Below are positions 1-64,000 of a DNA stretch of 64,000 bases, one piece after another. The notes beneath the pieces were generated by a model. It searched no databases and was not told where the DNA came from. It saw nothing but the letters and a program-made list of their open reading frames with translations. Each line of letters begins with the position of its first letter. Within the stretch, counting starts at the first letter, position 1. A program made the translations under genes and the position numbers. The DNA comes from Echinarachnius parma (lineage: Eukaryota; Echinodermata; Echinoidea; Clypeasteroida; Echinarachniidae), in contig JBAMJV010007467.1 of the NCBI GenBank assembly GCA_037951105.1, positions 1-64,000 on the forward strand. The letters run 5' to 3'.

Positions 1-480
1 GTGTATAATGGGTGGGTTACACCAAAGTGTCACAGGGTGGGACCCTCTTCTACTTGTACTTCATTATTATTAATAGAACTAGCTGTTGGCGCCCGTTAAA
101 CGGGCGCTCTTTGCTGCGGCAACCATTTTGCTTTTTTGAGGTGTTACTTGTCCTTTAAAGCTATATTTATGGTTATTTCGTTGCTTGTATCGCAAAATGA
201 ACGGATCGTGACACATTATTGGTCTCTGCGTCAAATATTGAGCTTGTATCACAAACTGCACGACGATCTCCAAATGAAGTATTGGTACAATGAAGAGATC
301 ATTGTGTATTTTTTAAAACTGGTATATTTTAAGCTGTTACATAATAAAAACCTGCGAACGGTTATCTCCCCCCTTTTTTAAATTTATTTATTTATTATTA
401 TTATTATTTATTTTATTTTATTTTTTTGGGGGGGAGGGAACGGGGGAGGGGGAATTAAACCTCTCCCCTATTATCGTGTC
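1..480. other. AT-rich non-coding stretch with one short palindrome
   Basis: I see no gene here. Positions 89-107 form a perfect 19-base palindrome (GCGCCCGTT, centre A, AACGGGCGC). Positions 365-425 are a T/A-rich simple sequence with ATTATT units, followed by a G-rich tract near 427-452. The open frames that cross this stretch have no recognisable protein character. Confidence 0.6.
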
Positions 481-1882
481 GCAAAACAGTTTTATCATAA
501 CACATATCCGTTTGGATACTTGTATAATTTGATAATTTGAGACCTCACCTTTTTTTCAAGTGCTTGAATATCATACAGATATAAATGGCGTAATTTCTTG
601 AGGAGCAATTAGCTCCCGGGGAAAATTTGTATCATTTCTTTATCCTGTGAACCTCTTTTGTTTAGTTTTTTGCTGCATTATAAATCAAAATGGGTCCGCA
701 ATCACCCCGTGAAAATCATCACTTATGCACACCGTATTGGAAATAATTCAGAAGATTAAGAATAATCAAAACCATGCGTTGTATTGTATCAACAGTTCCT
801 TACAACAAAATAAAACCAAACATATTATAATCAGTTATATAACCAAATTATAACAATGATACTAATACTGAACCTATCCCTAGATTTATACACGTAATTA
901 TAGCTAATTTGTTGATGTTTATTCTATCAAATTGTAGTTTAAACCATTTTGATACAATTATATGGGATGGAACACCCCCCCCCCCCCCATTCCCCACTTA
1001 CACAATACACCCGCGAAACGGTGAACCCCTCCACCCAATTTCGGCCGATAATTAAGCACCCTCTATTATTGGTGATGGATACCCCCGTTCCCCGCCTAAT
1101 AGAAAGCCTCGGAAAACAGTTACCCCGCCCCCCCCCCCCCGCCTCCCTGCTTCCCCCCCCCATCAAGTGTTCTCGGTCAACGATGCATTTTGTAAAGTAG
1201 CCCTCCCCCTCATGACTACCTACTTTCAAAATAAAAAGTGCGTTATGTTATCTCTCCCCCCCCCCCCCCCGCACACACACCCGTAATTTGAGCAAGAATA
1301 CCCCTCCCCTATTTTGGGCGAAGCCTCGGAAAACAGTTACCCCGCCCCCCCCCCCCCCGCCTCCCTGCTTCCCCCCCCCCCCATCAAGTGTTCTCGGTCA
1401 ACGATGCATTTTGTAAAGTAGCCCTCCCCCTCATGACTACCTACTTTCAAAATAAGAAAGTGCGTTATGTTATCTCTCCCCCCCCCCCCCCCCGCACACA
1501 CACCCGTAATTTGAGCAAGAATACCCCTCCCCTATTTTGGGCGATACCCCCCCCCCCCCCCCCCACGGTGGAAAACAGTAACATCCCCCGCCCCCACCAC
1601 CCCCCCCCCTCCACCACATCCCCCGGCGCCCCTGCTTATCACCAACATCCCCGTTGTCATGGTCTCGGCCTCGAAAATCTTATCGCAGAATGACGGTTAT
1701 CAGAACAGATTTGTTTTAATTCAATTAAATATGAGCATGAACAATTTGATACTCAAAACCCCATCTTTTTCCTCTTTTTTAAGTTAATGAATATTGTAAA
1801 GATATTATAAATTGCGTCATTTCTTGAGTAACACCGGCTCCCGGAGAAAACTCTAAACATTTCTTTATCCTGTCAGCCTTAT
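481..1882 (+). repeat. Two diverged direct copies (481-672 and 1680-1882) flanking a C-tract block
   Basis: The words aattTcttgag, gctcccgg.gaaaa and atttctttatcctgt occur in the same order near 590-650 and again near 1814-1872, and the upstream halves are loosely alike. The two copies are clearly diverged. They bracket the homopolymer-C block, as if the C-rich material had been inserted into, or had grown between, an old direct duplication. Confidence 0.45.
1104..1543 (+). repeat. Tandem duplication, period 217, in a poly-C block
   Basis: The unit starts aagcctcggaaaacagttac at 1104 and again at 1321, and runs through ctacctactttcaaaataa and ccgtaatttgagcaagaata to attttgggcg. The copies differ mostly in the length of four C-runs, so the duplication is recent. 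The surrounding block (about 960-1620) is dominated by C-runs of 10-19 bases, which could form i-motifs on this strand and G-quadruplexes on the other. The open frames here are proline/arginine readings of the C-runs and not genes. Confidence 0.85.
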
Positions 1883-1908
1883 TTTGTTTTGTTTATTAAT
1901 CAAAAGGA

Positions 1909-2000
1909 ATGCACATTTTCCACCTTCGAAGGGAGTATTCCAGCAAGTTGCCTGTACTGTTAGGCTCACACAGTGCTAATGAAACCCGTTCCCATTTCTC
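1909..2000 (-). repeat. SINE body fragment
   Basis: The piece around gggagtattccagcaagttgcc and cacagtgctaatgaaacccg matches, with divergence, the body of the tRNA-derived SINE that is better preserved at 41257-41611 (ggagcattccagctaggcaacc, cacagtgctaagtaactcc). Both the tRNA-like head and the tail are missing. Confidence 0.45.
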
Positions 2001-2039
2001 TGAAGCCGAGAGTATCTAAATGCATTGATTATTATTGAC

Positions 2040-2480
2040 TACTATGCTTGAGTTTGCTGTTCCTATACCAATACACCGAATTCGTATGAAAATCCCCGAA
2101 AGCAACTAAAATTAATAGACACAGCTTCGTGTACAAAATGTCTTTTCCCCTATATACCATTTGGAAAAAACCCACTGGAGACTTAATCGCTATGTAAATA
2201 AAGTATTTCTGCGGCGGGCCCTAGCCCTGAAGCTTATCGCAGACTATACCGCTATGTAAATAGGCCCTCTCCCCCATGTTCCAAATCTTTTTATGAGCCA
2301 CGGATACTAATCGCTCGAAAGGAATGCGCTCGCCATTAACGACACACCAAGGCATAGGTTGGTCTTATCCATGCAATTTTATGAGCGCGATTCAGTGTAT
2401 AAATTTACCGCAAGACCAATTAGCTGTGTAAATAAAGTCTCTGATAGAAGGGTCCAAGACCATTCCTTTTGAATATTCAT
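2040..2480 (+). repeat. Old, strongly diverged tandem block of about 200 bp
   Basis: The phrase c.ctatgtaaataaagt or ctatgtaaatagg returns at about 2190, 2252 and 2420. The stretch after 2330 (ctcgaaaggaatgcgctcgcc ... cttatccatgcaattttatgag) resembles the stretch after 2500 (ctcgaagggaactcgctcgtc ... cttatccacgcgactctatc). I read this as an ancient duplication and not as coding sequence. Confidence 0.3.
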
Positions 2481-2499
2481 AGGCCCGATATCTACAAAT

Positions 2500-2830
2500 C
2501 CCTCGAAGGGAACTCGCTCGTCGGAAAGCAGGGCTCAGTCGCGCGCGAATGATAGCTAGTCCTTATCCACGCGACTCTATCAAATCGATGGTGACTCACG
2601 GCGTCATGAGCGTCATGAATAATGAATAAATTAGACGAACTTCGGGGCCATCTGGACGTCGATCCCGACCGCGCCGGGAGTCGGGAATGCGACAGTCCGG
2701 AGCTCCGAGACCGGGCCCGTCGACGGGTCCGGGTCGCGGCGATCGAGGAGCGCCGGGAAAAGAGGAGATGCATTTTTAGAAATTGCCATTGGTAATGCAC
2801 GGGCGACCCCCCTCGTCGCGTTAGAGTATT
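2500..2830 (+). other. CpG-rich island with a short Arg-rich open frame; identity unknown
   Basis: GC and CpG content rise sharply here against an AT-rich background. On + a 56-codon frame, 2621-2791, begins ATGAATAAATTAGACGAACT and reads as a charged, Arg/Glu-rich peptide (key run RARRRVRVAAIEERREKRR). The minus frame over the same DNA (2492-2800) is Ser/Arg-rich. I recognise no family. It could be a stray exon, a CpG-rich promoter, or simply composition. Confidence 0.25.
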
Positions 2831-4925
2831 ATTAGGTATTGATTCAAATTATACTTCATATTATTTGCATAATTTAATAATTATATTACATAACACTCCT
2901 ACAAGCATTCAGAGGGTTAGCATGTTCAAAGTAAGATACAGAAGTTGACCCGAAATATACGATAGCTATAGGCCTTGACATGAACAGAAAGCATGTCACA
3001 GAATAGTTCTATTACGATGATTGAACTACTATCATCAGAGGTACAATGAACCCCCTAAATTCGTCTGTTTGCTTTTCTTCTTCCTGTTGTCCACAAATAA
3101 TCGCAATAGAAATTGGAGCGAGTCAATCTCTTTGACCTCGATAGCCGTTGGCGAAAGGTAAAGAAAGTTATTATGAATATACATATGTCTTTTCTTGATT
3201 ATGTTCACGTTTCTAAACTTAAGATACTGTCCGCCTTTTGCAAGGCAAAATACATAGGTTGCAAGATTATACTTCATATTATATATATGAACGAACATAC
3301 AATCCTAGAGCCTGCCTGACAATGTGTGGCTTAAATCCTCAACTTCGTGGAGTGACATTGATTTTACAACGTAAAAAAGGATAATCGGTCGATGTGACCG
3401 TGTTTATTTATTTTGTTTTCGTTTTTTTTTCTTTTCTGATTCACAAGCCTCCATCTGCGCATGCTCTCGCTCATCATGCTAGCTATTATAGCGGTGCTAA
3501 TTACTGATCTCTATGCAACCCTCGCTCCTTGACCGGAGTATGGCGGATTGAAAACTGTTAGCTAATTTAGGCAACTTCAATTTCACCGCTGAACAAACAT
3601 GCAGGTTATACTATGCATGCCAATAATCACAAGAACTATGCTGTACTATATAGGTCAGGCATATCAGATTGACTGATTGGCGTGGTCAGGGATTTGCCGT
3701 ACGACTGCTTAAAATATAGAATACATATCCCAGATTCGTAAAACGAAGAATTCTGTTTGTTATTTTCTCTACTCTTGAGACTTTCACCGTGGTATACATG
3801 TCAAGTTTATTCAATGATGTCACATGGATGATTTCAATATGGTTGCAATAATAGTATGGTGATTAGAGCTGGCCAAATGTATTTGGTCAAAATGACGAAC
3901 AATGAAGAGAGGACTTCTTCATCTTGTCTCATGGTTGTGTTGCTGCTATCCTATTAGCAGAATCCAAGTAACAATTATTGTTCATCTCGCGGAACTAGGC
4001 CAGCGGTATACTTCCTAAATGGAGTGGATAACCGATAACACACAAGTTCTCTATTAAATGTATTGTATTATCAAAAACTCCTAATTCCATGGTCTTATCT
4101 TCCGGACGGTACTTATACTACTTATAGTTGACGTCGTCTTTAACAAATCATCGAAGAATATCGCCTTACTGTCATTTATTGAACATGAAGAAACACGACA
4201 AAGTCTGTGACCTGTAAGCCCGTACAAGTATATGAGATACCAATTTCTGTAAATTGTGAAGGTAACATATTCGGTTTACGTAGTAGTTGGTCAAGAATAT
4301 ATATTTAAACTCAATTAAATAGAGTCGCCCGAATCGTTTCTGTACGAAGGTTTGTGAGGCTATGACTGAATATTCCGTCCACTAGTACCAATTACTACAA
4401 GGGGATGTCGTCCCACTGCACGACCATCGATGTGATGTGAAGAACAACAGAAAAAAAAGAAAAACAAATCTGTATGAACCGATAGTAACTTTACCTAAGG
4501 AAAGTTTCTTACTTAGTTAGAAATTATTTCAACACTAGTTGCTATAGAATGCGAGAGTGGACTGATCTGCTCAGTCTACTGCTGACAGGCTGATTTAGAT
4601 TGCCTGCTAGTCTGATCGCTCAAGGAGAGGCCGATCATACCCGAAAGAGCAAGTCGCAAACATGGCAAAAGGTCCGCCGCATCCCAGCATCGCCCGAAAC
4701 TGGCGTACTAATTAATCCGTTTTCGCTGGAAAAAGGATGAGCGGGCGACAAACTAAGGCCACGGTCGGGTATTCCAAACGGGCGATTATTATTGCAGATC
4801 GTGTTGTATCTGTCTGCAGATTATTACGAGTTTTAGAATGAGTAAGATGATCCCATGATATCGGACAACTATCAATAACAGGTGCATTAGGATCATGTTT
4901 TTGTTTTCTTTCTTCCTTCGGTAAT
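2831..4925. other. No gene or recognisable repeat seen
   Basis: This is AT-rich sequence without a convincing exon, splice-flanked frame, tRNA or named repeat. A TGCGCATGC word (NRF1-like) at about 3465 and a GTATGGCGG word at 3539 are isolated and have no exon beside them. Near 4640-4790 there is a slightly GC-richer patch with short open frames that I cannot assign. Confidence 0.5.
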
Positions 4926-4929
4926 CTTA

Positions 4930-5330
4930 TTCAAGTTACCGACAGGTTAGCCTCTTCGGTGCTTTTGCTTTTGTCCCATATAGGGACAAAACTGTTTAGG
5001 GATAACTTTTTGCCACAGCCATCTGATACCCATCCGCACTTGTACACTATCTCCATTCCCTGGGGAGCATTGCAGCAGGTGCTACTTTATAGTGCACTCA
5101 TGCTTTACACACCCTCATTCATGTCAAGTACTCATATCGCACCTGGGTAGGGAGCAGCAATATGGATAACGTGCCTTGCTGAAGGACACAAGTGCTGTAC
5201 TGGGGGAATCGATTTAGGATCGCACTCGGCTCCCGTGCTCGCAGTCAAGCACCTATCAGACGTATACCGAGACCCGTTTGTAATTTTAGATGTCTGATTC
5301 AAACGTAGGTTTAATAACACAGGAACGCAG
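4930..5330 (-). repeat. Diverged tRNA-derived SINE copy
   Basis: On the minus strand this shares, in order, the tRNA-like head, ttcagcaag, tgctgctc.cacccagg and the ggaatgctccccaggga body with the SINE at 41257-41611. On + the landmarks are attccctggggagcattgcag at 5054 and ggagcagcaatatggataa at 5151. The tRNA-like end (about 5210-5275 on +) is badly eroded. It is the oldest of the three longer copies in the window. Confidence 0.55.
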
Positions 5331-6895
5331 GGGTCCGTGAAAGTAGACCCAACTCCTCATGCCACGCATTTCATTAAAGAAGACGAACAACGTGTTATTG
5401 CCCATATTGGTATACGAACGATTGTGCATGTCAGCAATTCACTTATACATGTTTAGTAGCGATTGATTATAAGACGTCCGAGTGCATCAATATACGTTGA
5501 TTCATCTCCGGGACACAAACCCCCTGAAAAAAGGGGAATAATCATTCTGACACCAAGCTTCCAACATGCTTCTGTGAATATAACAATAGAGACTGGCGGG
5601 TCATAAATATGGAAAGAAAGGTCATCTGGCGACCGACCCTGTATCCACCTTCCAAGTAGCCTATCCAATAGGCATCGTGCTGTCTGGCAGGTTCTACAAC
5701 CGGTACTGTATTAAACCGCGAAAGGCTGAGTTTGAGCGGGGCAGCGCGAAGCCTATCGCCACTCGTGAACGTGAAAAGTTATATTTTCTTTTATTTACAT
5801 AGAAAATCTTCGTAGAAATGCTACGAAGCCCATATTCATATGCCACAAGACCAGGTTGATCAGCTGTTTGTGAGTGTTAGTCTTCGTTTGGAAGCTGTAA
5901 TGTAAAACCAAACGCGCAACCTTTCACAATACACTGTTAGTGGCATAGAGTAGTGGTTGTTATAGGGTCTCCGCTTCGGACTAGCGTATGCTGTATGCTG
6001 CACTGAACATACCACCGCGGTGCACCGGACCGGGTGCGGACGCGTCCATTATTTATAGGGTACGTCATTACAAAATATGTTGTTTTCTTTTAAAATAAAG
6101 AGTTGAGATTTGATATGGATGCAAAAAGGTAATTCTATGCTTTAGTTTTCATTGTAATGTATCTCATATTTTATCATTATGATAGTTATGATAATATTAA
6201 TGTCTGATACTAAATAAACCCTTAATACACGGTGGAACACGCCACCGATTAGGCATACAGTATCCACATCTAGCGATCTGATTGGTTGCTGATTTCTCTC
6301 ATGAATAGTAATGCCTTATTATCTTTGCTCATTAATAAATTACTGCGAATCCAGTGCTTAAAGGCTATATATGGAGCCAGTTTACTAGTATTTAGCTCTC
6401 TCACAGCTAGCTAGCTCGCGATCGAATAGAGAATCTCCAAGCCATATAGAGCCTTGACTAAAGGCTACCTTCCAAGCTTCCTTGTTGTATTTGGACGTAG
6501 TGGCATCAAACAATCGAAGACGCCATTATTCCTGAAGAGACCTTGCCCATTCCAGTTTCCAGCTATGTACACTTCGACACGAAAGAACAAAAGTGAGCCA
6601 ATAAAGCTGGCGAAGCCATGCACTTTAACTAAGTACTCTGTTTAGGGTCCATGGTTTAAATAACATGTCACCCTTATCGTGATGTTTGTTTCCTTCCCCG
6701 TTTTAAGACTCAATCTCCTTCCAATTATAATGAAGATTGCAGAACAAAAGTTTTATGCTTTTTGACGAATGTCCTATCTGACATAAAGGGTATGAATCCC
6801 GACATCCACAGTCTCCTTGGAGATGTTTGCTGGTCATCGGTATTGAATAGGCATATGGACTAAATAAATTCACAACCCGACATAGCACCATCATG
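5331..6895. other. No gene seen; isolated TATA-like site only
   Basis: There is no supported coding region. A TATA-like word (ctatatatgg) at 6365 is followed about 30 bases later by tctctcacagc, which would fit a core promoter, but no downstream exon is recognisable, so I do not annotate a promoter. Confidence 0.45.
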
Positions 6896-7445
6896 TGCAT
6901 CGAAAATTGAGCCTCCCAGCCTGTACACGGGAATGTGTCCGGGGAGGGGCTGGTTTGGGCTAAACGGAAACCGACCCAACACGCAAGCCGAGATACCTGG
7001 GGTGGGGTACCGATTGAGGCTTTCCCGGCGCCTCATGCCCAGCTGGCAACTGGTTTAATTTTCTCGTCATAGGTAAACCATCCAAGGCTAACCGTCGACA
7101 TTTGTCGACATGCATCTCCCTCCTGTACCCGTCGGGCGCCTTGATCGGATTAAAAATATCCGCAATGCATATATATAACATGACACATGTAGTCTGGAGG
7201 CCATCTGTCGACACCTGGATGTATCCTTTGCCTGGAGCCTATGCCTTTTTGCATTTAGGCGTTGCTCGCCCGGCAACCGAAGCCCCGAATCCCTGGCCCA
7301 CTTGAGGGGCACGGGTGGCCACGGCATTAGAGATCGATTAATATACATTACTCGTGTAACCTTCTCGATTGCGTCCTTCTTGGAGGTAGGCTGCCCGCTT
7401 GGGTTATAGTCTTCCCACCAAGCGTTATTACGGGACAAGACACGG
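6896..7445 (-). other. GC-richer segment with overlapping minus-strand frames; unrecognised
   Basis: Two minus-strand frames overlap here (7088-7438 and 6960-7214). They contain proline- and arginine-rich stretches such as WPPVPLKWARDSGLRLPGEQ and PRYLGLRVGSVSV. The second phrase resembles linker text found in front of some LINE endonucleases, but no endonuclease follows and the frames are interrupted. A decayed retroelement fragment is the best guess; a host exon cannot be excluded. Confidence 0.25.
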
Positions 7446-7474
7446 TTTCTAATTCCTCGAAGATGGCGTCAAAG

Positions 7475-7665
7475 TCCTCTTACCCCATAAAACTGGGGAA
7501 AAGTCCACCTACCCTATACAACTGGGGCAGATATCACTTACCCCATACAACTGGGGGAGAATCCACTTACCACAACTAGGGTAGATTCCACTTACACCAT
7601 ACAACTGGGGTAGATTCCACTTAACCCATACAACTGGGTTAGTGGGGTATATTCGAACGTTCCAA
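7475..7665 (+). repeat. Minisatellite, about 33-bp unit, 5-6 copies
   Basis: The unit is approximately cacttaccccatacaactgg followed by ggtagattc. Copies begin near 7479, 7509, 7535, 7568 and 7616, diverge by a few substitutions, and end at tgggttagtggggtatattc. One copy lacks several bases. Confidence 0.85.
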
Positions 7666-7699
7666 GTGGGTCATACGACTGACCCGTTGCTTGCCCTTA

Positions 7700-8050
7700 A
7701 ATAATATAAATTAATAGACAACAACAAGTTAGAAATTCTTCTCCTAGGCGCATCATACATGATGTATGTTATTACCCTGTATAGCCGAGCTGCCTGCAAG
7801 CAGGCGCATCAAGCATATCAAGGAATGGGTTCTAAAACTCCCTCCGTCTGCCCACCATAACGTTAAGCAAATCGCCGTCGATGTGGATGAAAAGAGCGGT
7901 CTACTACGGCCACCCTGTTGACCAACCAAGGCCATCCTGCTGGCCAGCCAAGCGGGTCGCTTCCTCCGACGGCCGCCTCAGCTCAGGCTTGGCCGCTCGG
8001 CCCGGGCAGGCAAAATTCTCCTCCTAGCGCTTCAGCTCCGATTCCTCTAT
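7700..8050. other. CpG-rich patch, identity unknown
   Basis: From about 7790 to 8040 the sequence is GC/CpG-rich (for example ggccgctcggcccgggcagg). A minus frame at 7753-7935 has no recognisable domain. The patch ends abruptly at both sides into AT-rich DNA, which suggests inserted material, but I see no terminal repeats. Confidence 0.25.
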
Positions 8051-8504
8051 AATCTCGTCACTCGACATAGATGCACTGTAGTCACACTAAAGAAAGATGA
8101 ATACCTATTGAGAACGTGCCCCTTTATAGGCGCGATAGCGAAGTAGCGAACTCCAGTCGTTGGAATTTTAACTACTTTGAATACCTTTTGTGATAATGCA
8201 CTGTCCGAAACACTCGGAAATGCTAACCCTCTGAATGCTTGTACGAGTGTTATGTAATAGAATTTAAGTGACATGCCTATAATGAGTTTACACGAAAGGG
8301 CACTTTGTAGAAACCTGGAAGTTTAAACAAAATGCTAGCTAAAATATAGTATCAATATAGCGAGCATAACAACAATTGTAAAACCTGCATTAATGAAATT
8401 GTGTAGACTGTAATTTTAATTAATGCTGAGTCAATATTGTCTTTAAAATAATGTACTTTGCAAGTAAATAACGTTTTAAGCGCCATCTTAACCTAAACTT
8501 GACT
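8051..8504. other. Nothing recognised
   Basis: AT-rich non-coding sequence. The minus frame at 8047-8274 has no domain character. Confidence 0.5.
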
Positions 8505-8753
8505 ATGTGACATACCCAGGATTGTTCAGGGGGGGGGGGGGGGGTCAAGTATTTTCGAGGGGGTGTCGGTGAAGATTTTTCGAACCCAAGTCCGAGATCC
8601 GTCAGAAATGTTGAGGCCGAGACCAAGACCACTAAGTTTTTAGGGGGCCGAGACCATTGGTTATATGATGGTCGAGACTACTTTAAAAGTGTTACAAAAA
8701 AAAAAGGGGGGGGGGGGGGTCAACCTCCTCCCCCTTCCCGGTACGCCTATGAT
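8505..8753. mobile_element. G-tract MITE of the GGCGTACC-ended family, short copy
   Basis: The left end reads tacccaggattgttcagggg and the right end ccggtacgcctatg, the inverted counterpart of cataggcgtacc. Inside are two G-runs (8529-8545 and 8707-8719) and words such as aggccgagaccaagaccac and ttttcgaacccaagtccgag. These match, as reverse complement, the edges of the larger element at 35488-36655. The ends resemble CAGTGGCG-type hAT termini, but the superfamily is inference. Confidence 0.55.
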
Positions 8754-8856
8754 CCATTCAATCAAGAGATACACTTCTGTTAAGCTTCCTTTAAAATAAA
8801 TCATATTTAAACGATTTCCATGTTAATTGTCTATGATTTTGATTCCTGAATTATTA

Positions 8857-9245
8857 TTAAAGAGATATTTGGGTATTGGTCAAACTTACTTCAAAACCTG
8901 CATCATTAACGGTACAAACTAACACTAATACAGAGCTATAACTAGTAGTTATAACTCCACCATGCTCGAAAGGTATACGTAATTACAAACGACTAAGTAA
9001 TTAAAACCCTGTTATCATTTTAAAAGAGCTTTTACAACTTAAGAGGGCGGTCTATAAAAACTCATTGATTTTAGCCATTTTTTAATATACAAAATTGTAC
9101 GTTTTATGTTTTGGTATAATAACTATTCAATGGAGATATCATTAACAACTATTTAAAAACCCATTTAGATTTGTTTCAAAGTAGTCTATAAGCATTTCTC
9201 ATATTTTTCTAAAAAGTCAGAATGTCCCCCGGCCGTTAAACTTTT
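8857..9245. mobile_element. TTAA-flanked MITE family 1, truncated copy
   Basis: It starts with TTAA then AGAGATATTTGGGTATTGG, a mutated version of the family end AGGGATAGTTGAGTTTTGG. It keeps the family body words taactccaccatgctcgaaa, cgactaagta and aacaactatttaaaaaccc. The far terminal repeat is absent, and a different repeat begins at about 9247. Full copies lie at 32614-33192, 40042-40621, 43032-43578, 50115-50666 and 59658-60191. Confidence 0.8.
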
Positions 9246-9640
9246 ATGTAGGTTTTCCCGTCCAATTTCGTCAAAATATCACTCACATGGTTATTAATAG
9301 CACGCAATTTATAACTGTATTCAATTTGATTTTGGGACTGTGCAATTGCCAACTTGTGCCAAACCGAATTAAAATAACACCACTCAACTTAGAAAATCGG
9401 GTGAAGAGCACTCGATTTCGTCTACACAGGTAAAATGTAGGCGTTAATACATTCCATTTCTTCTACCATCTTTGAAATGTGCGCAATCCTTTTCATCAAT
9501 TCCTTTATTTGTATTGTTTTCCTAGAACATGTAGAAAGCTACTCGCTCGATGAAAATGAAAATAAGCACTGTGTAAAGAATAGAAATATAATCAAAACAT
9601 TAAACAAGTGTTTAAAATAATATATTACATTCCAGTTAAA
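9246..9640. mobile_element. Fragment related to the TAGGTTTTCCCG inverted-repeat family
   Basis: TAGGTTTTCCCGTCCAATTT at 9249 matches the terminal repeat of the element at 57257-58211. Downstream text has the same family habit of attcaattt and aattttg phrases. The other end cannot be placed. The DNA from about 9640 to 10060 holds nothing I can name. Confidence 0.4.
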
Positions 9641-10065
9641 AAGTGAAATGTGAACAATAATTAGCAGTGTGTATCTGAAATGAAAGAATATTATAAGTCT
9701 TACAAATACAGAATAAAGAACATATAGAATTAGAAATGTGAAAACATGTGATCACTTGGGTGATCGACCAGAGCGGCTATGAAGTATTATAACACATTAG
9801 CAAATATATAAATTATTACGCCTTTGCCGGGTGGTGTAAGTATTTTTTTGAAAGCCAAGCCCCCCAAAACAAATCCCACACATACATAAACATACTCCTT
9901 CTTTTCACATTGCCTCTTTTGTCAGTGAGGGCGATTTTCCCACGAACTTGAATAGGATATGCTGAGCGGTCAACAAAAGGGTCGAGCCCTTTTTGTGCAT
10001 CTCCGGCTATAAGCTATTGACAGTTTGTGACTATTGTGTGGCATTACGTTTCACCCAAGTTAGAA

Positions 10066-11239
10066 AATAACCGTCTGGTGCATACCTTGAAAGGAAACTC
10101 GGGTTTAAGATTAACTGTATCTGGGTAAGCGTGTTATGATTTGATCGACCAGCAATTTTAAATATATTTTTCACGAAGAAACAAATAATTGACACACTAA
10201 TAAATATGCCACATCATGTATGATCCAACAACATGGCCTACATCCAATAATGAGTCCCGAGGGAGCGAAGCGACCGAGGGCTGGGGCAGAGCCAGATGGG
10301 AAGGGTTTGGGAGGGGGTATCCCCCTCGCACGGGGAAGATTTTGCATTTATATACTTGAAATGGTGCAATCTGGTGCATACCTAGAGAGGTAATTCGGGC
10401 TTAAAGGACAATGAAGTACAGACAAACTGTTGTATGCACTATAACACACTAAATAGGATGAATAATCCCTGAAAATTTGAGCACAATCGGTCGAGAAATA
10501 AGAAAACTATGGCTCTTTGAATAGAGCCTTTTATTTCTACGAGTGACTCAAATTGGCGTCGCACTCTGGCAAAGTTGTGGACTACTCCCCATACATTTTG
10601 TACACAAAAGTTCAATTTTGTTCAATTTTCTCAAAATTTATGTGAACCCTTCGTTTGAGTTCAATATATGTTTTGTAGAATGCATAACATAATCACGAGT
10701 TGGCGGAATGGAAAAATGTGATTATGAAGAAAACTGTAAAAATGGGAACATTTGTGTACAAAACGTATGGGGAGTTGTCTACACACTTATCAGAGTGCGT
10801 TGCCAATTTGAGATCCCCATAGGAATAAATGGACATCTTCAAAGAGCCATAGTTTTCTTGTTTCTTGCCCGATTTTGCTGTAACTTTCAGAGATTATTCC
10901 TCCTAATCTCTTCAAATCTACGAAACCAACATTTTGCTTGGGTTACATTGCCCTTTAATATTAAGCGTCTGAGAAAGCGTGTTATGATTTGATCGACCAG
11001 ACATTTTGAATATATGTTTCACGAAGAAAACAAATAATTTACACACTAATAAATATGCCACATCATGTATGATCCAACAACATGGCCTACAGCTAAGCAT
11101 GAGTCCCGAGGGAGCGAAGCGACCGAGGGCTGGGCTAGAGCCAGAGGGGGAGGATTTGGGAGGGGGTATCCCCTCCCACGGGGAAGATTTTGCATTTATA
11201 TACTTAAAATGGTGCAATCTGGTGCATACCTAGAGAGGA
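10066..11239 (+). repeat. Repeated 270-bp unit (10126-10400 and 10971-11239) interrupted by a MITE
   Basis: Both copies run from gcgtgttatgatttgatcga through ccacatcatgtatgatccaa, gagtcccgagggagcgaagc and ggtgcaatctggtgcatacc. A third, partial end (tctggtgcataccttgaaag) lies at 10074, so the array originally held at least three units. The unit contains the palindrome-like gaccgaggg and ccgagggagcg words and a G-rich stretch (ggtttgggagggggtatccc). The open frames inside it are not genes. Confidence 0.8.
10401..10958. mobile_element. TTAA-flanked MITE family 3
   Basis: It begins TTAAAGGACAATGAAG and ends CATTGCCCTTTAA, giving inverted ends that start at TTAA. Shared body words with the second copy at 53921-54395 include aagaaaactatggctctttg, ttcaattttctcaaaattta and cccatacattttgtacacaa. 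Inner arms are partly self-complementary. It sits between two copies of the 270-bp unit, so it inserted into that array. Confidence 0.75.
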
Positions 11240-11249
11240 ATGACACATT

Positions 11250-11732
11250 ATGTCCCCAGCCACTGCACAACAGGTATTGCTATACAGCAAAGCCCTTCGA
11301 CTCCGCCGCATCTGCTCTACTGATTCTGACTTTTCACTCCATGCCAGGAATCTCAAGAAACATCTCACAGCCAGGGGGCACAGTGCTAAAGCAGTTCATC
11401 TGTCCATTAACAAAGTTTGTTCCCTCCATAGATCCGAGGTCCTGAAGCAGAATGCTCCCAACAAGAACAACACTGTCATTAGACCCCTTGTGACCACCTT
11501 TGATCCCAACTTACATCCCCTCCGGCACATCCCCCATGACAATCACCACATTCTTCACACTTCTGATCGCCTATAACAGGCTGTTCCTGATGCTCCCATC
11601 CTAGCCTACCGACGCCCTCGTAACCTCAAGGATCTCATTGTTCGAGCTGAAGTTCCTATCCCCAATAACGACCCCTCTCCCATACAGCAAGGCACGTGTA
11701 AGTGCACCGCCGACATATGCATCATACTCTAA
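11250..11732 (+). pseudogene. Penelope-like retroelement fragment (region between RT and endonuclease)
   Basis: The frame reads SKALRLRRICSTDSDF, HARNLKKHLTARGHS, then PLVTTFDPNLHPLRHI, HDNHHILHTSDRL, an in-frame stop at 11574, and on through APILAYRRPRNLKDLIVRAE to a short Cys cluster (CKCTADIC). This order (YSxALRLxRICS, VTxxPxL, AxRRPxNLxDxLVRA, Cys motif) is what I know from the segment downstream of the reverse transcriptase in Penelope-like retroelements, often followed by a GIY-YIG nuclease. Neither the RT core nor a GIY-YIG domain is visible here, so this is a dead fragment. Assignment is from memory of the family; a related retroelement class is possible. Confidence 0.55.
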
Positions 11733-11929
11733 ATCATCATGGATCATGAGCGGTACTGGATCACAGTGTTATCAAGAGCGCCAGCTGCATCCACAATGAT
11801 TCAGTTCAATGATTCAGTGAACATGTTCCGGAGCAAACCGAGCAAACCGAACCCTAACTTTAGATGCGATTTTCTCCATATTTTTGTTCACAGCCGGTTA
11901 TCTATTTCGCATTTAAATGGTTGTATCCA
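11733..11929. other. Nothing recognised
   Basis: Continuation after the retroelement fragment, without an identifiable domain or repeat. Confidence 0.4.
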
Positions 11930-11931
11930 GT

Positions 11932-12465
11932 GGCGTAGTGACGGGGGGGGGGGGGGGGGGGGGGCACGGGGGGATTTCCCGATCAATTTCGTCGTTTTGC
12001 CACACGAATTAATTTTGTGTGCATTCAATTTCGCCCGATTTTGTCACCGCAGCTGTATTTTGCAGTTCAAATTCGCTTTTTAGCATTCGAATTCAAATAT
12101 ATAACGATCATTCGAAAACATTTTGTTTGCATTTGATTTAAAACGTGTTTCTATTTCGTAAAATTTTCATTCAATTTAAAGCGAGAAAATGTGTGATTAT
12201 GAAATACCGTCTTCCGTAAAATCCGTTGGCGAAATTGAATGCAAATAGCGTGGTCTTTAAATTGAATGCTAAAAGTGGTAAATCAATTGAGCGAAGAGCT
12301 GAATCGTATGAACAAAATGCAATTTTGAACCACAATTGCAAGCCTTCAGCTCAATTTCGCGAAATTAAATGACACGATATCAACACGAATGAGAAGCTTA
12401 CAAAAATGGCCGAGAAAACTTATAGTTTGAAAAAGCATGATTTTAATATAAAGTTTGCATAATCG
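11932..12465. mobile_element. CAGTGGCGTAG end plus G-tract and ATTCAATTTCG-phrase element
   Basis: The left edge is ccagtggcgtagtgacgggg with a G-run of about 20 at 11943. It is followed by at least ten variants of the phrase cattcRaattYcg (for example gtgcattcaatttcgcccga and agcattcgaattcaaatat), in both orientations. The phrase also fills the elements at 21373-22095 and 57257-58211. The right boundary is not clear. Confidence 0.45.
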
Positions 12466-12469
12466 AATG

Positions 12470-12725
12470 AGAAAGAAATTGTCTTCACTAAGGTACCAAG
12501 ATTCATGCAAATCGGCCCGCCAGTTCTTGAGATACAACGATAAATATGTACACACTAGCAGTCATTTTGGAAAAGGGGGCCCATGGCCACTGGAGGCCAG
12601 CTCAGAGGAGGCTCGATATCTACATTTCCTTAGAACTACCTAGTCTTTATGTGTGCTCGGTTTCACGCTTTTATCCATAAAGTGCACGATTCGCCTAAAT
12701 TGGCCAGTTAATCTGCCCCACTACC
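12470..12725 (-). mobile_element. DR1-carrying TA-repeat family, truncated copy
   Basis: It ends ggccagttaatctgccccacta, the family end seen at 22629 and 30677, and it keeps caaatcgg.c.gccagttcttgagata and gccattttggaaaa.ggggcccatggcc. It lacks the part with the AGGTCA direct repeats. Confidence 0.6.
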
Positions 12726-13480
12726 TTCAGAAAAGCCGCTTTTTATTTAATAAAGATTAAAATTAATTTATATTGCAAGTTTCATTTGGGTTATGGGAAC
12801 TTATTTTTCGAAATGTGTTGGGTAGTTCAATTTGTCAAACGCACATGACGTAAAAGGGAGTTACAATAAAACCCCCATTTATTTATAACACCGACACAGA
12901 AAAATAATCGAAAATCTAAACTAATCTATTTTTCAATTTGTCCGCAGAGCAAATTGGAATATTATCGTAATAATATTTTTTTAAATCGGATATAAAGTCA
13001 TGGTCAGCTGTAGTGGTCATGTAGACTGGTCCAGCAAAGACATGTTGTTTGTCTAATCTATGTGTCCAGCCAGAATGCTACTCAGCCCGATTCCACTCTA
13101 TGCATTTATATCGTATTCATAGATTTGCGGGGCGCAAGCACCAATGAACAATGTAGAGGGGTATTATTTTGTGCTTTATGGAACCTTAACATAGTCTTTA
13201 ATGAATGAATGTGGTATCAAATGTTAGAGGAAGAGTCATATTTTATGTCTATAATATTAAATCAAGCATTAAATCAAAATTTACCAGTGAAATTTGTTGT
13301 CAAAAATTTCACCAAAAAATAATAAGTTCAGAGGTAAAAAAAAAAGTTTATACTTCTTGCGTCTCATTGATTTTATAATCATTGTAAAGCATGTTTCATA
13401 CTCTTTCAGGATATGTAGGTTTTATTTTGCTACGTTGGATAATCGGGTCAGGAGCCAAGAAAATAACACTCAAGTACAAA
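12726..13480. other. Nothing recognised
   Basis: AT-rich sequence without supported genes or repeats. Confidence 0.5.
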
Positions 13481-13745
13481 TTAAGAACAACTAAAATGCG
13501 AACGAGCATTCCCATTGGATGGTACGAAGGGGTGTGTTTGTAGCGGGCCAGCTGAATGGCCTAATTCAAATAACGCAATACCAGACTCCCCCCTCGGAAC
13601 AACGCGCTGTGCGGGAAAGAGAAAATCTCTCTCCCCCTCTCTCTCTTCATCGCGCGCAATCCCCTGGCGTGGAGCATCTGCGCGAGGCTGATTCAAACAA
13701 TCAACGGGCTGGATTGCCGCTGAATGCCTGACCCGATTACAAAAT
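13481..13745. other. CpG-richer patch with CCAAT word and CT-rich tract
   Basis: There is a cattgg (inverted CCAAT) at 13513, a CT-rich tract (ctctctccccctctctctct) at 13625-13650 and several CG dinucleotides. A promoter is conceivable, but no transcript start or first exon can be recognised next to it. Confidence 0.2.
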
Positions 13746-14999
13746 AAACGGCTACGAAATCGACATATTTATAAAGCTTTTCATACGGTATAAATATGAA
13801 GGAGACGCAACTACATTTTATAAGCTTTCAAGCAGAATGAAAACAAACTTTTAAAAAGTCATTTTGTCAAATTATTACACTTGATTTTCATCTTTTTGTC
13901 TTTGTAAAATTGAAAATATAATTATATGGAAGCAAACAGTGAAATATCTTCTAACTTGTCATATATCACATTGTACAATAAGTTATTGCAAACTGAAGTT
14001 ATCACACTTTTAAAATGATGTGTCTTCAGCCGCGTGATACTCGGGAGAGAAATTACAATCGGTGGAATCTGAAAGGGACGAGCGTTTTAGCCTCATTAAA
14101 ACATGCACGGCTCTCTGACTGTGTCGTCCGGCTGAAAACGAAGAGTAAGAAATTGCCGCCATTCTTTATCTCCCGGGGCCCTCTGGCCCCTAGACCCTCT
14201 ACTGAGGCCCTATAAAAGTCAGCCCTTGCTCCCGTATACAGCACATCGACTGTATTCTCGCCAAACCGCTCGACATGACGGCAACATAAACAGTAGCAAT
14301 ATTCAATGTTCAACCCTTATAAGACAGAGCGAGAGCTAACTTGCTGAATTGTAAAAAAGTGTCTGGGGGCCCAATCCCAAAATCCCTAAACCCAGCATGG
14401 CTCTAGTAAAGGATCCTCTGGCCACAAGCCATGCAAGGCTTCTCGCTACTGCATTGCCATAAATGCTTTATTATTAAAACCAATAAACATGATAAAAAGA
14501 TCTACTATTATGTTATACCTTTTAAACCGCATCGTGTGAGTGTTAAAATGCCCCTTGGACATGTTGGACCCCGGATTGGCAACTTGTATCCCACCTGTTC
14601 AACCATTTTAGCAAAAACCCAAACTTAATCCTACAATGATTCAAATGTACATGTGTATCTCTTAGTGCCAGTATCTACAAGCTCTTGGGGCTGATATGCC
14701 CCCTGGATTACTCGCAGAACCCTTTGACCAGCTGTACTATTGCAATCATTTTCTCTCACTATGCCCCCACTATTTTATGCCATTTTAGAACACATTTTAA
14801 GTTTTAAATGTCTAAAATCCCAAAGCTTCCAGAGGGCTCCACCCCTGGACCCCTATTATTAAAGGCCTCCAATATATGGGTGGCCATTGAGTCAACCCAT
14901 ACAGGACTCAGAGCCATCACCATGATCCACATGACCAAGACGCTTACAATGCGCACTACATGAAACCTTTTTGTAAAAAAAGATAAATACACTTTTTAT
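13746..14999. other. No gene recognised; one TATA-like site
   Basis: TATAAAAG occurs at 14211 in a locally GC-richer context and is followed by gctcccgtatacagcacatcg, which resembles a core promoter or the U3/R of a degenerate LTR. No coding sequence follows. Phrases such as gggcccaatcccaaaatccc (14366) and aaaatcccaaagcttccagag (14815) are alike and may be parts of one old repeat. Confidence 0.3.
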
Positions 15000-15276
15000 T
15001 CCTATAAATAGGTCAGGTCAGATGATCTCTCTTGCTACCGGTAAACATGCAACCCGGTACCACCTGCCACATGGTCGACACATTGGCGACTAAACCGAGG
15101 CCCTCCTCTGAAACAATGACCCCAGCATGAGGAGGGGGTGCTGGACCTCTTGTTAGAAGTAAGACATATATCTGATTAAGAGCTCATTTAGATCCGACAG
15201 GAGGCAAAGGAGCTCATCCTGCCTCTACCAATTCACCTTGCCAGTGCGGTAGAGTAGGCAATTATCCTTCATCAAC

Positions 15277-15444
15277 ATGGAAACGAGGCAAAGAAGAGGT
15301 CGTAATGTCCAAGGCCAAAACGGACCCAGATCTACAGGTGCTGGTAAAGCTAGGAAATTGGCGAAATGTGATCCTTCTGGTGTCAAGCCAAATTATGACA
15401 AGTTGGGTCCAAAGCCGCAAGCTCTGAGAAAGGTATCATTATGA
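15277..15444 (+). CDS. Small basic ORF in front of the LINE polyprotein
   Basis: An intact 55-codon frame starting METRQRRGRN and ending ALRKVSL, rich in Arg/Lys and Gly, with no recognised domain. Its stop overlaps the start codon of the endonuclease frame by four bases (ATGA at 15441-15444). That junction type is known from coupled termination-reinitiation in some retroelements. I infer that this may be an ORF1-like nucleic-acid-binding peptide. It is unusually short for a LINE ORF1, and it could also be a remnant of a longer one. Confidence 0.4.
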   Translation: METRQRRGRNVQGQNGPRSTGAGKARKLAKCDPSGVKPNYDKLGPKPQALRKVSL

Positions 15445-15890
15445 ACCACACAGATTTATGTATTTGCACTTACAATGGGAGAACACTGAGGTCAGAAGAA
15501 GACCTAGACATCATCCTTGAATAAATAGAGAATGTGAAGTGGCATTTCATAGGGCTCGCAGAAACAAGAAGACCACCACACCAACGGTTAAGTTAAATAG
15601 GTGTGGCCACATATTGTTTACTACCTCTGCAACAACAAGAGGAAATAATGGAGTAGGATTTCTGGTTAATAAGGACATTGAAAGTAATACACTGGAGTAT
15701 AAAGAAATATCAGACCGAATGGCATATTTGAAATTACAAATTAATAAGCAATACACAATGAAGTTTATCCAAGTTTACGCACCCACTTCAGCTTACATCG
15801 ATGAAACAGTAGAATATCTATACACTGACATAGACCGGAGAATGGCAACTGAAAATACATCCTTAACTATACTCCTCACAAAAAGAAAAT
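15441..15890 (+). pseudogene. LINE apurinic-type endonuclease, first part (broken)
   Basis: It begins MNHTDLCICTYNGRTLRSEE, the T(W/Y)N(V/G)RTL opening of LINE endonucleases, and continues HFIGLAETRR, the xGLxET motif with the catalytic Glu. A stop at 15522 and a frameshift follow. The next frame gives NNGVGFLVNKDI and FIQVYAPTSAY, the core VYAPTS motif of the fold. The domain breaks off at the nested insertion before GDFNA. Confidence 0.75.
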
Positions 15891-15904
15891 GGACACTTGT
15901 TTAA

Positions 15905-16810
15905 GTTGAAATATGTAATATTTATGTGCGACAGAGTGTACATTATCATATATCAAATTAAGGAAATTTAGTCCTCTACAGGCAGAATATAAATTAAAGG
16001 TGTAATCGTTCATGCCTGAACTGCCATGATCAGTTTACAATAGCAAGGTCTGTTTTCAAAAATAGCAAAAACAATGGACATGATGGATGGCCGCACCATT
16101 CGACTGCAATGAGTAAGCGTCTTGCTTGCAACAAGATGTGCGGGGCAAGTCTTTTATGACACTATTCAACCTTATTGTCATAAACAAACACCAAAAATAC
16201 ACATTTTCCAATAAAACAGGGCCAGGTTATGAGAACATCAACATATTGGTCTGTTTTGAGGTATAAAGCTTGTCTGTTTCATATGTCCCTTCCAATTTCA
16301 ACTATAGTTACCTAGGGAAGTGACATGTTAGAGACTGTCCAAATGGTTGACCAAGGGTGACATCAGATTTTGAAGATCTTTGGACTACGGTAGAATTCTT
16401 GAGAAAATTTATACCAAGTTTCATGCTGAAATAAGGGCACAAACTGTAGTTTCGACGAATAAACCTTAGCCATGGAATTCCCCATTGTGTTACATTTGGA
16501 TGAAAATAAAACCTACAACGTTCACAATTTGTCTTCATTACACCTTTTCTATTGAGATGAAACTAAAAAAGATCACATTTGTAATGAAATAATTATGCTA
16601 TGTCATGAATATAGCGTTTATATCATGTTTGCCAACATTTAAATGGTTGAATGGATGTTCCATTTTTGCTATTTTTTACAACAGACCTTGCGGTGGTTAA
16701 TTGACCGTGACAAGTCATGCATGAATGATTTCTCCTGGGTTATATGCTAATATCGAAGAGGGTTATTTTATCTTTAATTTGATATACAATAACATATATT
16801 TTATCTTCAA
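15905..16810. mobile_element. Inverted-repeat MITE nested in the LINE endonuclease
   Basis: Two imperfect arms face each other. The left has atatcaaattaa, cgttcatgcctgaactgcc and gcaaggtctgttttcaaaaa; the right has tttttacaacagaccttgc, agtcatgcatgaatgatt and ttaatttgatat. Arms are roughly 150-170 bp with about 70 percent identity around a centre of about 580 bp. LINE coding text stops before it and resumes after it (KVGVRQDEEENGVGPFGIGD). Exact ends and target duplication are not certain. Confidence 0.6.
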
Positions 16811-16811
16811 A

Positions 16812-16948
16812 GGTAGGCGTGAGACAAGATGAGGAAGAGAATGGTGTAGGACCATTTGGGATAGGTGACCGGAACGAGAAAGGAGAAAGGCTTCTAGAAT
16901 ATGTTGCAAGCAGAAACATGGTGATATGGAAATATTTGGTTTCTTAAA
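16812..16948 (+). pseudogene. LINE endonuclease, C-terminal part
   Basis: The frame reads KVGVRQDEEENGVGPFGIGD then RNEKGERLLEYVASRNMVIW, which corresponds to the G(D)FNAKVG...GPFG.G.RNE.GERLLEF segment that closes LINE endonuclease domains. It stops soon afterwards. The catalytic GDFNA stretch itself is lost at the insertion border. Confidence 0.75.
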
Positions 16949-17048
16949 GCATAAAGCATAAAGTGATTATGGAGGAAGCAGAGAAGCTAGCTAATGGTAA
17001 ACATAGATAGTAAACACAAACAATAGTAACGCGGAAGATATTCGAAAA

Positions 17049-17276
17049 ATGAATGAAATAAGAACAGCTTTTAAACCCTTTAGACAGACATCTGCACGAA
17101 ATAAGATCGAGTATACAGAACTAAATCAGACAATCCGCAAGATGAGAAGGCAGCAAAAGCGACAACACAGGACCAAGATGTTAAAAGACATGAAAGAGGT
17201 GCTGGAAAGTAATAAAGGGCCCAAAATCATCAATAAGAAACTGGAGGAAGGAAAAAAGCTTTTATCACGACAAAGC
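17049..17276 (+). pseudogene. LINE linker between endonuclease and RT
   Basis: A 75-residue open piece that is very Lys/Arg/Gln-rich (NQTIRKMRRQQKRQHRTKML), in the usual position and with the usual composition of the endonuclease-RT linker. A frameshift at its end leads into the RT frame. Confidence 0.6.
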
Positions 17277-18145
17277 TAAAATCACACAAAATCATTGAGG
17301 AATTATATAAAGAACTATACAATACTGATAGACCAGATTGGAGAACAGAAGAAAACTGGAATAAAAAAGCGGACAGTTTACCATCCATTGATACAGACGA
17401 AGTGAAGAAAGCTCTAGATCACATGAAGAAAGGAAAGGCTCCTGGAGAGGACAAGTTAACTGCTGACATACATGACATATTGAAGCTGGGAGGATAGAGT
17501 AATGTCAACATCTTGACAGCATTTTTCAACAGGATACTTCAACTGGAACAAGTTCCTACCCAGTGGAATTAATCTAAAGTTATTATACTGTTCAACAAAT
17601 TAGATACGAAATACATAAAGAATAATTACAGACTCATTAGTTTACTACCTCATATGTATAAGGTCTTCACAAAAATCACTTTTGCAAGAATCCAAAGACA
17701 GCTAGATACAAATCAGCTGAGAGAACAGGCAGCCTTTCGAGCAGGATTTAGAACATCATAATCATCTACACACTTTAAATCAGATCATTGAAAAGGCGAA
17801 GGAATATAGTTTCAACATCTGTCTAGGATTCGTGGATTACGAGAAGGCTGTCGATAGTTTAGACTACCAGTCACTATTACATGTATTAGATGCTCTACAT
17901 ACATGACAGACACAGATAGACGATGATAATACATCCGCCTCATCAAAGCTATGTATAAAGATCCTAGCGCCAAAATTCACCTGGATACTACTACTACCAA
18001 TGCTTTCAAAATCCTGAAAGGTGTCAGACAGGGTGATCCAATTTCTCCGAAACTCTTTACAGCAGCCATTGAAGACGTCTTCAGAAACCTGGATTGGCAA
18101 TGGAGAAAAATTACAATAAATGGGGAATATCTGAATCATCTAAGG
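17277..18145 (+). pseudogene. LINE reverse transcriptase, fingers and palm (broken)
   Basis: Recognisable RT blocks in order: MKKGKAPGEDKLTADI (block 1), NYRLISLLPHMYKVFTKI (block 2), QAAFRAGFRTS, ICLGFVDYEKAVDSL (block A, with the usual F/Y-D replaced near the active site), then KGVRQGDPISPKLFTAAIED (block B) up to NGEYLNHLR. There are several stops (for example 17496, 17570 and 17760) and frameshifts. The active-site FADD block is cut off by the LTR insertion and resumes at 19480. Confidence 0.85.
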
Positions 18146-19474
18146 TGTCACGGGAGACTGATATTTTGATGCCATTTCCGAAGTACTTTAATTGTGTTTA
18201 TGTTCTCGCCTAAAGAGGGCGTACGACCTAGAAAGTGATTAGGAGCCGAAGTATTTTAGCGCGAGTTTAATTCCTTTATATTGATATGCAAATCAACAAT
18301 GCCCCAATTTGGATGCCACGTATGGTTCTTGGGTTGACTCGTGATGCAGTGGTCGGTATAGTGATCACTTTACGTTGAATTTTGTTAGAGGGCAGACGTG
18401 GTTTGTCGGAGCTTCATATTAGTTGTAATTATTTTCCCGACTCTTTGCCAGGCCAGAATGGATGTTTGTTTGAGTTAGGATGTTCTACCAACCATTTGAG
18501 TGTTGTTTTACACTAGTATTTGTCGACATGACTGATGCTGTTTTGTAAAGGCAGAACCACCACCAGCCAACCTGTACTTTTGTAACCCACAAGAGGTGGT
18601 AAGCTAAATCTTACTTTGTCTTATAAGCTTGTTAATAACTGTTTAAGAATGACCAGTAGACCATGTAAAATGTCATTAATAATTATCATTATGTATTCGA
18701 ATGCTCAGGAGTCTTTATATTTTGTACTCAATGAATTGTACGGCATTATTGAATAGGGCAAAGTAGTTGCCGACATTTTAGTAGTAATCATTACTTGTTA
18801 TTACTGTGTATACACGAGAGGCCTTGCAAAATATATGCCTTGTTTGATATCTTGTTTGAACGTAATTACGTAATAGAAGGCAGGTTTTATGATGAATATG
18901 CCTGCATATTATCTTTAGGGTTCCGTCGTCGGGCAAGCAGCCAGCCGGGAGAAGCCACGTGTACGGACGCGACATCAGCGCCGACCGTCGACGTCGACAT
19001 CGTGGAGGACCGCCAGCCGAGAAGGGCGTGGTCAACGTCAGTCGCACGTCAACCGGAGGAGTCGCCGCACTCGCGAATCGCGTGACGCATCCGCTGGGCC
19101 CCAACGCATCATGTTTCTTTACGTTAACGAACAATAACTATCCGGAATTAAAGAACATTAATCATTAGTTGAACCCACAATTCTCGAACTCTACTACTTC
19201 TCGTAGCAACCAATTGAGTACATTGCAGTGTTGTGCATTTATTATGTATTGTGTCAACGATTCCATGATTTGCGTTTATTTTATATCTAACAGGTGTGAT
19301 TCACTTGCAATGCCGTGGGCATGATTTCCGACTTTATACTTATTTGTTAATAAACTTTGTTTACACTATACTTCTACCGTTTTCTTGGCTTCAGTTATTC
19401 TGTTAAGTGGACAGTTTCTCTTTCTGACCTTCAAGAGTATTAATTCAGGCACAGAGGACCTCTGGGCCGTGACA
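18146..19474 (+). mobile_element. Solo LTR (1,329 bp) with 5-bp target duplication TAAGG
   Basis: The insert begins TGTCACGG and ends CCGTGACA, and is flanked by TAAGG at 18141-18145 and 19475-19479. Removing it together with one TAAGG rejoins the LINE frame exactly (NHLR to FADDIMF). TG..CA ends with a 5-bp duplication are typical of Gypsy-type LTR retrotransposons. There is no gag-pol inside, so it is a solo LTR left after recombination, although 1.3 kb is long for one. An AATAAA at about 19350 could be its poly(A) signal. A CpG-rich stretch, 18925-19100, lies in its middle. Confidence 0.8.
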
Positions 19475-19479
19475 TAAGG

Positions 19480-19990
19480 TTTGCAGATGACATTATGTTT
19501 GTTAGTCATGATCTTCCTAAGGAACTACAGACAATGATCCAGGAGTTGATCATATAGAGTAAAAAGGCAGAACTCAAATTGGACATTAACAAAACCAACG
19601 TAATGATGAGTAACCAGCTACAAGACCATACAATTACAGTTGATGGCATGACAATTGAGAAGGTTGATAATTACATATAATGTACCTCGGTAAAAACATC
19701 ACCCTTGAAAATGAAACGGCAGGAGTGCGACGAAGAATACAGCTAGCTTGGGTGAAATTTGGGAAACTCAGAATCATACTCAGAGATGAGAATCTTCCAA
19801 TCTCCCTCAAAAGACAAATCTTCAATCAATGTATAATTCCGGTACGGGGCATAGACTTCGGTAACAACTAAGACATTGGAATGGAGAGGACTATGGTAGG
19901 AATTACAAGAAGAGACAAGGTCAGAAATGAGGACTATAGAAAGAAAACAAATGCCAGGGATATCATACAGGAAATAAAAACGAAGAAATT
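19480..19990 (+). pseudogene. LINE reverse transcriptase, palm and thumb (broken)
   Basis: It resumes with FADDIMFVSHDLPKELQTMI, the F/YADD catalytic block, then KAELKLDINKTNVM, VDGMTIEKVDNY, YLGKNITLENETAGVRRRI and QIFNQCIIPV, the usual order behind the active site in LINE RTs. Stops lie at 19556 and 19677 and a frameshift near 19860. The last stretch (MVGITRRDKVRNEDYRKK) belongs to the region after the thumb. Confidence 0.8.
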
Positions 19991-19995
19991 GAGAT

Positions 19996-20036
19996 TTAGA
20001 TTAGGGTTAGGGTTTAGGTTAGGGTTTGGGTTAGGT
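19996..20036 (+). repeat. Interstitial telomeric repeat (TTAGGG type)
   Basis: About 40 bases read TTAGGG, TTAGGG, TTTAGG, TTAGGG, TTTGGG, TTAGG in direct order. This is the metazoan telomere unit with small length errors. It sits exactly where the LINE text ends. Confidence 0.85.
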
Positions 20037-20067
20037 TTATATATCCCGAAAAACCGCTGCAAATCAT

Positions 20068-20152
20068 CCCAGTCACTGTTGCGAAATCGGTTTGCCCTAG
20101 CGTGCTATTCTGATAACCTAAGGTCACTGGGTTCGAATCCCGCTCTGTCCTT
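20068..20152 (+). repeat. tRNA-like SINE head or tRNA pseudogene
   Basis: The block attctgataacctaaggtca followed by ctgggttcgaatcccgctct has a perfect B box (GGTTCGAATCC) with a 5-bp T-stem (tGGG..CCCg), and an anticodon-arm-like ctattctgataacc. The A box is eroded. I read it as a tRNA-derived remnant, not a working tRNA. Confidence 0.5.
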
Positions 20153-20229
20153 CGTTTCTTTTGCGTAATCGTACTCGATGTTCGATATTATGAAAGTCGG
20201 AAATTTTGGCTTTGCGCATGCGCGAGTGA

Positions 20230-20470
20230 TAGTCTCTCTCAAATACGCAGAAAAAAAAAAATCAAAATTTGCTCTAGCACGTACGAAAAAAAAATTCGCC
20301 ACCCGGTTCCCCCCCCCCCCCCCCCCCACCCCGTCTTCAAATTTTGGGCATACAAATGTGGAGCTTCTAGCGATCGTAACATATATATTTCGGAGTCCCC
20401 CCCCCCCCCCCCCAAAAAAAAAAAAAAAAAAAAAAACGACAAACAAACAACAACAAAACAAAACAAAAAT
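20230..20470. repeat. Low-complexity block: C-runs and A-runs
   Basis: There are C-runs at about 20310-20327 and 20398-20413 and A-runs at 20250, 20286 and 20414-20436. Frames on both strands (Pro/Lys on +, Gly/Phe on -) are readings of homopolymers. From 20471 to 21160 I see no gene and no named repeat. Confidence 0.7.
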
Positions 20471-21164
20471 CGAAGTAACGGATCGACGCCTCTCATCGAT
20501 CTGGATGGGACTTAACTCAAAGTAATTACAAAAGATTTAAAGGGACCAAGTTATTGAAAAGTTAGCTAAATCGCCAAGACATTAAAGGAACTACAGCGTC
20601 TAGATGGCCTAATTTTCACAATTCGGCTCTCTATATGTAATTTTTCCAGAAGGAAAAGAATTTGGCAGTCATTTCTCATGAAATCAATCAATGTTGGGGT
20701 AATTAGTAAATATTTAATTGTCCTGGGAACGCCCCTTTTAAATCGCCAAAATATGACGTCATCTAAAGAACGGACTAATTAACTTAATTCTGTAGATGAC
20801 GCGTCATGACCTAAGCCAATGAATTGTCAATTACATGTTGATCACGCTGCCGATTCCGGACCCTAAATGTGGGTGGGGCGTAAACTGGCTGCTAAGTGAG
20901 ATTTGGCATCAGAAAACTAGTCTTAAATCACTACTGTGTTTATTTTCATTGATTTTTTTCGGCAGACCTATGTTTCAAATCATCAACTATGGAATAAGTG
21001 TCAAAGTACGTTGTATTCTTTAGGTTCTTTAACAAAAAAAGTATACTAAAGTTATTTGCTCTATTTGTATAATAATGCATGACTTAATCGCTCTGTGTGT
21101 CTATTATGCTGCATTTGTGTGTGCAGTACAGGAAATTTCTTCTTCTTTCTTCTTCTTGCGTATG

Positions 21165-21345
21165 AGGCAGCACAGCTTCTACGCAACATCGCGCAAGTTT
21201 TGTAGCCAGTGAACAGTGTCGGGGTCCAAGTTGTTTAAGTCTGGGTTTGGGTGGCCGGGTGGGCGAAGGGTTGGACACTCTTCAATGATGTGGAAGGCTG
21301 TCTGCTCGGGTGCTCCACATGTGCAAGCTGGAGAAGTTTGTGCAG
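21165..21345 (-). pseudogene. LINE ORF2 C-terminal Cys motif fragment
   Basis: The minus frame reads TSPACTCGAPEQTAFHIIEE then CP, and later LDPDTVHWLQNL. This is the CxCG.xEQTxxHIxxECP ... WL..L pattern I know from the extreme C-terminus of many invertebrate LINE reverse transcriptases. Nothing upstream of it survives on this strand, so it is a 3' fragment only. Confidence 0.65.
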
Positions 21346-21376
21346 CGCCCTCTTTACAAAAGCTCAACTATCCCTT
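21337..21376. mobile_element. Terminal scrap of TTAA MITE family 1
   Basis: gcagcgccctctttacaaaa followed by gctcaactatccctTTAA matches the right end of the family (tagcgccctctataccaaaa, ctcaactatccctTTAA). Only about 40 bases are present, so it is a broken copy that adjoins the next element. Confidence 0.6.
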
Positions 21377-22095
21377 TAAAGAGCATCTAATTTAGAGCGG
21401 ATATTTTGTCGTGGGCATTTGGGCATTGAAATTCGTTTATAGGCGAGCAATTGTAAAAAGAGTGCATTGTAATTCGTTATGGTGTACACTTAACATGTAA
21501 ATGAGAAGAATGAACATGTAGAGGGCGAGATGTATGAATTATATGAATGAAACAAAACCATGAAGTGTCGACATAATGAATAATGCTGAAATTAACATAT
21601 AAATTAAATGAAGATTAGATATATAAACATTTAGTTAAATACACATTTTTGAAATTAATGAGAATCACTTCTTATGAATCCGTATGAATCACTGTGATTC
21701 ACATGCACAATGTGTATCCTGCTTATGGAATATAAATATGTCTTTGAATTAGCACAGTAGTATTTGAAACGTCATAATGGATAAATACAAGTTAAGAACA
21801 AATGCAAAACATGATTTAAAAAAGGGAATATTTATGTATCAAACTAATTTGAAGGCTAAATGTGCGAAATCGGGTGCCTATAAACGAATTCGAATGTTGA
21901 TTGATTGTCTTGCTTTTTATTACCAGCGCGAAATTGAATGACGATTGTGCAATGTTAATACAAAACTAATAATTTGAATAAACAGGAGCACAAAATCAAA
22001 TGCCTATTAACGAACTTGAATGCTCTTAAAGTAAAAATTAATGATCAAATCGTCAATTTGGCTGCTGTTTTGACAAACTTGACTGGGAAACCCTA
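21373..22095 (-). mobile_element. TAGGTTTTCCCGG inverted-repeat family, one end lost
   Basis: Reverse complement of the element at 57257-58211: shared text includes gagcatctaatttagagcgg, ttgtcgtgggcatttgggca and cgaaattgaatgacgattg. The right end (ggctgctgttttgacaaact, then gggaaaccctata) is the family terminal repeat. The left part is missing. Its right end shares a TA with the mariner-type MITE that follows. Confidence 0.75.
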
Positions 22096-22628
22096 TACAG
22101 GGTGGCCCAAAAAAAACGGAACGGGGCACTTCCCAAATTATAGTAACAAATGTATTGTGTCCATCGGATAGGGTGTCTTTTCAAATGAACAACGATACCA
22201 AGAACAGTCAATTTGGTCGTGTAGTTTTTGTTTTATGGTGCTGTGAGTGACACCATGTCAGGTTCTCTTTTTTGTCAATTTTTACCGAGCCACTGCATGA
22301 TAGATCGCACGACCGCCTTTCATATCGTTCAACGAGGCGCGCCATTGTTAGTGTGCACTCAGCCGTGTGCCGAGAGAATGGGCGTGTTCGTTGAATGGTA
22401 TTACGGGCAGGGGGTGCAATTTAACTGGCATTGACTAGGTACAAATTGACAAAAATAGGCACCTGACATGGTCTCACTCACAGCGTCCTAAAACAAAAAC
22501 TACACGACCAAAATTACTGTTCTTGGTATTGTTTTTCATTGGAAAAGACACCCTATCAAATGGACATAAATATGTTGGTACTATATTTTGGGAAGTGCCC
22601 CGTTCCGTTTTTTTTGGGCCACCCTGTA
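22096..22628. mobile_element. Mariner-type MITE with about 170-bp inverted arms and TA target site
   Basis: The left end is TA then CAGGGTGGCCCAAAAAAAAC and the right end is its reverse complement followed by TA. Arms of roughly 160-170 bp share cggaacggggcacttccca, gtccatcggatagggtgtct, tggtcgtgtagtttttgttt and gtgagtgacaccatgtcagg. TA plus CAGGGTGGCCC ends are typical of Tc1/mariner. The centre (22265-22440) is not self-complementary. A half copy lies at 54619-54770. Confidence 0.85.
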
Positions 22629-23100
22629 TAGTGGGGCAGATTAGCTGATCGATCGTGCACTTTGTGATAAAAGCGTGAAATTAAGCACACATGAAGATAA
22701 TGTGATTCTAAGCAAATTTAGAATCGTAGCCAACGCGGACCTGACCCCTGTTGGCCGTGGACGCCATTTTTCAAAATGGCTTTCTACGTGTACATTTGTA
22801 TGGCTATATCTCAAAAACTGCTCTACCAATTTGCATAAAACTGGGTACCTACATGCACTTAGTAGAGACGATGATCTGGTACAATTTTGGGGTCATGAGG
22901 TCAAAGGTCAAAGGTCACAAAGCTAATTATATATGCAAAAAGACACATTTTTGTCATATCTTGAGAACCATTTGACAAATTGGCAGCAAACATAGTACTT
23001 AATGCACCTTGAGGAATAGATATCATATATATATTTCTGGGTCATGAGGTCAAAGGTCAGAGGTCATTGACCACTTATTGTGCCATCTACATATATTATA
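22629..23100 (+). mobile_element. DR1-carrying TA-repeat family, long copy
   Basis: It starts TAGTGGGGCAGATTAGCTG directly behind the TA of the mariner MITE. Landmarks: gcacacatgaagataatgtg, aacgcggacctgacccctgt, cgccatttttcaaaatggct. It then has two clusters of AGGTCA half sites spaced by one base: ggtcatgaggtcaaaggtca (22891) and gtcatgaggtcaaaggtcag (23040). The copy at 30195-30677 is its reverse complement. It has no coding capacity. Confidence 0.8.
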
Positions 23101-23177
23101 TGTAACTATAACTTCAATGTTTTGAAGCATGTATGTGTGTTGAAGCATGTATGTCTTCAAATATGGCACATGGCACA

Positions 23178-23305
23178 GTGGCGTAGATCCAGGGAGTATA
23201 GGGGGCACGCCCCCCAAGAAATAGACAAAGCAAATAGAAATAGGATAAATCAAGAAATCATAGAACTTGCATGCCCCTAGTAAATGTTGTGCTCTCCCTC
23301 CTACA
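23178..23305. mobile_element. CAGTGGCGTAG-type end with hairpin
   Basis: cagtggcgtagatccaggga followed by the hairpin gggggcacgccccc. The same opening is found at 11934 and 47354. Only one end is visible before the giant fold-back starts at 23306. Confidence 0.4.
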
Positions 23306-24189
23306 CCCAGCTAGCCACCTGACGTCGTGCCATCGTTGGGCCGATGTCATTTTCGTTGTAAGGGGACGTTGGGCCAACATGCGACATGCGACGTCACCGA
23401 GACGTTAAAATGTCCGCCAGCCCAACATCAGCTCGGCGTCTTTTTTTAATGCTGGCCCAACGTCATTTAGCGATTTCGGCCCAACATCAATTATTGACAA
23501 TGGCCCAATGTCAGTTCTAACGTAGGCCCAACATCGATTCCTGACGTTGAGAGAACATCAAGTTTTGACGTCGGCCCGACGTTAAAATGTCCGCCAGCCT
23601 AACATTGTCCCAACATCATTTTGTGATGTTGGGCAAATGTCAATTTCCGACAATGGCCCAACACCGAATCCTGACATAGGACAGATATCAAATTCTGATG
23701 TGGGCTCGACGTTAAAATGTCCGCCAGCCCAACATCGTCACTACGTCATTTTGTGATATTGGCATAACGTCAATTTCCGACAATGGCCCAACATCAACTC
23801 ATGACATTGGACCAACATAACATTATGATGTCGGCTCGAGGTTAAAATGTCCGCTAGCCCAACATTGTCACGACATCATTCTGTGATGTTGGTCCAACGT
23901 CAATTTCCGCCAATGGCCCAATATCAAATCCTGACGTTGGGCCAACATCAAATTCTGACGTTGGCCCGACATTAAAATGTCCGCCAGCCCGACATTAGCC
24001 CAACGTAATTTTTTATTGTTGGCCCAACATCAAATCTTGACGTTGGCCCAACATCAAATCTTGACGTTCGCCCGACGTTTGAATGTCCGCTAACCCAACA
24101 TTGGCCCAACGTCATTTTCTGATGCTGGACCAACATCAAAATTTGACAATGGCCCAATGTCAAATGGCCAACGTAGGACCAACATCAAA

Positions 24190-24813
24190 AACGTAAAAAG
24201 AAATTGGAAACATGCATAGATTCCACGTCCGATCCATGCATTTTGTTTAACCTTTACACACATTCATTCATAAATTTATAAATTCATAAATTCATAAATT
24301 CATAAATTCATAAATTCATAAATAAATAAATAAATAAATAAATATAATAAATAATAATCATAATAATTCTATAAATATCCTATTCCTATACCTATTGCCT
24401 ACTCCTAAACCTATCATCCTATCGTCCTACAAACATAGGTCGCAATCGGTATACTATATATACACCTCTTCTTAGCATGTATGTTTTGTAATAGTTAGTA
24501 TTTGTAGAGCGTTGAATTTGAAATAATCCACCTTCAAATCATATTCATAACACTATTTAAGGTGTTATTTATATTCTTATATATCCTTCTAAATTATATA
24601 CAGCAGCAAGGACATGACAAAAGTATATTTTTTTATATAAATAATTCCAAAAATCGAAAATTTTCATTTCACTTACGATCGCTTATAATCGATCATGAAT
24701 TTCCCGATAGCAATACTTCTTTTTTTTAAACTTTTGAATTACTAATGTTTGTAATCGATTAAACGAAATTCAATTCAGTATAGATTCTCAAAGCAAGTTA
24801 ACAAAAATATAAG
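24190..24813. repeat. AT-rich spacer with microsatellites
   Basis: This holds ttcataaa/ttcataaattcataaat repeats (24265-24320) running into (aaat)n to 24345, then non-repetitive AT-rich sequence. It separates the outer left arm from the inner fold-back. No gene is seen. Confidence 0.75.
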
Positions 24814-27079
24814 TACCCAGCTAGCTAACTGATGTCGGACCGGTGTCGGCAGGTCGTCGGCAAGATCGCGGTCGGCAAACAGACGTCGCGCCAACATTAC
24901 GCCAACGTCGAATTTAAGTTGGAGGTTTTGGAAATGAAATAAGTCGGAAAATGGTTGTAGTTTAATGTCGTGCCGATGTCATTAAGTTGGCGAAAAAAAT
25001 ACGTCTCAAATAAAACGTCGCGCTAAAATCGCACCAATGCCGAAACTGGTACCAATTTAAGAGCTTGATAGAGGGTTGTAATATTAATGTTGGGCCGATG
25101 TCAATAAACCAACATGAATATGACATCTCAAATATGACGTTGGGCCAATGTTGTACCGATGTCGGAATATATCATTTTAAGAGGTCGGTAAATGGTTGAA
25201 TGTGGAATTGATGTCGGACGGATGTTATTAATTGGACATCAATATGACATCACAAATATGACGTCAAGCCGATATCGCGCCGATGTCAGAATTGGCAGCA
25301 ATGACACGAGTCGGCAAATAGTCATGAAATCGATGTTCAGCCGATGTCAATATTCTGACATGAATATGTCATCTCCAATATGACGTCGGGATAATTTCGC
25401 GCCGATGTTGGAACTGGTAGCAATTAAAGAGGTCGGTAAATGGTTGTAACATTGATGTCGGACCAATGAGTTTTATTGGACATCCATATGACATCTCAAT
25501 TATGACGCCAAAGCGATATCCTGCCGATGTCATAAATGGCACCAATGAAACTAATCATTAAATAGTCATTAAATGGATGTTGTGCCGATGTCAATAATTC
25601 GACATGAATATGACATCTCAAATATAAAATCGGCCTTCTATCGCCCCGATGTTGGAACTGGTAGTAATTTAAGAGGTCGGTAAAATGCTGTGAACTTGAT
25701 GTCGGGTCACAGTTATTAATTAGACCTAAATATGACATCCAAAATATGACTTTGGGCCTATACCGCACAGATGTCGGAACTTTACGAAATGTTAAAGGTG
25801 GGTAAAATGTTTTGAAATAGATGTCGGGCGGATGTCATTACTCCTACATAAATATGACATCTCTACTATGACGTCAGATATTGTGATGATGTTGTATCTG
25901 GTAGCAATTTAAGAGGTCGGTACATGGTTGTGAAATTGATGTCTGGCCAATGTTATTAATTGGACCTCAATATGACATCTCTATATGATGACGCCAAAGC
26001 GATATCCTGCCGATGTCAGAACTGACAGCAATTAAACAAGTCGGCAAATGGTCATTAAACTGATGTTGTGCCGATGTCATTAATCCGACATGAATAAGAG
26101 ATCTCAAATATGACGTCGGGCTAATATCGCGCAGATGTTGGAACTGGTAGCAAATTAAGAGGTCAGTCAAAGATTGCAAAATTGATGTTGGGCTTATGTT
26201 ATTAAATATACATAAATATGACAGCTCAAATATGACGTTGGGTCAATGTTGTACCGATGTCGGAACTGGCGACCATTTGCCGGCTTGTTTCATTGCTGCC
26301 AGTTCTGACATCGGCAGGATATCGCTATGGCGTCATCATTGAGATGTCATATTCATGTCTAATCATTGACTTCGGCACAACATCAATTAAATGACCATTT
26401 GCCGAGTTGTTTCATTGCTGCAAGTTCTTACATCAGCCTGACATATTTATCACATTCATGTCTAATTAATAACATCGGACCGATATCAATTTTACTACCA
26501 TTTACCGACCTCCTTAATTGCTATCTTTTCCGACATCGGCGCGATATTAGCCCGACGTCATATTGGAGATGGCATATTCATGTCCGACTATTGACATCGG
26601 CGCAACATCACTTTTATGATCATTTGCCGACTTGTTTCATTGCTGTCAGTTCTGACATCGGCACGATATCGCATTGACGTCATCATTGAGATGTCATATT
26701 CATGTCGGATCATTGACATCGGCTCAACATCAACTTAATGACTATTAGCCGACTTGATTCACTGCTGCCCATTCTGACGTCGTAGGATTTCGGTTTGACG
26801 TAAAAATTGAGATGTCCTATTCTTGTCTCATTACTAACATTGTCCCGACATCAATTTCACAACCATGACTGACCACTGACTGAATAATTGATGTTGGGTC
26901 GAAATCGCAAAATGACGTTTGGCCAGCATTAAAAAAACAAAAACGCCGCGCTGATGTTGGGCTGGCGGACATTTTTACGTCGCGGCGACGTCGGATTTTT
27001 AATGTAGGCCCAACGTCGTCTTAAAACGACTTTTTACATTGGCCCAATGTTGGCACAACGTCAGGTGGCTAGCTGGGTA
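24814..27079. mobile_element. Inner fold-back, related but distinct unit
   Basis: It starts TACCCAGCTAGCTAACTGAT and a matching inverted end closes at 27079. Left-arm units (about 150-190 bp) repeat aatatgacatctcaaatatg, gcgccgatgttggaactggt and agaggtcggtaaatggttg. The orientation flips near 26255, after which the complement follows (agttctgacatcggcaggat, gagatgtcatattcatgtc). A segment of outer-type text (about 26885-27079) interrupts the right arm, which resumes at 27080-27150, so the assembly history is complex. Confidence 0.75.
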
Positions 27080-27394
27080 GCGACCTCTTAAATTGATACC
27101 AGTCCCAACATCGGCGCTATATTAGGTCGACCTCTTATTGGAGATGTCATATTAATGACATTGGGCCATTGTCAAATTTTGATGTTGGTCCAGCATCAAA
27201 CGTCGGGCGAACGTCAAGATTTGATGTTGGGCCAACAATACAAAATAACGTTGGGCTAATGTCGGGCTGGCGGACATTGTAATGTCGGGCCAACGTCAGA
27301 ATTTGATGTTGGCCCAACGTCAGGATTTGATATTGGGCCATTGGCGGAAATTGACATTGGGCCAACATCACAGAATGATGTTGTGACAATGTTG

Positions 27395-28330
27395 GGCTAG
27401 TGGACATTTTAACCTCGCGCCCACATCATAATGTTATGTTGGTCCAATGTCATGAGTTGATGTTGGGCCATTGTCAGAAATTGACGTATCACAAAATGAC
27501 GTGGTGACGATGTTGGGCTGGCGGACATTTTAACGTCGAGCCCACATCAGAATTTGATACTGTCCTATGTCAGGATTTGGTGTTGGGCCATTGTCGGAAA
27601 TTGACATTTGCCCGACATCACAAAATGATGTTGGGACAATGTTAGGCTAGCGGACATTTTAACCTCGCGCCCACATCATAATGTTATGTTGGTCCAATGT
27701 CATGAGTTGATGTTGGGCCATTGTCAGAAATTGACGTATCACAAAATGACGTGGTGACGATGTTGGGCTGGCGGACATTTTAACGTCGAGCCCACATCAG
27801 AATTTGATATCTGTCCTATGTCAGGATTTGGTGTTGGGCCATTGTCGGAAATTGACATTTGCCCGACATCACAAAATGATGTTGGGACAATGTTAGGCTA
27901 GCGGACATTTTAACCTCGCGCCCACATCATAATGTTATGTTGGTCCAATGTCATGAGTTGATGTTGGGCCATTGTCAGAAATTGACGTATCACAAAATGA
28001 CGTGGTGACGATGTTGGGCTGGCGGACATTTTAACGTCGAGCCCACATCAGAATTTGATATCTGTCCTATGTCAGGATTTGGTGTTGGGCCATTGTCGGA
28101 AATTGACATTTGCCCGACATCACAAAATGATGTTGGGACAATGTTAGGCTAGCGGACATTTTAACCTCGCGCCCACATCATAATGTTATGTTGGTCCAAT
28201 GTCATGAGTTGATGTTGGGCCATTGTCAGAAATTGACGTATCACAAAATGACGTGGTTACGATGTTGGGCTGGCGGACATTTTAACCTCGAGCCAACCGC
28301 GATAAGCCGACATCCGGCCAACAACTTATG
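27395..28330 (+). repeat. 251-bp higher-order tandem repeat
   Basis: Units start with ggctag(c/t)ggacatttta at 27395, 27645, 27896 and 28147, so the periods are 250, 251 and 251. Each unit is a dimer of two related half-units (ggctagcggacattttaacc and ggctggcggacattttaacg). The last copies are almost identical, so the array expanded recently by unequal exchange inside an otherwise old arm. Confidence 0.9.
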
Positions 28331-28361
28331 ACATCGGCACGACGTCAGGTGGCTAGCTGGG

Positions 28362-28703
28362 CACACATACACACTCAAATTGATATTATGCTTTGTTATT
28401 CAGTACCATATTGAAGACAGGGGGGGGGGGGGGCATGGGGGCACGTCCCCCTAACAATTTGTGGAAAATGGTAACATACAGTACATAGAACTAACTTAAA
28501 TAATACAATATATGTACATAAAGTGTACCTCGATATTGTTCCTGTTCATTTAATCCCCTCCCCCTCCAATCAGTAGCTCAATTTGTCAGTACCTACCCTT
28601 CCATATATATACATTGGGAGTATTGTGTTAATAAAAGATAATTAATAGGATCAGAATTATGATAACACTTCGTTTGTGGCATACATCATGTAATGTGTAT
28701 CCG
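28362..28703. other. G-tract and AT-rich spacer
   Basis: A G-run at 28422-28435 is followed by the hairpin gggggcacgtccccc, like the one at 23205. The rest is AT-rich without a gene. Confidence 0.5.
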
Positions 28704-28733
28704 TTATCTATGGATGCAATCAACTATACAAAC

Positions 28734-28905
28734 CTGGGCAGAATTGGATTTCCTAACTAAGAACTTGTACATGACCCTGAGCCAGCATTTTTCATCATCC
28801 CCAGAAAGCAATGGGTTACCCTGAAGGGCCTGAACACTCCATGCAAGAATATAAGAACGGCCCATGATATTCATTGATGGGTAATGAAAGATAGCCATAC
28901 CAGTG
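28734..28905 (-). CDS. Candidate internal exon of an unrecognised gene
   Basis: On the minus strand an AG acceptor (28907-28906) opens a 172-base exon that ends CAG|GTTTGT. Joined to the candidate first exon at 29280-29350, the phase fits exactly (2+1). The peptide contains TGMAIFHYPSMNIMGRSY, ILAWSVQALQGNPLLSGDDE and CWLRVMYKFLVRK, a protein-like mixture without low complexity. I do not recognise the family. The acceptor's pyrimidine tract is poor, and no next exon is visible before the fold-back, so this may be a chance frame. Confidence 0.3.
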
Positions 28906-28949
28906 CTGGACTTCAGACCAGGTAGTGCAGCAGTGTAACCACATTGTTT

Positions 28950-29265
28950 TATATTAATGATAATTTAGTTGTGTCCATATTTGCTGAAATTGTCTTCCTA
29001 ATCTTGTGTTTTGTCGTGCATTTGTGTTTCAGTGCCTATTTCTTATACTTCACTCAACTACACATTGACCCCTTTACTCCTTCTTTTCCTAAACTGTGTT
29101 CTCTATTATGACGTGTATGCGATATATCAGTTGTTTTTGCCTTTAGTTTATTATGTTTTTAAGGTGCCCCGCTTACAAGCTATGCTTTGTTAATTTCTTG
29201 TATTTTATGTATTTTGATATTTGGTTGAAATAAAATATTCTTCAACAGCAACTTAGTAAGAAACT
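28950..29265 (+). other. Possible LINE 3' tail
   Basis: The stretch gttttt.aaggtgccccgct, tacaagctatgctttg and gaaataaaatattc looks like the 3' end of CR1/L2-type LINEs (ggtgcc...gctttg... then AATAAA), but no RT text precedes it in a clear frame. Confidence 0.25.
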
Positions 29266-29279
29266 GATTTAGTCTTTAC

Positions 29280-29350
29280 CTAGTATAATTCCAGTACAAA
29301 ATATGGACCACACGAGACCTGTCATCAGAAAGCCTTAATGAGCTCGCCAT
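29280..29350 (-). CDS. Candidate first coding exon, unrecognised gene
   Basis: On the minus strand, ATG at 29350 has an A at -3 and G at +4. A 71-base frame (MASSLRLSDDRSRVVHILYW, then NYT) ends ACTAG|GTAAAG, a good donor. It leaves two bases, which the exon at 28905 completes. There is no signal peptide. It is supported only by the start context, the donor and the matching phase. Confidence 0.25.
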
Positions 29351-30190
29351 ATTTCAATTTGCTGATTTGTGTAGGTACCCAAACGTTCTCCCGAATCTCA
29401 GCTTTCCTTGATATAATCTACTCTAGTAAGAACTGCATATTAACATGAACAGAGTCAACAATCCAGCAACAACATAAACAATGTATCCATTGTCTCCGCT
29501 TTATATTTGTAAGGGTATTGTGGCACCAGGACACAATGTCTGATTGTCATTCTGTTGAATCATCAGTCTGTTGTGTGTCAAGTAACATTTAGTTTAAGGC
29601 ACATTATTACTCTATACATGTAGCCATGCTGATGCATATCCTCACTGGAAATAAGACGAACAGAACTATATATTATTGCCAATATGACCAATACATAAAC
29701 AAGACGGCATATAGACAAATTGTATGTATACCAACACTATTCGTACACATGATAACCAAATTGACAAACTGAGTTCAGACAAAATTATTAAACCAACAGC
29801 CAGTCGCAGGAAATATTGAATCACAAACATTTGAATAAGGGAAAAAGCGAATATACAACTGAAAAGTACTCGATCGGTAGAAATGAAGGGTGTTAGTAAA
29901 GCATGTGAGCACCTCTAGGAGTTACAGTTGGCTTGAATAACCCCTGGGGAGTTGAAAAAGTGCACTTTTAAGTTCAGAGAGACCGTGGGTGTATTTTTGA
30001 TAACTGAGTTAAAAATGAATTTTAGATGCTGTATTTAAATCAAATTTGTGTACAATTTTAATAATATTGAGCATTAAATAATATTTCTACTTTGCCGCCA
30101 TTTACCAGATAGCCATCTTATTTTCAGTGCAGTAGCTACCATGTATATATGGCTGTATTTCCTGCCTCTGATATCTAATATTTCCCGGCC
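29351..30190. other. Nothing recognised
   Basis: AT-rich sequence without supported genes or repeats. Confidence 0.5.
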
Positions 30191-30194
30191 ACCT

Positions 30195-30677
30195 CTGTAA
30201 ATACAGGAAGCCAATAAGCAGTCCATGACCTTTGACCATTGACCTCATGACCCAGAAATATATATATATGATATCTATTCCTCAAGGTGCATATATGTAC
30301 TATGTTTGCTGCCAATTTGTCAAATGGTTCTCAAGATATGACACAAATTTGGCTTTTTGCATATATAATTAACTCTGTGACCTTTGACCTTTGACCTCAT
30401 GACCCCAAAATTTCACCAGATCATCGTCTCTACGAAGTGCATGTAGGTACCCAGTTTTATGCAAATCGGTCAAGCAGTTTTTGAGATATAGCCATACCAA
30501 GGTACACGTTGGCAGCCATTTTGAAAAAATGGCGCCCACGGCCAACAGGGGTCAGGTCCGTATTGGCTACGATTCTAAATTTGATTAGAATCACCTTATC
30601 TTCATGTGTGCTAAATTCCACGCTGTTATCACAAAGTGCATAATTCACCCATATTGGCCAGCTAATCTGCCCCACTA
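30195..30677 (-). mobile_element. DR1-carrying TA-repeat family, inverted long copy
   Basis: Reverse complement of 22629-23100. Landmarks on +: tgacctttgaccattgacctc (30228), tgacctttgacctttgacct (30380), catgaccccaaaatttcacc, aatggcgcccacggccaaca and gctaatctgccccacta at the end. It again carries two clusters of spaced AGGTCA half sites, in the opposite orientation. Confidence 0.8.
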
Positions 30678-30788
30678 ATATTACTTCCCAAGTTTCCAAA
30701 AGCATTTCTTTCTTATTTGAACAGTATGCACATTTGTTATATTCAAAGTTGAATAATTTATAATATTGTTTTCTATCGATTTTGATAG

Positions 30789-30871
30789 GTGTCTCTGGGA
30801 ACAGTGACGACCGTGAAGCAAACATCCGTGGAATGGTAGAAAAGATGAACACGAGGAGACTTACAGTGTGA
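30789..30871 (+). CDS. Candidate terminal coding exon, unrecognised gene
   Basis: On + the acceptor ttctatcgattttgatag at 30788 opens a frame reading VSGNSDDREANIRGMVEKMN then TRRLTV and a TGA stop at 30869-30871. The composition (charged, helical, ends at a clean stop) looks like the C-terminus of a real protein. No upstream exon of the same gene is found in the window, and the acceptor is only moderate. Confidence 0.25.
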
Positions 30872-31079
30872 GGCCGGGATCGACAAGCTAAGTCTGCTTT
30901 GGGGGAAAATACAAAGCTGGATTGAACGATATATGACAGATTTAAAGGAATCTATAGGCCTTCCGGAATTCAAGGCTACGTCGGCAAAACACAGAAATTT
31001 CAACAATACGCTTTTGCAAGTCGGATACTACGAGCTTGCCTACCATGTGATGATACTTGAGCAACAGATTATGTCCCAT

Positions 31080-31383
31080 GATCCGAATTCATCTTTTTCA
31101 TGAATTCGTTTCAAGTTCACAGTTTCCTAAACAATTTCTCAAGTTGATTATGTCCATTCAAATTTGTCTTCTCCCCGGAGAAATAGTATTGACTATTAAA
31201 ATTCGAATTGAAGATATTCTTATTCATGTATAAGTGTTATAATTCCCTTTTGCAAACTTTAGTTTCGCCAATTTCAATTGTTGGCATGTAGTTACACATA
31301 TTTATGTGCATTCAATTTCTGGTCAAAAGCTTGTCCGAGCATTCGATTTTGTTAAGGGTCGATTTGGGTCTCTCCATGCATAA
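31080..31383. repeat. ATTCAATTTCG-phrase repeat fragment
   Basis: This contains tgtccattcaaatttgtctt, aaaattcgaattgaagat, cgccaatttcaattgttgg, gtgcattcaatttctggtc and gagcattcgattttgtt, the same phrases as in the elements at 21373 and 57257. No terminal repeat is found. Confidence 0.45.
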
Positions 31384-31532
31384 TGAGATACAATCGATTG
31401 TAAGTTACAATTAATTGTAAGTCAGATCGTGTGTTCTAAATGCGCAAATCTGATTGGTTGAAACGCGCAAATTGTCTGACTTACAATTAATTGTAACGTA
31501 CAATCGATTGTAAATCTTTCTGCTACGGGGCC
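31384..31532. mobile_element. Palindromic 150-bp MITE (GCAGAAAGAGATACAATCGA family)
   Basis: The arms gagatacaatcgattgtaag and acgtacaatcgattgtaaat, then ctttctgctacggggcc, face each other around cagatcgtgtgttctaaatg and gcgcaaatctgattggttg. Each arm has inner palindromes (caatcgattg, acaattaattgt). The left-most end is missing about 14 bases compared with the copy at 53176-53321. Confidence 0.85.
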
Positions 31533-32146
31533 TAGGTCTAACGGACAACATACTTACGTACTCACATTCAAACATACTGAAACACAATCGAAAATATAAT
31601 GCATAAAACACATAATACACTGGTACACATACTAAACAAATATACTGTATGAGGCTTAACAGACACGTACCAACGACACGTACCAACGCAGTCACGCACT
31701 TGTACTTTAATTGCTCATTGTCACCATCATTTGGGGAATTATTTCTTAATTATGTACCACTTCGATTACTAATTGTTTAAGCTTTACTTTCCATATTTTG
31801 TTTTCAATGCTTTCTTTAAATGTCATGTTTTCCCCAAATTGTATATATTCTTCATCAGGTGATCTGTATTTTGTTTATCGTTAAAATCTTGTTTTATAAT
31901 ATGTCAGTTACACTTGAGTAATTGTATTCAGTCTAAATAACAGTGTTATGGAAATGTGCATAACCTTCATTCAATTAGTACATGTATACTTTTAATGCAC
32001 TTATTACATGACCGTTTTCGCCCATACGCAAATATGCCGAAATGCATTTGCGATGGCTGGTGGTGAATGTGAATTATCTTTAATAAACAGAAACGAGTGC
32101 CGATCGATGTAATTTGAATGACACACATGTGAATATGGTCGCTCTG
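31533..32146. other. Nothing recognised
   Basis: AT-rich non-coding sequence; the minus frame at 31411-31695 runs out of the MITE and is not a gene. Confidence 0.5.
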
Positions 32147-32361
32147 TTAAAGGGATCTAGTAACTTTGTTGACATGTGCAAAAAGTGATGAATGAAACGA
32201 TCCAGTGGATAGTTTAACATCTTTTTAACGAAAGGGAAATTTGAAAAACCGAAACCTTTCCCTTGCTTTTGTTGTTAATACAAACACAACAAGGTATTAG
32301 AGAACCGCTAGAATTCCAATTGGATTTTGAGGATTTGGACAATGTTACTAAGTCCCTTTAA
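32147..32361. mobile_element. TTAA-flanked MITE family 2
   Basis: TTAA then AGGGATCTAGTAACTTTGTT on the left, and gaggatttggacaatgttac then TAAGTCCCTTTAA on the right. Body words: cgaaagggaaatttgaaaa, aaccgaaacctttccc, ggtattagagaaccgctag. It is a shortened copy; longer ones lie at 44679-45067 and 46648-49358. Confidence 0.8.
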
Positions 32362-32613
32362 CGACTAAAAAACGACTGAAAATGAATTTGGATGACAATT
32401 ATTCAATGGAACCACATATTTGCCGAAATTGAATGTCGTAAATAATGTCCAATGCATTTTGAAACATAATCTTGCCATAACGAACGTCAAATAACTAAGA
32501 TCCATATTATGAAGCAAACGGTACTTTGGTCAAAGGTTTTAAAAAGGTTTGTTAATCTTTTATTTTCCAGCACAGAAGAGATGTTTGAATTCATATGTCA
32601 TTCAATGTACATA
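32362..32613. other. ATTGAATGTCG-phrase sequence
   Basis: Contains gccgaaattgaatgtcgtaa and gacaattattcaatgg, like the phrase repeats. Otherwise nothing is seen. Confidence 0.3.
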
Positions 32614-33192
32614 TTAAAGGGATAGTTGAGTTCTGGTAGAGAGAGTACAGTTTTAGTCAAACTGAATTTTAGTAACCAAAACCTGCACCATTACATTACA
32701 AACTAATAGTTATAACTCCACCATGCTCAAAAGGAATAACATAATTACAAACGACTAAGTAAAAAGCCTGTTATCATTCAAAAAGAGCTGTTTAAACTTA
32801 ATAGGGCGCTTTCAAAAAACGCATTTGTTTAAACCATTTTAAATAAAATATTGTGCATGTGATGTTTTGTTGAAAAAGTGATTAGATAGAGAGATAATCA
32901 ACAACTATTTAAAAACCTCTTTTGAAACTTTTAGAAAAGAGGAAGCATTTTAAAACGAATTTTACCGGCTGGTTCAAAATTATCGAATACTTGTGGGGCC
33001 CCACATTTATTACAAATTGTTATGTTTATGGATATTTCAGCCGTTTCTGAACCGATTTTGATCAAATAAAGTTTATTTTGCCATTAAAATTGTATGCTCT
33101 TTCAAATTTGACACTCAGTGTTTCATTATCTCACAAAAGAAATATTGTGTGTAGCGCCCTCTCTACCAAAAGTCTCAAAACTATCCCTTTAA
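32614..33192. mobile_element. TTAA-flanked MITE family 1, full copy
   Basis: TTAA at both ends (32614-32617 and 33189-33192). The inverted ends are AGGGATAGTTGAGTTCTGG and its partner caaaagtctcaaaactatccct. The body carries taactccaccatgctcaaaa, agggcgctttcaaaaa, aacaactatttaaaaacctc, gaaccgattttgatcaaat and tgtagcgccctctctacc. At about 570 bp it is non-coding. TTAA duplications point to piggyBac- or Kolobok-type mobilisation (inference). Confidence 0.9.
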
Positions 33193-33601
33193 GCTTTGTT
33201 TACTTAAAAGAATCGTAATTAAAATTAATTTTAAAAGCAGTTGTTCAGTAATTTCACATGATGAGTTATTACGGCTTCTTATTTAAACGTGATTTAATCA
33301 TATTAAGAATTGCGCATTAAAGCATTGATTTGATGGCATTATTTAAGGAAAAGATATTTGCACATTCCAATTTCTATTTTGAAAATAATTACTTCCGGTC
33401 CCCAAAATGTATGATATGTAATACTAAATCCTTAATTAATCAGCTATAATAATAATAATAATATCCTCGATTTATATAGCGCCTATCACGATTGATAATC
33501 ATCTCTAATCGCTATATATAGCTATCCCCTACCACACAAAGTATGTATTTTTCGAAAGCTTCGAAGCCAAAGATTATTTAAAGATAAACATCTTAATTTC
33601 G
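33193..33601. repeat. AT-rich spacer with a SINE/LINE-like tail
   Basis: At 33450-33540 aataataataataatatcctc, gatttatatagcgcc and gctatatatagctatcccc resemble the (AAT)n plus tatatagcgc tail of the SINE at 41257. No body is attached. The rest is unremarkable. Confidence 0.45.
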
Positions 33602-33790
33602 ATGAACAAGAAAATTATCTACTCCACTGGGCCCCTTAACATCTTACGGGTGTTATTTCCTTTATGGTGTACCGTCCCTACGATTGTGTGGTTACCCTTA
33701 ATTTGTTTGGTTATTGTGACGTGTGGATATATCATGAAGCCGCTAAAATGCACATTTGCAACAACTGTTATGTTACATAGGGTCTCTAAT
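33602..33790 (+). other. Weak candidate exon with hydrophobic frame
   Basis: An ATG at 33602 opens a frame with a hydrophobic run (VPTIVWLPLICLVIVTCGYI) and meets a strong donor AAT|GTGAGT at 33790. It could be the first exon of a membrane protein. There is no homology I can name, and AT-rich DNA often gives hydrophobic frames. Confidence 0.15.
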
Positions 33791-33917
33791 GTGAGTTTTT
33801 CTTATTTTTCTTTTTTACTTTGAGTATCTTAAATGGCCATATTTCATTCTAATATGTTTATGTTTGTTTGTATCTGTATTGCATTGGTCATTATACGTAT
33901 ATTTTGAGAATATAATA

Positions 33918-34912
33918 TCAAAGGGGTAGTACAGTTTTGGTAAGGCTGAAATTTAGTAACTAAAATTTGCATAATAACATTACACACTAATAGTTATAAC
34001 TCCACCATGCTCGAAAGGTATACAACATTACAAACGACTGTAAGTAAAAAGCCTGTTATCATTCAAAAAGAGCCATTAAAACACAAGAGGGCGATCTCTA
34101 AAAAAACATTGGTTTCAACCATTTGTATACAAAATTATGCATGTGATGTTTTGTGGACATAATGATTAGATAGAGAGATCATCAACAACTATTTAAAAAC
34201 CTCTTTTTTAAACCATCGAATTAATCTGGGGCCCCAGATTTATTCCGATCGTAAACGATATGATTATCAGTCATTATTATGTAGGCGCAATATCAATCGA
34301 ATCATTATTATGATTGCATGTATCATTAACCTATTATTAGGTAGACGCAATTATCCTTCAAGGTCTATTTTCACGATATCTGGTAATTAAAGAGATCTAG
34401 TAACATTGTCTAAATCCTCAAAATCCAATTGGAATTCTAGCGGTTCCCTCATACCTTGTTATATTCATATTAACAATAGAATCATGGGACAGGTTTCGGT
34501 TTTTCATATTTCCATTTCGTTAAAAAGATATTTATGATTGAAGTGCTCAGATGTTAAATTATCCACTGGATAGCCGTAACCGTGTACAAAGTCAGTGCAA
34601 TGAGTTAGTGAAAGATCAAAATTAATAATAATTATCACTTTGCAATTTTGCTAATTACTCGGCCATATAACGTCCATTTAACTTGAAATGTTCACACAAT
34701 ACCCAGTGGACATATAAGATAGCAACAATATACATTGTACCAACCATTAATTATTGATATTTCAGCCGTCTCTGAACCGATTTTGATCAAATAAAGTTGA
34801 TTCTGTCATTAAAATTGTATGCTCTTTCAAATTCGACACTCAGTTTTCATTATCTCACAACAAAATCATTTCGTGCAGCGCCCTTTGTTCCCAAACTGAA
34901 CTACCCCTTTAA
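33918..34912. mobile_element. TTAA MITE family 1 with a family 2 MITE nested inside
   Basis: The ends are aaaggggtagtacagttttgg on the left and tgaactaccccttTAA on the right (left target mutated to TCAA). At 34387, TTAAAGAGATCTAGTAACAT starts a family 2 copy that runs to about 34752 (accaaccattaat) and lacks its far end. Family 1 text then resumes with gatatttcagccgtctctga. So family 2 was still moving after this family 1 copy had landed. Confidence 0.8.
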
Positions 34913-34989
34913 TGATGCTGAACAACAAAGGGTTGAGACTAACATTTCTTTGAATTTATATAAACAAAAATGTGAAATGGAAAAGTCAA

Positions 34990-35465
34990 ATTGATAACTT
35001 GTGCACCCAATGAATCAAGAAATATCGGTGTTTTATAATATATGTAAATTTATACCACAAAATAGTGTAGTGTTACATATTATATCATTTAATTTATGGA
35101 TTAACAATTTGGGAATCTCCGAATTAATACTTGTTAAACTAGTTATGTTACAGAAAAGACTTATACGAATTTCAAAAAATGCAAAGTTCTGCCAGTTTAT
35201 GTATTGTATATTGTATTATTTTATTGTATTGTATTTGTATATGTATTTGTAATTTAAGAATGTATTACGTGCAAACATTCACTCCTTATTTATCGGTATT
35301 GATAAAGCTCAACCATCCAGTTCACGTACATTGATATCGTATAATTATAATGGACCTCTTTTATAGAACAATCTCCCAGAAAATATACAAAATACTAATA
35401 CATTCAATATACTTAAATCAAAGTATAATACTTTTTATTTAATCATTTATAAAATGTTATGCTAG
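34990..35465 (+). pseudogene. LINE RT C-terminal fragment
   Basis: The frame near 35120 reads LVKLVMLQKRLIRISKNAKF and the later one SYNYNGPLL, stop, NNLPENIQNTNTFNILKSKY. This is the order LQKRxIRII ... GPxLWNxLPxxIxxxxSxxxFKxxLK that ends many LINE reverse transcriptases; the tryptophan before NNLP has become a stop. The pieces are in different frames and the rest of the element is absent. Confidence 0.65.
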
Positions 35466-35604
35466 ATAATTTTGATTCATATCCAACCCATAGGCGTACC
35501 CGGGGGGGGGGGGGGGGTTGGGGGGTTGAACCCCCCCCCCCCCCTTTGGCCCCAAAATGGCTGTTTTGGGGGGTTTGAACCCCCCCCTTTTCAAATTTTA
35601 GCCG

Positions 35605-35715
35605 GTCTCGAGACCACTTACAAGGGTCGAGACCGCTTGTAAGTGGTCTCGAGACCACTTACAAGTGGTCTCGAGACCACTTACAAGTGGTCTCGAGACC
35701 ACTTACAAGCGGTCT
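35605..35715. repeat. Palindromic 22-bp tandem repeat
   Basis: The unit GGTCTCGAGACCACTTACAA plus GT occurs about five times. The part ggtctcgagacc is a perfect palindrome and the unit flanks pair too (acttacaagt), so single strands could form serial hairpins. Confidence 0.9.
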
Positions 35716-35824
35716 CGACCCTCATTAACCTGATCTCGGCCTCGAAAATTTGCGAAGAAACCCGGTCTCGGGCTCGAAAATGTTGAAATTTCTTGGTCTC
35801 GGCTTCAAAAATTTTCCACGAGAT

Positions 35825-36465
35825 AATATTGAAACAAATGGCAATTTTCGATGTTAAATTGCTAAAATTTTCAAGCTCGCTGCGCTCGCATTCGTATATA
35901 ATTATTCTACAACCTCCGGTGTTTATATATTACTCTTCAAAACGCAATATCATAACACGAATATACCCTTACAATAATATTGAAACAAATGGCAATTTCC
36001 GATGTTAAATTGCTAAAATTTTCAAGCTCGCTTCGCTCGCATTCTTATATATATTATTCTACAACCTCGGGTGTTCATATACTCCCTTCAAAACGAAATA
36101 TCATAACACGAATATACCCATACAATAATATTGAAACAAATGGCAATTTCAGATGTTAAATTGCTAAAATTTTCCAGCTCGCTTCGCTCTTATTCCGTAT
36201 ATATAATATTCTACAACCTCGTGTGTTTATATATTACCCTTCAAAACGCAATAACATAACACGAATATACCCATACAATAATATTAAAACAATTGGCAAT
36301 TTCCGATGTTAAATTGCTAAAATTTTCAAGCTCGCTTCGCTCGCATACAACCTCGGGTGTTTATATATTACCCTTCAAAACACAATTATATAACACGAAC
36401 ATACCCATACAATTATATTGAAACAAATGGCAATTTCAGATGTTAGATTGCTAGAATTTCCAGGT
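35825..36465 (+). repeat. 151-bp satellite, about 4.5 copies
   Basis: Units start aatattgaaacaaatggcaa at 35825, 35976, 36127 and 36280, with a shortened one near 36413. Each contains tgttaaattgctaaaatttt, caagctcgcttcgctcgcat and cataacacgaatataccc. The copies are 90 percent or more alike. Confidence 0.9.
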
Positions 36466-36659
36466 CGCTCCGCTCGCTTCCCCCTACCCCCACTAAGAGG
36501 GGTTCTCAACCAATGGTCTTGGTCTCGGCCTCGAAAAAAATTTACGGACCGTGGTCTCGGTCTTGAAAATTTTGAAGTTACTTGGCCTCGGCTTCGAAAA
36601 TTTTACAAAATAACCCCCCCCCCCCCCTTGAAAAAATCCTGGGTACGCCACTGATCCAA

Positions 36660-37260
36660 CCTTCATTATTTTGTAATGTATATAGTCAATTCTTCTTACG
36701 CTGCTGCTTTCCGTTCTACATTAAGTATGTTGATTCACATGAGGTATTGCTAAATAAATCCTCACATTTTTACAATATAAATGTTTTGTAACTCATACTA
36801 GTCGATTCCGAATTTGGTTCAAAGCATTTCATTTCCTGCTAGTACCTTCCGGATGTCAAACGGATAGGAAACGGAAGGAGAAACGGTGCAGTGGGACTAG
36901 GCCATAACAATACAAATAGACGCTGTATGACAATGTTGCGCCGAAATTTTTTCGTATGATATTGGCTACCATGATTGTGAACATTTGACTATTATAGTCC
37001 CTTTTGTATTGCGTGCATTTGTGTTGTAAAACATCCTGAGAATAAATGTAATAAATGTACTACATGTATTTTGCTATGTGGATAAAACGATCTTCTTATT
37101 TCAAGTCCTAACAAAGAACATTGGACGAGGATTGGTACCGGAAGTGGGGCACTGCCCCCATATGTTTGAGGTTGGGGCAACTTTGCGTTTTAGCTCCAAA
37201 ATATATAGAAAAAGGTATTCCTCACTGCCAGCCATGAACAATCAGTGAAAGGAAGACCAT
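36660..37260. other. Nothing recognised
   Basis: AT-rich, non-coding as far as I can see. The minus frame at 36992-37180 has no domain. Confidence 0.5.
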
Positions 37261-37261
37261 A

Positions 37262-37665
37262 TGTGACAGGGGTAAGCGTCCAGGGCAAATTTAAATCAAG
37301 GGGTATCTGTCCAAATCACTCCGCAAATGTGTGTATTGTGTGTCTGGCACGTGTAAAAGCATTTTTTCGTGGCATATTAGTTCAACTTGTATTTATTCAA
37401 GTTCATTTTTATTGTATTAACAAACAAACACGTTTACGTTACATGAGTCATGAGTGACGTCATCTACGTCATTGTGTCAACGTGTATTGTGAGTGAATTA
37501 ATGTCGTTTGATTGTTTGTATGTATGTGTATAGGTCTGTATGTTTATGTTTGAGTGCATGTGTTTCTCCGTGTGTATAAAGGCTAAAAAACGGACAAAAA
37601 GGATATTTTTTATCCGAATGACGTCACTGCCAAAAATCCCTAGCTGGACACCTATCCCTGTCACA
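37262..37665. mobile_element. TGTGACAGGG inverted-repeat MITE
   Basis: The left end tgtgacaggggtaagcgtcc pairs with ggacacctatccctgtcaca on the right, 20 bases with three mismatches, and the similarity extends a few bases further. The interior of about 360 bp has no coding value. Confidence 0.7.
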
Positions 37666-37829
37666 CCGGCCTATGATAAAGCGTATATGACCCCCCAACC
37701 CCCTAAACAAAATAAAAAGAACAGACCCCCCAAAAAACCCAACAACGTGACAAATTCAAAAATCCGCGCCGTTTTAAAGCGTTAACTTCTCTCTTGTTAT
37801 CATATTATCGTACATGAATTTGGCATCCT

Positions 37830-38655
37830 GGGGCTTGTTGCAAGAAATGGTCCTATCTCTCGCACGTCCTAAATGTCACGTGACTGTCATGTAACTACGA
37901 CTGAATTACGTACAAGTAGGACAGTTGTCCTAACTTTGTGATCGGAACAAACCCCATCATCGGTCAAATGTAAACATGTTTTATGGAAAGCTTGCGTTAT
38001 TTCAATCAGTGAGAAGGTGACACGATATAAAATGAAATAAACTATGTATGATTCCATTTGGAATAATAAATCAAATATGAGTTATCAATGGCACCGAATG
38101 GGGTAGGGAATGAATCCCCTTATAATACGAGGGAAGTGTAATGTACAAATTTCACCCCCCCCCCCCCATAATGAAGAATGATTGCGAACTTGAATATGAT
38201 TGTAAAGATGAAGTATTTTTCGTTTGTATGTAACGGTTATACTTGTAAGTGCCCACCCCCAATCTGATTAAGGGTTTTTATAATCGCAACTACACGATGC
38301 TTAAATATTTATGGCTTATTAAAAACTTACTTTACGATATTATTTGTTTGTCTTTATTTAATTTACTTCATGTTCCATAGGCGTCGATCTGTAATCAATA
38401 CATATTGTGTCTGTCCGTGCGCGTGTGCGTGCGTGTGTGTGTATGTATGTGTATGTGGGTATGTCGTATGTCGTACGTGTGTGCGCGTGCGTATGTGTGT
38501 TTTGAGTGTACGCTTCGTTTGGGTTTGTTTCTGTGATTGTGTGTAAATTCATAAGTGTCTATTATAATTGCTTGCGTGTGTGTATTATGTATAAATGAGC
38601 ATGTGTGTAAAATATTTACGACCGCATTATGTGCATATGATATGCCCCCCTCAAA

Positions 38656-38691
<36 letters not shown>

Positions 38692-39651
38692 AACACACAC
38701 AAATATCATTAAATAAATAAATACAAAATCAATTATTCAATCCAAATAAACAAATGCAAACAAATAATACTAATTAAAAAAAAAATTTGTTCGCCCATGC
38801 TACCACTAAAGTAATCAATCCTAATTCCCTTTGCCTCCTCATCAAATGTAAGGTCTTTCTGGTCCAGTCCCTCCTCCGACTCTGAAAAAAAAATTACAGC
38901 TACGCCACTAGCCTATTTGGGAAATTAATTTAACTTTCAAGACGAAATACATACGTTTGTATCGCTGATGTTTTCTATTAGTATCGGAAACGAAACGTAT
39001 ATCGTGAACAAGCAGTTTCCATACTTTATAGAATGGTCTCGATAAAGAAGACCTCTCTTGAATATAAATATTGTTCATTTCTTATTTCAAAGGTAAAAGG
39101 GTTTCCTTTTGCCAGATCATCTACTTTTCAGGCAAATGTAATATTTATTGATAAAGTGTAGCTGATCAAATAAGTTAATTGTAGCGAAAATATGTATAAT
39201 ATTTTTCACATGTATAATAGGGTCTGTATGATGAAGATACTAATTAACGGTGTCTTTAAATAGACACAAGCAGCAACATAAGCGAATCTTTTCCGAATAA
39301 TATATTTCATGTTTGTTTGTGTGTTCGGTTTCAGCTACCCGTTTGCTTTGCATGAGAACTGACCATTGTAATATGTTCTATGTATGTTTTATATAATTTG
39401 TCATTCTAAAGCACCTATAGACCAGCAATAGGCTCCTATGCTGATAATTATTTTACCGATTATACATTAGGTTCATGGCAAAGGCTACGGAATTGTCCGC
39501 TACTATCAATACTCCGTAATTTCGACTTAGGAGCCTTTCTTGCAACAGTTTAGGATAACTGTCCTATGTACGTAATTTAGTCGTAGTCATATGACAATCA
39601 CGTGACATTTAGGACGTCCTAGAGATAGGACCCTTTCTTGCAACAAGCCCC
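37830..39651. mobile_element. 1.8-kb element with 100-bp inverted ends (GGGGCTTGTTGCAAGAAA)
   Basis: The left end GGGGCTTGTTGCAAGAAA is followed by ggtcctatctctcgcacgtc and ctaaatgtcacgtgactgtc. The right end is the reverse complement with about 85-90 percent identity over about 100 bases. Inside each arm lies a second palindromic feature (aggacagttgtcct). The centre has no transposase and holds GT/GC-rich simple sequence (38400-38560) and an (AC)n run (38656-38692). No target duplication is obvious. Confidence 0.8.
38400..38705. repeat. GT/AC microsatellite cluster
   Basis: tgtgtg/tgcgtg-rich text from 38400 to 38610 on +, and an uninterrupted (AC)n tract at 38656-38692. The long Thr/His- and Cys/Val-rich minus frames over this DNA are readings of these repeats. 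Confidence 0.9.
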
Positions 39652-39700
39652 TGCCTCATTAGTAATAATTGACTATGTTATCATGGAATGTGCATTACGA

Positions 39701-39842
39701 CTGAATATGGGGCCAAGTCAAGATTGAAATGTAGCAAAATGAACACCATTCATAAAACAACCTATCCTCCAAACGAATGGAGAATTCCATTGACAATACC
39801 ATAGCATTATGCAACATTTCACTTGGCACCATATTCAGGTCT
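39701..39842. mobile_element. Small hairpin MITE
   Basis: Left: cgactgaatatggggccaag ... gaaatgtagcaaaatg. Right: cattatgcaacatttcactt, then ggcaccatattcaggtc. Arms of about 40 bases pair imperfectly around a 60-base loop. Confidence 0.7.
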
Positions 39843-40041
39843 ACTGCACATTTCAAAATTACATACTCATTACAAATGGGGCATCTATGTAAAAAAAAAT
39901 AAACAGACTTGTCAATTATACCAAATTCAAGTGAGATAATTAAATATCAAGAGATATATGCATGTATTTTTCTGGCAAGTGTATTCTTTTGCTCTGCCTA
40001 AAACATTAATAATCTGGGGCAAAATTACATCTGTTGAGTAG

Positions 40042-40621
40042 TTAAAGGGATAGTTGAGTTTTGGTATAGGGGGCGCTACAAGAAATAATTTGAGTTACTG
40101 TGAGGTAATGACAAACTGAGTGTTAAATTTGCAAGAGAATGCAATTTTAATGACATAATAAACTTTATTTCATCAAAATCGGTTTAGAAAGAGCTGAAAT
40201 ATCCATAAATATATTACCATTTGTAATTATTAAGGGGCCCCACAAACATTCAAAAATTTGAACTAGTCGTTGACAAAAAATATAAAATGCTTCTATCTGT
40301 CAAAAATCTACAAAAGAGGTTTTTAAATAGTTGTTTATGATCTCTCTATCTAATCATTATTTTAACAATGCGCATGCACAATTTGTTATAAGAAATGGTT
40401 GAAACCAATGCGCTTTAAGAGAGCGCCATCTTATGTCTTAACGGCTCTTTTTGTACGATAACAGGCTGTTTACTTAGTCGTTTGTAATTTTGTTATACTT
40501 TTCGAGCATGGTGGGGTTATAAAGTTAGGTTTGTAATGTTATGGTGCATGTTTGGGTTACTAATATTCAGTTTGACCAAAACTGCTGCACTATCTTGTAC
40601 CAAAACTCAACTATCCCTTAA
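40042..40621. mobile_element. TTAA-flanked MITE family 1, full copy
   Basis: TTAA at 40042-40045 and 40618-40621. The ends AGGGATAGTTGAGTTTTGG and ccaaaactcaactatccc are almost perfect inverted repeats. The opposite orientation to the copy at 32614 is shown by gaggtttttaaatagttgt and cgagcatggtggggttataa. Its right TTAA is also the left TTAA of the next element. Confidence 0.9.
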
Positions 40622-41765
40622 CCCTAATAGGGCCGGGGGGGGGGGGGGGGGGGGCCATAATGGCCCCCCCCCCCCTCCGCGATTTTTTTTATTGCTCCAA
40701 AACGCTGTAAGATGACGCGCCGCTGCTCCGTGACATTTTTCTTTCGGGTCTTGCGCACATTTTAAAACAAAAATTTCGAAAATCGGACATACCGTTACAA
40801 AGTCACGTGACCTTTTGTCTATGCATGTCAGCCCGAAAATCGCTCAATTTCGTGATTTGTGTACAAAACATATGAAAATATCAATTTTCGTAAAATGAGG
40901 TTTATCATTGGTTATTCAGTGTTGTTTACATTTATATGTTGTTTTGGGGGTTAAAAATACTTAAATTATAGTTAGAAATAAAATAAATAACAAAAACAAT
41001 AAAATACATAAGTTTAAAAAAACAAAGAAATACATAAGAAATTATCAAAACAATAGAAAACATAAGGAAGAACCTGGCTCTTCCTAATTTTTTTGTCGTA
41101 TTATTATTCCACATGCTCTAAAGAATATATGTAGTGAAAACCAGAGATTAATTATGAATAATATATGATTTATGGGTAAAAATATGAATTTCATGACTTA
41201 TTTGCATAAATTACCATAAATATGCAAATTAATGAATTTTTCAATTTTTTTAAAAATAATAATAATAATGGTGGCTACTTATATAGCGCACGTTCCGTCT
41301 TTCGACGCTCGCGGCGCATCACTATTATTACCCCGGTCATCGGATACATACTGCACTCAATCCAGCACACAAAGTGCACATTGTCCACTCCCTGGGGAGC
41401 ATTCCAGCTAGGCAACCTCGTAGGTGCACACAGTGCTAAGTAACTCCTTTCCATCCTTCCGGGTACCCATTTATACACCTGGGTCGAGAGCAGCAAATGT
41501 GGATAATTTTCTTGCTGAAGGAAAATCGCGATGGGCATACGTTGGGTTCGAACTTGGGACCTCACGATTGGAAGGCACGCGCTCTACCAATCTCGCCACA
41601 CCACGTCCACAATTTTACCATTGTATTCTATACACTTCACTTATCATGCGTGCAAATTTTCACGGCAATCGGCCGCTCCGCGGCCGAGATCTTAGGGGGG
41701 GCCATAATGGCCCCCCCCCCCCGGCCTGCTGAAGACCTCAAATAGCCCGGCCCTTTTAGGGTTAA
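40618..41765. mobile_element. TTAA-CCCTAATAGGGCCGGG element, copy 1
   Basis: TTAA then CCCTAATAGGGCCGGG on the left and CCCGGCCCTTTTAGGG then TTAA on the right. Next to the ends are long G/C hairpins (gggggccataatggccccc at 40653 and 41699). TTAA plus CCCT ends are piggyBac-like (inference). The interior has aacaaagaaatacataagaa and tgcgtgcaaattttcacggc, both shared with copy 2 at 42050-43602, and a complete SINE at 41257-41611. No transposase is seen. Confidence 0.8.
41257..41611 (-). mobile_element. tRNA-derived SINE, best copy
   Basis: On the minus strand it begins with a tRNA-like head: A-box-like gattggtagagcgcg, an anticodon-arm-like gccttccaatcgtgagg, and B box gttcgaacc. A body follows (gatttttccttcagcaag, acccaggtgtataaatggg, gagttacttagcactgtgtg, aatgctccccagggagtgg), then gacggaacgtgcgctatata and an (AAT)n tail. 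About 355 bp. Other copies: 55553-55793, 4930-5330, 1909-2000. Confidence 0.8.
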
Positions 41766-42049
41766 AGTAAAAGAGAACCTCGTTTTGAGCTTATCAGATG
41801 AAAAACATAATATGCGCATAACAGTGCAGCATATCTTTGGAAAACTTTGTTTTGAAGTACATTGAAGTGGTAGGCTGTACATTGATACAAGGTGGATACT
41901 GCACTGGGCGAAAGCTCGTATAGGTATTATACTAAACAGTCGCAGCGCTCGATTATTAGTTTGATGTCTTAAAAGTAATATAAATCCAAGAATAGAAGAC
42001 TTCAAGCCCTATTCTTTTCGGGCAACCTTCAAAATCTCGCTAACTTTGT
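41766..42049. other. Nothing recognised
   Basis: Spacer between the two TTAA-CCCT elements. Confidence 0.4.
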
Positions 42050-42431
42050 TTGCAACAAAAACAATAAAATATGTAAGTTAAAAACATAGAAATACATAAG
42101 AAATTATAAAAAAAAGAGAAAACAATAAGGAAATACCGGGCTCTGTCATTATTCAAAATAGTCTTAAGTATGTATGTAGCGAAGACCAATGTTTAAATAT
42201 CATAAATTTATGACTCAACGTCAAAAATTGTATGACCAGCAAAATTGAATGATGTAATTTGCATAAATTATCATTAATATGCAAATGAGGGATTTAAAAA
42301 GAAAATGAAATTACCATAGTATTCTATACACGTTACTCGACATGCGTGCAAATTTTCGCGGCAATCGAGCCCTTCACGGCCGAGATCTGCAGGGGGCCAT
42401 AATGCCCCCTCTCCTGCTGTATAGAAGGACC

Positions 42432-43035
42432 TTAAGGGGTGACTAAATTAAACAATTTAAAGACTTTGGTTGATCTATTTTAATGAAAACATCACATATC
42501 TGTTGACTATTTGATGTACATTTTTGTCATATTTGTTATATTATTTTGTATATTACTTTTTTTCTACCTGCTCAGCTTCACCCCTAAAAAAAACGGCCAG
42601 AAGCTATTGCTGTGACATCATAATACCATTCAACCATCAGTCAGCTAGATGAACAAAATATATCAGTATGTCCACTGATCACCTATTTACAATAGCATCG
42701 TATGTTTTATACAATGCCATGCCACTCACCATGAAAAGAAGGGTTTCAATGAAAACATCCAACGCTAATGCAATAAGGTACTTAGTGGGTGAGAACATAT
42801 CTTTTGTTTATGTTTATCTAGCTGATCGATGGTTGAATGGTATTGTGATGTCACAGAAGTCAATAGCTTCTGTTTTTTTTAGGGGTGGATCTTAGCAGGT
42901 AGAATAAAAATAATATAACAAATAATATAAAAAATATGACAGAAATATACATCAAATAGTCAACAGATATGTGATGTATTCATTATTATAGATCAACCAA
43001 AGTCAACATGCGTTTTTAATTTAGTCACCCTTTAA
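42432..43035. mobile_element. TTAA MITE family 4, long inverted arms
   Basis: The left arm begins TTAAGGGGTGACTAAATT and the right arm ends AATTTAGTCACCCTTTAA. The arms, of about 215 bp each, share tttggttgatctat, acatcacatatctgttgact, ctacctgct and cacccctaaaaaaaac with 85-90 percent identity around a centre near 42750. The frame at 42668-42895 is inside the hairpin and not a gene. Confidence 0.85.
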
Positions 43036-43578
43036 AGAGATGGTTGAGTTTTGGTAAAGAGAGTACAATTTTGGTCAAACTGAATTTTAGTATAAACCAA
43101 AACCTTCACCATTACATTACAAAACTATCAGAACTTTATAACTCCACCATGATCGAAAGGAATAAAATATTACAAAGTCTGTTATCATTAAAAAAGAACC
43201 GTTTAAACCCAAAGGGCGCTTTCTAAAAACTCATTGGTTTCAACCATTTTAAATAAAATATCGTGCATTTGATGTTTTGTTGAAATAGTGATTAGATAGA
43301 GAGATAATCCAAAACTATTTAAAAACCTCTTTTGTAAATTTTTTAAAAAAGAAGGCATTTTTTATAAATATTCCGACGGCTGGTTCCAAATTATCGAATT
43401 ACAAATGGTTATGTTAATGGATATTTTAGCAATTTATTGAACCGATTTTGATCAAATAAAGTTTATTCTATCATTAAAATTGTATGCTCTTTCAAATTTT
43501 ACACTCAGTTTTTCATTATCTCACAAAAGATTATTTTGTGTAGCGCCCTCTATACCAAAAACTCAACTATCCCTTTAA
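43032..43578. mobile_element. TTAA MITE family 1, full copy
   Basis: TTAA at 43032-43035 (shared with family 4) and 43575-43578 (shared with the host element). Left end AGAGATGGTTGAGTTTTGG; right end caaaaactcaactatccct. The body is as in the other copies. Confidence 0.9.
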
Positions 43579-43602
43579 ATAGCCCGGCCCTGTTAGGGTT
43601 AA

Positions 43603-44678
43603 AGCAAATTGATGATTGAAGCGCCTGGATTAGAAGCTGTGGGCGGGATTCGGAATTATACGTTGTCAACAGATTATTGTAAATACTTAAATTAAAATCG
43701 CCAGAAACTGTTTCTAAATTTGTATTCCCAGTCGATTCATCTCTAACAAAAATATGCACGGAACTATGACATTTCTGTTATATTGCTTATTTCGATCTCA
43801 TGTTCCATATATACTTATTGTAGAAACCTACTCTGAAGAACAGGAGGAAATAAGATAGAGAGAGAGAGAGAGAGGGTCAGAAAGGGTTTGAGCTACAAAT
43901 GAATAGAGGAGAGAGATCGTGATTACATTTATTGTATAAAGTGCCCTCTGCTCAGTGAGTTTAGACAAATAACGTGGGCTTCAAAAACTCGCCGTAAAAT
44001 TCCTTTCAAACTTTCTTTGCGCAGCCAGTTTCATTGTGCTAAATGGAATGCCTATCAAACGAGGCGGTGAAGTCAAACACGGTGTAAAAAGCGTGGACTA
44101 GTTAGTGACTAGTATGCAATGGACGTAGTTATCAGTAAATGTACATTTGCCACGGTAGCTGTGAAAAACGAAATAATATGGACATCTTAATTTCACAACC
44201 GACGAGGATGTAATTACACTGTCGAACTACGCGGACCATAATTAATATGCTACCTAGCCAGCGAGTTAATCTCATTGCACACTGAACGCAATACACGTAA
44301 TTAGTGTTGGATTTTATCATACACTTGTGATTGCCACAGCTTGATATTTTGAAAACTGGATGTCTATGACTACAACTGGAGTCCGTGAGACAGTTTGTTT
44401 GAGGCAATTACTTGATTTTAAGTTTGCAGAACTTGATCCAGGAACAATCTTGAACAGATCAATGATCCAGATTAGATAATATCATGACTATTGTCAGTGG
44501 CTTGATGGAGTGATTTTTCCCGGACGAACGGATTCCTCGCACCAGGTGTAAATAACACGGGGTTTTGATACAACTGGAGAACTACCAGCTGAGACTACCA
44601 ATCTTTCTATCAATCATACATATAGCGATTTATCATAACTTAAAGACTTAAACACGACAACGGACGTCAAATGCAGAT
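43603..44678. other. Upstream flank of the receptor gene; (AG)n at 43855-43875
   Basis: An AG dinucleotide run (gagagagagagagagag) at 43858, otherwise AT-rich sequence without a recognised exon or repeat. Confidence 0.5.
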
Positions 44679-45067
44679 TTAAAGGGACTTGTAACATTGT
44701 CCAAATCCTCAAAATAAAATTTTCATTCTAGCGGTTCCCTCATACCTTGTTGTATTCGTATTAACAATAAAATCATGGGACAGGTTTCAGTTTTTCAAAT
44801 TTCCCTTTCGTTACAAAGATATGTACGTACGATCGAAGTATTCAGATAAGAAAAACTCCGGGCGAGTTTTTCTTCTGTGTACAAAGTGAGTGCAGTGAGT
44901 TATTGAATATCATTTTGCATTTTCGCTCATTACTTGGCCATGCAATGTCCATTTGACTTGAATTTTTCACAAAATACCCTGTGGACATATGAGATAACAA
45001 TAATATACATTGCATCAACCATTCATCACTTTTTGCACATGTCAACAAAGTTACTAGATCCCTTTAA
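44679..45067. mobile_element. TTAA-flanked MITE family 2, full copy
   Basis: TTAA at 44679-44682 and 45064-45067. It begins AGGGACTTGTAACATTGTCC and ends caacaaagttactagatccc. Body: ttctagcggttccctcatac, gggacaggtttcagtttttc and aatgtccatttgacttgaa. About 385 bp; this is the most complete copy, and it lies 550 bp in front of the receptor start codon. Confidence 0.85.
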
Positions 45068-45615
45068 GTACATGATCAGCATAGAAAGGCCAACCTTTAC
45101 CTACACACAATAGGCAAGCAACGAAGCATCTGACAATGAAAGGGAACCGTTACAAAATGCTAATATAAACAATATGTATTATATTGTTTGTTGGTAGAGT
45201 ATATACTCTACACTCGATAGTACAATACAAAATAATAAGGAAGTGACGTCCATCAACCACAAAGGTCATATATGTTTAAAAGTGAACCAATCGTCAAGGT
45301 ATGCATGTGCATGTGTGATATTAAACTGTTTGATGTAGTATAACACAGGTAAAGCTTGCCACTCGATTTGGATATGAAATACTGGATTATACAATGAAGC
45401 TTGAATAACGTTATCTGTATAACAGATAATAACATACACAGCTGACTAAACAAATTGACTTCGCGAAACTACCCAAATCGTATTTGCTTTATATACGATA
45501 TGGTTTGATATATCCGATGTGGCCAGAGGGAAATTATACTACGTGTAGACAATAGTTTCTGAACTTCGTACTTTTGTTTGAGACTGAGGCTCGACAGCGC
45601 TGCAGGCTTATCACC
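45068..45615 (+). promoter_or_regulatory. Presumed promoter / 5' UTR of the receptor gene
   Basis: The 548 bases before the start codon hold a TATA-like word (tttatata) at about 45489 and a GC-richer stretch just before the ATG (gaggctcgacagcgctgcag). The transcription start is not determinable. Function is inferred only from position. Confidence 0.3.
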
Positions 45616-45688
45616 ATGGATAATATTTATGCATTCATCGTGCTTACATTTCTGTTCACATGGACTTACGTCGATGGAACTATTTTAG
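45616..45688 (+). CDS. Receptor exon 1: signal peptide
   Basis: The start codon has an ideal context (CACCATGG). The product, MDNIYAFIVLTFLFTWTYVD then GTIL, is a classical signal peptide with likely cleavage after about residue 21. Donor G|GTGAGT; one base is carried into exon 2 (phase 1). Confidence 0.85.
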
Positions 45689-48600
45689 GTGAGTATAGTT
45701 ATATGTACACCTCTATTATATAGGCTGACTTATTTACCTAAACAGTCAACCTTGATGTAGCTACCACGGGAAGTAAAGAACAGTACCACCCTAAAAAGAG
45801 GGACAAATATCCCCATAACATAATGAAATTCACGTCCACTGATCGATCATCTCACCAAAATGACCATCCCTTGCGAAGGTGTTATATAAACAGGTTTGAC
45901 TGTAATTGGATCATGTGAACAATTATGAGTTTCTTTTTGGGCCCAGTGTACTTTTAAATTTTACATGGCTGTAGAGCAGAGCCTTTTTCGTATTAATTCC
46001 CAAAACCCGAAAGTGAAAGAACCAAAAGCTCACTGATCTGTAACAAACAGTTTAAAACGAAACGACAAAAGTGTTTATTGTTTCAGTCTCATTGAGTCAA
46101 TATTTGTCGCATGAACTCTCGAGTGTCGGAGTTCCGCAGACTAATATACAAACACAATTGATTGTGTTATATTTACATTCCGGTGGTGTGATTATGTTGT
46201 TTTTGCATAAAATAATTCCCTGGCATAAAATTCTATGGGGCAGTGTGTTGACCTAGAGTGCTTCACATATCTTTGCAAGATATAACATGCATAAATGAAC
46301 CATGACATCGCATACTATTTTATAAATGTATTATAACTCTCAAAATAATGTTATGATACGGTCCAACAATATATTAACACTATTTTAAACAATAACGATT
46401 ATTGCTTTGGAAAAATAAAGTGAACATGATACAGTCTTAACAGTTCATGAATATAGTGAATGTAGAAATTATAGTATGTGCCATATGAATGGGTACTTGC
46501 GAATCGATCAAAAGGAAACACGACGTTGAATAAGGTCGATTGAAGGCATTATCTCATCCGACTGGCATGATTACAGAGAAGAGAGTACCACAAATAACGG
46601 AAGCTTGTTCGGGTTACGGATAAGGATACGATCAGGCTGGTAGAATTTTAAAGGGATCTAGTAACTTTGTTGGCAAGTGCTAAAAGTTATGAATGGGGCA
46701 ATTCCACGCCAAAGTGGACATTTGACCAACAAATTTACAAGCATTTTTATGATACAAATTTGGTATCAAATCAAAGCTTAAATTCTATATTTTTGGAATT
46801 CAATGAGAACATTTTAGTTTTACATAATTTTAGTTTTTTTTTTATAATAACTTTATAACCATAATTGAACCCCACAAATTTGACATTTTTGTGAAAAAGT
46901 GTTTTGATCCTGTGTTTGTTTTATATTTCCCCAGTTAAGCCTAAAAACCATTATTCTGACTCCTGAGATATGACCATTTCGTAAAATAGTAAATTTGTAT
47001 GATTTATTTGATTTGTTATGCTTCAATGACTTCTTATTTTCAGCCTATGAAAATGTCCTTCCGTTACCGAAAAATCAATATTTTTAATTTTGTGGCTCAC
47101 ATAATTGTTAGAGAGCAGACCAATCTTCAGTGCAAAGCAAGTTCAAGTAGGCCTTCCCATTGCTAACAATTGTATTACTCATTGTTTCTTCGTTAATTAA
47201 TAAATAACAAAAGAAAATGTCCTTCCGTTACCATACACATGGTAACAGATGGACAAGGTACCTCATATTACATATTATGACAAAATTTATGTTCAAAAAT
47301 TTGTCTCTCATATATGAAAACCCCATGAGACAATACCTGCAATGGCCAGCTATCAGTGGCGTAGCGTGGTCAGACTAGTAATTTTCTGTGTTTCAACCAA
47401 TCAGATTTGTGCATTTAGAACATTTGATCTGGCTCACAATTGATTTTATCTCTTTCTGCAACAGGGCCCTTGTACCATGATGCCATTTGTCTGGATTTCT
47501 ATTGTATGGGGATTAGTAGGTCTATTTAACTGTGGTGAGCCAGGGTGTGAATAGGCTCTGATCATGACTTTGAATAGGTCTTTTTTTTATACAATACACC
47601 CCTATAGAATTCTTGGACATGGGTGTAGGTCTAAAATAATTACATTTTACATGAAATTTGCAAACTAAAAACAAGGCTGTAGAAAAAAGCAAGAAATAAC
47701 ATATCTCCAATTCTTTCATATGTTGTAGAAATTATATCAAGCCAAGATTTAAGCAAAAACAATTCTCAAAATTATTTGATCCACGAGGTAAAACAGAAGG
47801 TCAAAATCTAAGGTCAAAGGTTATTGTATCCAAACTCGCTCATGCATGAACACAAATGGCATAAATGGATTGCACATAACATCTCCAGTCCAATGACACC
47901 TTTACAAAATAAATTGACCCAACGGTTAATGGAAAATGGCCATTTGAAAAATGGTGCCCACGCCCATTTCTTACAAAACTCCCCCATAAGAATCGACCAT
48001 AGCGCCAAAACCATTGAGCGGATTGGGCTAAAACTTAAATATTTGCGCTTTTAAATGTTGAAATATCATACATACCAAATATTAGCAAATTTGAAGGGGG
48101 CTGCGATGAAAATTTTCAATTTTGTTAAAGGTGATTTGACATGGAATGACCCTACTGTGTCATATCATACATTTATAGTCCATTATGTCCTTCCGTTACC
48201 GAACATTGGTCCGCTTTGTGTGAAATAACTCAAATATCTGCGGACAAATTTTAATCAAAGAACAAGTAAATTCTTCTTAACCCTTCAGAGAATGAAATGT
48301 GTACCCTTAAAATATTTTGTATTATTTAATATCACAGTGTTTTAGTTAAAACTGATTTGATAACAAAACCTTGTCCATTTTAGTGTCCTTCCGTTACCGA
48401 CCTCATTTGTATGCATATTCAATATTGTGCGGAGATTATGGGACCTTAAAACTGTATGTTTTGGAAGTATTGTTATCAAAATAGACTGTTCTCACAACAC
48501 AAGTATTTAAAAATGTCTTTCTTAAAGTTGACAATTTGTGTCTGAGTGTCCTTCCGTTACCATGGATTGACCATGAATAAGAGCCATTGGAGCATGAAAT

Positions 48601-51600
48601 ATAGTAAGAAAAAAATAGAAATGTAAATGCTTGTGATGTCCATATGCTATCTATGATACAAACTCATTTTAGACCACAAAAGAGATGTTTCCTTCTCATA
48701 AATGGTCTTTAAATTTCAAAATTAATTTTATTGTACAATTCCAATAGACTTTTCAGAGGTCCTTCCGTTACCGTCCTTCCGTTACCGAACACTGGAGTAA
48801 TTAATTTCTCATAATTAATATACCAATGTAGATATTTTTCTTAAAAGGTGGTGTTATACTCTGTGAACATAAGGAAATTGACTAGTAGCCAACTTAACAT
48901 GATAAACCTCGTAACTTCACAGAGATTGGGTCATAACTAAAAAAATTGAAAATCCATGTCCATTTTGGCGTCCTTCCGTTACCGGCCTCATTAGTGTCCA
49001 TATCTAATTTACATAATGCGGTCAAAATTTTAGAAATAGTGGAAATCAAAGGTGTCCCAACAAGGATCAAAGACATGCCATTTAGAATAAAAAATCAAAA
49101 CCAGGATCCTGGAATTATTTGATTGAAGTTCCAAAATTGTGTCTGAATGTCCTTCCGTTACCGTGGAATTGCCCAATGATAGACAATTTCATATCTGAAC
49201 ACTTCAATCGTAAATATCTTTTGAACAAAATGGATATATGAAAAACCGAAACCTGTCCCGTGCTTTTATTGGTTATATGAATATGATAAGGTATGAGAGA
49301 ACCACTATAGTTCCGAGTAAGTTTTGAGGATTTGGACAATGTTACTAAGTCCCTTTAAAGGGGGTTCTACAGAAACGAAAGCTCTACTTTTTAGGCGAGT
49401 AAACAACTTGGAATTGGGGAAACTGATAGGTGTAATGCAATTATGTTTAAACATTACCCACGGGAAAAACATACTGTATACCCATAAAGGGCTTGGATTC
49501 CATGGGGGCGGGGTAGGGGCCGTGCCATCCTAAACAAAGGGAAAGGACTAGTAATTGGACGCCAACCTACCCATCACATTGCGATTATGGCGTTTTAAAT
49601 ATATATTCATGTTAGGAAGGAAACCATGACTGGAACATTTTGTATTTAGAGCTTCTTTGTACATTATAATGTATCTCAATTTGTTTTTCTTCTAAACATG
49701 ATAACATCTACTTGAAACAAACCAGGGAACCTTCACCGGCGGTCAAAGTACATTTTGTTTCTTTGTTTCCTTTTTTTTAAAGCATGAATCATCACCTTGT
49801 TTAATAATGCATCTGTCCTTATTTTGTTATTCCATTTAAAAATAGCGATTTAATTATTATACAATACAAATTATCCCAATAAAGTAGATACGTACTGAAA
49901 TATCACCCACGCTTAAACATATACGTTGATACATAAACATTCTTTATACTCTCTGTAATATTTGCGAAAGTGAAATAGATTGTGCTAATAAAAACTGTTA
50001 TCGATACTTGATACAAACTTGAATTGGTCGTATTTAATTTATTTTTGGAAATGATAAATTGCTTTGATTTTATCCAGTATATACTATTTTCTTGTTGCCT
50101 CATTTTATTCATAGTTAAAGGGATAGTTGAGTTTTGGTATAGAAGGCGCTACACAAAATAATTTGTTTTTGAGATAATGGAAAACTGAGTGTCAAATTTG
50201 AAAGAGCATACAATTGTAATGAAAGAATAAACTTTATTTGATCAAAATCGGTTCAGAAATGCACATAACCATTTGTAATATTTGTGGAGCCCCACAATTA
50301 TTCGATAATTTTGAACCAGCTGTTAACTTTTTTTTTATAAATGCTACCTCCTTTCAAACATTTACAAAAAGAGGTTTTTAAATATTTGTTGATTATCTCT
50401 CTATCTAATCATTATTTCAACAAAACATCACATGCACAATATTTTATTTTAAATGGTTGAAACCAATGAGTTTTTAGAGAGCGCCCATTTGAGTTTTAAC
50501 GGCTATTTTTTAATGATATCATGCTTTTTACTTTGTCACTTGTTATTTGTTATTCCTTTCGAGTATGGTGGAGTTATAACTGTTAGTTTGTAATGTAATG
50601 GTGCTGGTTTTAGTTACTAAAATTCAGTTTGACCTAAAGTGTACCAAAACTCAACTATCCCTTTAAACTGCAACATCCTGAAAATTATTGAAAATCCTGC
50701 CAGAAAAAAAATATACAGATATGTATTAAGTATTTACAACACTTTGCTATCTTCCGCTTTCAAAGATATGAGATTAGCAGGCGGAAGCAATCCCTTCGAA
50801 GGTCGAGTAGAGGTAAACGTAGAGGGAATCGGCTGGAACACCATATGTGGGAATTCGTGGGACATGAATGACGTGATGGTCACGTGTCGGCAACTGGGAT
50901 TCTCTGGAGCACAGTTAGATGTCTCGACCGCGGAGTTTGGTACAGGAACTGCTCCAAAGTACAAACAGTCTCTCCTCTGCAAAGGGAGTAAGTTGTTTGA
51001 ACCATTAAGTTGGCACGTTCGGAAAACACAATGCATGGGGGGGGGGGGGGGGGGAGGGGCGGAGAATTGTTCACACAATGCTCCCCCCATGCATTGTGCT
51101 TTGCAAACGAGCCGACGCCTCTTCTCTGAAGTAACTACAATGTCCTTTGATACATTTAAAATCAACCGAATCATATTACATTTGTGACCCCCCACCGTCA
51201 AGCCCCCAAAAACTTGACCATAACGAGTTTAGACTTCTGTACATAGTTAGAAAGAATAGACTCTAAGCTTTAATAATTATGATATATAACTTATCAAATT
51301 AGACCAGTATAACCTATTAAAAAAAGCGATTAAAAGTAGGAGAGTGAGCAAGTCTAGTTTTACCGAATAAGGAGAAAACGGGCTCTAAAGAATAGGGTTA
51401 CTCAGGCGCGCGGTGCGGAGAAGCTTTTTATAACTGCTTATAACTCAACTTTTGCTTTGTTTTAAGACTCCAAATTTTAACAGTTGATAGATGAATGATT
51501 ATACTTTTAGGTAAAGTAAAGTTCAACATTTTAATTTGTTTGCATAATTTTCAAATTTTGGCTCGTAACACACAAACGTATCTGGCGACTTTATGTGGGT

Positions 51601-54600
51601 TTCAGGAAAGGGGGTCACATTTGGTATACTGATTACCAAGTGACAATGAGATGATCATGGTAAACATGATTCTTGAAAAACACAAGCAGTTGGAACCCTA
51701 TCATTAACCGGAAGTAAAGTTAGGTCTAATTATGTTTATGCTTCATTTCAAATTATATTGATATGTTCAAACTGAGTGGCGGCAAAATGATGAACAGAAT
51801 AATATAGAGGCCTCATGTCCAACTTGATTGTTAAATTAGACCATTTGCCGAGGTAACTGTGAATATTTCACTACAATGATGGCATAATTGTCACTGATCT
51901 CAGCCACAGGGTACAGTCTCGACAACAAACGCGTTTGAGGTAAAACAAAACATTTCCTCCTCCTGTTACCATGGGCCAAACCACCAGTTACAAGAGACAT
52001 GTGCAAGCTCTAAATGGGTTTGGTTGAATTTGACAAAATTACTGGATCACTTTGAATAAATTAGTATTATTACGCTCATTTATACAGAATAATGTATATA
52101 TAATTTATTTCAGATGAAGACAGCCTGAATGAATGCTCGAAGCGAGTGGCAAGCTGCGCAGGAGGAACCACTATCGCAGGAGCTGTGTGCCATGGTGAGA
52201 CAGCCACCAAATCACTGATGGACACCGTTTAGGTTCTTGAAAAGTTTTTGTTAAGCGTGTCCCTTGTTAGGTATTTAATTACCTTTAAGTAAAGTTCTAA
52301 ATAATGGTACGCCACTTTCCTGTAAACGGTGGAATGTGGCATAGACATAAGAAATTATATATTTACATAACTATTATGGTCTTATTTAATTGTATTCATA
52401 ATAATTATTGCAGAACATTCAAATAATATTGAAAAGTTAAAATTCGGGCAGAAGTCATTTCACATTTAGGCAGCAAGGCGTTGTAAGAGAAATATGGACA
52501 TTGCCTATAGAACGCCCGTGATTAAAACACTTTTTATTTCTTTTTAGTTTATATATTGTGTAAGATGTTTGGTTTGATTTTTCATTGTATTTTTTTATTT
52601 TCGATAATAGTTCTTCTGTATAAAACAGCATGTGTCTGATCACGATATTTTAATCGTGATTTGGGGAATAAATATATACAAACATATGCGCTTTAATACA
52701 TTTGTTTTAGACGATTTATACCTCGGTTGCTATGGCGACGATCCACAAGACCGACCTCTCACCGGCGCCTTGTTCACCAACTCAACCCACATGACCATAG
52801 ATTACTGCAGGTCCTTCTGTAACCAACGCGGGTTTAAATACGCGGGACTGGAGCTTGGTTCCGAGTGCTACTGCGGGTCAGAGAGTGCTAACTACTCAGC
52901 ATACGGACGGTATATAGACTCTAATTGCAGACATTTGTGCTCGGGAAACCGTTTGCAAGCTTGTGGAGGAATCGCAAGGATGGCAGTTCACATTGCAAGT
53001 AAGCCCATACCGAATGCAAATGAGGTTACTAGATTCGTTCTGAAAATAATCACTTTCTATTTGTGTTCCCACCTGAAACAAATTAAATTAATTTGTTTAA
53101 AATTTGTAATGAAAATGAGTTTTATCCATTAATTTATTAATTGGGTGATTGAAACAAAAAAATATTTTAACACATGGCCCCGTTGCAGAAAGAGATATAA
53201 TCGATTGAAGTCAGATCATGTGTTCTAAATGCGCGAATCTGATTGGTTAAAACGCGCAAAGTTCTGACTTACAATCAATTGTAACTTACAATCGATTGTA
53301 TCTCTTTCTGCAACGGGACCCTGGACTATTAGTCTGAGAATAAAACAGTGTCTATTTGAATTCCATGACTTGCCGCTGATTGTTATTTTACGTACATGAA
53401 ATGTCATTATAAGCAAGTTATATTTAGGATGGAATTCTCTTTATACACTAGAAACTTTAAACTAACATGTCTACCACAATGGATCTCCATTATGTATGAA
53501 ACAATGCTGGAAGAATACGACGTACACAATTTCACACACATATACGGGATTTATTATCTAATTAAGATGTTGACATGTTGCTTTTATGGGAATGTACTCG
53601 TTAACACATTCAGGACTGATAGTTTTTGCTATAACATAGACCTAAGCCAGAGTATTTTCGAGACCAGTCCGGAAAGGGTTCCCCTCCCTCCTATATCCCC
53701 TCTATTCTCCATTCTCTCATTATACCCTTTTTATGCCATAATCACTCACTCCTCACTTCCTCTCTCATGTGTAGCCCCACCAACGACACCGATTCCAACA
53801 CAACCTGCCTCATCAACCAACCCAAACAGATCGAATCAGAGCGCAGAACCACCAAGTGGTGTTACCACAGATATTACAAACCCAGGACTGTTACCACTTG
53901 AGAGCAGAAAAGGTATAAGCTTAAAGGGCAATGAAACCCAAGCAAAATGTTGCTTTCATAGTCTTGAAGAGATTAAGAAGAATAATCTCTGAAAGTTAGA
54001 GCATAATCGGGTCAAAAACAAGAAAACTACGGCTCTTTGAAGATGTCCATTTATTCCTGTGGGGAAGTCCAATTGGCAACGCACTCTGATAAGTTTTGTA
54101 CACAAATGTTCCCATTTTTACAGTTTTCTTCATAGTCCCATTTTTCCATTCCCCCAACTCATGATATGTTATGTATAAAAGCATTCTACAAAACATATGT
54201 TGAACTCGAACAAAGGGTAAACATAAATTTTGAGAAAATTGAACAAAACTGAAATTTTGTGTACAAAATGTATGGGGAGTTGTCATAGTTTTTTTTATTT
54301 CTTGACCGATTGTGCTCAAATTTTCAGAGACTATTCATTATATTTAGTGTCTTATAGTGCATACAACAATTTGTCTGGATTTCATTGTCCTTTAATGGCT
54401 GCATCTAAAAACACAGTTCGTATATATTATATATACGGCTACGATGTGTTCAGCACCATGCTATAAAGGTACCCGTCATTTGGCATTTTAAAAATGATGG
54501 TGATATTTTTCGGTTTATTTGCATTCAGTACATTGTATTTGTATGATTTAATTTCACATTTCAAAGTGAAGGGTGTTTTCAATTATGTCGTAGTGATATT

Positions 54601-56320
54601 CCACTGCAAGTCTCCATATACAGGGTGGCCCTTCCCAAAATATAGTAACACAATGATTATGTCCATCGGATAGGGTGTCTTTTCCAATGAACCAAGAACA
54701 GTAATTTTGGTCGTGTAGTTTTCATTTTAGGGCGCTGTGAGTGACACATTATGTCAGGTTTCCTAAATCAGTGATATTACGCACTTTTAATTATCGGATC
54801 AAAATGAAATGCTATTCCGAATGTCAAGCATTCCTTTGTCTGGATGTTTAATGAGGAGAGACGATCAGAGGTGATGCATGACAACCCTGATGCGCTAGTC
54901 AAATTCCCCAGATATGAAATTGTTCACCTGGTTACTGGTTATTTCTGTCTTTTTAGTCTATCTTAAGTTTATACAATTAGTAGCATACTGGCCATTCAGT
55001 TTAAGGGCCGAATATTTACTAGTTAAGAGCGTATATCTTTTGTTTAATTACCTTAGTCCAAATATCACTGCTAAGTATGTGTAAATTACATAAGGAAGAC
55101 ATACCATAAAATAATACTTACTTTCTTGTTCTTACCGCCCACAGTTAAAATGATGACAACGATCGTTTATGTCTTTGCTATCCTTCTCGTCATTTGTTGC
55201 GCCATTATCATCGGTTGCGTGGTATGGAACTGCAAACTCAGGTAAATAATAGTTCTGACATCAACAACAGTGCAATTTAATGTAAACTTTTAATAATACA
55301 CACATAAAATATTCATTCAATTTATTGTTTGATGTTTATTTTCTTAAAAAAAAAAAAAACACATTTCAAAATCATACCTTTTGTTATCATCAGAGTTACA
55401 TATATTATCTTAACAATACCAAATAATTGGTGTTTAAATTCACATAATACGTTGTATTGTAGTGATTAAGTGTGAAAAACTGAGTATGGATTACGCAACA
55501 CAACCATAGCCAAGAACAACTTTCAAACTACAGCTAAGTTCTGCTTCAATATAATAATAATAAAATAATAATGGTGGCTACTTACATAGCGAACGTTCCG
55601 TCTTTCGACGCTCGCGGCGCATCACTATTATTACCCCGGTCAACGGATACATACTGCACTCAATCCAGCACACAAAGTGCACATTTTTCACAGTGCTAAG
55701 TAACTCCTTTCCTTCCTTCCGGGTACCCATTTATACACCTGGATCGAGAGGTATTACATTTTCTTGCTTGAGGAAAATCGCGATGGGCATACCTTGAATA
55801 TGAATATAATGTATATATGCAAAACTTTTGTGATTGTTTTAAATCCCATGAGTACAACCATGGTAGACATGTGATAGAAAGTGATCAGCTTATTAGCCGA
55901 TCTAATTGTCAAATGCTATTGTTTATACGCGTTTAAATCAGGTCTCGCCTGAGGAAGTCGTACGATGTGACAAAGAGAGACAACCATGACAACGGGAACT
56001 CCATAAATGGGGATGGGAACCTCCCGTACATGGCCCTCAGCGAGCTCCATCAACCAGCAGAAGGTAGCAACTACCAGGGCCTTAGCGTACAGCGCAGGCA
56101 GGGCCAACTAGGCGCTAGGGGGCGCGACCCTGGAGCGAGAGAAGGAGCATACGCCACCAGTATTCTACTCGGGGATCCTGTCTACCAGGAGCCATCCGAG
56201 TACATGGATCCCGAGGACATGCAGGGGTTCAAGGTCGGCTTGCCGGGTAAACCTGGCGTACCAGAGGCTGATGACGACTTGCTAGGTGGTGGAAACGATT
56301 ACGAGATGTTTGGGTCATAA
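45616..56320 (+). CDS. SRCR-WSC single-pass membrane receptor, 7 exons, 425 residues
   Basis: Exons: 45616-45688, 50766-50987, 52114-52194, 52711-52998, 53775-53912, 55145-55241, 55942-56320; total 1,278 bases, an exact multiple of three. All introns are GT..AG, with phases 1,1,1,1,1,2. Protein: signal peptide (1-21), SRCR (26-125, Cys 52, 65, 96, 106, 113, 124), WSC (127-221, Cys 132, 158, 162, 178, 180, 198, 202, 210), Pro/Thr/Ser-rich stalk (222-267) with N-glycosylation sequons, transmembrane helix (about 273-295), basic stop-transfer residues (RSRLRK) and a 125-residue tail with Tyr 307, 329, 344, 370, 381, 387 and 420. SRCR and WSC domains bind proteins or glycans on cell surfaces in other families. 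Y329MAL and Y344QGL, 11 residues apart, fit the ITAM pattern. A role in recognition or immunity is inference. I know no named gene with this architecture. Confidence 0.92.
45689..46647. other. Receptor intron 1, first part; nothing recognised
   Basis: AT-rich intronic DNA. The frame at 46071-46256 has no domain and no splice context. Confidence 0.5.
46648..49358. mobile_element. TTAA MITE family 2 interrupted by a 2.48-kb element
   Basis: The outer ends are family 2: TTAAAGGGATCTAGTAACTT at 46648 and tttggacaatgttactaagt with cccTTTAA at 49355-49358. The family 2 body breaks at 46695 and resumes at 49175 (atagacaatttcatatctga). What lies between is a different element with its own inverted ends and a 4-bp duplication. 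Confidence 0.85.
46696..49174 (+). mobile_element. GGGCAATTCCACG element with nine GTCCTTCCGTTACC motifs
   Basis: It starts GGGCAATTCCACG and ends CGTGGAATTGCCC, flanked by AATG (46692-46695 and 49175-49178). It carries exact copies of GTCCTTCCGTTACC at 47055, 47219, 48187, 48385, 48548, 48759, 48773, 48970 and 49149, all on +, and one inverted 12/14 copy at 47241. The 3' 1.0 kb is two tandem blocks of three sub-units each (starts 48187/48773, 48385/48970, 48548/49149). No transposase frame exists. It also contains a CAGTGGCGTAG/palindromic-MITE fragment (47354-47476) and text like the DR1 family (about 47790-48010). I know no family with this motif. Confidence 0.8.
49359..50114. other. Receptor intron 1, last part; nothing recognised
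   Basis: A short GC-richer piece (catgggggcggggtaggggcc, 49500) and AT-rich sequence; no gene is seen. Confidence 0.5.
50115..50666. mobile_element. TTAA MITE family 1, full copy in receptor intron 1
   Basis: TTAA at 50115-50118 and 50663-50666, with ends AGGGATAGTTGAGTTTTGG and aaaactcaactatccct. It ends only 99 bases before exon 2. The long frame over exon 2 (50639-51187) therefore starts in the MITE and is artefactual at both ends. Confidence 0.9.
50766..50987 (+). CDS. Receptor exon 2: SRCR domain, first part
   Basis: Acceptor cttccgctttcaaag|AT. It encodes DMRLAGGSNPFEGRVEVNVE, GIGWNTICGNSW, VMVTCRQLGFSGAQ and LLCKG, the hallmark opening, W-x-x-(I/V)C and CRQLG motifs of SRCR. Donor GGGA|GTAAGT, phase 1. 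Splitting an SRCR domain over two exons with six cysteines is the known habit of group A. Confidence 0.93.
51003..51117. mobile_element. Hairpin with G-run in receptor intron 2
   Basis: ggcacgttcggaaaacacaa tgcatggggg on the left pairs with ccccccatgcattgtgcttt gcaaacgagcc on the right, with a G-run of about 16 at 51039. It lies 16 bases after exon 2, so a transcript would put a strong hairpin and G-quadruplex next to the splice donor. Confidence 0.7.
51118..52113. other. Receptor intron 2, remainder; nothing recognised
   Basis: AT-rich intron. No extra exon with matching phase was found. Confidence 0.5.
52114..52194 (+). CDS. Receptor exon 3: SRCR domain, last part
   Basis: Acceptor tttatttcag|AT. 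It encodes NEDSLNECSKRVASCAGGTT then IAGAVCHG, which completes the CxGxExxLxxC ... AGxxC end of the SRCR fold. Donor CATG|GTGAGA, phase 1. At 81 bases it is easy for gene finders to miss. Confidence 0.9.
52195..52710. other. Receptor intron 3; nothing recognised
   Basis: 516-base intron between SRCR and WSC exons, AT-rich, with a good pyrimidine tract at its end. Confidence 0.6.
52711..52998 (+). CDS. Receptor exon 4: complete WSC domain
   Basis: Acceptor acatttgttttag|AC. It encodes LGCYGDDPQDRPL, MTIDYCRSFCNQRGFKYAGL, GSECYCGS, SNCRHLCSGNRLQACGG, all eight WSC cysteines in canonical spacing. Donor GCAA|GTAAGC, phase 1, so the domain is a symmetrical 1-1 module suited to exon shuffling. WSC domains occur in yeast stress sensors, Kremen, polycystin-1 and xylosyltransferases. 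Confidence 0.95.
53176..53321. mobile_element. Palindromic 146-bp MITE in receptor intron 4, best copy
   Basis: It begins GGCCCCGTTGCAGAAAGAGA and ends TCTCTTTCTGCAACGGGACC. Inside are ataatcgattgaagtcagat, ctaaatgcgcgaatctgatt, ggttaaaacgcgcaaag and acttacaatcgattgtatc. Both halves fold on each other almost completely. Partial copies: 31384-31532 and 47372-47476. Confidence 0.85.
53775..53912 (+). CDS. Receptor exon 5: Pro/Thr/Ser stalk
   Basis: Acceptor with a long pyrimidine tract (cacttcctctctcatgtgtag|CC). It encodes TPPTTPIPTQPASSTNPNRS and more of the same, a probable O-glycosylated spacer with NRS and NQS sequons. Donor AAAG|GTATAA, phase 1. Family 3 MITE sequence begins only eight bases after the donor's GT. 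The longer open frame to the left (from 53396) is intron. Confidence 0.85.
53921..54395. mobile_element. TTAA MITE family 3 in receptor intron 5
   Basis: TTAAAGGGCAATGAAACCCA on the left and ggatttcattgtccTTTAA on the right. Inverted inner arms share acaaaatgtatggggagttg and agttttgtacacaaatgttc. Compare 10401-10958. Confidence 0.8.
54619..54775. mobile_element. Half copy of the mariner-type MITE in receptor intron 5
   Basis: TA then CAGGGTGGCCCTTCCCAAAA, tgtccatcggatagggtgtc, tggtcgtgtagttttcattt and gtgagtgacacattatgtca: the left arm of the element at 22096-22628 with a 20-base gap after the first ten bases. The right arm is absent. Confidence 0.75.
54776..55144. other. Receptor intron 5, last part; nothing recognised
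   Basis: AT-rich intronic sequence up to the exon 6 acceptor. Confidence 0.5.
55145..55241 (+). CDS. Receptor exon 6: transmembrane helix
   Basis: Acceptor cttaccgcccacag|TT. It encodes VKMMTTIVYVFAILLVICCA then IIIGCVVWNCKL, one hydrophobic helix with three membrane cysteines. Donor CTCAG|GTAAAT, phase 2. No open frame of useful length marks it; phase and acceptor identify it. Confidence 0.88.
55553..55793 (-). mobile_element. SINE copy in receptor intron 6, head deleted
   Basis: Same family and orientation as 41257-41611: ataatggtggctacttacat, cgttccgtctttcgacgctc, cactcaatccagcacacaaa and cttccgggtacccatttata. It has an internal deletion of about 45 bases near 55690 and lacks the tRNA-like head. 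Confidence 0.8.
55942..56320 (+). CDS. Receptor exon 7: cytoplasmic tail
   Basis: Acceptor gcgtttaaatcag|GT. It starts RSRLRKSYDVTKRDNHDNG, the basic stop-transfer region, and ends GGGNDYEMFGS, TAA. Tyrosine motifs: YMAL (329), YQGL (344), YATS (370), YQEP (381), YMDP (387), YEMF (420). YxxL pairs can serve as ITAM or endocytosis signals; which applies here cannot be told from sequence. GC content and codon use are clearly higher than in the surrounding introns. Confidence 0.93.
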
Positions 56321-56450
56321 TAGCTGCACGAACTAGCATTGTGGTGTGTAATACATCAAACATTTTTTGTACGAAAATCATAATTAAATATGATCATATT
56401 ATGTGCCATAAATTATGACAAATTAAAACAAAAAAATATATTATTTAGAT
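56321..56450 (+). terminator. Probable 3' UTR and poly(A) region
   Basis: After the stop there is no AATAAA nearby, but ATTAAA variants lie at 56382 and about 56422, the second followed by an A-rich stretch. The cleavage site is inferred to lie around 56400-56445. Confidence 0.35.
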
Positions 56451-56685
56451 TTAAAGGTACTACGACAATCTTTCAGGTGCTCTAACAAATCCAAGAATGG
56501 GCGGTTAGCCCAATTCAAATTGAAAAGTAACTTTACAAATGTAAATCATTATTATCAATAGGTACGCTATGATAAGTGAAATGTGACTAATTTTACATAA
56601 TGATGGCCACTAATATTACACGAATCGTCAGGCAAGCCACATCTATTCAACAAGGCGCGACCGGTGGCGAGGCCAGTGGCACCAA
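56451..56685. other. Nothing recognised
   Basis: Intergenic sequence behind the receptor gene. Confidence 0.5.
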
Positions 56686-56686
56686 G

Positions 56687-56915
56687 ACCCATACCGTAAA
56701 ACTTCGCCTATAGGCGCTACTATCTCACAGTATTAGCAGGTATTAATCAAAAGCCCCAGCCGCGTCCACAAGGATCTAGTATAATGAATATGTATCTAGC
56801 CCTTTGTCAACGATCTTCGAGCAGGTCTTAATGAATATTCATGATAGCATAATCATGTAAAGTTGAGACAACCCATTGAACCAGTACCGCCTATAGGCGA
56901 AGTTTTACGGTATAC
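56687..56915. mobile_element. Hairpin MITE with TACCGTAAAACTTCGCC ends
   Basis: TACCGTAAAACTTCGCCTAT then aggcg on the left and cgcctataggcgaagttttacggta on the right: 25 bases of perfect inverted repeat that themselves contain the palindrome CGCCTATAGGCG. Flanking TA suggests Tc1/mariner-type insertion. Confidence 0.8.
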
Positions 56916-57256
56916 GTTCATCTTCTTTGATCAACTTGTAACTACGTTTTTGTTCCGGTACATAATGGGTTATGATGATAGTTATTCGGTGATATATGGT
57001 TACAATACAATTTGATATACAAAACTGAACCTTTAGACATGTGTGCATCTTTATAATTATACAATTTCATTTCTAAACAACTAAGATAATCTTTAATACA
57101 GATCAACGGCTGAACTCTGTTTCTGGATATCATAAAAGCATCCTGCAAGTTTAAGATTCACAATGTTTGTTATATAGCTTACACAATTGTAGACCGAATA
57201 GATATTTTTTTGTTCATGTATTTGATTTCTTAAAAGATTGGTACAGTATTATAATA
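56916..57256. other. Nothing recognised
   Basis: AT-rich spacer. Confidence 0.5.
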
Positions 57257-58212
57257 TAGGTTTTCCCGGTCAAATTCGTAAAAACAGCAGTCTAACTGAC
57301 GATCCGATCATTCAAATTAGAGCTATTTTTCTTCAAGTGCTGTTCGCTATATTCGTTTTCACTTTATGAGCATTCGAATTCGTTAATAGGCATTTGATTT
57401 TGTACTCCGGTTTATTCAAATTAGTGTTCTTATCGTTCAAATTAACACTGCACAATCGTCATCCAATTTCGCTCAGGTAATCTAGAGCAAGGAATTTGTA
57501 TCTCAATCAACATTCAAATTCGTTTATAGGCACCCGATTTCGCACATTTAGCCTTCAAATTAGTTTGGCATCTAAATATTCCTTTTAAACTCATTTTTGC
57601 ATTTGTTCTCAATTTGTATTATATCCATAATGAAGTTTCACATACTACTGTGCTAATTATACGGCATATATTCCCCATAAGCATAATAAGTGCACATTAT
57701 GCATAGAAATCGCAGTGATTTTCATAAGGAATATCATTTCATTCATTTCAACAATTTGATTTTAGAAAAATGTTTATATATCTAACCTTCAGTCAATTTA
57801 TATATCTATTTGATTAGTATTCATCGTGTTGATATTTCTTTGTTTTATTTCATTAATTTAATTCAAACATCACGCCCTCTATACAAGTTCTTTTTTCTCA
57901 TTTACATGATTAGTGTACACCATGACGAATTGCAATGCACACTTTTTACAAAAGCTTGCCTATGCCCGAATGCCCACGACAACATTTTCCGCTCTAAATT
58001 GGATGCTCTTTGAGCGACGGTTTAAATTGGATGCTCCTTTTTAATTTTATTTTGGCCGGAATTTCCAATCGCGTGCTCTAAAAGTTGAATTGAATGACCA
58101 TTTTAGTAAATCAAATGATGATCCCAATCATCAGTCAATTTCGTGCTAAATTGATTGATCGAATCGTCAGTTTGGCTGCTGTTTTTACGAATTTGACCGG
58201 GAAAACCTATAG
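57257..58212. mobile_element. TAGGTTTTCCCGGTCAAATT inverted-repeat element, full copy
   Basis: TAGGTTTTCCCGGTCAAATT and cgtaaaaacagcag on the left, ctgctgtttttacgaatttg and accgggaaaaccta on the right; about 35 bases almost perfect, flanked by TA. The interior repeats variants of cattcRaattYg at least twelve times (gagcattcgaattcgtta, caacattcaaattcgtttat, catccaatttcgctc and others). No transposase frame. Confidence 0.8.
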
Positions 58213-58331
58213 TTTTTTGTCCTTCTCCAGTCCTTATGTTTGTTGATATCATTATTGTATCATAATAGACTAGGTAAAAACGACTTGGCGAATTCACTTT
58301 ATTTGGTGTCTCCTCAAGAATACTAAGATGG

Positions 58332-58897
58332 TTAAAGGGGTAGTACAGTTTTGGTCAAACTGAATTTAAGTAACCAAAACTGGTAAGTTATTACAAAAGT
58401 AACAGTTATAATTCAATGATGCTTGAAGAGTAGTAAACAAACTGGCTGCTATCGACTCAAGCATTCATGCTTATGATAGTTTGCCCCTGCATTTATTTTG
58501 ATTATTTGCATTACATTCAACTGATTTAAGTTCTGAATTATATATATATATATATATATGTATTTTCTTTTGATATCAAATGTCACATTTTATGTAAATC
58601 AATTATGTTATACACTTGTATTGTTATTTGAATATGTTGATTTTGATTTTTCTTTAATAAATGCAGAAAAACATCTGCTAAAAAAAAAACTAAAAAAAAA
58701 ACTAATTTTGTTGGAAAAAGAATGTTCTACCCAATCAAACAAAAAACAATGACATTTGGTCGATGGTGTTGATGAATTTAACGATCGTAGGTGTTGCATC
58801 CTTTCTGTGGCACCCTGTATATATACACATAAACGGTTAAGTTAAAAGGCTGTGTTCTCGGAGCGTCCTCTAAACCAAAACTGAACTATCCCTTTAA
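58332..58897. mobile_element. TTAA MITE family 1 variant with replaced core
   Basis: TTAA at 58332-58335 and 58894-58897, with ends AGGGGTAGTACAGTTTTGG and accaaaactgaactatccc. After about 100 bases the normal family body is replaced by unrelated AT-rich text with a (TA)n run (58539-58560) and two near-identical A-runs (58680-58700). Confidence 0.7.
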
Positions 58898-58942
58898 AAC
58901 GAGGAATGAGGAAAGTAACAAGATTATTATGTGGCTGGACTC

Positions 58943-59580
58943 TACAGTGCGAGTAAAAAAAAAAAACGAAACCGGACTTTGATAGCTTATAAATCCACAA
59001 TTATAAACATATATAATTATGTTGATATTGGTATCATATTAAAGCTTGGGAAATTGCCTTTAATATGATAAATCATGCATTTTGATCACCTTACGCTTCA
59101 TCGAACGCGACCTTATTATCAAAAGTCATGCAAAAACTACCCGTGTCCAAGTTTGCCGCTGTCTTGTTCCATCATGAATGAATGCGTCTGTTTACCGTTT
59201 TTCAAAAGAAATTTCAAGAATATCCTTTGGTGAATCAAAACAAAATACCAGCTGGTTGCCAGTGTTTTCATGTTCATCAGGATGGAAGGGGATCCACCAC
59301 TGTCCTCCCATCAGCAACCTCACTGTTTGGAGGTAGGGGCCCCTGAATAGGACATGTATAGGATGGAGTTATCTTTGAACATCAAACAACAGATGCAACC
59401 ATTCACAAAACAAGACCACTGCAAACTTGGACACGGGTAGTTTTTGCATGCCTTTGGATAATTAGGTCGCGTTCGGTGAAGCGTGAAGTGATCAGAGTGT
59501 TGTATATACCTTTAGATTTGTGGATTTATAAGCTATCAATGTCCGGTTTCGTTTTTTTTTTTTTTTAACTCGCACTGTAT
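58943..59580. mobile_element. Tc1/mariner-type MITE with TACAGTGCGAGT ends
   Basis: TA then CAGTGCGAGTAAAAAAAAAA, cgaaaccggactttgatag and cttataaatcca on the left; the complement on the right (tggatttataagctatcaat, gtccggtttcg, T-run, aactcgcactg, TA). The arms of 170-215 bp also share cgaacgcgacct and aaaaactacccgtgtccaag. The centre (59170-59400) is not self-complementary and not coding. Confidence 0.85.
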
Positions 59581-59657
59581 AATAGTAAAGTAGCGCATTC
59601 ACGGTAATGCTGTGACACTTTGTCTTGAAAATACTAAATTACTAAATTACCCATACG

Positions 59658-60191
59658 TTAAAGGGGTAGTTCAGTTTTGGTACAGAGGGCGCTGCACAAC
59701 ACAATTTGTTGTGAGGTAATGAAAAACTGAGTGTCAAATTTTAAATAACATGTAATTTTAATGGCAGAATAAACTTTATTTGGTCAAAATCGGTTCAGAA
59801 ATGGCTGAAATATCAATAAATATATCCGATCGTAATAAATTTAGGCTCCAAATTTATTCGTTGATTTATACAAAAAATTAAAAAATGCTTACACTTTTTC
59901 AAAAGCGGTTTTTAAATAGTTGTTGATGATCTCTCCATTTAATCATTATTTCAATAAAACATCACGTGCATACTTTTGTATGAAAAATGGTTGAAACCAA
60001 TGCCTTTTTAGAGAGCGCCCTCTTGTGTTTTAATGGCTCTTTTTTAATGATAACAGGCTTTTTACTTAGTCGTTTTTAATTTTGTATACCTTTCGAGCAT
60101 GGTGGAGTTATAACTATTAGTTTGTAATGTTACTGTGCAGGTTATGGTTACTAAAGTTCAGCCTAATACAAAAACTGTACTACCCCTTTAA
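59658..60191. mobile_element. TTAA MITE family 1, full copy
   Basis: TTAA at 59658-59661 and 60188-60191. Ends AGGGGTAGTTCAGTTTTGG and caaaaactgtactacccct. The body, from gcgctgcacaacacaatttg to cgagcatggtggagttataa, follows the family. Confidence 0.9.
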
Positions 60192-60314
60192 TATACACCG
60201 CATTCGTATATACCATTGGAATTGAAGTTGAAATTGAAATTAAAATTGAAAATATAAAAGACGAAATATATTATGATCTCCATAAATAGTTGATTTATTC
60301 AAACATTTATTTTC

Positions 60315-60480
60315 AGGGGCCGCGGAACCGGGGGGGGGGGGGGGGGGGGGGAGCTGGGGTGCTGCAGCCCCCCCACTTTTTTGGATTAAAACAAAGAAAT
60401 ACATAAGTATAAAATAAAGAAATATATAACAGTTCAAATGTGGTGAGCCCCCACTTTCAAAACCATTCCGCGGCCCCTGA
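60315..60480. mobile_element. CAGGGGCCGCGGAA inverted-repeat MITE with G-run
   Basis: CAGGGGCCGCGGAACCGGGG at 60315 and ccattccgcggcccctg at 60464-60480. Between them are a G-run of about 20 and the hairpin gctgcagcccccccactttt. CAGG...CCTG ends fit hAT elements; no clear 8-bp duplication is visible. Confidence 0.75.
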
Positions 60481-62235
60481 TTTGTGCATGAAAATAACTT
60501 TGCTGCAGCATTCTGAAGCGGTGAACGCTTTTTACAATGTTCATGTTTAGGTTAGCAATGATGTGTACACAAGTGTGTCTCATGCGTACGTTTGTACAAA
60601 GTCGCTGCAAAATGTAAAACATGACTCCATTTTCAGGACCAGTGTAAACTTATTCAAATAAACATCATACGTTAAACAAAATTGCCTTTCCATACAAGTT
60701 GCATTTGTGTAGTTTTAGTTCAATATAGTGCACACATTCCATATTTGTAAACTGTTTGAACTAAATATGTTGTGTTTATTTAAAACAAATTTATCATTTT
60801 TTCCTTCTTCATGTTGGGCATAGGGCTTTAGCCGCACCTCATACAAAACTCTCCAGAGTGAATTACATTATTGACTGGTTGTGACATCATCTGTCAATCA
60901 CTGCTAACATTAAAGCGAACCAAAACGCAAAACACAAAGCAAACTGTGTAGTAAGACCTATTTTCACACATCTCAAATGTCCCTGAATCACCCCTTCCAT
61001 TATTTCTTTTGAAGAGTGGGCATAGTTTCTGTTTTGCTATCGCAGGCTCTTTATGGATGCTCTGAGTGGCGCCATGATTTTTGTTTGCCGCCGAAACGTG
61101 ACGTTTTTCTGGACTGACGTTGATTGGTCTAGCCAAATGCCATTTAAACTAGTTAAATAACGTATTTTGATAACAAATCGGAGCAAACAAAAATACATTG
61201 CACTGCTTATAGTTTAGCATCTTGAATCAAATTATTTAGTATGTGTTTTATTTGTTTCTACTTCGAAAAAATGTTTAAAATGATAGTACTACTTATTTTC
61301 TAGTCAGATTGAGGGTGTTCATAGGACCTTTGACTTGAATGATATTAACGAGCGCGTACGCGTACGCAATCCTCCATAATTATAATTTTTTGCTACTTTT
61401 AATTCAATAGTTATACTTAGAAATATCATGGTATATATAGATAATAATGATAGAAGAAGTCGTGCATTTATTTCTGCCCTAGCGAAGCATAATTTAGACC
61501 ACGAGCATTTATTATTATGATATGAATCACTGCAAAAGCAACTAAATGGGCTTCAGACAGGGAAACAATGCCATCTCGATACTACAGCTCAATTGTTTAG
61601 GTGAAATAGTGGGGTAAATGACTAGCATTTCTTAAAACTGTAACTATAGAAATACGTGTAGGCAGTTCATTCCCTGTACAAGCCTTTGTTTTGTACGACA
61701 AAGAGGAATGACACCCCTTTCCAAATCAAAGAAAAAGAATGTTTGGTACGTAGTTCGGTATCATCGCAGCTGTATTTTGGGGCCATGCTAGAGAAAATCG
61801 TACATGATCGGCACGAATCATATACAGTAGTGTGCATGCATGTTCATGCTTACGCCAACACAATTGTTACCATGGCAACCTCTGACAATTCTGTCAAAAA
61901 GCTATGGTATATTGGCTAAATAACCACATTTAGTCACATTTCCACACTTCCCCGTCTCGAATGGTCGTTGGTTAATATCTTATCTTTTTATATATACACT
62001 TTTTGTTGTGGCCTGTGTTTCAACAAAGACAAAATCGTCTTTTCTTTTAACATGATCATGAATGGAATTTTAGCTTTGAAGTCCAAAAAAACGTCACATC
62101 TTTGCTGGGGGTCTGCACAAAAATGTAAACACGGGACGCCGCAAACAAATCATTTGTGTTGTCTTTTTGCGAGATTGGTGTGGCCTCATCAGTGGGCCAT
62201 TTTTTGTGAGCTTTTGTAAAGCTTTGACTGAAACA
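60481..62235. other. No gene or named repeat seen
   Basis: AT-rich. Short frames at 60894-61136 (-), 61686-61919 (+) and 61968-62219 (+) have no domain character or splice context. A gcgcgtacgcgtacgc palindromic word lies at 61353. Confidence 0.45.
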
Positions 62236-62459
62236 TGAGGCTGCCATGTTTGCAAACGATACCGCGTGGAACGTCATTTGATTGGCACTAACAAAAGCGG
62301 GTTACATAACCACGCACTGACATAGCATCATATTCAACAACAGTGGTTACATATTATTATTATTATTATTATTATTACATAACCCACTTTTGTTTGTGTA
62401 TGCTCAGAAACGCTCAGATGACGTTTTATGCGGCACTATTGAAAAACACGGCAGCCTCA
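62236..62459. mobile_element. Hairpin MITE around an (ATT)n core
   Basis: tgaggctgccatgtttgcaa ... aacaaaagcgggttacata on the left pairs imperfectly with tacataacccacttttgtt ... aaacacggcagcctca on the right. An (ATT)n microsatellite sits at 62353-62379 in the loop. Confidence 0.6.
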
Positions 62460-62746
62460 AGTGATCAGTCTGAGCAGTTGAAATTGGTTTAAAATCATAA
62501 CAAATAAACGTCTAGAAGTGACGGGAATTATGCACTTATCAGGAAAAGTAAGCGAATATTATAGCGTTTCGTTTCCCTTCTGAATAGAGTGACACAAATA
62601 CAATTTTAGTGTAGTCCCGCATGTACTGTTTCATGCATGGAATTGTCTTGATGATAACAAACAATGTAAAGTAATATATACAGTAATAATAGTTCATTAG
62701 ATAAACCTGTATCATTAAAAGATATTTCAAACCACTATCAAAAATA

Positions 62747-62823
62747 ATTAGGAAAATGTTATTTTCACACAATCAAGCTTAACAAAGTAAGTTGATTGTC
62801 TGAAAATAACATTTTCCTAATTA
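62747..62823. repeat. Strong hairpin, 31-base arms
   Basis: taattaggaaaatgttattt tcacacaatca faces tgattgtctga aaataacattttcctaatta with a single mismatch and a 15-base loop. It may be the remains of a very small MITE. Confidence 0.9.
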
Positions 62824-63180
62824 AACATTTCACAATCGGATGAATCTTATCAAGGACTATCAAAAATAGCTCGCAATAATGATGAAGGAAACTTATATAT
62901 AGTGCGGTCTTATACAGCCACAAGCGAACCTTGATAATATGTACAATGTATCTTATTAATGTATACTAATATAAACGATATGATGCTGTACAACACACAC
63001 ATTCTTATAACACATTTGGCTTCCAACAAACAAGTCATCTTGTGTGTACATCAGTACCCACTAGGATAATTGTGACGATGATTCATAACAATTCCGAGTT
63101 GACAAGTAATAATTGGAATAACATTTCTATTCAATTCGTACCCTATTATACATTTTTTGGCGTGCGAAATGGGACATTAC
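62824..63180. other. Nothing recognised
   Basis: AT-rich spacer. Confidence 0.5.
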
Positions 63181-63833
63181 AATGGGCCGTATGCATAAAA
63201 ACAAGCACAAACAAGAGCTTGTCAAGCAAAAGATCAAGTTCAAGCAATTGCTTGAATTCATGTGCACAAGCTTTTGCTTGTGCTGAAACCTTTTGCTTAC
63301 ACTGCCTAAGCAATTGCTTACATGTTGGACAAAGGATCGTTACGGTTGTGCGAACATCGCACTGCAGGATAACAACGCTTCGTGCCCGACCTGGCAGCAG
63401 TATTTTTGCTTGCGCAAATAGGGGGAAACAGCACAGAGCATTAGGGGTGTTTCTGTGCAGATCGATGGACGAACATTGCCGTAAAAGTCTAAAATAACAG
63501 AAATTTGATTAAATATGAAATCACAACATAACCCCTGGAATAAGGATTTTGATCCTTAAACGCGAATGCCCTGAGTAAGCAAGAACTCAAGCTGGTCTGG
63601 ATGTGCTTGAAAAAACGCAAGCAATTGATTATCAAGACAAGTAAAAGGTTCGTTTTCTGCATACGGTTTCCAGCAATTGCTTGTTTGGTAAGCAATTGCT
63701 TACGAGCAGTAAGCAATTGCTTGTGCTTGTAAGCAAATGCTTTTGCTTGCAAGCAATTGTTTGTTTTCATGCATACCGATTCAAGCAAAAGGCTAGCACA
63801 AGCAATTGCTTGCTTTTATGCATACGGCCCATT
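63181..63833. mobile_element. Fold-back element with AAGCAATTGCTT palindromes
   Basis: Perfect 20-base inverted ends (AATGGGCCGTATGCATAAAA at 63181 and its complement to 63833). Within about 200 bases of each end the 12-base palindrome AAGCAATTGCTT recurs (63242, 63308, 63690, 63710, 63800) together with variants such as aagcaaatgctttt and caagcaaaag. The frames across it are rich in Lys/Gln/Leu because of these words and are not genes. Confidence 0.85.
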
Positions 63834-64000
63834 GGGTCTATTGGGAACCACCACCCAACAACACAATTCCTAAAACTAAAAGGTACTAATAGTTTGGTGG
63901 TTCCACCAACAAATTTAGAAAAAAAAGGCTTTCAGACTCCACATGTAGGTCTATGCGTGATATAATCGACGCACTCACAAATGACTGGCGCTTACGGAAC
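63834..64000. other. Nothing recognised
   Basis: Short end piece of the window. Confidence 0.5.

Follow-up and report, generated by a model that had tools for sequence, protein, structure and literature searches.

A 14-bp motif conserved in a non-autonomous DNA transposon family of Echinarachnius parma, a candidate protein-binding site

The 14-mer GTCCTTCCGTTACC occurs in nine exact copies, all on the plus strand, within a DNA transposon at positions 46696-49174 of the window, by which we mean the whole 64,000-nucleotide stretch of Echinarachnius parma contig JBAMJV010007467.1 analyzed here. The motif is conserved beyond its surroundings. Our best explanation, drawn from comparison of sequences, is that the element is a non-autonomous transposon and that the 14-mer is probably a binding site for its transposition protein, kept by selection for mobility. 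Below, we describe the element and its family, the constraint on the motif, and the known transposon systems and alternative explanations against which this proposal must be weighed.

The element and its family

The element (46696-49174, plus strand) belongs to a main family of about 2.5 kb and is bounded by perfect 13-bp terminal inverted repeats (TIRs). The left TIR, GGGCAATTCCACG, lies at 46696-46708 on the plus strand, and the right TIR, of the same sequence, at 49162-49174 on the minus strand; the element termini are GGGCAATT. Copies of the 4-bp target site duplication (TSD) AATG, to which no strand is assigned, flank it at 46692-46695 and 49175-49178. With inverted ends and a TSD of fixed length, the element qualifies as a class II TIR transposon. 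A possible third end at 48140-48152, with three mismatches to the TIR, was rejected because about 12 such matches are expected by chance per window and 10 were found.

The insertion interrupts a Kolobok-like TTAA MITE. The left part of this host MITE (46648-46695, plus strand; TTAA target, ends TTAAAGGGAYYTAGTAAC) matches positions 32147-32194, within a copy that lacks the element, at 92% over 48 bp, and its right part (49175-49358, plus strand) matches the right end of that copy (32147-32361) at 82% over 146 bp, with clear likeness from 49213 onward.

Across the 1.2-Gb assembly the exact 14-mer is found 8,347 times, compared to 5 times for a reversed-pattern control. The first 100 of the 8,347 places fall in 16 loci, with a single strand used within each locus, and all 100 lie in the element family or in a relic of its right end. 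None of these first 100 places of the whole-assembly search, which the original prediction had called for, gives substance to the worry that the 14-mer might simply be frequent in unrelated DNA. The complete nine-site ladder is present in nine of the 16 loci. The ten-copy count used below comprises nine of the loci plus the window copy; left out and counted separately were three partial copies (L035, L040 and L041), three copies of a short subfamily (L044, L046 and L048), and a 50-bp relic (L047) without countable bases.

The main-family consensus is 2498 bp long, and over its roughly 2.5 kb the window copy departs from it by only 22 substitutions. Among the other nine full-length copies, eight match the window copy at 96.7-97.5% in every long block, and the ninth, which carries a deletion, is 97.5-97.7% identical in two blocks. 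Far from being the diverged transposon first described, the element is one member of a high-copy family that has amplified recently, with main (about 2.5 kb) and short (about 775 bp) subfamilies. The 13-bp TIR and the 4-bp TSD recur in 10 of 10 full-length and 3 of 3 short copies, one of the short copies (L046) having one mismatch in its left TIR and one base lost from its right TIR. The TSD is 4 bp long in all 13 of the retrieved elements that have both ends, main family and short copies together; its sequence varies, and in none of the 13 is it TTAA.

The nine motif copies, with starts from 47055 to 49149, are exact and share one strand, the plus strand, just as originally predicted. Two copies lie in the left arm, at 47055-47068 and 47219-47232. 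Three more, A, B and C (48187-48200, 48385-48398 and 48548-48561), belong to a segment that we call unit 1 (48187-48575, plus strand, delimited by its alignment to 48773-49176), in which motif C is followed by a degenerate right end, ATGGATTGACCATG. The sixth copy (48759-48772) sits head to tail against the seventh, A' (48773-48786), which begins unit 2 (48773-49174, plus strand); this unit also contains B' (48970-48983), C' (49149-49162) and the right end, with the right TIR starting on the last base of C'. The window holds no copy with one mismatch, and 14 sites with up to three mismatches, where 100 shuffles average 2.39. One degenerate inverted copy, GTCCATCTGTTACC (47241-47254, minus strand, two mismatches), makes up a 17-nt inverted repeat together with copy 2. 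Another degenerate inverted motif, beside the left TIR, reached p 0.01 by shuffling but was rejected, since 133 of 4,894 element windows score equally.

Are the two units related by descent? In the family consensus, the alignment of 48187-48561 with 48773-49162 scores 69, compared to 21 +/- 8 for shuffled sequence (0 of 300 shuffles reach 69), and all 42 motif bases are the same while identity outside the motif is at most about 60%. Identity alone shows no excess in the window copy (0.61 for the unit spacers, 0.64 for shuffles), and when individual spacers are compared, p<0.06 is reached by just 3 of 28 pairs (chance expectation 1-2), two of the three joining equivalent spacers. Because the alignment score is clearly above the shuffles, we retain the duplication and term its spacers weakly alike. 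The earlier impression of barely traceable homology between copies therefore survives for this one internal duplication, and is borne out neither by identity alone nor by the spacer pairs. Outside the motif, unit 2 is 82% identical to the short-subfamily copy L044; the units inside the element have diverged from each other, having arisen before the subfamilies split. Satellite DNA was rejected as a description, since the units are at best about 60% alike and the only tandem array in the element is the 28-bp double motif. The joint of the duplication falls at the abutting pair, and the number of abutting 14-mers varies: L046 has a single one, the main family has two, as do L044 and L048, and L041 has three. 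Recombination or slippage alters this number.

Constraint on the motif

In the ten full-length copies, a small sample (n = 10) retrieved via the 14-mer itself (any one exact site sufficed, and copies lacking an intact motif lie outside the sample), there are 0 substitutions in 1,260 motif bases, where about 13.6 are expected, compared to 251 in 23,338 bases outside. A motif as variable as its flanks, which the original prediction had named as fatal to it, is not what these ten copies show. Extraction of the copies required exact ends including the ninth motif, and the conservation of those 41 bases is tied to this requirement; all nine loci passed it (9 of 9), so no copy was dropped because of it. 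Drawing nine 14-mers at random gave a substitution-free set only once in 20,000 trials, and shifting the layout gave one in 11 of 2,497 cases. Private changes among ten copies of a large family may predate insertion, so these counts pool constraint before insertion with protection after it.

The same contrast appears at greater depth. Three copies of the short subfamily, 17-18% diverged outside the motif, show motif differences at 1 of 56, 0 of 42 and 2 of 56 bases, where 7.5-10 are expected in each. Within 20 bases of a motif the substitution rate is 0.64%, compared to 1.12%, and in the nearest five bases it is 1.13%. An older copy, L035, is 3.4% substituted outside the motif and has many indels; two of its motif sites are damaged, with 2 substitutions compared to 3.2 expected, and damage so near expectation fits ordinary decay after insertion.

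With the motifs removed, the observed/expected CpG ratio of the element is 0.34, and all 617 overlapping 2,300-bp windows are higher (minimum 0.40). The motif CpG is retained in all nine copies, and motif copies contain or border 16 of the 36 CpGs in the element. A strand-asymmetric mutation pattern was considered and rejected as not significant (p 0.22 with singletons only).

Coding capacity and known transposon systems

None of the open reading frames wholly within the element exceeds 80 aa, and the frame compared with Pfam has no match there; nor do three frames, 137-178 aa long, that lie no more than 20 kb from a single right-end relic. No transposase or autonomous partner was found in the element or in those relic-flanking frames, and this counts against our preferred reading. 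Rfam gave no match at the gathering score, and ARAGORN found no gene. The 16-mer TGTCCTTCCGTTACCR matched 24 stretches of viral contigs once each, which was judged, without a control, to be the level of chance, and paired motif copies at element-like spacing were absent from the viral contigs and from the bacterial and archaeal genomes. In the full text of the literature, the 14-mer, its complement and GGGCAATTCCACG had no match, and 12-letter forms occurred only in two papers on unrelated subjects; among the matches listed for GGGTCATTCCA, GGGCAATTCCA and their complements, no title concerned a transposon.

Groups with 4-bp TSDs include Sola, Academ, Chapaev and Ginger; membership in one of them would show as a match in the first 11 terminal bases, a published rule (PMC4455052), or as a related transposase. 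To our knowledge, arrays of short protein-binding sites near transposon ends have been described mainly in plants. The CACTA/En-Spm elements (maize Spm/En, soybean Tgmt*, lettuce LsC1) resemble the present element in having a short motif (10-20 bp per unit) that recurs close to the ends, in the uneven number of copies on the two sides (4 left and 24 right in Tgmt*), and in the frequency of non-autonomous members (PMC2613891, PMC8195511). The subterminal repeats of maize Spm/En are recognized by TNPA, and recognition by an element protein is a proposal for Tgmt* (PMC2613891, PMC8195511). CACTA/En-Spm elements have CACTA-like termini, a 3-bp TSD, and arrays of direct and inverted copies (PMC2613891, PMC8195511). 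In contrast, the present element ends in GGGCAATTCCACG, has a TSD of 4 bp rather than 3, and carries its exact copies on one strand and throughout its length; by terminus and TSD it falls outside the group.

Galileo, a member of the P superfamily in Drosophila, can lengthen its terminal regions through tandem repeats and recruitment, and its terminal segments are more constrained than coding ones (PMC4168063). It also has TSDs of 7-8 bp and long inverted repeats (PMC4168063), unlike the 4-bp TSD and 13-bp TIR found here.

Kolobok sensu stricto has a TTAA TSD and AG termini (PMC9587614). It and piggyBac share the 4-bp TSD length with the element, but their TSD is TTAA, a sequence seen at none of our 13 sites. 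The interrupted host MITE, with its TTAA and AG termini, fits the rule for Kolobok sensu stricto. KolobokP, a Kolobok lineage of marine invertebrates, has TIRs of 11-18 bp, 5'-RR termini and TSDs of 3-4 or 4-5 bp without strong preference; its non-autonomous families in oyster span 1.7-3.3 kb, and its hosts include lancelets and echinoderms (PMC9587614). The 13-bp TIR beginning with GG and the 4-bp TSD of varied sequence agree with this description. KolobokP is defined, however, by long terminal direct repeats, about 450 or 660 bp in length, which stand at both ends and carry TIRs of their own (PMC9587614), and a self-comparison of the element revealed none joining its left end to its right, the largest direct repeat being the right-arm duplication. 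A further difference is that neither a transposase nor a His-Me nuclease was found in the element, and the main text of the KolobokP paper, as available, shows no 14-mer array (PMC9587614). With its permissive TSD, KolobokP is a possible superfamily for the element, the one argument against it being the lack of terminal direct repeats.

Possible roles of the motif

How might a transposon come to carry nine intact copies of one short sequence? We propose that a protein specific to the element, acting in trans, would move it, and that the 14-mer would be the recognition site either of the DNA-binding domain of the transposase or of an accessory protein that binds the ends. The founding site would be the one at the right end, abutting the TIR, and it would have multiplied inward through the right-arm duplication and slippage at abutting copies, additional sites leading to higher occupancy. 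If elements with broken sites move less, each round of amplification would renew the intact ladder while the spacers drift, and a copy, once inserted, would decay normally. The position of the ninth motif, adjoining the TIR, favors this proposal, for which TNPA of maize Spm/En is a precedent. Against it stand the shared orientation of all nine copies, including those in the left arm, unlike the arrays of CACTA elements, and the left end, which has no intact inverted 14-mer and only an unspecific trace. Of the original suggestion of a protein-binding site under selection, the constraint holds up in copies, subfamilies and internal units, while no such protein was found.

The right-arm motifs are spaced by 198, 163, 225, 197 and 179 bp with the abutting pair merged. 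This spacing is unusually even (CV 0.12, p 0.0003 in 20,000 random placements), with a best period, among periods of 100-300, of 192 bp (p 0.011), a value near the usual nucleosome repeat length. In one alternative, the 14-mer would be bound by a host factor (for transcription, a boundary or nucleosome positioning) that aids expression, tolerance or positioning of the element. The even spacing, the presence of sites throughout the element and not at its ends only, and the TAACGG and GGAA within the motif, which presumably resemble Myb and ETS cores, would all suit such a role. We nevertheless consider it unlikely: the motif abuts the TIR, no site among the first 100 of 8,347 places lies outside the element family or its right-end relic, and the even spacing may come from the internal duplication. 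A further idea is that of a polar ladder, in which a protein would occupy nine identical one-way sites, about one nucleosome apart, over the full length of the element and selection would keep the complete ladder, not just the ends; we offer this as a speculation, and an unlikely one.

The motif could alternatively be a unit of recombination or gene conversion, as the original prediction also entertained, its identity reflecting exchange among copies rather than selection. The variable number of abutting copies and the duplication joint at the abutting pair do imply that exchange or slippage at the motif probably occurred. Homogenization, however, appears weak, because neighboring motifs differ: in L044 and L048 the first abutting motif is GTCCTTCCGTTACT while its neighbor 14 bp away ends in C (ACT versus ACC), and B' of L048 differs from the motifs beside it. 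It is also hard to envision conversion confined to 14 bp when the next five bases change at about 1%, and we regard this explanation as improbable. That there is no special conservation, nine recent repeats being alike in a young family whose other full-length copies are about 97% like the window copy, is very improbable indeed, given the missing 13.6 expected substitutions in those same copies, the 0-2 subfamily differences compared to 7.5-10 expected, and the 42 of 42 motif bases shared by units about 60% alike.

Returning to the protein-binding proposal, the family provides an animal element with internal controls at three depths, the 14-mer being unchanged in copies about 1% from consensus, nearly so between subfamilies at 18%, and identical between units at 40%. 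The likely binding site of a putative transposition protein can thereby be read from the DNA alone, and the 14-mer and the 13-bp ends together offer a handle on the autonomous partner and the superfamily. Transposases are usually assumed to act on mirrored ends. Should the one-way layout prove important, that assumption would be put to the test, and if the polar ladder were true, the transposition complex would be laid along the element rather than on mirrored ends.

The element, its ends and its insertion site

The window carries nine copies of the motif GTCCTTCCGTTACC on its + strand, spanning 47055-49162; the original observation of nine identical copies on a single strand was thus correct, and no further copy with up to one mismatch was found anywhere in the window. 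The copies belong to an element at 46696-49174 that has perfect 13-bp inverted ends and is flanked on each side by AATG. Copy 9 adjoins the right end, and its final C is also where the right inverted repeat starts. Because the longest open frame wholly within the element is only 80 codons and has no Pfam match, the element is non-autonomous. A fragment of another small repeat lies inside it at 47369-47470 and was therefore probably captured; kin of this repeat at 31403-31532 and 53176-53322 carry ACTTACAATCAATTGTAAGT-like palindromes. An SRCR domain (50633-51187) and a WSC domain (52611-53132) in the window, together with the size of the assembly, point to an animal genome. The window also includes a cluster of diverged tandem arrays at 23525-28294 (periods 24, 106, 122, 130, 244 and 251 bp), several of which are based on a TTGGCCCAACATCAAAT-like word.

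The element is inserted within another repeat, whose TTAAAGGGAYYTAGTAAC ends lie just outside at 46648 and 49358, and an element-free, 215-bp copy of this host repeat is found at 32147-32361. The left host part (46648-46695) is 92% alike, with homology reaching the element's first base, while on the right homology restarts at 49213 (82%, 146 bp), with no clear likeness in the stretch before that point. Comparison with a longer copy (44679-45067) and with a partial one (34387-34571) shows that the copy at 32147 has itself lost internal sequence, the joint of this deletion being at that same place. The empty site can therefore be placed only approximately, and the evidence for the AATG duplication comes from the flanks and from other copies of the element. 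In its TTAA target and AG termini the host repeat fits Kolobok as described in PMC9587614; these four copies, including the interrupted one at 46648-49358, belong to a Kolobok-like MITE family with both long and internally deleted forms.

A mobile family compared with known elements

In the assembly (1,200,326,526 bp in 14,790 contigs) the 14-mer has 4,174 exact matches on one strand and 4,173 on the other, against 5 occurrences of the same letters reversed. We sampled 16 loci, covering 100 places listed among all matches. These loci hold 105 motif copies, which share one strand in every locus, and at least 400 bp align to the element in 15 of them, the exception (L047) being a 50-bp right end. 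Nine loci carry the nine-site ladder; spacings are nearly alike in seven, whereas in the other two the long gap differs, L039 having a deletion there and L045 an insertion. Extrapolating by proportion suggests about 1,300 loci, some 700 with the ladder, in an assembly that may include both haplotypes. Among the 100 places listed, the 14-mer is thus tied to the element's family and is not simply frequent in unrelated DNA. The family is mobile and has defined ends, with 4-bp target duplications in all 13 elements that retain both.

PMC2613891 and PMC8195511 describe CACTA subterminal repeats that are split unequally between the two ends and are recognised by TNPA in maize Spm/En, with similar recognition proposed in soybean. 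The present element resembles these in layout, but its ends and target duplication show that it is not a CACTA element. Target duplication also rules out classical Kolobok, piggyBac and P. KolobokP is a possible assignment: its TIR length, its terminal bases and its target duplication all agree with those of the element, whereas its long terminal direct repeats are absent here. A full-text search of the papers covered did not find the 14-mer.

Constraint on the motif

Besides being tied to the family among the places listed, the 14-mer runs one way, adjoins the right end and is constrained at three depths. In an alignment of ten full-length copies (the window copy and nine others; consensus 2,498 bp), 251 of 23,338 bases differ outside the motif and none of 1,260 inside, so that the motif does vary more slowly than its flanks. 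The outside rate would predict 13.6 motif substitutions (14.2 with correction for base composition), and zero was reached by 1 of 20,000 sets in which nine 14-mers were picked at random and by 11 of 2,497 shifted layouts. Substitution rates are 1.13%, 0.38% and 0.53% at 1-5, 6-10 and 11-20 bases from the motif, against about 1.1% overall. Of the columns outside the motif, 151 of 2,372 are singletons, as against 0 of 126 within it. Since a singleton in a set of ten copies from a large family may nonetheless date back to the source lineage, selection for mobility suffices to explain them, and we do not claim protection after insertion. Transversions predominate among shared differences (36, against 12 transitions) and less strongly among singletons (87 against 64); 64 of the 251 differences lie within two bases of a gap, and the pattern may reflect alignment.

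Partial copies L040 and L041 have no motif substitutions (0/59 and 0/70 bases; 0.9 and 1.7 expected). The older partial copy L035 has 2 of 96 motif bases substituted plus one indel (3.2 expected), with 2 of 7 sites damaged; it lacks clear excess conservation, matching the look of decay after insertion.

The motif also retains a dinucleotide largely lost from the rest of the element. With motifs removed, CpG observed/expected is 0.34, below all 617 overlapping 2,300-bp windows (median 0.86, minimum 0.40), and the TpG/CpA ratio is 1.40 (95% of windows are at or below 1.35). Sixteen of the element's 36 CpGs lie in motif copies or at their edge, and CpG-base changes among the ten copies number 11 of 468 outside the motif and none inside. 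The lowest window values (0.40-0.49) fall at 14101-17700 and 28201-30900, possibly other methylated repeats.

Duplicated units and probable recognition of the motif

In three short elements (L044, L046 and L048; about 770 bp), each with its own target duplication (ATAG, ACTT and CTTG), nothing but the first left-end bases and about 420 bp of right arm corresponds to the main family. Divergence from that family is 17-18% outside the motif, against differences at 1/56, 0/42 and 2/56 bases within it, respectively. Within the main family, two three-motif units (48187-48575 and 48773-49174) agree at all 42 motif bases and are about 60% alike elsewhere, an identity that shuffled spacers also reach. 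Their alignment score, however, is 69 against 21 +/- 8 in shuffles (0 of 300 as high), and by this measure the units are truly related. L044 is nearer the second unit (82%) than the first (65%), and the duplication therefore predates the subfamilies. The contrast originally drawn between diverged spacers and identical motifs is thus real between these units, but the divergence did not follow insertion of this copy: it accrued while the element lineage was still moving, before the window copy landed.

The abutting-motif site is a place of slippage or unequal exchange: one copy is present in L046, two in the main family, L044 and L048, and three in L041 (2559-2600). Additional motif copies probably arose by right-arm duplication together with slippage at this site. 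The main rival to recognition by the element's own machinery is that a host factor binds the 14-mer. The motifs of the right arm are evenly spaced (CV 0.12, p 0.0003), at about one nucleosome repeat, although duplication alone may also account for this. The earlier suggestion of a conversion unit is disfavored, since in both L044 and L048 the abutting copies are unlike and have stayed so. Our preferred reading is that the 14-mer is read by a putative protein that moves the element.
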